Of a stretch of DNA of 34,563 nucleotides, positions 1 to 34,563 are shown piece by piece. Under the pieces are notes generated by a model. That model saw only the letters and a list, made by a program, of their open reading frames with translations, was not told the DNA's origin and searched no databases. The DNA is from Desulfuromonadales bacterium (lineage in GTDB: Bacteria > Desulfobacterota > Desulfuromonadia > Geobacterales > DSM-12255), in assembly GCA_009780995.1 (NCBI GenBank), contig WQYY01000004.1, forward strand, positions 1-34,563. The letters are read 5' to 3'. Both the position numbers and the translations under genes were made by a program. Position 1 is the first letter of the stretch, and the number at the start of each line of letters is the position of its first letter.

Positions 1-1022
1 AAAAAACATTTGCCTCTTTTCCTCCCAAAGAGCAGGAAGCCCTGCTTGAGCATTGCGTAAAGCACCTTCTGCACCTTCACCCTTCGAGACGCAAGGAGAA
101 AAACAGGCATGACTGGGACATTGCTACAGACCTTGCCATAAATCCCGGAATTGATTCCATTCCTGCTCACGCTCCACAACCGGAGTTTTTCGGCCTTCCG
201 GTCGGGCTTTCGGCAGAAGAGTATTACAATCTGCTGGTTCCCCCCTTTTCTATCGGAAACCTTGAAGGGGCGGGAGCAGGAGATAATCCTGATGATGACG
301 GGCAAAAACAGGAGAAATCTTCAGACTTTGATACAAGCCATGCGGACGTTTCCCCCATAGACAACCATGATATATGGGGCGAGGCGGACAGCATTCCTGT
401 CAGGTTGGCAGAAGAAATGGTAAGAAATGTTGTGCAGGACGCGATGGATAAAGCAGATAATAAAGCCCCCCCTGAACTTGTCCCTCTTATAGATTCACTT
501 CTTGCCACACCTGAAATACCCTGGCAGACTATTTTAAGACAATTTGTGGCGACAGCGGGAAGAATCGGGCGAAAAAGCAGTTGGCAGAGGGAAAACAGAA
601 GATTCTCCCACAATATGCCCGGAAGCATAAAACGCCATCGCCTTAATCTCCTGGTAGGAATTGATATAAGCGATTCTACCAATAAGCCCGAACTTAGAGA
701 GGCCTTCGCAAAAGAGCTTTTACATATTGCCAAAAGCAGAGATAGCGTGCTGACGGTTCTATACGCAAACAGCAGGATAAAGAAAATTGAAAACCTCAAA
801 GGAGAAATGGTAACTGCTGAAGTATACCAGGGTGGCGGCTTTACAGATTTGAGGCCTGTTTTTGAATATGCTAAAACCATGCAAAAGCCCCCTTCGGCGA
901 TTATATACATAACGGACGGGATAGGCCCAGCGCCTGAAAAGATGGAGTTTCCTACTTTGTGGGTGTTGACGGAAGATGGAGAGAAACCGGTAAACTGGGG
1001 GGTAGAATTACGGCTTGTCTGA
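1..1022 (+). CDS. DUF2201-type putative metallopeptidase / VWA-like domain protein, 5' truncated by window start
   Basis: Frame starting at base 3 is open from the window edge into the 405..1022 ORF; translation includes HCVKHLLHLHPSRRKEKNRHDWDIATDLAINPGI and the C-terminal VWA-like LLVGIDISDSTN...VYQGGGFTDLRPVFEYA...IIYITDG. Confidence 0.8.
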   Translation, partial: KTFASFPPKEQEALLEHCVKHLLHLHPSRRKEKNRHDWDIATDLAINPGIDSIPAHAPQPEFFGLPVGLSAEEYYNLLVPPFSIGNLEGAGAGDNPDDDGQKQEKSSDFDTSHADVSPIDNHDIWGEADSIPVRLAEEMVRNVVQDAMDKADNKAPPELVPLIDSLLATPEIPWQTILRQFVATAGRIGRKSSWQRENRRFSHNMPGSIKRHRLNLLVGIDISDSTNKPELREAFAKELLHIAKSRDSVLTVLYANSRIKKIENLKGEMVTAEVYQGGGFTDLRPVFEYAKTMQKPPSAIIYITDGIGPAPEKMEFPTLWVLTEDGEKPVNWGVELRLV

Positions 1023-1036
1023 CGGGTTTGGCCTTT

Positions 1037-1164
1037 AATTCCCCTCTGTGGAGGGGTGGCCGAAGGCCGGGGTGGTTTAAGGGGTGCCGCGAAACGCGGC
1101 GGGGTGGTTCGTAGGGGCGCACAGTGTGCGCCAGACAACACGGGCTGCAGATTGCCGCCCCTAC
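1037..1164. repeat. Composite palindromic repeat cluster (GGGGTG-hairpin-CGGGGTGGTT x2 followed by GTAGGGGCG two-hairpin element)
   Basis: aattcccctctgtggaggggtggccgaaggccggggtggtt, then aaggggtgccgcgaaacgcggcggggtggtt, then gtaggggcgcacagtgtgcgcc...gccgcccctac; recurs in other gaps of this window. Confidence 0.85.
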
Positions 1165-1210
1165 GGTTGCCTCATGTCCTGCTCTCCAGGATACATTGTC
1201 TGAAGCCAGT

Positions 1211-1363
1211 ATGTTTTTAAATATTGCCTAATTATACGATTTATAAAGAATGAGCGATATACTACATTATCTACTAGCTCAGGTATTACCTAAGCTAATA
1301 GGAATAATGGCATAAAAAATAATTGCCTAATTATATAAAATAAACATTATCAGGCAATAAATT
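1211..1363. repeat. TTGCCTAAT / AGCTCAGGTA-palindrome repeat, copy 1
   Basis: attgcctaattata ... tagctcaggtattacctaagcta ... attgcctaattata ... atcaggcaat; same components at 5965-6045 and 31190-31325. Confidence 0.75.
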
Positions 1364-1372
1364 ATTTTAATC

Positions 1373-1520
1373 AATGACACAGGACTTTAAGGCACCGGCA
1401 ACCACCCCGCCCTTCGGGCACCCCTCCATAGAGGGGAATTTATCATCGTCTGCGTCGTATCGTGTTTGCGTAGGGGCGGCAATCTGCCGCCCGATTATAT
1501 CGCCAAAAGTCGAAGTCATA
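1373..1520. repeat. MITE-like composite repeat with degenerate inverted termini
   Basis: Left aatgacacaggactttaaggc, right gccaaaagtcgaagtcata (inverted similarity), enclosing the CACCCCGCCCTTCGGGCACCCC and GTAGGGGCGGCAATCTGCCGCCC modules. Confidence 0.6.
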
Positions 1521-1539
1521 GACGAAAGAAAGGAAACGT

Positions 1540-1953
1540 ATGGAAGAAAACGAACTAACCCCGATGACAGCAGAATCCGTCAAAGAGCTTCTTGAAGTCG
1601 CTGGAGCAGAGGCAATGATCCGGGCCGGCAGAAGTGATAGCTACGGAGCACCAAGGGAGTTCTCTTTTGAAGTGCGTGGTATATTCCCAAACGGTATGGG
1701 ACTCCATATACAGGCAAGACAATATACATATCGAGACCCATGGGAAGCTAAAGGCCGTGTAAATGACTTTGTAGATGTATCGCTGCTGAGAAACGGAGAA
1801 TATTCACCGTTACCAAAGGGGTATACCTTTTTTCAGGAAAGGGATCAGGAAGAGGATATAGATTATCAGCAACTCGAAAAGATTATAAATGACGTATCTT
1901 CTCTAAACCCCCGTATATACCAGCTTCAGGAACTAACCGGAGATATGAGTTAG
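1540..1953 (+). CDS. Hypothetical protein (137 aa)
   Basis: Open ORF with upstream AGGAAA; no family recognised. Confidence 0.6.
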   Translation: MEENELTPMTAESVKELLEVAGAEAMIRAGRSDSYGAPREFSFEVRGIFPNGMGLHIQARQYTYRDPWEAKGRVNDFVDVSLLRNGEYSPLPKGYTFFQERDQEEDIDYQQLEKIINDVSSLNPRIYQLQELTGDMS

Positions 1954-2045
1954 TAAAGACAGGGAGCCTCTATTTGATGACCTACTAATACTGTGTTATT
2001 ATTGGTATTGACAAAAATTTTAGAATAAAAAGGCAGGGAAAAATC

Positions 2046-3005
2046 ATGTCAGGAAAAGGAATCTACAGCGACAACACGCTATCAATAGGTAACACTCCCC
2101 TTATACGCCTTAACAGGCTAAGCAAAGGGCTCAAAGGAACCGTACTTGTTAAAACCGAAGGAAGGAACCCCTCTTATTCGGTAAAGTGCCGTATAGGCGC
2201 AAATATGGTATGGGACGCTGAAATTCGCGGCATTTTAAAGCCGGGCGTGGAAATTATAGAATCTACCAGCGGGAATACAGGAATCGCTCTGGCTTATGTT
2301 GCGGCAGCCAAAGGATATAAACTTACCCTGACAATGCCTGAAACCATGAGTATTGAACGACGAAAGATTTTGGCTTTTCTTGGCGCGAACCTTATCCTTA
2401 CGCCGGGAACTGAAGGTATGTCAGGAGCCATAAAAAAGGCTGAAGAGATAGCGGCAAACCAACCCGGCAAATGGTTTTTGCCTCAACAGTTTAAAAATCC
2501 CGCTAATCCGGCAATCCATGAGAAAACAACCGGCCCGGAAATATGGAAAGATACTGAAGGGAATATTGACGCTTTTGTGTCAGGTGTGGGAAGCGGTGGA
2601 ACAATAACCGGAGTTTCCAGATATATTAAGAAAACCATGGGGAAAAATATCCTCTCAATAGCTGTAGAGCCTAAAGAAAGCCCTGTTATAAGCCAAAAGC
2701 TGGCGAATCTTCCACTTACCCCCGGTCCCCATAAAATACAGGGAATCGGCGCCGGTTTTATCCCTGAGACTCTTGACCTTTCAATTATTGACCGGGTAGA
2801 GCAGGTTACAGGAGATGAAGCAATAGAATATGCTAAAAGGCTTGCCAATGAAGAAGGGATACTGGCAGGAATATCTTCAGGAGCGGCAGTGGCAGCAGCG
2901 TTAAGGATAGCCGGTCTGGACGAATTTAAAGGTAAGACTGTTGTGGCTATACTCCCTGATTCCGCTGAAAGATATATGTCAACAGATCTGTTTAAGGGGA
3001 TATAA
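2046..3005 (+). CDS. cysK: Cysteine synthase (PLP-dependent O-acetylserine sulfhydrylase)
   Basis: [24 protein letters not shown] (PLP lysine region), [21 protein letters not shown] motifs. Confidence 0.93.
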
Positions 3006-3776
3006 ATGGCAGGCAGGTCTCTTACAAAAGAGGAACTCGAAAGATACTCCCGCCAGATTATGCTTAAGGAAGTCGGAGAGGAAGGGCAGCAAAAGCTTCT
3101 GAACAGCTCTGTTCTTGTTATAGGCGCCGGCGGTCTTGGTTCTCCTGTCCTACTCTATCTCGCAGCGGCAGGTATAGGAACTATAGGTATCGCTGATGGT
3201 GATGTGGTAAATATAAGCAATCTGCAGAGACAGATAATTCACTTCTCAGATGATGTTAATAAAAAGAAAGTCTTATCAGCAGAAGATAAAATCAGGCAGC
3301 TAAACCCAAACACAGTGGTAAAATGCTATCCTGAATATCTGGACAGCTCAAATATAAGAGACATCATATCGACCTACGACTTTGTCATAGACGCCACAGA
3401 TAATTTCAAAGCTAAATTCCTTATAAATGATGTTTGTATTGAACTGGGTATACCCTTTTCGCATGGCGGGATTCTGGAAACAAAGGGTCAGACCATGACA
3501 GTAATTCCGGATAAATCCCCATGCTACCGGTGTATTTTTCCTCATCCTCCATCTGATAATATTGCTAAAGCTTGTTCTTTCGGGGGCGTTATGGGAGTAT
3601 TGCCAGGTGTAATAGGCACTATCCAGGCTACTGAAGCCATAAAATTTATCCTTAACATAGGAAAACTCCTTACAGGGAGATTGCTTACATATGACCTTAT
3701 GGATATGCGATTCAGAGAAATCACTTTTGGCAAAAATCCACAATGCCCTGTTTGTGCGCGCTCTCCAAAGAGTTAG
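3006..3776 (+). CDS. moeB: HesA/MoeB/ThiF-family adenylyltransferase (E1-like)
   Basis: RYSRQIMLKEVGEEGQQKLLNSSVLVIGAGGLGSP, DNF, CYRC and CPVC zinc-binding cysteines; starts directly after the cysK stop. Confidence 0.9.
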   Translation: MAGRSLTKEELERYSRQIMLKEVGEEGQQKLLNSSVLVIGAGGLGSPVLLYLAAAGIGTIGIADGDVVNISNLQRQIIHFSDDVNKKKVLSAEDKIRQLNPNTVVKCYPEYLDSSNIRDIISTYDFVIDATDNFKAKFLINDVCIELGIPFSHGGILETKGQTMTVIPDKSPCYRCIFPHPPSDNIAKACSFGGVMGVLPGVIGTIQATEAIKFILNIGKLLTGRLLTYDLMDMRFREITFGKNPQCPVCARSPKS

Positions 3777-3787
3777 GCATAACATAT

Positions 3788-3893
3788 GGGGGCGACAGTC
3801 CCCGGTTGCCCGATAACACTGGCGCATAATGTGCGCCCCTACAAACGTCGAGAACCACCCCGCCCTTCGGGCACCCCTCCAAAGAGGGGACGC
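3788..3893. repeat. Composite palindromic repeat cluster downstream of moeB
   Basis: gggcgacagtccccggttgcccgataacactggcgcataatgtgcgcccctac + aaccaccccgcccttcgggcacccctccaaagagggg. Confidence 0.8.
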
Positions 3894-3947
3894 AACGCAG
3901 GAAATCCGCCATTTATCACAGATTTTTTAATCACACATATAAATGAT

Positions 3948-3983
3948 ATTTTATGCGCAATGTATTGACATCGCGCATAAAAT
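3948..3983. promoter_or_regulatory. TA promoter/operator: perfect 11-bp inverted repeat overlapping a -35 box
   Basis: ATTTTATGCGC-N14-GCGCATAAAAT with TTGACA at 3965-3970, upstream of the antitoxin start at 4034. Confidence 0.7.
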
Positions 3984-4033
3984 TATGTAATTATTTCATT
4001 GTTGGTTCAATATTTTTTTGGAGAGGTGTTGTT

Positions 4034-4312
4034 ATGTCAGAGACAACGAATTTAAACATACGGATTGATAAAGAGTTGAAGGAACAAGCCGAAAATTTTT
4101 TTAGCGAATTGGGATTGAATATGTCATCAGCGTTCAATATTTTCGTGCGCCAATCTTTAAGGCAAGGGAAAATTCCTTTTGAATTATCCATTGTGGCTGA
4201 CCCGTTTTATAGCCATGCGAATATGGCAGTTTTACGCAAGTCTATTAAAGAAGCAAACAAAGGGAAAGTCGTTACAAAAACACTCAAAGAACTGCGGGCG
4301 ATGGAAAAATGA
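4034..4312 (+). CDS. RelB/DinJ-family antitoxin
   Basis: MSETTNLNIRIDKELKEQAENFFSELGLNMSSAFNIFVRQSLRQGKIPFEL; typical DinJ RHH N-terminus; AGAGG upstream of ATG 4034. Confidence 0.88.
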   Translation: MSETTNLNIRIDKELKEQAENFFSELGLNMSSAFNIFVRQSLRQGKIPFELSIVADPFYSHANMAVLRKSIKEANKGKVVTKTLKELRAMEK

Positions 4313-4575
4313 ACATCAATTTTACAGAAACAGGTTGGGAAGATTATCTTTACTGGATAAGCCAAGATAAAAAGACCATTAAGCGTATAAATAATCTCAT
4401 TGAGGATATTGAGCGCAATGGACATGACGGTATCGGAAAATCCGAACCGTTACGAAACGATTTGTCCGGGTGGTGGTCCCGTCATATTGACGGTAAGAAC
4501 CGATTGGTCTATCGGCTTATTGGTGATGATGCTGTTGAAATTGCGCAGTGCAGAGGGCATTATAGTGATAAATAA
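4309..4575 (+). CDS. yoeB: Txe/YoeB-family mRNA interferase toxin
   Basis: FTETGWEDYLYWISQDKKTIKRINNLIEDIERNGHDGIGKSEPLRNDLSGWWSRHIDGKNRLVYRL...CRGHYSDK; ATGA overlap with the antitoxin. Confidence 0.92.
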   Translation: MNINFTETGWEDYLYWISQDKKTIKRINNLIEDIERNGHDGIGKSEPLRNDLSGWWSRHIDGKNRLVYRLIGDDAVEIAQCRGHYSDK

Positions 4576-4644
4576 ATTTAGCTAAAAAATTCGGGAGAAA
4601 ATTTACCCGTTGAGTTCAATATTTTTTCGTATTGTTTTAAGGTT

Positions 4645-4956
4645 TTATAAAAATTCTTCGGCATTACGCTTTTTGTAGAGGAACCTACGAACCTCCATTA
4701 TGCCGCCGATCACAACATACCATACAGTGAAGTTCCGGATTGAGATGCGGTAATATGGATAGGTGCGGTCTCTATTCGAATTGTATTTTTCAAATGATTC
4801 CGGTGCTTGCAATCGTTCCTGAATAGCCGCTTCTGTGTCCGCAATAAGACGGTATGCTGCATCGGGGTTTTTCAGTTTGAAGACAATATATTGCCATACC
4901 TCTGCAATATCCGAGTCAAACATGGGGAGATAGGAGAGCTTATACTTCTTTGCCAT
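4645..4956 (-). CDS. RelE/ParE-family toxin
   Basis: MAKKYKLSYLPMFDSDIAEVWQYIVFKLKNPDAAYRLIADTEAAIQERL...RRFLYKKRNAEEFL; shorter start (M at residue 47 of ORF 4645..5094) overlaps the antitoxin end. Confidence 0.83.
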   Translation of the reverse strand: MAKKYKLSYLPMFDSDIAEVWQYIVFKLKNPDAAYRLIADTEAAIQERLQAPESFEKYNSNRDRTYPYYRISIRNFTVWYVVIGGIMEVRRFLYKKRNAEEFL

Positions 4957-4960
4957 ACAG

Positions 4961-5209
4961 CTATCTCCTGTATTTTGCAAACACGTCTTCATGAGTGAGC
5001 CGCTCATCTGTGAGCGCTGCCATTTGATCCGCTTCGTCAAGTTTGAATTCGATGTTTCCAGTGAGTTCGGCATACTGGGCGAGGCTGAGGACAACCATTG
5101 CGCCGTACCCGTTTTTGGTTAGATATACAGGCACTCCGCTGTTCACAACGCTCTCAATGGCCGGAAAATTGTTTCGTAGTTCAGAAACCGGTTTAATTTG
5201 TATCATCAC
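4961..5209 (-). CDS. Phd/YefM-family antitoxin
   Basis: MMIQIKPVSELRNNFPAIESVVNSGVPVYLTKNGYGAMVVLSLAQYAEL; classic Phd/YefM pattern. Confidence 0.88.
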   Translation of the reverse strand: MMIQIKPVSELRNNFPAIESVVNSGVPVYLTKNGYGAMVVLSLAQYAELTGNIEFKLDEADQMAALTDERLTHEDVFAKYRR

Positions 5210-5226
5210 TACCTCCGTTCATGCTT

Positions 5227-5347
5227 TATCAGAATACTATCGGAATACTATCAGAATATTATCAAAATATCAAACTATGATGATGTATTTGAAAGCGTTT
5301 ATCTTGTCAAATGACAAGATAAATGACAAAATAAACGATAAGATAAG
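5227..5347. promoter_or_regulatory. Iteron-like upstream region of Phd/YefM operon: 4 x 11-bp repeats, 26-bp perfect palindrome, 3 x 12-bp repeats
   Basis: tatcagaatac/tatcggaatac/tatcagaatat/tatcaaaatat (5227-5270); tttatcttgtca-aa-tgacaagataaa (5298-5323); tgacaagataaa/tgacaaaataaa/cgataagataag (5312-5347). Confidence 0.75.
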
Positions 5348-5354
5348 AGTTATC

Positions 5355-5460
5355 CGAACCTAACCAAAGTACCATCTCGAGGGAACTAAAAGAATATCAA
5401 GTCGCCGGACTTCTTCGCCGTAAAGGTGCAAGAAAAAGAGGACAATGGGTAGTGGAATGA
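5355..5460 (+). pseudogene. C-terminal remnant of an HTH-containing protein
   Basis: In-frame SEPNQSTISRELKEYQVAGLLRRKGARKRGQWVVE*; no upstream ORF; resembles C-terminal wHTH of AlbA_2/ATP-binding proteins. Confidence 0.4.
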
Positions 5461-5462
5461 TG

Positions 5463-5555
5463 CTCACATATGACCTTATGGATATGCGATTTAGAGAAAT
5501 TACTTTTGGCAAAAACCCACAATGTCCTGTTTGTGCGCTCCAGCCAAAAAGTTAG
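5463..5555 (+). pseudogene. Truncated second copy of the moeB 3' end
   Basis: Encodes LTYDLMDMRFREITFGKNPQCPVCALQPKS*, matching LTYDLMDMRFREITFGKNPQCPVCARSPKS* at 3684-3776; five differences in the first 25 codons, all synonymous. Confidence 0.95.
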
Positions 5556-5599
5556 ACTAAAATTAAGACAATAAGAAATACTTCTCAATCGCTTGCCGC

Positions 5600-5865
5600 A
5601 AGCGATAAGCAATCAATTAAAACAAGCGATATGCTTATTATATATTAAAAAAATCTTCGAAGACGATGAGTTGCAGCCAGATTCAGTTATAAAGAAATAC
5701 TTTATAACTGCCCCAGACGGCAAATCTTACGGTACCAATCATTATAATCTACAGATGATAATTTCGGTGGGCTTCAAGGTCAATAATGACAATGCTGTCC
5801 ATTTCCGCAACTATTCGGAAATTCCGAATAGTTCAAACCGAGGGCAACCGACAAATCAACCGTGA
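5600..5865 (+). pseudogene. RhuM-family protein fragment
   Basis: IFEDDELQPDSVIKKYFITAPDGKSYGTNHYNLQMIISVGFKVNNDNAVHFRNY resembles the RhuM core; protein is short and lacks the rest of the family. Confidence 0.6.
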
Positions 5866-5964
5866 TACAATTAACCCCTACTCTTCACACTACAAACTCA
5901 AAAGGACATTATTGTATAATTATACAAATATACAATATCATTTTAACTGATTTCTCAACGAATT

Positions 5965-6005
5965 AAAACCTATTAGCTCAGGTAATACCTGAGCTAATAG
6001 GTTTT
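5965..6005. repeat. 41-bp perfect palindrome (20+1+20), copy 2 of the AGCTCAGGTA repeat family
   Basis: AAAACCTATTAGCTCAGGTA-A-TACCTGAGCTAATAGGTTTT. Confidence 0.9.
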
Positions 6006-6101
6006 AGTAGTATACATGGCAACATTCAAAAACTTGCCTAATTATATTATTACTCTGCTGCTCCTAGTTTGGAAACGAGGGATAATAGGAGACGTAAATT
6101 T

Positions 6102-6623
6102 TTATTGCTTCATAGCGCGAGCTATTTCTTCAGCTTGCTTTTTCATTTTATCATCATTAACTTGATTAACCTTATTCATTATGAACACACGAAAATTGTT
6201 AGGAGATGAGATTGTCCTAAATAAATAAGTGCCAGACGCAGTATCAACTTTAACTGTTCCGCAATTAAGCATTTTGTCTAAAAGACCAATTTTAAGCGAA
6301 ACGTTATTAATTTTATCAAGCGGTGATTCCATAATATCCGTACTGATAAAGCCGACTTTACCAAAAACTCTTTTGTTTGTGAGGCCTAATTCCGTAGTTA
6401 GTATTCTTATAATTTGTGGCAATAAAAGTAAAAGAGACATTATGAGAAGGAAATAAAAAGCACGATCTGAAATTTTATTAGCGGAACCAAAACGCGCATT
6501 TATCACTAAAAATAAAATAAAGACTACTATAACAGCATATGGAATCATTGTGCTCCAACTTACTTTTGCAGAATAAACAACATTTTCATCTTGTCCCAAA
6601 TTCGCCTGCAAATAATTTCCCAT
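6102..6623 (-). CDS. PH domain-containing (bPH2-type) membrane protein
   Basis: MGNYLQANLGQDENVVYSAKVSW... two hydrophobic helices, then ELGLTNKRVFGKVGFISTDIMESPLDKINNVSLKIGLLDKMLNCGTVKV, typical YdbS/bPH2 pattern. Confidence 0.85.
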   Translation of the reverse strand: MGNYLQANLGQDENVVYSAKVSWSTMIPYAVIVVFILFLVINARFGSANKISDRAFYFLLIMSLLLLLPQIIRILTTELGLTNKRVFGKVGFISTDIMESPLDKINNVSLKIGLLDKMLNCGTVKVDTASGTYLFRTISSPNNFRVFIMNKVNQVNDDKMKKQAEEIARAMKQ

Positions 6624-6747
6624 AGCTTGTACTCCATTATTTCTTATTTTTTTGAGCAAAATATATCGCATATGAGCTGCAAATACAACTCTTTTTACAA
6701 CTAATGTACTACACAAATGTATAGTAAAGTAGTTACAAAAAGGCGAT

Positions 6748-7080
6748 ATGACTATGGATATTTTACAGCAGATTACTAAGCTGCGTGAGGAGCGTAACTG
6801 GAGTGAATATAGGCTGGCGAAAGAGGCAAATCTTCCCCAATCGACACTCTTAAATCTCTCCAAACGATGTAATTCACCTACTGTGCCTACGCTTGAAGCA
6901 ATATGCGGTGCGTTTGGGATTTCCCTGTCGCAGTTTTTTGCACAGGCAGATGAAGGCGGTGACTTGACTGAAGAGCAAAAACAATTGCTTGATAACTGGA
7001 CATTATTGTCTAAAACACAGAAAAAAACTGTAATGGCATACATTTACGGACTTCTTCAAAAAAATCCACCAATAAAATAG
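6748..7080 (+). CDS. XRE-family helix-turn-helix transcriptional regulator
   Basis: LREERNWSEYRLAKEANLPQSTLLNLSKRCNSPTVPTLEAICGAFGISLSQFF. Confidence 0.9.
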   Translation: MTMDILQQITKLREERNWSEYRLAKEANLPQSTLLNLSKRCNSPTVPTLEAICGAFGISLSQFFAQADEGGDLTEEQKQLLDNWTLLSKTQKKTVMAYIYGLLQKNPPIK

Positions 7081-7366
7081 CGGTTATCTTTAAATTAATT
7101 CCTTCCCAATATTATTTTGTTCAATAATGAGTGAAGATTCTTGTAGTAGGGGCTTAGGCAATTTTTAAGCCTTAATTCTTGGATTCTTTTTTCTAATTCC
7201 TTTTCTTCACTTTTTGTATATCCACCAATGATGCTGAATTATCGGTAATTCTATAAGTTTGTATTATTCTTAAAATGGATATAAAAAACTTTTGTAGAGG
7301 TATTGATAATTTACATTAGGTACTTATATTGTTAAAGGTAATTCATAAACAAGAGAGGGGTATAAA

Positions 7367-7771
7367 ATGACAAATTTCGAAGACAAAAGTAAAAGACAGC
7401 AAGGTTTATGTGATAAAATCATACGGGCAGTCTTAGTCCAAGAAGACCTGCTAAATGAAGTTAGGAGCTTAAAAGAACCAATTAATAAATTAGTTGAAAT
7501 GGTAGATCGGCAGACAAAAACATCTATGCAAACTATGCAAAATGTGCAGACTGCGGGAAAACACAGCGAGAGCGCTATAATCATTGCCGCAGTGGCTATG
7601 GTACTTAATGTGCTCTTTTTTTCTTTATCAGCTATAACGTCGAAAGACCAGTTTATGAAGATGCGCCAAGTATCAAGTGAGCAAACCCAATATCTTAAAA
7701 AAATAAGTGAATCTTTAAAAAGCAAGCTGCCAATCACTCCAGTAGACACATCACAGAAAAAAGCGCAATAA
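7367..7771 (+). CDS. Hypothetical protein, coiled-coil-like with one central transmembrane segment
   Basis: ORF preceded by AGAGAGG; hydrophobic segment SAIIIAAVAMVLNVLFFSLSAI. Confidence 0.65.
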   Translation: MTNFEDKSKRQQGLCDKIIRAVLVQEDLLNEVRSLKEPINKLVEMVDRQTKTSMQTMQNVQTAGKHSESAIIIAAVAMVLNVLFFSLSAITSKDQFMKMRQVSSEQTQYLKKISESLKSKLPITPVDTSQKKAQ

Positions 7772-7780
7772 TAAAAAGAT

Positions 7781-7858
7781 ATGACGGAAGCGGCTATTGT
7801 TGCGGCTTTGATGGAGCAGTATCAAAAGTTACAAAAAAATGATGCATCAAAGGAGTAA
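7781..7858 (+). CDS. Possible 25-aa small ORF between the TM protein and DUF2971 protein
   Basis: ATG..TAA encoding MTEAAIVAALMEQYQKLQKNDASKE; its end carries the AAGGAG preceding ATG 7866. Confidence 0.3.
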   Translation: MTEAAIVAALMEQYQKLQKNDASKE

Positions 7859-7865
7859 AGTATCC

Positions 7866-9260
7866 ATGTATCGTATTCGACCTTTAGATTATATTTTAGG
7901 AGAAGAATATCAAGAATTAGAAAAGCAACAAATCTATTTTACTCCTTTTGATGAACTAAATGACCCTCTCGAAGGTACTATTGATATGTTTTGGCAAGGA
8001 GATTTAATCGTTTGGGAGAATTTTTTATGCCATTATTTGTTATGTTTATGTAATAAATTTTTGAGAGCAACATTTTCTAATAATGCAAATGATTTTCTCA
8101 AAGAAAAAGAAATTCATGTACAAATGACAGTTAACAATTTGCCCGAACGGTATGGAGAGGTTTTTAAACAAATAAAAAAACATTTTCTTTCAAAACAAGA
8201 GATTATTGTTTTATTAGATTATCTTTCAAATAAACAAATACCGACACGGAGAAATGAACTATTATTTTATTTACAATCAATTAATTTAATCGCCTTACAT
8301 AGCATAATTTCTGTGCATAGAGAAAATAAGCTTTGCCAAGGTTCAAATTTTTTGTCTCTCTTACAAGAGGAAGAAAGCAGTTTAGTAGCAAACATAACAA
8401 CTTTGAAGGAAGCAAATAGTGAAGAAAATACCAAAGAGCTATTCAGGCACTTTAATCTTCTGTATAAGCAATCAGCTTTGTTGCAATATTACAACTTTAG
8501 AACCGAAAAATTCGACAAAAAGTTAGCTTACCTGTTGATCAATTTCCCTGAAGATTTCTCAATGCAAATAGATGAACTTGTTTACTCAAAGTGGTATTTA
8601 GCCTGTTTTATGAATTCATGCCCTAATGCCTCTCTATGGGGAAGTTACGGTGTAAACCATACAGGAGTATGTTTGAAGTTTAAGACATATAACAACGACA
8701 ACAAAATCTACTTACCGATTGAGATGCCTGTCGGATTTGGTTCAAATGGATTGATGATAGAACCAAGTGAAATGTTTTTTGATAAAGTTGAATATGGGAA
8801 TGATAGAATCCAAGTAGATTTTTTTCGTTCTATACTTACACTCCCGACACCAGTATTACACGAAGAATGGTATACAGATGATGCAGGGCTTAAAAGTATT
8901 TGTTCAGATGTTTTAGAAGACAAAGAAAAACGACGAAAATATTGGGATAATCAAAAAAGAATCTCAACATCAAAAACACTTGATTGGAAAGAGGAAAATG
9001 AATATCGTCTAATATTAACTCCATTACTTGATGAATTTTCAAATAAAGAAGATAGAGTTCTTAAATACAACTTTAATGATTTAGATGGGATAATTTTCGG
9101 AATGAGAACTCCTATTGAAGATAAAGTAAAGATTTTGGCAATCTTAGACAAGAAATGCCAAGAGCATAAAAGAGATGATTTTAAAATATATCAAGCTGAT
9201 TATGATTTTGGAAAGAAAGAGATGATAATTGATGAGTTAGAGTTGATTAAACCGAAATAA
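7866..9260 (+). CDS. DUF2971 family protein
   Basis: MYRIRPLDYILGEEYQELEKQQIYFTPFDELNDPLEG, SLWGSYGVNHTGVCLKF, LDGIIFGMRTPIEDKVKI; start 7866 preferred over 7839 because of AAGGAG spacing. Confidence 0.78.
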   Translation: MYRIRPLDYILGEEYQELEKQQIYFTPFDELNDPLEGTIDMFWQGDLIVWENFLCHYLLCLCNKFLRATFSNNANDFLKEKEIHVQMTVNNLPERYGEVFKQIKKHFLSKQEIIVLLDYLSNKQIPTRRNELLFYLQSINLIALHSIISVHRENKLCQGSNFLSLLQEEESSLVANITTLKEANSEENTKELFRHFNLLYKQSALLQYYNFRTEKFDKKLAYLLINFPEDFSMQIDELVYSKWYLACFMNSCPNASLWGSYGVNHTGVCLKFKTYNNDNKIYLPIEMPVGFGSNGLMIEPSEMFFDKVEYGNDRIQVDFFRSILTLPTPVLHEEWYTDDAGLKSICSDVLEDKEKRRKYWDNQKRISTSKTLDWKEENEYRLILTPLLDEFSNKEDRVLKYNFNDLDGIIFGMRTPIEDKVKILAILDKKCQEHKRDDFKIYQADYDFGKKEMIIDELELIKPK

Positions 9261-9310
9261 AGTCATTTGCTTTTTATCCCCATTGTTTTCCTAGCTCCCA
9301 GTAAATAATA

Positions 9311-9348
9311 AACTTGCCTAATTCTCTTGTTACTTACAGTATTAGGCA
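9311..9348. repeat. TTGCCTAAT-N-ATTAGGCAA hairpin repeat
   Basis: cttgcctaattctcttgttacttacagtattaggcaa; related hairpin at 1322-1358. Confidence 0.65.
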
Positions 9349-9475
9349 ATAAATATACTAAGGCAATCAGGGCAGCGCCCTATCTCCCCTTAATCAAGAC
9401 CCTTTATAATTTTACTCTCTTCCAGCCCCAAATTTTACCTAATCACGATATTATGATAAAATTCCAAATGAAGAT

Positions 9476-9571
9476 TTAACAGGGAGTTTTTACATGCCCA
9501 AAGAAAACCGTTCCGAATTTGCCATAACAGGTATGCACTGCGCAGCCTGCACCCACGCCCGAAAGCTATAG
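9476..9571 (+). pseudogene. Truncated second copy of the copA RBS and first 19 codons (ends in early TAG)
   Basis: ATG 9494: [25 protein letters not shown]; first 19 codons match copA with five synonymous differences and none nonsynonymous. Confidence 0.95.
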
Positions 9572-9731
9572 GGTAGTAAGTGGAGTTATTGTTTCTGTCG
9601 ATTGTATCTACACTTAATCATAGTGTCCTCGGCATAAAACAATAATTACAGTCTTGAAACCCTAAAAAGCACTTTACATTGTATGCCCGTTGGGTGCATA
9701 ATGGGATATAAAGATTTGGGGGTGTTTTGTT

Positions 9732-10043
9732 ATGACCGAAGCAAGGCTCAATGTCCGTGTAGATAATACTACAAAAAAACAAGCTGAGGCAGTATTTACC
9801 GCACTCGGAATGAATATGAGTACGGGAATAAACATTTTCTTGGCGCAAGTGGCGCGTTCGAGAGCAATCCCATTCGTACTCGAATTAAACGGCGACCCGA
9901 TTGAGCGTCGTATGAGAGAAGCGGTAAACGCGAAGATTTCCGCTATAAAATCATCCGGATTACCCGTCGCATTATACGATGACTTACAAAATCGCCCTTT
10001 CCTTGAATATCCCGATGGCAGGAGAATTTACGACATTGATTGA
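9732..10043 (+). CDS. RelB/DinJ-like antitoxin
   Basis: MTEARLNVRVDNTTKKQAEAVFTALGMNMSTGINIFLAQVARSRAIPFVLELNGDP; DinJ-like N-terminus. Confidence 0.82.
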   Translation: MTEARLNVRVDNTTKKQAEAVFTALGMNMSTGINIFLAQVARSRAIPFVLELNGDPIERRMREAVNAKISAIKSSGLPVALYDDLQNRPFLEYPDGRRIYDID

Positions 10044-10590
10044 TGTTCCGAAAATCATTGTCTTTGCGGGGCCTAATGGTTCCGGCAAAAGTACCGTGAC
10101 ACAGGCTTGGGAAAAAGTCGGATTGTACATCAACGCCGATGACATCAAGACAATGCGCGAGTGTTCCGACCTCGGAGCCGCGCAGGAAGCAGAGCGTTTG
10201 CGTGAGTTATGTTTTTCGGAACGACGCTCTTTCACGTTCGAGACCGTTCTCTCAACAGAACGAAATCTTGACTTGATTTCCCGCGCCAAATCCGCCGGGT
10301 TTTACGTTGAAAGCGTATTTGTTTTGACGGCAAACCCGGAGTTGAATGTGTTTCGTGTAAAGAGCCGTGAATTATCGGGCGGCCACAGTGTCCCGCCCGA
10401 CAAAATCCGCAGCCGGTATACAAAATCTCTCGCTAATATTTCAAAGCTGTTGACGTTGAGTGATGTATTCCTGCTTATTGATAATACCGCCCAACCAGAA
10501 ATCCTTTTCATCAAAGATGAAGCAGGGCAACAAATACGCCCCAACCGCTATTGGACGGTCGAGGTTATAGAGAAGCTGACAGCGGTTTAA
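10015..10590 (+). CDS. Zeta toxin-family P-loop kinase
   Basis: IIVFAGPNGSGKSTVTQAWEKVGLYINADDI...FTFETVLSTERNLDLISRAKSAGFYVESVFVLTANPELNVFRVKSRELSGGHSVPPDKIRSRYTKSLANI; start could be 9979 or 10015 (both overlap the antitoxin). Confidence 0.87.
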   Translation: MAGEFTTLIDVPKIIVFAGPNGSGKSTVTQAWEKVGLYINADDIKTMRECSDLGAAQEAERLRELCFSERRSFTFETVLSTERNLDLISRAKSAGFYVESVFVLTANPELNVFRVKSRELSGGHSVPPDKIRSRYTKSLANISKLLTLSDVFLLIDNTAQPEILFIKDEAGQQIRPNRYWTVEVIEKLTAV

Positions 10591-10641
10591 TCGACGCAAA
10601 ACGAAAATCATGACCCAATAATTAACATGGAGTTCATTTAC

Positions 10642-12894
10642 ATGCCCAAAGAAAACCGCTCTGAATTTGCCATTACAGGTATGCATTGCGCGGCCTGCGC
10701 CAACCGCATTGAAAAAGAGTTGGCAAATGCTGAAGGGGTGGGTTCTGCAAATGTGAATTTCGCTACCTCAAGAGCAACGGTTATTTTTAATCCCGATTTG
10801 ACCAGTTATAAGAAGCTGGGCGCCCTAATACGTTCTATCGGGTATGATTATATAGAAACAGAAGACGGCGCTGATTCCACGCAGGAAGCTGAAACCCTTC
10901 TGCATGAAAAGGAGTATAAAGAGAGCAAAAAAAGATTTTTGATTTCACTTGTACTAACTCTCCCTGTAGCTTTTCTCTCTATGACAGGGCATATTTACAG
11001 GCCTCTTGAAGATATCCTGAATTTCCCGGGCCGCTCTGTTATTGAGCTCTTACTGACAACTGTCGTCCTTTTCTGGTGCGGCAGCCAGTTTTTCACAGGA
11101 GCGATAACTGCCGCTAAACATAGAGCTGCCGATATGAACACTCTTGTGGCTATCGGAACTTTTTCAGCCTATATTTTCAGCCTGGTTGCAATGATATTTC
11201 CGAAATTTTTCATAACAACCGGCCATTCTTCAGCGCTCTACTTTGAAGCGTCGGCAATGATAATAACCCTTATTCTAATGGGGCGCTTTCTTGAGGCAAG
11301 GGCAAGGCAGAAAACGTCAACCGCCATACGTTCCCTTATGGAGCTTCAGCCTAAAACAGCCCATGTTGAAAAGGACGGTACAGAACAGGATATTGCCATA
11401 ACGGAGCTCCGTATTGGGGATATCATTATTGTTAAACCCGGAGAAAAGATACCTGTGGACGGAGAGGTTATAAGCGGAACTTCATCAGTTGATGAAAGTA
11501 TGATAACAGGTGAATCTGTTCCTGTGTCAAAATCAACAGGAGCCGCCGTTATTGGAGCAACCATAAACCAAACAGGCTCTTTAAAAATGAGAGCCACAAA
11601 AGTAGGGAAAGATACCCTTCTCCAACAGATCATAAAAATGGTTAAGGAAGCGCAGGGAAGCAAAGCGCCTATACAAAAAGGGGCAGACATAATCGCCAGC
11701 TATTTCGTACCTGTTGTTATCTGCATAGCAATAGCTGCTTTTGTGATATGGTTTGCCATATCTTCCCATGAAACCCGTATCAGTATGGCTCTGACAACTT
11801 TCATCTCTGTTCTTATAGTAGCATGCCCATGCGCTCTGGGGCTCGCAACCCCCACAGCTATTATGGTCGGTACAGGAAAGGGAGCTGAAAATGGGATTCT
11901 GATAAAAAGCGGCGAAGCTCTTGAAATTGCCCATAAGGTAACTACGGTTGTCATGGATAAGACCGGCACAATAACAACAGGTAAACCGTCAGTTACAGAT
12001 ATTTTACCTCATAACATGGACGAAAAACAGCTTCTCCGGCTGGTCGCATCACTAGAGTCCAAGAGTGAGCACCCTCTGGCTGTTGCTATATTAAGCAAGG
12101 GCAAAGAGCTGAATATTGAAGTACTCCCCGTAGAAAATTTTGAGGCTACACCAGGTTTTGGGATTAAAGGAATTGTAACAGGCAAAAGCATGATAGCAGG
12201 AACTGCTCTTATGTTACAAAGAGAGGGAGTAAATTTTGAGGATATTGATACAGAAGCCCTTCATAAACAGGGGAAAACCCTGGTTTTTATAGCTGTTGAC
12301 GGAGAATTTGCAGGGACAATAGCCATTGCTGATACTATAAAAAAAGGGACTAAAAAAGCGCTGGAAAGGCTTGAGAATATCGGGCTTGAAACCATAATGC
12401 TTACAGGAGACAACAGGCTTACCGCAAATGAAATAGCGAGAGAGGCCGGCATAAAGAATGTAATGGCAGAGCTTTTGCCGGGAGACAAAAATGAAGTTAT
12501 AAAGAGACTTCAAAAAGAAGGAAAAATTGTCGCGATGGTTGGGGATGGAATAAATGATGCCCCTTCCCTCGCCCAGGCAAATGTGGGAATAGCAATGGGA
12601 AACGGAACAGATATTGCTATGGAAGCCGCTGATATAACACTTGTAAGAGGAAACCTTGATGGTGTGGCAGCCAGCATAGACCTCTCAAGGGCAACTATCA
12701 AAAATATAAAAGAAAACCTTTTTTTCGCGTTTTTTTATAACATACTTGGAATACCTATTGCGGCAGGTATTCTGTATCCTTTTACAGGCTGGTTACTTAA
12801 TCCGGTGATTGCTTCTCTTGCAATGGCGCTTTCATCTGTCAGCGTTGTCACAAACGCGCTGCGCCTCCGCAATTTGAGACTGGGAATGGAATAA
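10642..12894 (+). CDS. copA: Copper-type heavy-metal-translocating P-type ATPase
   Basis: [18 protein letters not shown] domain, [47 protein letters not shown]; start 10642 (GGAG 9 nt upstream) preferred over 10627 because the fragment at 9494 begins there too. Confidence 0.95.
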
Positions 12895-12904
12895 CCGGAC
12901 TTTT

Positions 12905-12964
12905 GTAGGGGCGACCGTCCCCGGTCGCCCGTATTATCGGGACACCGAGGACGGTGTCCCCTAC
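12905..12964. repeat. GTAGGGGCG two-hairpin palindromic element
   Basis: gtaggggcgaccgtccccggtcgcccgtattatcgggacaccgaggacggtgtcccctac. Confidence 0.85.
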
Positions 12965-12983
12965 ATTCTATGCCTCGCAAGTC

Positions 12984-13070
12984 GCTCCTCGGCTGCTGTC
13001 ATTGCGGACTCGATCCGCAATCCCCTGCTATTTGGAGATTGCGGGGCAAGCCCGCAATGACGTCCTGTGT
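12984..13070 (-). repeat. ~87-bp hairpin repeat, inverted copy A
   Basis: Reverse complement nearly identical to 16476-16563 (acacagg(g)acgtcattgc..ggcttg..cccgcaatctccaaatag.aggggattgcggatcgagtccgcaatgac.gcagcc.aggagc). Confidence 0.9.
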
Positions 13071-13146
13071 TAATTAGGTAAAATATATTATGGTATTCTT
13101 TTGGCAATTCAAAAAAATGATAATAGATTTGAAAAAAGATTTGACA

Positions 13147-13668
13147 ATGGTATTAAGGCATAGTTATATAAAAGCGATTATTGCCACTTCAATGATGATT
13201 TTTCTGACAAGCTGTGTCTTGCCTAAACAAGTTGACTTAGGCGTTTATGACGCCACAGTCCCGATAGAGCAACAATCTACTTTAATAATCGACGGAACGT
13301 TAAAAGTAACCGGTTTTGACAATAGAAAGGTGGAATGGTATCCGGGTTATTTCAAATACGGGAACGACACTTCTTCTTCCATAATTCAGATTCCGGCAGG
13401 AAAACATACTTTTTTAATGGATTACTTAAATAATTGCGCAGTTAAGTGCCCAACATGTGGCATCATGATTATTACATCACATGGAGGTGTTTCAAACTCA
13501 TGTGTCAGTGCTGAAAAGTCTGATATTAGTATTACACGAGATTTTGAGGCAGGAAAGATATATCGGATCAAGCCATCTGCAACACCACTACAAGAAGGCC
13601 CCACAAAAAATTATAACTTTTTGATAAACATCAATGTTACAGAGGAGAAATTGAAGGGAAAACAATAA
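13147..13668 (+). CDS. Hypothetical lipoprotein
   Basis: Signal with lipobox IFLTSC; start may be 13090 or 13147; no family recognised. Confidence 0.6.
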   Translation: MVLRHSYIKAIIATSMMIFLTSCVLPKQVDLGVYDATVPIEQQSTLIIDGTLKVTGFDNRKVEWYPGYFKYGNDTSSSIIQIPAGKHTFLMDYLNNCAVKCPTCGIMIITSHGGVSNSCVSAEKSDISITRDFEAGKIYRIKPSATPLQEGPTKNYNFLININVTEEKLKGKQ

Positions 13669-13853
13669 AACCCTGTATAACTAAAAACATATGCTATCCT
13701 TTCATTTGATTAACAATCCAATTCGACCAACCATTTATAATAAGCTGGGATTCTAAAATTAACTAATAATAATTCTATGATATACAAATCACATAAACTT
13801 TACCAACCACTGAATTCTATATTTAGTAATTCTATTAATTGTATGGAGCTTAA

Positions 13854-15101
13854 ATGAATTTAAAAGAACTTAAAGGGAAAAAAATCAGCGAACTTAATGC
13901 TATTGCGAAAGAGCTGAAGCTTGAAGGCGCATCAGGTATGCGGAAGCAGGATCTTATATTTGCTATACTGAACGCGCAAACTGAGCAAAATGGAATGATA
14001 TTTGGCGAAGGGGTACTTGAAACCCTTCCTGATGGATTCGGTTTTCTCCGTGCGACAGATTATAACTACCTTCCGGGGCCTGATGATATTTATGTTTCTC
14101 CCAGCCAGATTCGCAGATTCAATCTCCATACAGGGGACACTGTCTCCGGTCAGATACGCCCCCCCAAAGAGGGAGAGAGGTATTTCGCCCTTCTTAAGGT
14201 TGAAGCCGTAAATTTCGAATCACCTGAAACTGCAAGGGATAAAATCTTCTTTGATAACTTAACCCCGTTATACCCTGATGAAAAACTGAATCTGGAGACA
14301 GAGCCTGATAATATGGCCATGCGGGTTATGGAGCTTACATCGCCTATCGGCAAGGGGCAGCGGGGGCTCATAGTTGCGCCGCCACGTACAGGTAAGACAA
14401 TGCTGCTGCAAAACATTGCTAACTCCATAGCGGCAAATCACCCTGAAGTTTACCTTATCGTCCTTCTCATTGATGAAAGACCTGAAGAAGTTACAGACAT
14501 GGAGCGCTCTGTAGACGGAGAAGTTATATCTTCTACATTTGATGAACCAGCAACCCGGCACGTACAAGTAGCCGAAATGGTTATAGAAAAGGCAAAACGA
14601 CTTGTGGAACACAAGCGGGACGTTGTTATTCTTTTGGACTCCATTACGCGCCTTGCAAGGGCTTATAACACAGTAATCCCCCCATCAGGAAAAATCCTCT
14701 CAGGCGGTGTTGATTCAAATGCACTTCATAAACCAAAACGGTTTTTCGGAGCTGCCCGTAATATCGAAGGGGGAGGCTCATTGACAATAATCGCGACAGC
14801 TCTTATTGATACCGGCAGCAAAATGGACGAGGTTATTTTTGAAGAGTTCAAAGGAACAGGCAACATGGAGCTTCATCTTGACCGCAAACTGGTTGAAAAA
14901 CGGACATTCCCGGCAATTGATATTAATAAATCAGGAACCAGAAAAGAAGAATTATTGGTGGAAAAAACTGCCCTTAACCGCATCTGGATTCTCAGAAAAA
15001 TTCTGCACCCAATGAATGTGGTGGATAGTATGGAATTCTTACTGGATAAACTATCAGAAGCAAAAACAAATCAGGAGTTTCTTGACTCAATGCACAAATA
15101 A
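13854..15101 (+). CDS. rho: Transcription termination factor Rho
   Basis: [77 protein letters not shown]. Confidence 0.98.
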
Positions 15102-15201
15102 TTTCCTTGAAAAAATTAAGAGATAGTGTTAATTTTTCTACCCCGCTAAAAACAATTTACAGATAATTTTCGAAATGAATTAAATATAGGAGGAGCTACA
15201 A

Positions 15202-15399
15202 ATGAAAGAAGGAATTCACCCTGAGTATGTTGATGTTACTGTTAAGTGCCTATGTGGAAATACTTTCCAGACACGTTCAACAAAACCAGAAATAAATACT
15301 GAAATATGTTCTGCATGTCACCCTTTCTTTACCGGAAAGCAGAAGCTTATTGACACCGCAGGGAGAGTTGAGCGGTTTAAAAAACGTTACGGCATTTAG
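15202..15399 (+). CDS. rpmE: 50S ribosomal protein L31 (zinc-cysteine type)
   Basis: [63 protein letters not shown]. Confidence 0.97.
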
Positions 15400-15424
15400 C
15401 TACATTCCAGCTTTTATACAATGT

Positions 15425-15464
15425 AAGGGGATTTTGTCGATATACAGGCAAAATCCCCTTTGTA
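15425..15464 (+). terminator. Hairpin terminator candidate after rpmE
   Basis: Perfect 12-bp stem aaggggattttg / caaaatcccctt with 12-nt loop; only a weak T tract follows. Confidence 0.55.
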
Positions 15465-15475
15465 TATTCTACGTA

Positions 15476-15603
15476 ATATGACTTCGGCTTTTGAACCATA
15501 GGACAGGCGTCCTGCGTAGGGGGCGTCGAGGACGCCGACCCCTACGATCAAAGGATACGCTACGCAGCCAACACAGTCAGATGCAAAAAGCGGAAGCCGT
15601 ATT
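15476..15603. repeat. MITE-like composite repeat with inverted termini
   Basis: Left atatgacttcggcttttg, right gcaaaaagcggaagccgtatt (inverted similarity), enclosing gtagggggcgtcgaggacgccgacccctac. Confidence 0.7.
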
Positions 15604-15615
15604 TTGAGAGGACTT

Positions 15616-16314
15616 ATGAACGTTACAGTTACACTTTTACAGCATACGCCCAATCCTGAGAAAACAGTGGCCTTAGCAGCAAAACTTTGTTACTCGTCAA
15701 CTTCCATAGGCCAGTTAAATAACAGGTTGTCAGAGAAGGACATAGCTTCATTTTTAGAAAAAATAATGTCTCTCGGGCACCAGTCGGTTCTTGAGCATAT
15801 ATCTTTCACATTTGGGATTGAAGGTATATCAAGGGCATGTTCTCACCAATTGGTAAGACACAGAATTGCGTCATTTTCTCAGCAATCACAGCGTTATGTA
15901 ACATTTAAAAATAATGACTTTCCGTTTATAATTCCTGAAAGCATAGAAAATAATAACAAAAGAAAAAAAATATTCTGTAAAGCTATTGAAGCCTGTTCTG
16001 CGGCGTATGCCGCCCTTATAGATGACGGAGTGCCTGCTGAAGACGCCCGTTTTATACTTCCAAACGCTGCTGAAACAAAAATTATCGTTACTATGAATGG
16101 TAGAGAGCTCCTACACTTTTTTGCTCTCAGATGTTGCGAACGGGCACAATGGGAAATACGGGAAATGGCAATTGAAATGCTTAAACTTGTAAAACCTGTA
16201 GCTCCACTGATTTTTAAAACAGCCGGCCCGGGATGCATTGATGGAGCATGTCCTGAAGGAAGTATGAGTTGCGGAAAGGCAAAGAAGATAAGAAAACGAT
16301 TCGAAAGTTTATAA
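15616..16314 (+). CDS. thyX: FAD-dependent thymidylate synthase ThyX
   Basis: ThyX motif RHRIASFSQQSQRY; GHQSVLEHISFTF; ATG 15616 with GAGAGGA upstream. Confidence 0.95.
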   Translation: MNVTVTLLQHTPNPEKTVALAAKLCYSSTSIGQLNNRLSEKDIASFLEKIMSLGHQSVLEHISFTFGIEGISRACSHQLVRHRIASFSQQSQRYVTFKNNDFPFIIPESIENNNKRKKIFCKAIEACSAAYAALIDDGVPAEDARFILPNAAETKIIVTMNGRELLHFFALRCCERAQWEIREMAIEMLKLVKPVAPLIFKTAGPGCIDGACPEGSMSCGKAKKIRKRFESL

Positions 16315-16317
16315 ACT

Positions 16318-16695
16318 CCAGTGTGGAGTGTGGCAATCCAGAGGTTTTTGTAGGGGCGCACAGCGTCCGCCAGAACCACCCCACCCGACCGGCACCCCTC
16401 CATAGAGGGGAATTAAAATCAAAACCTGTAAACCCAGGATACACCTGATCTTATAGGTTTTTAATAAGCATAATGACACAGGGACGTCATTGCAGGCTTG
16501 ACCCGCAATCTCCAAATAGTAGGGGATTGCGGATCGAGTCCGCAATGACGGCAGCCAAGGAGCAGGGCGTGGGGCGTGGCAGCGCCACGTTGAACGTCCT
16601 GGCAATGTAGGGGCGGCAACCTGCTGCCCGCGTTGTCGAACGCAAAAAGTGCGCCCCTACAGTCGCCGTATATGGCCAAAAGCCTGCGTCATATA
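16318..16695. repeat. Nested composite repeat cluster between thyX and DUF1385 gene
   Basis: Contains GTAGGGGCG modules (16348-16369, 16607-16660), CACCCC module (16373-16414), the ~87-bp hairpin (16476-16563) and terminal tatggccaaaagcctgcgtcatata. Confidence 0.8.
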
Positions 16696-16729
16696 ATAGA
16701 TGAAGCCGAAATCATAAAGAGAGATACTT

Positions 16730-17641
16730 ATGGATAAAATAAACATAGGCGGCCAAGCAGTCCTCGAAGGCGTCATGATGCGGGCACCCCGCTCCATAGC
16801 CATCGCTGTGAGGCGGCCAACAGGTGAAATAGTTGTAAAAAAAGAAGAGCTGATACCTATATCAGAGAGGTTTCCTATCACAAAACTTCCTGTTGTGCGA
16901 GGGGCAGTGGCTCTTTTTCAATCCCTTATTATAGGTATGAAAGCCCTTAACTTTTCAGCTAATGAAGCTATGGCAGAAGAAGGGCAGGAAGAGAAAAAAG
17001 AGTTATCTTCATGGGCAATGGCCGGAACAATAATCTTTGCCCTGGCTTTCGGGATTCTCCTCTTTTTTATAATGCCTTTATACCTTACAAAGCTGATATC
17101 ACCAGCCATAGGGAACTCCAACATACTGTTCAACCTTGTAGATGGAGCTATAAGAGTAGTTGTATTCCTGCTCTATATCTGGATAATATCCAGAATGAAC
17201 GATATACAGAGAGTATTTCAGTACCATGGGGCTGAACATAAGTCTATATTCACGTTTGAAGCGGGAGAAGAGCTTACTGTCGAAAATGTAAGAAAACATA
17301 GCTGCCTTCACCCCCGTTGCGGAACCAGTTTTCTCCTTATTGTAATGGTGGTAAGTATTGTCATGTTCTCGCTAATTCCAAAAGCATGGCCATTTTATCT
17401 CAAAGCAGGTTCACGGATCCTTTTTCTCCCGCTTATTGCCGGAGTCTCATACGAATTTTTAAAATGGAGCGCTAAACACGATAAATCGGCTATTGTAAAA
17501 ATGATAATAGCGCCGGGCCTAGCCTTGCAAAGACTTACAACAAAAGAACCTGACGACAGCCAACTTGAAGTTGCCATAAAGTCCATTGAAGAAGCCCTGG
17601 AGATAAATGGCAGTTACAGCGATGATAGGCTTGTGATTTAA
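16730..17641 (+). CDS. DUF1385 family membrane protein
   Basis: INIGGQAVLEGVMMRAPRSIAIAVRRP; QYHGAEHKSIFTFEAGEELTVENVRKHSCLHPRCGTSFLL. Confidence 0.93.
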   Translation: MDKINIGGQAVLEGVMMRAPRSIAIAVRRPTGEIVVKKEELIPISERFPITKLPVVRGAVALFQSLIIGMKALNFSANEAMAEEGQEEKKELSSWAMAGTIIFALAFGILLFFIMPLYLTKLISPAIGNSNILFNLVDGAIRVVVFLLYIWIISRMNDIQRVFQYHGAEHKSIFTFEAGEELTVENVRKHSCLHPRCGTSFLLIVMVVSIVMFSLIPKAWPFYLKAGSRILFLPLIAGVSYEFLKWSAKHDKSAIVKMIIAPGLALQRLTTKEPDDSQLEVAIKSIEEALEINGSYSDDRLVI

Positions 17642-17680
17642 ATTTATCCTAAGAGAAACCGAGTTTAAGGAATAATATAG

Positions 17681-18751
17681 ATGTTCGAAAAAATTGAAGA
17701 ACTTGAAAATCGTTTTCAGGAGCTGGAAGCCTTACTTTCTGACCCTTCCATAATCGCCAACCAGCCTGAATTCAGAAAACTCTCCAGAGAACATTCTGAT
17801 TTAACATCCATTGTTAATGCTTATCGTACATATAAAAAAGTTCTGGAAGATATTGAGGGGAATAAAGAACTTCTTACAGACCCTGAGATGAAAGAGATGG
17901 CTCAGGAAGAGCTGGAAACTCTTGAAACCCAAAAAGAGTCGTTGGAAGAAGAGATACAGCTTCTTCTCCTTCCAAAAGACCCAAACGACAGCAGGAATGT
18001 TATTCTTGAAATCCGGGCAGGTACCGGCGGAGATGAATCCGGCCTCTTTGCAGGAGATTTGTTCAGAATGTACACCCGCTTTGCGGAAAAAAACCGGTGG
18101 AAAGTAGATATGCTCTCCTGCTCTGAATCTGAGCGTGGGGGATATAAAGAGGTAGTCGCGTCTATTGAGGGAGAAGATGTCTATGCAAAGCTAAAGTACG
18201 AATCTGGAACCCACCGCGTACAGCGCGTCCCGGAAACTGAAGCCCAGGGGAGAATACATACCAGTGCCTGCACAGTAGCAATCCTTCCTGAAGCGGAAGA
18301 TATTGATATTGAAATTAACCCTGCTGATCTGAAAATTGATGTTTACCGCTCGTCAGGAGCCGGTGGGCAGCATGTCAACACAACAGATTCGGCTGTTCGT
18401 ATAACACATATCCCGACAGGGACTGTTGTAGCCTGCCAGGAAGAGCGAAGCCAGATAAAAAACCGCGCAAAAGCAATGAAAGTATTAAAAACCAGAATTC
18501 TGGACAGCATAACTCAGGAACAGAACGCAAAGCTGGCTGCTAACAGGAAGAACCAGGTAGGAAGCGGAGATAGAAGTGAGCGAATTCGCACTTATAACTT
18601 CCCCCAGGGTAGAATGACAGACCACCGTATTGGCCTCACACTTTATAAACTGGACGCCATTATGGAGGGCGAAATAGGTGAAATTACAAACGCATTAAGA
18701 GCCCATTATCAAATGGAAGCCCTTAAAGAACAGGCAGGGAACAACGGCTAG
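17681..18751 (+). CDS. prfA: Peptide chain release factor 1
   Basis: [38 protein letters not shown] (GGQ). Confidence 0.97.
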
Positions 18752-18752
18752 A

Positions 18753-19619
18753 ATGAGCGTAGGAGAAGAAACCTGGACAACCCTAAAAGTCCTTAACTGG
18801 ACAAAAGAGTACCTTGCTGAAAAGGGTATTGAAAACTCCCGCCTTGAAGCGGAATGGCTCCTTGCTTCAGCTCTGAATCTGGACAGAATCGGCCTTTACC
18901 TTAACTTTGACAAACCACTTAGTGAAAAAGAACTTGCCACATACCGCAATATGGTTTCAAGACGGGCTAAGCGTGAACCTTTGCAGTATATTATGGAAAC
19001 TCAGGAATTTTACGGGCTGGAATTTAACGTATCTCCCGCCGTCCTTATCCCAAGACACGATACTGAAATCCTGGTATCGGAAACCTTGAAAAGAGCTGCA
19101 CCTGAAAGCCGGATTCTCGATATAGGGACAGGAAGCGGTTGCATTGCCATAACACTGGCCTCAAATCTTCCTGAAGCTGAAATATATGGAGTGGATTTAT
19201 CTTCAAACGCCATTTTAACGGCAAAACAGAATGCTAAACAACATGATGTTCATGTAACTTTTCTGGAAGGGTCTCTTTTTGAACCAATAAAAGAGCTAAG
19301 TTTTGATATTATTGTAAGTAACCCTCCATATATACCATCAGAAGAAATAAACTCTTTACAGCCCGAAGTTAAGGATTATGAACCCCAAAACGCTCTTGAT
19401 GGAGGGGTTGACGGGCTTGAATTCTACAGACTTATTATAAAAGAAGCCCATCAGCATATGGAAAAGGACGGCTGGCTACTTTTTGAAACAGGTATAAACC
19501 AGGCAGATTCAGTTGTTGCAATGCTGGAAAAAAATAACTTCAAAAAAATAGAGATAATCAAAGATCTTTCTGGTATAGAAAGAGTAGTTTGTGGTTGTTT
19601 AATTCAGTGTGGAGAGTGA
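18753..19619 (+). CDS. prmC: Release factor glutamine methyltransferase
   Basis: LDIGTGSGCIAITLAS, VSNPPYIPSEE (NPPY), follows prfA. Confidence 0.95.
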   Translation: MSVGEETWTTLKVLNWTKEYLAEKGIENSRLEAEWLLASALNLDRIGLYLNFDKPLSEKELATYRNMVSRRAKREPLQYIMETQEFYGLEFNVSPAVLIPRHDTEILVSETLKRAAPESRILDIGTGSGCIAITLASNLPEAEIYGVDLSSNAILTAKQNAKQHDVHVTFLEGSLFEPIKELSFDIIVSNPPYIPSEEINSLQPEVKDYEPQNALDGGVDGLEFYRLIIKEAHQHMEKDGWLLFETGINQADSVVAMLEKNNFKKIEIIKDLSGIERVVCGCLIQCGE

Positions 19620-19925
19620 AGAGTGGCAATCCAAAGGTTTTGTAAGGGTGGCAATCTGACACCCGATATATACGCCGTAGGCGTTGAATATCAATAGAAA
19701 AAGAAATATATGAATTTTTTGTCCGTAGAACATTAATTGTTAAAGCCCTACGGGCTATCTGTTGGTTATATGCGATTTTTCTATTGATATGAATGCCCTA
19801 AGGGCAATGTAGGGGCGCACAGTGTGCGCTCGACAATACGGGCGGCAGGTTGCTGCCCCTACGCAAGCAAAACACGATAAAGGCAACGCAGTTGGGCGCA
19901 AAAAGCCGAAGCCATCTAAAATAAG
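19605..19925. repeat. Composite repeat cluster between prmC and murA including a 15-bp-TIR element
   Basis: cagtgtggagagtgaagagtggcaatccaaagg (cf. 16319), atatcaataga... / ...tctattgatat inverted pair (19689-19788), GTAGGGGCG element 19809-19862, gcaaaaagccgaagccat. Confidence 0.75.
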
Positions 19926-19939
19926 AGGTAAAGAAAACA

Positions 19940-21193
19940 TTGGATAAACTTATAATAAAAGGCGGCAAAAAATTAACCGGCGAAGTCTCCATAAGCGGAT
20001 CAAAAAATGCTGCTTTACCCATATTTATCTCCACACTTCTGGCGCCTGGCCTCCACGAAATAAGCAATGTCCCTTTTCTACGTGATATAAACACAACAAT
20101 AAAAGTTCTGGAATCCCTTGGAGGAGCAGTCCAGGGAAATGGTAATATCGTATCTATTGATACATCAAATATTAACAGCGTTGAAGCCACATATGAACTT
20201 GTAAAGACCATGCGGGCATCAGTTCTTGTCCTTGGCCCTCTTTTGGCGAGATATGGAAGAGCGAGAGTCTCTCTGCCCGGCGGATGCGCTATAGGGGCAA
20301 GACCTATTGATCAGCATCTAAAAGGACTTAAAGCTCTTGGGGCAGAAATAAACTTATCCCACGGTTATGTAGAAGCCACCGCAAAAAGCCTCAAAGGAGC
20401 AAGAGTAAATTTTGATATGCCGACTGTCGGCGGCACAGAGCATATTATGATGACCGCTACCCTTGCAAAAGGGGACACTATCATTGAAAATGCCGCAAGA
20501 GAGCCTGAAATAACCGATCTGGCAATGATGCTAATTGCGATGGGAGCAAAAATAGAAGGAGCCGGCAGTGACACGATCAAGATAACCGGTGTAAAACAGT
20601 TATCCCCGGTAAATTACCGAGTAATGCCCGACAGGATCGAAGCAGGTACATTTATGATAGCTGCGGCAATAACCGGCGGAGATGTAAAAATTAAGAATAT
20701 GCAGCTTGGGGATATTGATGCGTTAATCTTTAAGCTTCTTGATACCGGAGTTGAAATAACCAATAAAAACGGCGTTGTAAAGGTTAAGGGGCCGAAACGC
20801 CTGAAAAGTGTTAATATAAAAACCAGACCATATCCCGGTTTCCCTACTGATATGCAGGCACAATTTATGGCTCTTATGTCTGTTGCGGACGGAGCCAGTG
20901 TAATAGCAGAAAATATCTTTGAAAATCGTTTTATGCATGTTTCGGAACTTATGCGTTTTGGAGCGGATATAACCATTGACGGTAGAAGTGCTACAGTAAA
21001 GGGAGTAAAGAAGCTCTCAGGCGCTCCTGTTATGGCAACAGACCTCAGAGCATCAGCTTCCCTGATCCTTGCAGGCCTTGCCGCTGACAATACAACCGAA
21101 ATATCCAGGATATATCATCTTGATAGAGGTTATGAATCTATTGAGAAAAAGCTTGCGGCTCTTGGCGCAGATATCCAACGGGTGAAGGAATGA
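19940..21193 (+). CDS. murA: UDP-N-acetylglucosamine 1-carboxyvinyltransferase (TTG start)
   Basis: [28 protein letters not shown]; catalytic-loop [16 protein letters not shown]. Confidence 0.97.
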
Positions 21194-21828
21194 GTGATTA
21201 TATTACAATAGCCATACCCAAAGGGCGTATCCTCGAAGAGTCCGTAGAACTCTTTGGTAAAATAGGTATAAACTGTTCCGAACTCCTCGGTAAATCAAGA
21301 AAGCTTATCTTTGAAAATCCTGAACAGCAGATGCGCTATATGATTGTAAGGGCAACAGATGTCCCTACATACGTTGAATACGGCTCTGCTGATATCGGTA
21401 TTGTGGGTAAAGATACTCTTATGGAGCAGGAGAAAGACCTTTACGAACCTCTGGATCTCAAATTCGGATATTGCCGAATGATGGTAGCTGAACCTGCAAA
21501 CATAGCCAATAATGATGACCCTTCCAGATGGTCAAATATTAGAATAGCTACAAAATATCCAAACGTAACTGAAAAATACTTTTCATCAAAAGGGATTCAG
21601 GTAGAGATAATCAAACTGTACGGTTCTATTGAACTGGCTCCGCTTGTAGGGCTTTCGGAACGTATTGTTGACCTTGTATCAACCGGCGAAACTCTGAAGC
21701 AAAACGGTCTGGTGGAAGTTGAAACAATAGCGGAAATCACAACCAGGCTTGTTGTAAACCGGGCAAGCCTTAAAACAAAGCATGAACGTATTACAGCAAT
21801 TATAAGGGGACTGGAGAAAAATATATGA
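21190..21828 (+). CDS. hisG: ATP phosphoribosyltransferase, short form
   Basis: [47 protein letters not shown] overlap with murA. Confidence 0.96.
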
Positions 21829-23114
21829 AATTTCTCGATATCCATGACAATAACTTCAATGCGGAATTTGCAAAGATACTATCCCGCAGCGAAGAAACAA
21901 ATCGTGAAGTTGAACAGGTCGTCTTAGATATAATCTCAGCAGTAAAAAACAGCGGGGATACCGCTGTTCTTGAATATACAAACCGTTTTGACAGGTTAAA
22001 AGCAAAATCTGTATCAGAACTTGAAATAAGTAAAAAAGAGATAGAAACCGCCTTTAAACAGTCGGAGCCTGAAGCTATACAGGCTTTAGAGCTGGCTGTA
22101 AAGCGTATAAGAGCATTCCACGAAAAGCAGAAAAGCCAGACATGGATATCTACGGAAGAGCCTGAGATCATGCTTGGGCAAATGGTCACACCTTTGCAGT
22201 CTGTTGGGATATATGTTCCCGGCGGTAAAGCAAGTTATCCTTCAAGTGTAATTATGAATGCTGTCCCTGCTAAAGTCGCAGGTGTCTCCGAAATTATTAT
22301 GGTTGTTCCAACACCTGACGGAGAGATAAATCCATACGTTCTTGTAGCTGCCGCCCTTTCCGGCGTTGACAGAATATACCAGATTGGCGGAGCTCAGGCT
22401 GTTGCCGCTCTGGCATATGGAACAAAAACCATTCCAAAAGTGGATAAGATAACAGGCCCAGGCAATATATATGTTGCTACGGCAAAGAAGCTCGTATTTG
22501 GTCAAGTTGGAATTGATATGATAGCAGGGCCAAGTGAGATTCTGGTTATTAATGACGGAAGTGGAAATCCATCGCATATAGCCACAGACCTCCTATCTCA
22601 GGCTGAGCATGACGAATTGGCATCTTCAATATTAATCACAACAAAAAGAAGTTTTGGCGAATCTGTTGCAGCGGAAGTTGAAACTCAGCTTAAATCTCTT
22701 TCCAGGGAGAGAATAGCCAGACAATCATGGGAAAAATATGGAGCGATTATCATTGCCGGCTCTCTTGAGGAAGCTATTGAATTCTCAAATAAAATTGCCC
22801 CTGAACACCTGGAATTGGCTGTTAATGACCCATTTGCAATTCTAACAAAAATAAAAAACGCAGGCGCCATCTTTATGGGGCACTTTACCCCTGAAGCTGC
22901 CGGAGACTATATTGCCGGCCCCAACCACACCCTACCAACCGGAGGAACAGCACGGTTCTTCTCTCCCCTTTCAGTCGAGGATTTTGTAAAAAAATCTTCC
23001 ATTCTCTGTTTCAGCGAAAAAGGGCTTAAACAACTTGGCCCTGCTATTGTAAAAATAGCAAAACTGGAGGGGCTTGAGGCTCATGGGAAATCTGTTTCAA
23101 CGAGAAACAAGTAA
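21825..23114 (+). CDS. hisD: Histidinol dehydrogenase
   Basis: VPGGKASYPSSVIMNAVPAKVAGV, GPGNIYVATAKKLVFGQVGIDMIAGPSEI, GPNHTLPTGGTARFFSPLSV. Confidence 0.97.
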   Translation: MKFLDIHDNNFNAEFAKILSRSEETNREVEQVVLDIISAVKNSGDTAVLEYTNRFDRLKAKSVSELEISKKEIETAFKQSEPEAIQALELAVKRIRAFHEKQKSQTWISTEEPEIMLGQMVTPLQSVGIYVPGGKASYPSSVIMNAVPAKVAGVSEIIMVVPTPDGEINPYVLVAAALSGVDRIYQIGGAQAVAALAYGTKTIPKVDKITGPGNIYVATAKKLVFGQVGIDMIAGPSEILVINDGSGNPSHIATDLLSQAEHDELASSILITTKRSFGESVAAEVETQLKSLSRERIARQSWEKYGAIIIAGSLEEAIEFSNKIAPEHLELAVNDPFAILTKIKNAGAIFMGHFTPEAAGDYIAGPNHTLPTGGTARFFSPLSVEDFVKKSSILCFSEKGLKQLGPAIVKIAKLEGLEAHGKSVSTRNK

Positions 23115-23124
23115 TTAACCCTAC

Positions 23125-23985
23125 ATGATTTATTTATTTCTGAGTATTATTTGCAGCGTTGCAGTAGGAATTTTACTAAAAATCGCCAAAAAACATAATA
23201 ATACCGCCTTTTTTCAAATGATTGGGTGGAATTATTTTTTTGCCGCAGTTTTCTGTTTTGCAGTTTATCGCCCAGAAATGTCTCTCCCCACAAATATCCC
23301 TTACGAAACTTTTTTGCCATTGATGATTCTGCTGCCAACAATTTTTCTCATTCAGGCTAATTCCATAAAACATACAGGGATAGTTCGGACAGATATCGCC
23401 CAGCGCCTTTCGTTGATAATCTCCCTTTCGGCAGCATATGTTATTTTTAAAGAAAACATTTCTGCTCTAAAATTCTCTGGTTTAGTTATCGGATTGATCT
23501 CTATATTTTTTGTGCTTTCCAGAGAGAAAACAAACGGCCAAATTTCAGGATATTGGTATCTGCCTGCTGCAGTATTAGTGGGTTTCGGCATGATTGATAT
23601 TTTTTTTAAAAAAGTCGCGCTGTTCACTTCTCTTCAATATACATCATCCTTGTTTCTAATATTTTGCGGGGCTTTCAGTCTTTCAGTCCTTATCATTTTG
23701 TTCCAAATAATCTTTCAGAAACAAAAACTAAACCTGAAAAACCTCTATTGGGGCGCAGGCTTGGGAATACTGAACTTTGGCAATATTTTGTTTTATTTGA
23801 GGGCACATAAAATTTTAAAAGATAACCCGTCAACGGTTTTTGCTTGTATGAATTTCGGGGTGATAATTCTCGGCTCTCTAGTAGGGATAGCGATTTTCAA
23901 GGAGAGGCTGTCAAAAATCAACTACTTAGGACTCGTTTTAGCAATCGTCGCAGTAGTGGTTATTACAATTGCTCAAAACTCATAA
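23125..23985 (+). CDS. EamA/DMT-family transporter
   Basis: About ten hydrophobic segments; LSLIISLSAAYVIFKENISALKFSGLVIGLISIFFV and IFKERLSKINYLGLVLAIVAVVVI. Confidence 0.8.
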   Translation: MIYLFLSIICSVAVGILLKIAKKHNNTAFFQMIGWNYFFAAVFCFAVYRPEMSLPTNIPYETFLPLMILLPTIFLIQANSIKHTGIVRTDIAQRLSLIISLSAAYVIFKENISALKFSGLVIGLISIFFVLSREKTNGQISGYWYLPAAVLVGFGMIDIFFKKVALFTSLQYTSSLFLIFCGAFSLSVLIILFQIIFQKQKLNLKNLYWGAGLGILNFGNILFYLRAHKILKDNPSTVFACMNFGVIILGSLVGIAIFKERLSKINYLGLVLAIVAVVVITIAQNS

Positions 23986-24115
23986 AAAAAAGAGGTAATT
24001 TCTAGTAGCGGTGATATAATTAAGAAATATTATTGCTAATGGAGAGTTTGAGGCAAAAAAGGAACTTACGAATAACTTTTAAATACATTTGACTTAAACA
24101 ACAGGAGGAAAAAAG

Positions 24116-24352
24116 ATGAAATTTATAATCGGAACAGTAATAACCTTTATTATTCTTGTAATTCTCGCAGATATAACCCTCTTTATCTGGGGCTTAAAAC
24201 TTATAAGCACCGATAATCTTCAAAAGTCGCTGATCACCTTTTGCGTAACCCTGGTATTTTCACCTATATTAACCGCAATAATAGCGCTTTTCTTTAAAGT
24301 CAGTAAAAAAAGAGAAGATATAAAGGTGAACGTTGTTCAGCCTAAGGAATAA
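24116..24352 (+). CDS. Small hypothetical membrane protein
   Basis: AGGAGG upstream of ATG; two predicted TM segments. Confidence 0.6.
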   Translation: MKFIIGTVITFIILVILADITLFIWGLKLISTDNLQKSLITFCVTLVFSPILTAIIALFFKVSKKREDIKVNVVQPKE

Positions 24353-24386
24353 TTACTTATATCCATAATCCTTAAGTAAATTACTA

Positions 24387-24848
24387 CTATTCCATCTTAA
24401 AACGGGCGACTACTTTGCCATTTTTATCCAGTAACTCAAGGATATTATTATTCATACGTCTAGCTACTGTTGAATTCAAAGCTGCAAGAAACTGGTCTTC
24501 CAACTCTGCAAAAGGGGAAATGCAAGCCATCCTTGTCACTGCCATGCCAACAAAAGAGAATTTATCGTTTTCCTCTTTAGTCCCGCCCATAACTCTGTTA
24601 CATCCGCTAAATCCGGCAACTCTTTTACTATCCGGTATAAATTGAAGATAAGGTTCATGATCGCTAGCCACAGTGACAGGTTCTCCTTTAACTTCAAAAG
24701 CCTTCCAGTGCCCTTCCAAAGGGGGCATCACAGTAACGCTGGATAAATTATCAGATGCAGAGCTGTTTTTGTTGATGGCACAGCCTGCAAAAAGTACAAA
24801 TGATATTAAAATACAGCTTCCAAATTTAATTACTATATCCCTCTTCAT
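24387..24848 (-). CDS. META-domain (HslJ-like) lipoprotein
   Basis: Lipobox LFAGC; LEGHWKAFEV...VAGFSGCNRVMGGTKEENDKFSFVGMAVTRMAC...LEDQFLAAL. Confidence 0.85.
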   Translation of the reverse strand: MKRDIVIKFGSCILISFVLFAGCAINKNSSASDNLSSVTVMPPLEGHWKAFEVKGEPVTVASDHEPYLQFIPDSKRVAGFSGCNRVMGGTKEENDKFSFVGMAVTRMACISPFAELEDQFLAALNSTVARRMNNNILELLDKNGKVVARFKME

Positions 24849-24962
24849 AAGCTACCTCCTGCACTGTTAAATTTTCTGTTATCATAACATACATTTAAAA
24901 TTTGTCATCAGTATAGCGCCAGTATGGCGCGATTACAGAGGAAATTTATATAAGATATTATA

Positions 24963-25079
24963 AAGTGTGAAGTATGGAGTTAAAATCCTCACTCTATACC
25001 TTATGCGACGTAGGGGCGCACAGTGTACGCCCGATAAACACCCCGATCTACGGGCACCCCTCCATAGAGTGGAATTAAA
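24963..25079. repeat. Composite palindromic repeat cluster
   Basis: gtaggggcgcacagtgtacgcccgataaacaccccgatctacgggcacccctccatagagtggaatt. Confidence 0.75.
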
Positions 25080-25289
25080 AAATTTTACAGACCGGCCTTG
25101 CGCTAACAGTAGAATGACGATATTATTATAAATCAAAGATAAATACTATGACCCCAAATGAACTTCTGAACAATATTGAATTTTTGGTGGGATTAACTCA
25201 TTTTTTTAGAAATTTCTTTCTATGTAACCTTTTTCATATATAATTGCCTATAGTACATATTACTTCTAATCTTATAAAGGAGACTATAA

Positions 25290-26192
25290 ATGAAGAAACT
25301 AACCCCATTTTTAACAATTTTAACAACTTCTCTTTTGTCAACTGCTGCTTTTGCAGATAATGTGTATTTTGTCCCTGCGCAATCCGCTCCACCTTCTCAA
25401 CCTGTACAATCTGCTCCGCCTTCTCAAAATGTTCAGACTATACAGACTATTCAAACTGTTCAACCTGTCCAGGCTGTTCAACCTGTTCCTGTTCAATTTA
25501 TGCAGCCTGTCCGAGTTGTTCCGGCTTCTCAACCTGTTCGAATCGTTCAACCCGGTTATTTGCCCCGTCACAGACCAGGACCTTACTTCTCAATATTTCT
25601 GGGCGCAACTGTACCAACAAGCGAGACCCTTAGTACAACGGACTATCTCGTTCCGTCTAATTCCAATGATTATAAGCTTGATTATAATGCCGGCTTCTAC
25701 ACCGGTGGGACAGGCGGGTACGATTTCGGAACTTTCCGCCTTGAAGGTGAACTCTCCTACAGATATGCTGACATAAATAAAATAACTCCAAACGGAGGGG
25801 TATCCTACGGAAATCCCAACAGAGGTATTGATTCTTTAGCGGTTATGTTCAACGGCTGGTATGACTTCAGAAATGAATCTCCTGTTACTCCATATATAGG
25901 GGCCGGAATTGGTATAGCAACCCTCTCTTTTGACAAAGATTATTTTCAGCCCAGATCTTCCGGATCTGGACCTAATCTAAATAACCCTGTCTTTTATCAG
26001 GATACTACCTCTGCATTTGCATGGCAGGTAGGCGCCGGTGTTGAAATTGAACTCAACAGACTGTTATCTCTTGACCTGGCTTACAGATATTTAAGTACAG
26101 CGTCACAAGTATTCAACAAATATTCGGATCTTGAAAATTCTATTAAATTTTCAAGCCATAACTTTTCTGTAGGATTGAGATTTAAATATTAA
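25290..26192 (+). CDS. Outer-membrane beta-barrel protein with P/V/Q-rich N-terminal repeat
   Basis: Signal peptide ...LLSTAAFADN; QSAPPSQPVQSAPPSQNVQTIQTIQTVQPVQAVQPV; barrel ending NFSVGLRFKY. Confidence 0.8.
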   Translation: MKKLTPFLTILTTSLLSTAAFADNVYFVPAQSAPPSQPVQSAPPSQNVQTIQTIQTVQPVQAVQPVPVQFMQPVRVVPASQPVRIVQPGYLPRHRPGPYFSIFLGATVPTSETLSTTDYLVPSNSNDYKLDYNAGFYTGGTGGYDFGTFRLEGELSYRYADINKITPNGGVSYGNPNRGIDSLAVMFNGWYDFRNESPVTPYIGAGIGIATLSFDKDYFQPRSSGSGPNLNNPVFYQDTTSAFAWQVGAGVEIELNRLLSLDLAYRYLSTASQVFNKYSDLENSIKFSSHNFSVGLRFKY

Positions 26193-26214
26193 TTAATCAT
26201 CTATACCGACTAAG

Positions 26215-26252
26215 AGGCGCTTATAGGAGTTTTTCTGTAAGCGCTTTTTTTA
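26215..26252 (+). terminator. Rho-independent terminator of outer-membrane protein gene
   Basis: gcgcttatag-N8-ctgtaagcgc followed by ttttttt. Confidence 0.85.
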
Positions 26253-26259
26253 TTCCGGT

Positions 26260-26482
26260 TTCTCACAGAGACACAGAGATCACAGAGAACCCTCTAAACC
26301 ACAAGGGGCACAAAGTTTTACACAAGAGGGCACTATTTAAAATCTTTTATTTTTTGTGTTCTTTGCGTAACCCTTGTGTCCTTTGTGGTTTATGTTTTTT
26401 TAGCGCTTTTCGCGTGTTTCGCGGTTCAATTAAATGTTTTGTTTTTGTTTCTCTCTGTGTCCTCTGTGCCTCTGTGAGAGAA
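26260..26482. repeat. Long imperfect inverted repeat of CTCTGTG/CACAGAG type
   Basis: ttctcacagagacacagagatcacagag ... aaaccacaaggggcacaaag ... ctttgcgtaacccttgtgtcctttgtggttt ... ctctctgtgtcctctgtgcctctgtgagagaa. Confidence 0.85.
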
Positions 26483-26540
26483 TCAATAAATCTGGTAAAA
26501 AGCGGAAGCCGCAAAAGGTAAGATATGATATATTATCTTA

Positions 26541-28934
26541 ATGTCCCATATAAAAACTGTAAAAAAACCTGAACTGCTGGCCCCTGCCGGTTCTTTGGAA
26601 GCATTTTTCGCTGCAATGGAAAAGGGTGCTGACGCTGTCTATGTTGGCCTTAAAGAATTTTCAGCCAGAGCGAAGGCAAAGAACTTCGCCCTTTCCCAGA
26701 TTGAAAAGATGACTGTTTACGCTCATTCTCTAAAAAGAAAGATATATATTACTCTTAACACTCTTGTTAAAGAAGGTGAGCTTCCAAAACTGGTAGAAAC
26801 CCTTTCATGCCTTGAAGCAATGGGAGTAGATGGCATTATTATACAGGATATTGCTATTGCGAGAATCGTAAGGCGTTTTTTCCCTAAACTCCATATACAT
26901 GCATCAACACAAATGACAATACATAACAGCACCGGAGTAGAACAACTTGCTGATCTTGGTTTTAAGCGGGTTGTTATAGCAAGAGAGCTGCATATTGATG
27001 AAATTCGTAAAATAGTCTCAAAAAGCCCCGTAGGAATTGAGTGTTTTATTCATGGCGCCCTTTGTTTCTCTATATCCGGCCAGTGCTATTTCTCATCATT
27101 TCTTGGAGGCCACAGCGGGAACAGGGGAAGGTGTGCCCAGCCCTGCCGAAGACAGTACATCTACCGCGGAAAGGAAGGGTACTATTTTTCAACCAATGAC
27201 TTTTCCAGTATTGATCTTATTCCGGAACTTATAAAAACAGGGGTAGAATCTTTTAAAATTGAAGGGAGAATGAAATCGGCGGAGTATGTAGCGTCTGTAG
27301 TAAGCGCATACAGAAAAGTCCTTGATGCAAACAGTTCTGAGCTGCCAAAAGTTATGGAAGAGGCAAAAGAATTATTAAAGCTCTCTTTCGGCCGTGTCCC
27401 TACAAAAGGTTTTCTCGCGTCCCATAACCCCCCAGACATCGCAACTCCATCTTTAAGAGGGGCAACAGGGCGCTTTCTCGGAGAGATCAAAAGTATAAAA
27501 GCCGGAAAAATCTCTTTTGACAGCAGAGACAAGCTTCATGTGGGAGACAGAATAAGAATCCAGCCAAAAAGCGATATGGCTGGGCGAGCATTCACAATTA
27601 AAGAGCTTTTCACAGATAACAAACAGGTGAAAGTTGTTGGAGAGAGAAAAAGAGTCTCTGTTCAACCCCCTTTTCAATGTTCTATAGGAGATGCTGTATT
27701 TAAAGTTTCTTCAGAAACAGCTTTCACAATGAGTGAAAACGCCTGCATCAAACGGTTGGCAAATGTTGGCCTTGTAAAACTCCCATGCAGGATACTCCTC
27801 TCTTTTGATGGGAAAAATATCATTGCAAACGCAACAGTAGGGAACTTACGGAAAGATTTTAAGATTCATACAGGAGAGTTAGAGCCAGCAAAAACAGGTA
27901 ATATAGAGGAAATTTTAAACACTCAGTTCGCTAAAACCGGAGATTCTCCTTTTACTCTCGAATGTTTTGACGCAAAAGGCTTTCCTGTTCTTATGATCCC
28001 GCCGGCAAAGCTTAAGGAGCTCAGGCGTAACTTTTACAAGGAACTCGAAAATTGGGCTTTTCCTCTGATAGCAAAAGAGAGAAAAGATAGAAAAAACGGT
28101 GCTCTGGCATCTCTTACTCTACAAAAAAAGCCTGTATCAAACAGAAAAACGAACTTAACGCTGGATATTGATCATTTAAAAGACATTCACCTGCTCCAGA
28201 GAGAAGGTGTCGACTATTTAAGCCTTCCCATTTCCAAAGCTAACATGCACCAGCTATACCAGACAGGAAAAAACCTGAAAGGGAAAGAAAATAAGATACT
28301 CTGGCACCTCCCATTCATAATATTTGATGATGATATTAAGTGGTATGCTGAGGCAGTAACAATCCTTATTGAGGCAGGATTCCATAAATTCCGGCTTTCG
28401 AATATATCTCATTTCAAGCTGATTAAGAGTATCAGAATAAATGGAAACCTTGTTAATGATCTGGAATTGCATACAGATTACAGGCTTTTCTCTCTTAACA
28501 GCCAGGCCATTCTTGAATGGAAAGAGCTTGGAGCGTCATTTGTAACCTTATATATTGAAGATGACGCGGATAATATGTCAAAACTGTTGCAGAGCGATTT
28601 GAGCGTTGTACAAAACGTTCTGGTATATGGTGAACTGCACGCTATAACATCTAAAATTAATATTAAAAATATCAAAAGCGATGCCCCTCTTGTTTCTGAT
28701 CGCGGAGAAGCTTACAAAATCAGAACCAGAGACGGGCTTACCAGCGTTATTCCGTCTAAAAAATTTTCAATTACTCAGTTTAAGGATAAGTTAAAAAGTA
28801 TGGGTTGTAACTCCTTTATAATAGACCTTTCCCATACAAATAAAGAAGAGAGAGAACAAGTGCTGTATGCTTTCTTAAATAATAGAGAAATCTCTTCAAC
28901 ATCTACATTCAACTTTCTGACGGAGCTTGTATGA
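26541..28934 (+). CDS. Peptidase U32 family protein
   Basis: PELLAPAGSLEAFFAAMEKGADAVYVGLKEFSARA; ECFIHGALCFSISGQCYFSSFLGGHSGNRGRCAQPCRR signature. Confidence 0.94.
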   Translation: MSHIKTVKKPELLAPAGSLEAFFAAMEKGADAVYVGLKEFSARAKAKNFALSQIEKMTVYAHSLKRKIYITLNTLVKEGELPKLVETLSCLEAMGVDGIIIQDIAIARIVRRFFPKLHIHASTQMTIHNSTGVEQLADLGFKRVVIARELHIDEIRKIVSKSPVGIECFIHGALCFSISGQCYFSSFLGGHSGNRGRCAQPCRRQYIYRGKEGYYFSTNDFSSIDLIPELIKTGVESFKIEGRMKSAEYVASVVSAYRKVLDANSSELPKVMEEAKELLKLSFGRVPTKGFLASHNPPDIATPSLRGATGRFLGEIKSIKAGKISFDSRDKLHVGDRIRIQPKSDMAGRAFTIKELFTDNKQVKVVGERKRVSVQPPFQCSIGDAVFKVSSETAFTMSENACIKRLANVGLVKLPCRILLSFDGKNIIANATVGNLRKDFKIHTGELEPAKTGNIEEILNTQFAKTGDSPFTLECFDAKGFPVLMIPPAKLKELRRNFYKELENWAFPLIAKERKDRKNGALASLTLQKKPVSNRKTNLTLDIDHLKDIHLLQREGVDYLSLPISKANMHQLYQTGKNLKGKENKILWHLPFIIFDDDIKWYAEAVTILIEAGFHKFRLSNISHFKLIKSIRINGNLVNDLELHTDYRLFSLNSQAILEWKELGASFVTLYIEDDADNMSKLLQSDLSVVQNVLVYGELHAITSKINIKNIKSDAPLVSDRGEAYKIRTRDGLTSVIPSKKFSITQFKDKLKSMGCNSFIIDLSHTNKEEREQVLYAFLNNREISSTSTFNFLTELV

Positions 28935-31171
28935 CCGTAAACGTAGCGGTACCTCTAATGCTTCAGCAAACTTACTGCTACGCAGTACCTGAGGGCAAAG
29001 AAAATCAGGCTGTTACAGGAATACGTGTTCTCGTACCTTTCGGTAAAAGGGTCATGACCGGCTATATCTTGGGCAAAACAGAAGAGCAGCCAAACGAACT
29101 TAAAGAAATCCGTGAATTTCTTGATCTGGAGCCTCTTTTTACAGAAACCGATTTAGAATTTTATCAATGGATCGCAAACTATTATCTCTACCCCCTTAGC
29201 ATGGTGATTAAAACGGCTCTTCCCTCTGGCCTCACCATTACAGGCCGTCAGAAAAAAATTATTTCTGAAGACGGTTCTGTTGTTACTGAGGAATTTTTTA
29301 ACAAAAGCACAAAAAGCAAAACAGAACCCTTCTACAGGATAACATCTACCCCACCTCCCCCTTCCCTGAAAGGAAAGGCAAAAAATATCCTCGACTTTAT
29401 AAAAGAAAATGAGGAATCTGACAGAACTACGATCTACACTCTGTTTGGCCAGTCGTTAATTCAGCTAAAAAGGCTCTTGGACTTGGAGCTCATAACAGTT
29501 GAGAATAGAGAGATATACAGAGACCCCTTCAAAGATAAGCCATACCAGCCTGATAGCCCCAAAAAGTTAAATCAGGAGCAGCAAGCCGCATACAATAAAA
29601 TTATTACGGCTACTGACTCCGGCGAATTTTCTCCCTTTCTTCTTCATGGCGTTACAGGGAGCGGAAAAACCGAAATATACCTGCAAGTTATTGCGTACGC
29701 GATTGAACGGCATAAAACTGCCCTTGTGCTGGTACCTGAAATAGCACTGACCCCACAACTTGTCGGAAGATTCAGAAGCCGCTTTTCCTGCGGCATAGCC
29801 GTACTCCACAGTGGGCTTTCAGATGGTGAAAGATACGATGAATGGCGAAGAATAAGAAGAAAAGAGGCAAAAATAGTTATTGGGGCCAGATCGGCAATAT
29901 TCGCTCCCGTTGACAGCCTGGGAGTTATTGTAATTGACGAAGAGCATGAATCCTCTTACAAACAGACAGACGGCCTCAGGTATAATGCCCGTGACATGGC
30001 GCTGGTTCTGGGGAAACAGAGAAAAGCTACGGTTATTCTTGGCTCAGCCACACCTCTGGTCACAACTGTTTATGCAGCAAGAAACGAAAAACTTACAGAG
30101 CTCAATCTCACAAAACGTGTTGAAGACAGGCCAATGCCTTTAACAAGGCTCCTTGACCAGAGAGGGAAAAAGCTGGAAATTCTTACGCCTGAGCTTCTGA
30201 AAGCTTTAGAACAAAATCTGGAAGCAAAAAAGCAATCTATCCTATTCCTTAACCGCCGTGGATTTGCTACATGGCTTACATGCAGTGATTGCGGCCATGT
30301 TTTGCAATGCCCCAACTGTTCCGTAACTTTGACATTTCATCAGCAACAAAACCGTCATATCTGCCACTATTGCGAATACTCAATACCCGCTCCCTCCGTA
30401 TGCCCGGAATGTTCAGGAACAGCAATAACTCTCCTCGGAATGGGAACAGAAAGGGTTGAAGCAAAAATCAAAGAACTGTTTCCCGAAGCAGGAGTATCAA
30501 GAATGGACAGGGATACAACAATCGAAAAAGACAGCCATTTCCGTATAATAAAGGAGCTTGAGGAAAGGAAAACGGATATCCTTATAGGAACCCAGATGAT
30601 CGCGAAAGGCCATGATTTCCCTGGCGTAACCCTTGTAGGAGTTATATCTGCCGATACTACTTTGAATCTTCCTGATTTTCGCAGCAGTGAAAGGGCATTC
30701 CAGCTCGTAAGCCAGGTTCTTGGAAGAGCAGGACGAGGAGAAGAGCCAGGAGAAGTATTTGTACAGACATTTAATCCGGAACACTTTGCCCTTATTGCCG
30801 CATCAGAACACGACTATGAAAAATTTTACTTGCAGGAGCTGGAAGAAAGACGGGATGCCGGCTATCCTCCATTCTCAAACCTTGCCGCTATTCTTTTTTC
30901 CAGCACATCAGCTAAAGCGGCAGAGGAAGGGGCTGAAACGGCAGGAAAACTTTTAAGAAAACTTAAAACGGACCTTAAGCTGAAGGTAACCATTCTTGGT
31001 TCGGCAAAAGCCCCACTAGGAAAAATTCGGGGCCGTTTCAGGCAGCAGATACTTCTGAAATCAACCCAGCGTAAACCGCTTCACCAGCTTCTTCTGAATT
31101 TTAAAAACAATATGAAACTTCCTGCGAATGTTAGGGTTTCGATTGATATAGATCCGGTGGATATGCTGTAA
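28931..31171 (+). CDS. priA: Primosomal protein N' (replication restart helicase)
   Basis: LLHGVTGSGKTEIYLQVI, VIVIDEEHESSYKQ, zinc cysteines CSDCGHVLQCPNCSVTLTFH...CHYC...CPEC, GTQMIAKGHDFPGVTLVGV. Confidence 0.96.
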   Translation: MTVNVAVPLMLQQTYCYAVPEGKENQAVTGIRVLVPFGKRVMTGYILGKTEEQPNELKEIREFLDLEPLFTETDLEFYQWIANYYLYPLSMVIKTALPSGLTITGRQKKIISEDGSVVTEEFFNKSTKSKTEPFYRITSTPPPPSLKGKAKNILDFIKENEESDRTTIYTLFGQSLIQLKRLLDLELITVENREIYRDPFKDKPYQPDSPKKLNQEQQAAYNKIITATDSGEFSPFLLHGVTGSGKTEIYLQVIAYAIERHKTALVLVPEIALTPQLVGRFRSRFSCGIAVLHSGLSDGERYDEWRRIRRKEAKIVIGARSAIFAPVDSLGVIVIDEEHESSYKQTDGLRYNARDMALVLGKQRKATVILGSATPLVTTVYAARNEKLTELNLTKRVEDRPMPLTRLLDQRGKKLEILTPELLKALEQNLEAKKQSILFLNRRGFATWLTCSDCGHVLQCPNCSVTLTFHQQQNRHICHYCEYSIPAPSVCPECSGTAITLLGMGTERVEAKIKELFPEAGVSRMDRDTTIEKDSHFRIIKELEERKTDILIGTQMIAKGHDFPGVTLVGVISADTTLNLPDFRSSERAFQLVSQVLGRAGRGEEPGEVFVQTFNPEHFALIAASEHDYEKFYLQELEERRDAGYPPFSNLAAILFSSTSAKAAEEGAETAGKLLRKLKTDLKLKVTILGSAKAPLGKIRGRFRQQILLKSTQRKPLHQLLLNFKNNMKLPANVRVSIDIDPVDML

Positions 31172-31189
31172 GGGCAGTGGATAAATTAG

Positions 31190-31325
31190 AGAATTAGGCA
31201 ATTTTTTAAGCTTTATGATGTATGCTATTAAAACCTATCAGCTCAGGTACTACCTCAGCTTATTGGAATTAAGGTATTTAAAAATCAGCTAAAATAATAT
31301 CACATATTCGTAGAATTAGGCAATA
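31190..31325. repeat. AGCTCAGGTA palindrome / AATTAGGCAA repeat, copy 3
   Basis: gaattaggcaattttt ... aaaacctatcagctcaggtactacctcagcttattgg ... gaattaggcaataatg. Confidence 0.75.
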
Positions 31326-31338
31326 ATGCTTATTTTAA

Positions 31339-31470
31339 GTAGGGACGCACTGTGTGCGCCCGTGTTATCGGGCGACTGCAAGTCGCCCCTACAAGTGTTG
31401 AGTGACCTGCGACGCAGCCAACACAGTTGGGTGCAAAAAGCGGAAGCTGCAAAGACGCCCAAAAGCTGAA
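31339..31470. repeat. GTAGGGGCG two-hairpin element plus gcaaaaagcggaagc module
   Basis: gtagggacgcactgtgtgcgcccgtgttatcgggcgactgcaagtcgcccctac; acgcagccaacacagttgggtgcaaaaagcggaagctg (cf. 15562-15600). Confidence 0.8.
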
Positions 31471-31471
31471 G

Positions 31472-32047
31472 TCATATACTTAACTTCTTCAAAAGCCACG
31501 CCATATTCTTCCCCAACTGCACCATCGTATTAATCCCTTCGGTATCGTTTTCAACCTCTCCGATTTCTCTGCCTATCCCTATATTCCAATAACTGGAACC
31601 CGGAACTATCATATCGTTTATAAGGAAAAAATGGTTTATTGAATCAAAGGCATGTATTTGCCCTGCCCTACGGACAGCAACCACCGCTGCTCCGACTTTT
31701 CTCGTGTAAAGCCCACCATTGGCACGGCCAACAAAACCTGAACGGTCTATCAGAGCTTTGGTTTCTGCCGTAATATCAGCAAAATAAGTAGGAGACGCTA
31801 TTATAATCCCATCCGCCTCCGCCATTTTTGCAATACAGTCATTAACTATGTCATTACTTATGCTACAACGCCTGTTTTTCAACTCTACACATTTATTACA
31901 TGCCATACACCCGCGTATGGTATGGCCTGCCAGCTGAACTAGCTCTGTATCTATCCCTTCTTTGTTCAGTTCCTTAAATACGTGGTTTACAAGTATTACC
32001 GTATTGCCGTCTTTTCGGCCACTACCGTTAAATGCTATGACTTTCAT
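31472..32047 (-). CDS. Flavodoxin-fold NADPH-dependent FMN reductase / iron-sulfur flavoprotein family
   Basis: [65 protein letters not shown]. Confidence 0.92.
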
Positions 32048-32063
32048 TTATTCCTCCCTTTAT

Positions 32064-32229
32064 TATGACTTCGGCTTTTGGCCATATGCAGTCGTAAATT
32101 CCCCTCTATGGAGGGGTGCCCGAAGGGCGGGGTGGTTCTATCGGGCGCACACTGTGCACCCCTACACTCCACTCTTCACACTCCAAACTCCACACTATTT
32201 CAGATATGACTAAAAGCCTGCGTCAAATA
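32064..32229. repeat. ~166-bp MITE-like element with ~22-bp terminal inverted repeats
   Basis: Left TATGACTTCGGCTTTTGGCCATATG; right ATATGACTAAAAGCCTGCGTCAAATA; encloses GGGGTGCCCGAAGGGCGGGGTGG and CGGGCGCACACTGTGCACCCCTAC modules. Confidence 0.8.
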
Positions 32230-33477
32230 TTAAAATGGATACCCTAGCCCAACATACAACGCTATCCCCTCATTCCCCCAACCTATATCCAATCGGCCAA
32301 CAATATTAGGGCGTACTACCGCCCTTATACCTAAGCCCGGATTAAACTCAAAACTATTCGTCTGCACCCTGTCCAGAGATTTCATTACAGAACCTAAATC
32401 AATAAACGGAGCCAGCTCCCAGTCAGCATTAACACCGAATATCTCCCAACGGAAAACTCTTATGCGCTCTTCGAGATTTAATAAAAGGGCACTTGAATCA
32501 ATAAAGCGATTACGACCATAGCCACGTAATGTATTCTCGCCTCCAAGGATACTTCGTTCCAGAAACGGGACATCACCACCCAAAGTCTGGTTATACAAAA
32601 GGCGGAACGCAGTAATATAACGCCGCTCTTTATCTATGGGGATAAAACCTTTCCCTTCTACTCCATAATGCCTGTAGTCAGCGTCACTTCCAAGCACTTT
32701 CGCGCTGTTCTCGACGAATATTTCCGCCGCAGTCCCGGATGTCGGCATTGTCTTGGAGTCAAGAGTACTATATACAAACCCAATTTTCTGGGCATGAGCG
32801 GTAAAGCCATTTATCCCCGGCACTTCAGCCGCTGTATAGAGATCTTTTATAAAAGGGAGTCCTCTTATAGCGCCATTTTTTATTTCGACATATCTGAAAC
32901 GCTCACCCAGCTCCAGTGATATATTTTTATAAACGGGGTATGTCGCTGTAATGTTAAAACCGCTTTCCTGGTTAGCGTAATTCGTTTGTCCGGCAGTTGT
33001 AGAGTTTGACTGAAAACCGAAAAACCTGGAAGAGCCATCTGTAAAATGTCCGGCGTAAATGTTTAAATCAAGCTTTCCATCAAGTAATGTTTTATCTTTA
33101 ACGGTAAATTCATAGTCATCATTTATTCTTGTTGAATATGCAAGATTCACTTCTATGCTTCTCTTTGGGCTAGGATAAAACATCCCGTAAATAGAGAAAG
33201 AAGTACCGAAATTCTGATTATAATTGATCTGTGGAGCTAATATTGAAGTGACTTCATCTTTACTATTATGGACAAGGAACGCTGTTAATGCACCAACAGT
33301 AACACCTTCATCTGGAGTCGATGCGATAACAGGGAGCGGCAATGTAACAACCTTTACCGGATCTCCCGAATCTTTCGTTACCAGAGGATAAACAAGATCA
33401 TCTTTTTTGACCATTGTCGTACATCCGGAAACAAAAAAAAGTATAATAATAAAACTGAAATATCTTTTACAGGTCAC
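32230..33477 (-). CDS. BamA/TamA (Omp85) family outer-membrane barrel with lipoprotein-type signal
   Basis: Lipobox FFVSGC; LPLPVIASTPDEGVTVGALTAF; RSILGGENTLRGYGRNRFIDSSALLLNLEERIRVF; C-terminal GYPF. Confidence 0.82.
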   Translation of the reverse strand: MTCKRYFSFIIILFFVSGCTTMVKKDDLVYPLVTKDSGDPVKVVTLPLPVIASTPDEGVTVGALTAFLVHNSKDEVTSILAPQINYNQNFGTSFSIYGMFYPSPKRSIEVNLAYSTRINDDYEFTVKDKTLLDGKLDLNIYAGHFTDGSSRFFGFQSNSTTAGQTNYANQESGFNITATYPVYKNISLELGERFRYVEIKNGAIRGLPFIKDLYTAAEVPGINGFTAHAQKIGFVYSTLDSKTMPTSGTAAEIFVENSAKVLGSDADYRHYGVEGKGFIPIDKERRYITAFRLLYNQTLGGDVPFLERSILGGENTLRGYGRNRFIDSSALLLNLEERIRVFRWEIFGVNADWELAPFIDLGSVMKSLDRVQTNSFEFNPGLGIRAVVRPNIVGRLDIGWGNEGIALYVGLGYPF

Positions 33478-33478
33478 T

Positions 33479-34563
33479 CTATGGTTTCTCTATTCCAAAT
33501 TTTTCAAGACGGTATTGCAAAGTTTTGTAACTCATTTTAAGGAGAGGAGCAGCTCTGCTTATTGTCCAGTCTGCACGCTCCATTGCTTTTGTAATAAGCT
33601 CACGTTCAAGATCTTCAAAAGATATCCCATCACTAGGAAATTCGAAAGGGATAATGCCGTCACCACTTGGAACAGAATGGATTTCTACAGGCAGGTCTTC
33701 AGGCTGGATAAATTCTCCCTCCGCCATTAAAACTCCACGCTCAATAATAGATTCAAGCTGCCTTACGTTACCGGGCCATGAATAGTTGAGAAGAAGTTTC
33801 AGCGCCGGCTTTGAAATCCCTTTAATCGGCATACCTGTGGATTTCGCATACTTTTCAACAAAAAAATCCGCCAGCGTGGCAATATCACCACCCCTCTCTC
33901 TTAAAGATGGCAATGCTATACGGATTACGTTTAGGCGGTAAAACAGGTCTTCCCTAAAATGCCCTTTTTTAATCTCTGCCTCAAGGTCTTTATTAGTCGC
34001 AGCAATAATTCTCACATCAACTTTAATATTGACCTTACCGCCAACTCTCCTGATCTCTTTTTCCTGTATTGCCCTGAGTAATTTGGCCTGAAGAGAAAAA
34101 TTCATTTCACCAATTTCATCAAGAAAAACCGTTCCTCCGTCTGCAGCTTCAAATATACCGACCTCACGGTTACTTGCTCCTGTAAAAGCCCCTTTTTCGT
34201 GACCAAACAGTTCGCTCTCTATTAAAGCCTCAGGTATAGCTGCGCAATTAATGGCAAAAAAAGGTTTTTCACCTCGCTGGCTACGATCATGAATCGCGCG
34301 GGCAACTAATTCCTTCCCTGTGCCTGATTCCCCATAAATAAGAATTGTCGAAGAGGTAGGCGCTATTTTACTAATTATCCTAAATACTTCCCTGATCTTA
34401 GGATGGTCCCCTATGATGTTTGGAATTATAGCTGTTTCTTCCAGTTTTTTAAGAAGCACTGTGTTCTCTTTTAACAGAGACACATGCTCCATTGCCCGTT
34501 GCAGGGTCATCAGCAGATTTGCTCTGTCAAGAGGTTTTTCAAGGTAGTCAAAGGCGCCTTTTT
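33479..34563 (-). CDS. NtrC-type sigma-54-dependent response regulator, N-terminus truncated by window end
   Basis: GESGTGKELVARAIH, ELFGHEKGAFTGA, Fis-like C-terminus; the frame stays open beyond the listed start to the window edge and reads KGAFDYLEKPLDRANLL-M, a receiver-domain tail. Confidence 0.94.
   Translation of the reverse strand, partial: KGAFDYLEKPLDRANLLMTLQRAMEHVSLLKENTVLLKKLEETAIIPNIIGDHPKIREVFRIISKIAPTSSTILIYGESGTGKELVARAIHDRSQRGEKPFFAINCAAIPEALIESELFGHEKGAFTGASNREVGIFEAADGGTVFLDEIGEMNFSLQAKLLRAIQEKEIRRVGGKVNIKVDVRIIAATNKDLEAEIKKGHFREDLFYRLNVIRIALPSLRERGGDIATLADFFVEKYAKSTGMPIKGISKPALKLLLNYSWPGNVRQLESIIERGVLMAEGEFIQPEDLPVEIHSVPSGDGIIPFEFPSDGISFEDLERELITKAMERADWTISRAAPLLKMSYKTLQYRLEKFGIEKP

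Follow-up and report, generated by a model that had tools for sequence, protein, structure and literature searches.

GTAG-tagged REP dimers of a Desulfuromonadales bacterium carry stem words that look like specificity tags read by a helix of their cognate RAYTs

The double hairpins scattered between the genes of this Desulfuromonadales bacterium belong to a known kind of element: they consist of REP units with a GTAG tag, most of which are arranged head-to-head in twos (REPIN/BIME). The variable words in their stems look like specificity tags read by the cognate RAYT transposases, since the same word is found in matched copies inside RAYT genes and is associated with residues of a predicted DNA-binding helix of the enzyme. 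The whole explanation, in which GTAG REP dimers are accompanied by RAYTs that carry their own word twice in frame and would read it with one face of helix αC, is in our judgement highly probable.

The window, the whole stretch of 34,563 nucleotides that was analysed, contains the named dimer, five other dimers and five single forms; the basic unit is GTAG and GGGCG, a variable word, a loop, the complementary word and CGCCC. The head-to-head dimer at 12905-12964 reads in full GTAGGGGCGACCGTCCCCGGTCGCCC-GTATTATC-GGGACACCGAGGACGGTGTCCCCTAC; its sequence resolves into a left unit GTAG-GGGCGACCG-TCCC-CGGTCGCCC, the spacer GTATTATC and, on the minus strand, a right unit GTAG-GGGACACCG-TCCT-CGGTGTCCC, and two hairpins are predicted on both strands (fold z about -6.1 and -5.5). 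The other dimers, like the first listed without strand, are the heterodimers at 1111-1164 (words CAC and GCA, spacer GACAACAC, from sequence and fold), 16607-16660 (GCA and a degenerate CAC, spacer GCGTTGTC), 19809-19862 (CAC and GCA, spacer GACAATAC) and 31339-31392 (CAC and ACT, spacer GTGTTATC), together with the dimer at 3788-3842, in which a degenerate left unit that has lost its GTAG is joined through the spacer GATAACAC to a right unit with a degenerate CAC-like word. The single forms comprise a GCA unit at 1470-1493 (plus strand), a degenerate CAC unit at 16350-16373 (plus strand) followed by a ACCACCCC...GGGGAATT repeat, a CAC unit at 25010-25033 (plus strand) that represents one half of a GATAACAC-type dimer and adjoins a ACCACCCC-type repeat, a CAC unit at 32141-32165 (minus strand) also joined to a ACCACCCC-type repeat, and a 'double foot' REP at 15516-15545 (no strand assigned), in which one hairpin is flanked by GTAG on one side and by CTAC on the other; such forms have been suggested to derive from dimers that lost their central part (PMC6006769). 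The original prediction had located all of these correctly apart from the half element at 16350-16373, which it did not list, and its description fits except that the left unit of 3788-3842 is without GTAG and 15516-15545 has GTAG at both ends. It had also placed the elements between genes, where they indeed lie, several of them directly 3' of stop codons, save for one that runs into the end of an ORF whose start is uncertain.

Two other repeats accompany these elements. Head-to-head palindromes tagged with CGTC (CGTCATTGCGGGCTTGACCCGCAATC type), with 15 strict copies in the genome and belonging to the second REP superfamily of PMC3733652, lie beside the GTAG REPs at 12998-13061 and 16485-16550. 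At 16350-16420, 25010-25066 and about 32100-32165 a third repeat, ACCACCCCGCCCTTCGGGCACCCCTCCATAGAGGGGAATT, takes the place of the dimer partner next to CAC units, and in L008:15793-15884 it is found inside a dimer spacer.

Throughout the 1.72 Mb genome GTAGGGGCG occurs at 341 sites (174 + 167), against 2 (1 + 1) for the reversed-pattern control. Hairpins directly after GTAG, counted in 0.75 Mb of the genome, number 157, compared with 4-21 after nine other tetranucleotides. The elements therefore have the two properties of the GTAG REP superfamily, a GTAG immediately 5' of a short palindrome and many copies located mainly between genes. Adjacent units are head-to-head in 73 cases, tail-tail in 9 and in tandem in 13, and this excess of inverted pairs over the 22 others, with conserved spacers, is that of REPINs or BIMEs. 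Dimers fall into subfamilies: a 54-bp class has the spacer GATAACAC with CAC, ACC or ACT at the left and GCA or ATC at the right, in a 56-bp class GGCCATTGGCC is found opposite AATGCCC..., GCA homodimers make up most of a 69-bp class, and CGATTTATCG units form homodimers with longer spacing. The claim that the two halves usually differ is correct for 44 of the 46 short-spacer pairs, yet random pairing would give about 40, and short-spacer homodimers number 2 against 5.9 expected. As to the proposed modular recombination of halves, it is right in part, but the dimers are subfamilies with spacers of their own, and free shuffling in its strong form was rejected because the words to the left and to the right of the GATAACAC spacer come from different sets. 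Relatives of the same order that bear REPs retain the foot and differ in words and loops. In five of them (G003, G013, G016, G019 and G021) GTAGGGGCG...CGCCC is kept with hairpins of the form NNN-GGC-NNN, and in their dimers words ending in C are often found with words ending in T (AAC/TAT, CAT/AAC, GAC/CAT).

Pairing within the stem was scored at three variable base pairs, in sites picked by GTAGGGGCG alone and irrespective of pairing. In this genome 150 of 171 sites had all three complementary, as had 121 of 130 sites inside RAYT genes, whereas only 14-17% were fully paired when the 3' arms were shuffled, in agreement with the idea that the words change while keeping their complementarity. 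About fifteen word families of many copies each make up the stem variation within this genome, and the independent evidence for pairing therefore comes from homologues. Among 56 distinct 23-mer units taken from inside RAYT genes, 99.3% of cells were paired, the pairing collapsed with slid partners, and a formal covariation count gave 96 double-sided changes against 23 in shuffles, which supports the selection on the fold originally proposed.

Transposases of the RAYT or Y1 type had been suggested as a lead, and the genome does encode them. Y1 transposase genes (PF01797 matches) are present, and a search with one of them, L125, as query gave further full, damaged or relic RAYT copies. Their REP units lie inside the reading frame, head-to-head at a distance of about 180 bp, the two sharing one stem word: CAC in L125 and L126, AAC in L127 and the relic L136, GCA in L128 and the relic L137, and a CGCGACACCC stem in L129, while the divergent RAYT L133 has CGAT units. 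Hence CAC and GCA, the commonest intergenic words, and AAC have a RAYT; no intact RAYT was found for the ATC, ACCG and AATGCCC word families in this 82%-complete assembly. The divergent RAYT (L133:1450-2189) is of 225 aa, has an unusual insert between HUH and the helix, and its gene and flanks hold four CGATTTATCG copies. The HUH motif residues H83 and H85 are invariant and the catalytic tyrosine, Y144, is near-invariant among homologues, and the best PDB match to the fold is 4ER8, TnpAREP bound to a REP hairpin, so that the proteins are Y1 HUH nucleases with the fold of that RAYT. The best NCBIfam family, NF047646, scores 56-66 bits (E 1e-15 to 4e-18), below its curated cut-off of 80 bits, and the RAYT assignment accordingly relies on the fold, the motifs and the link with REPs. 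By their scores, the RAYTs that have REPs in the gene go with REP_Tyr_transpos and not with transpos_IS200; a separate IS200-type gene without REPs (L002) is also present. REPs in frame inside the transposase gene are a property of RAYT group 4 (subclass 2.4), and a 2018 report (PMC6006769) describes them for subclass 2.4 genes, so their existence as such is not new.

The correspondence between the two in-gene units extends far beyond this genome. Among 79 homologues from named genomes (mostly Clostridia, and also termite-gut Proteobacteria, Synergistaceae, Spirochaetes and Dehalococcoidales), 60 have both units, and 48 of these carry the same word at both sites, against 5.9 expected and a maximum of 15 in 5000 shuffles; the 12 discordant genes have words mostly one base pair apart. 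Hairpin loops also agree between the sites (33/59 vs 7.6), and both sites had the same word in 17 of 19 new genes. On a RAYT tree built without the REP-coding residues, words changed 32 and 35 times at the two sites, 22 times on the same branch (11.6 expected, maximum 19), and on 18 branches both sites changed to the same word. Thus, the explanation that would have spoken against selection, duplication of a few sequences, is partly true inside this genome and false across the RAYT homologues. The word of the gene is also enriched in units outside it at the same loci (38/147 vs 7.1 expected), including those more than 300 bp away (23/127 vs 4.8 expected). In the complete genome of Chakrabartyella piscis about ten RAYT genes have different stems that are matched within each gene (p = 1e-4); these genes (L138-L148), with hairpin pairs in frame that are sometimes quite different, offer a natural panel for specificity. 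Near-alike RAYTs with identical words were seen in gut MAGs assigned to several phyla (L055, L056, L070, L081, L097, L104, L111 and L118), which suggests that RAYT and word are often transferred together horizontally, or else MAG contamination.

The two conserved in-gene sites correspond to surface loops, β1-αA and β3-αC, which in the structure model cover residues 41-50 and 91-101 with a mean pLDDT of about 60-65, compared with >90 for most of the core, and the peptides encoded by the tags vary widely although the frame is fixed. To call the words interchangeable, as had been done, is misleading, because each word is common to an intergenic family and to the RAYT that carries it twice in frame.

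Template-switch correction of quasi-palindromes would turn the pairing and the identity of the in-gene copies into products of mutation bias rather than of selection. Near-perfect pairing and concerted change could arise in this way in two inverted copies about 180 nt apart, and the single-base-pair differences of most discordant genes would fit, but neither the match with units outside the gene nor the association with helix residues is accounted for, and we regard it as unlikely to be the explanation. Such correction may be a source of new words.

The reading of words as specificity tags draws on helix αC, whose residues are numbered here as in the L125 protein. The pattern was first noticed when this helix was listed by word, and the hypothesis was fixed before new genes were fetched. 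Pairs of proteins with the same word were compared with other pairs of matched relatedness outside the helix (0.486 vs 0.483 in the combined set). The same-word pairs agree more at residues 108 (+0.59), 112 (+0.56), 115 (+0.38) and 105 (+0.23), weakly more at 110 (+0.15) and 116 (+0.11), and show no excess at residues 106, 107, 109, 113, 114 and 117. With this helical periodicity, the word-associated residues 108, 112, 115 and 116, with 105, form one face of αC. At positions 108-112-115-116 the word GAT is typically accompanied by G-R-S-K, GCA by G/N-R-S-M/I/V/L, CAC by K-E/G-T-K, AAC by K-G-T-K, ACC by Q-G-S/T-K, CGC by N-G-T-K and GCC by N-G-S-K. Of the RAYTs of this genome, L125 (CAC) has K108, E112, T115 and K116, and L128 (GCA) has G108, R112, S115 and I116. 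Individual residues go with individual bases: the third base of the word is A or T with R112 (29/29), C with G112 (39/40) and A with a hydrophobic residue 116 (11/11), and the second is A with K108 (22/26). The words are therefore misdescribed as interchangeable in a second sense, as each follows the residues of the predicted DNA-binding helix of its RAYT.

Prediction was evaluated on a small set of 24 non-redundant genes unused before, taking the word from the nearest training helix. The helix neighbour gave the right word in 53% of them; shuffled words gave 11% (maximum 29%), and a neighbour chosen by the rest of the protein 19%. A simpler rule, by which residue 112 alone would give the first base of the word, was rejected: it was right in 13 of 22 new genes (shuffled 8.0, maximum 16), held for R (R to G, 7/8) and failed for G, which is ambiguous at 112. 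The code therefore appears to be combinatorial. Among relatives of this genome, helix and word stay together from one family to another, as do GYFKYQ[TS]TK and GGG or GAFKTVSTK and GGTTCG. Residue 112 aligns with K82 of E. coli TnpAREP, which contacts the REP base C27 in the crystal structure (PMC8266576), and this correspondence supports a direct reading of the word by the helix, as far as an alignment may tell.

It could be argued that these are ordinary REP/BIME families only, whose words mark old subfamilies, and that the link between word and RAYT residues reflects shared ancestry. Known GTAG families do have alternative complementary stems and heterodimers (PMC3733652), and the word and protein phylogenies correlate somewhat (simple Mantel 0.23). 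Ancestry would not, however, limit the association to one helix face at equal overall identity, and GCA occurs in at least four separate clades, mostly with G/N-R-S/A plus a hydrophobic residue. Over the 161 genes with any unit, stem similarity follows the helix when the core is given (partial Mantel 0.46, permuted maximum 0.09) and is almost independent of the core when the helix is given (0.06). We consider this interpretation improbable. Co-transfer of DNA, in which recombination would move the second in-gene REP together with the adjacent helix DNA and produce a correlation without recognition, starts from the facts that this REP ends about 10 nt before the helix codons and that REPs, being repeats, could recombine. 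But codons for shared helix residues are no more alike in same-word genes than in others (0.37 vs 0.40), so that co-transfer fails to explain the link between helix and word; the intervening helix residues are free of association, and the residue profile is the same if only the words of the first site, which lies about 180 nt upstream, are used. Cassette exchange of the segment between the in-gene REPs was likewise discarded, as the slightly greater similarity of same-word pairs is found in both the inner and the C-terminal part, and co-transfer is very unlikely. Equally hard to credit is that selection acts on the RNA folds of the elements, as transcription terminators or regulatory hairpins, a view that their intergenic location, their stable hairpins and the position of several just 3' of stop codons might favour, but which explains neither the strand-specific GTAG tag nor the RAYT link and found no support in a terminator scan of positions 1-20000, where no terminator-like site coincided with an element and no T run lay 3', or in Rfam, where no family matched the window above the gathering threshold; a secondary terminator or RNA role may exist.

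Tags and helix together suggest the following scheme for the preferred reading, that of words recognised by their RAYTs. The REP units are non-autonomous, and the RAYT (TnpAREP, HUH/Y1) is thought to process them in the form of folded single strands. The hairpin of this branch combines an invariant foot (GTAG plus GGGCG/CGCCC) with a variable 3-bp word, each RAYT gene has its own word twice in frame at the two surface loops, and copies of the word are dispersed between genes. The most likely readers of the word are αC residues 108, 112, 115, 116 and 105, and a new word would then persist only if the helix changes too. From these associations we infer that the helix contacts the word, that cleavage specificity depends on it and that the elements are cut, copied and mobilised by the cognate RAYT; the in-gene tags, by our guess, would keep the enzyme and its cognate sites together. 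That this amounts to a code of group-4 RAYTs, in which about four residues on one face of αC would recognise a word of 3 bp in a hairpin folded from a single strand, with the word stored twice in the gene, so that enzyme and address co-diversify and the enzyme could be re-addressed, seems to us rather probable.

Comparison with known systems points to an element of known kind, GTAG REP dimers with group-4-like RAYTs, and to a recognition code between helix and word that is apparently undescribed before; no earlier report of word matching inside RAYTs or of such a code was found in the literature searched, which mostly excludes subscription journals. The GTAG REP families of Di Nocera et al. 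2013 (PMC3733652) share the GTAG tag, the perfect short stem, the head-to-head heterodimers, the alternative complementary stem residues and the presence of several families per genome, but their stem variants are treated as sequence types and no tie to RAYT residues is reported. The tnpAREP subclass 2.4, or RAYT group 4, of Quentin et al. 2018 (PMC6006769) has the same REP foot of three G-C pairs, in-frame REPs and 'double foot' REPs; there the in-gene REPs are given as variable insertions generally located between HuH and Y, whereas the present RAYTs have two conserved sites that share one word, and units outside the gene match this word too. E. coli TnpAREP (4ER8; PMC8266576) shares the fold and has a helix contacting the stem, with K82 equivalent by alignment to code residue 112, but recognition there occurs via GTAG and a bulge and no stem-word code is described. 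In a SELEX study of three REPtrons (PMC8266576) group-3 enzymes differ in recognising loop bases, and for the S. maltophilia and Marinomonas RAYTs, of another group than the present enzymes, the loop mattered more than the stem. In the Pseudomonas fluorescens REPINs (Bertels and Rainey 2011, PMC3116915), which belong with another RAYT group, the repeated unit likewise consists of two inverted REPs.

To the question of how a RAYT finds its own REP family, natural variation gives a readable answer that names residues and base pairs and yields concrete predictions in many genomes. Should binding assays bear it out, sequence would suffice to assign REP families to their enzymes, changes of word could be traced as events, and a change of a few residues would re-address a small hairpin-recognising HUH nuclease. 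The in-gene tags would also document, within the gene itself, which word its transposase recognised.
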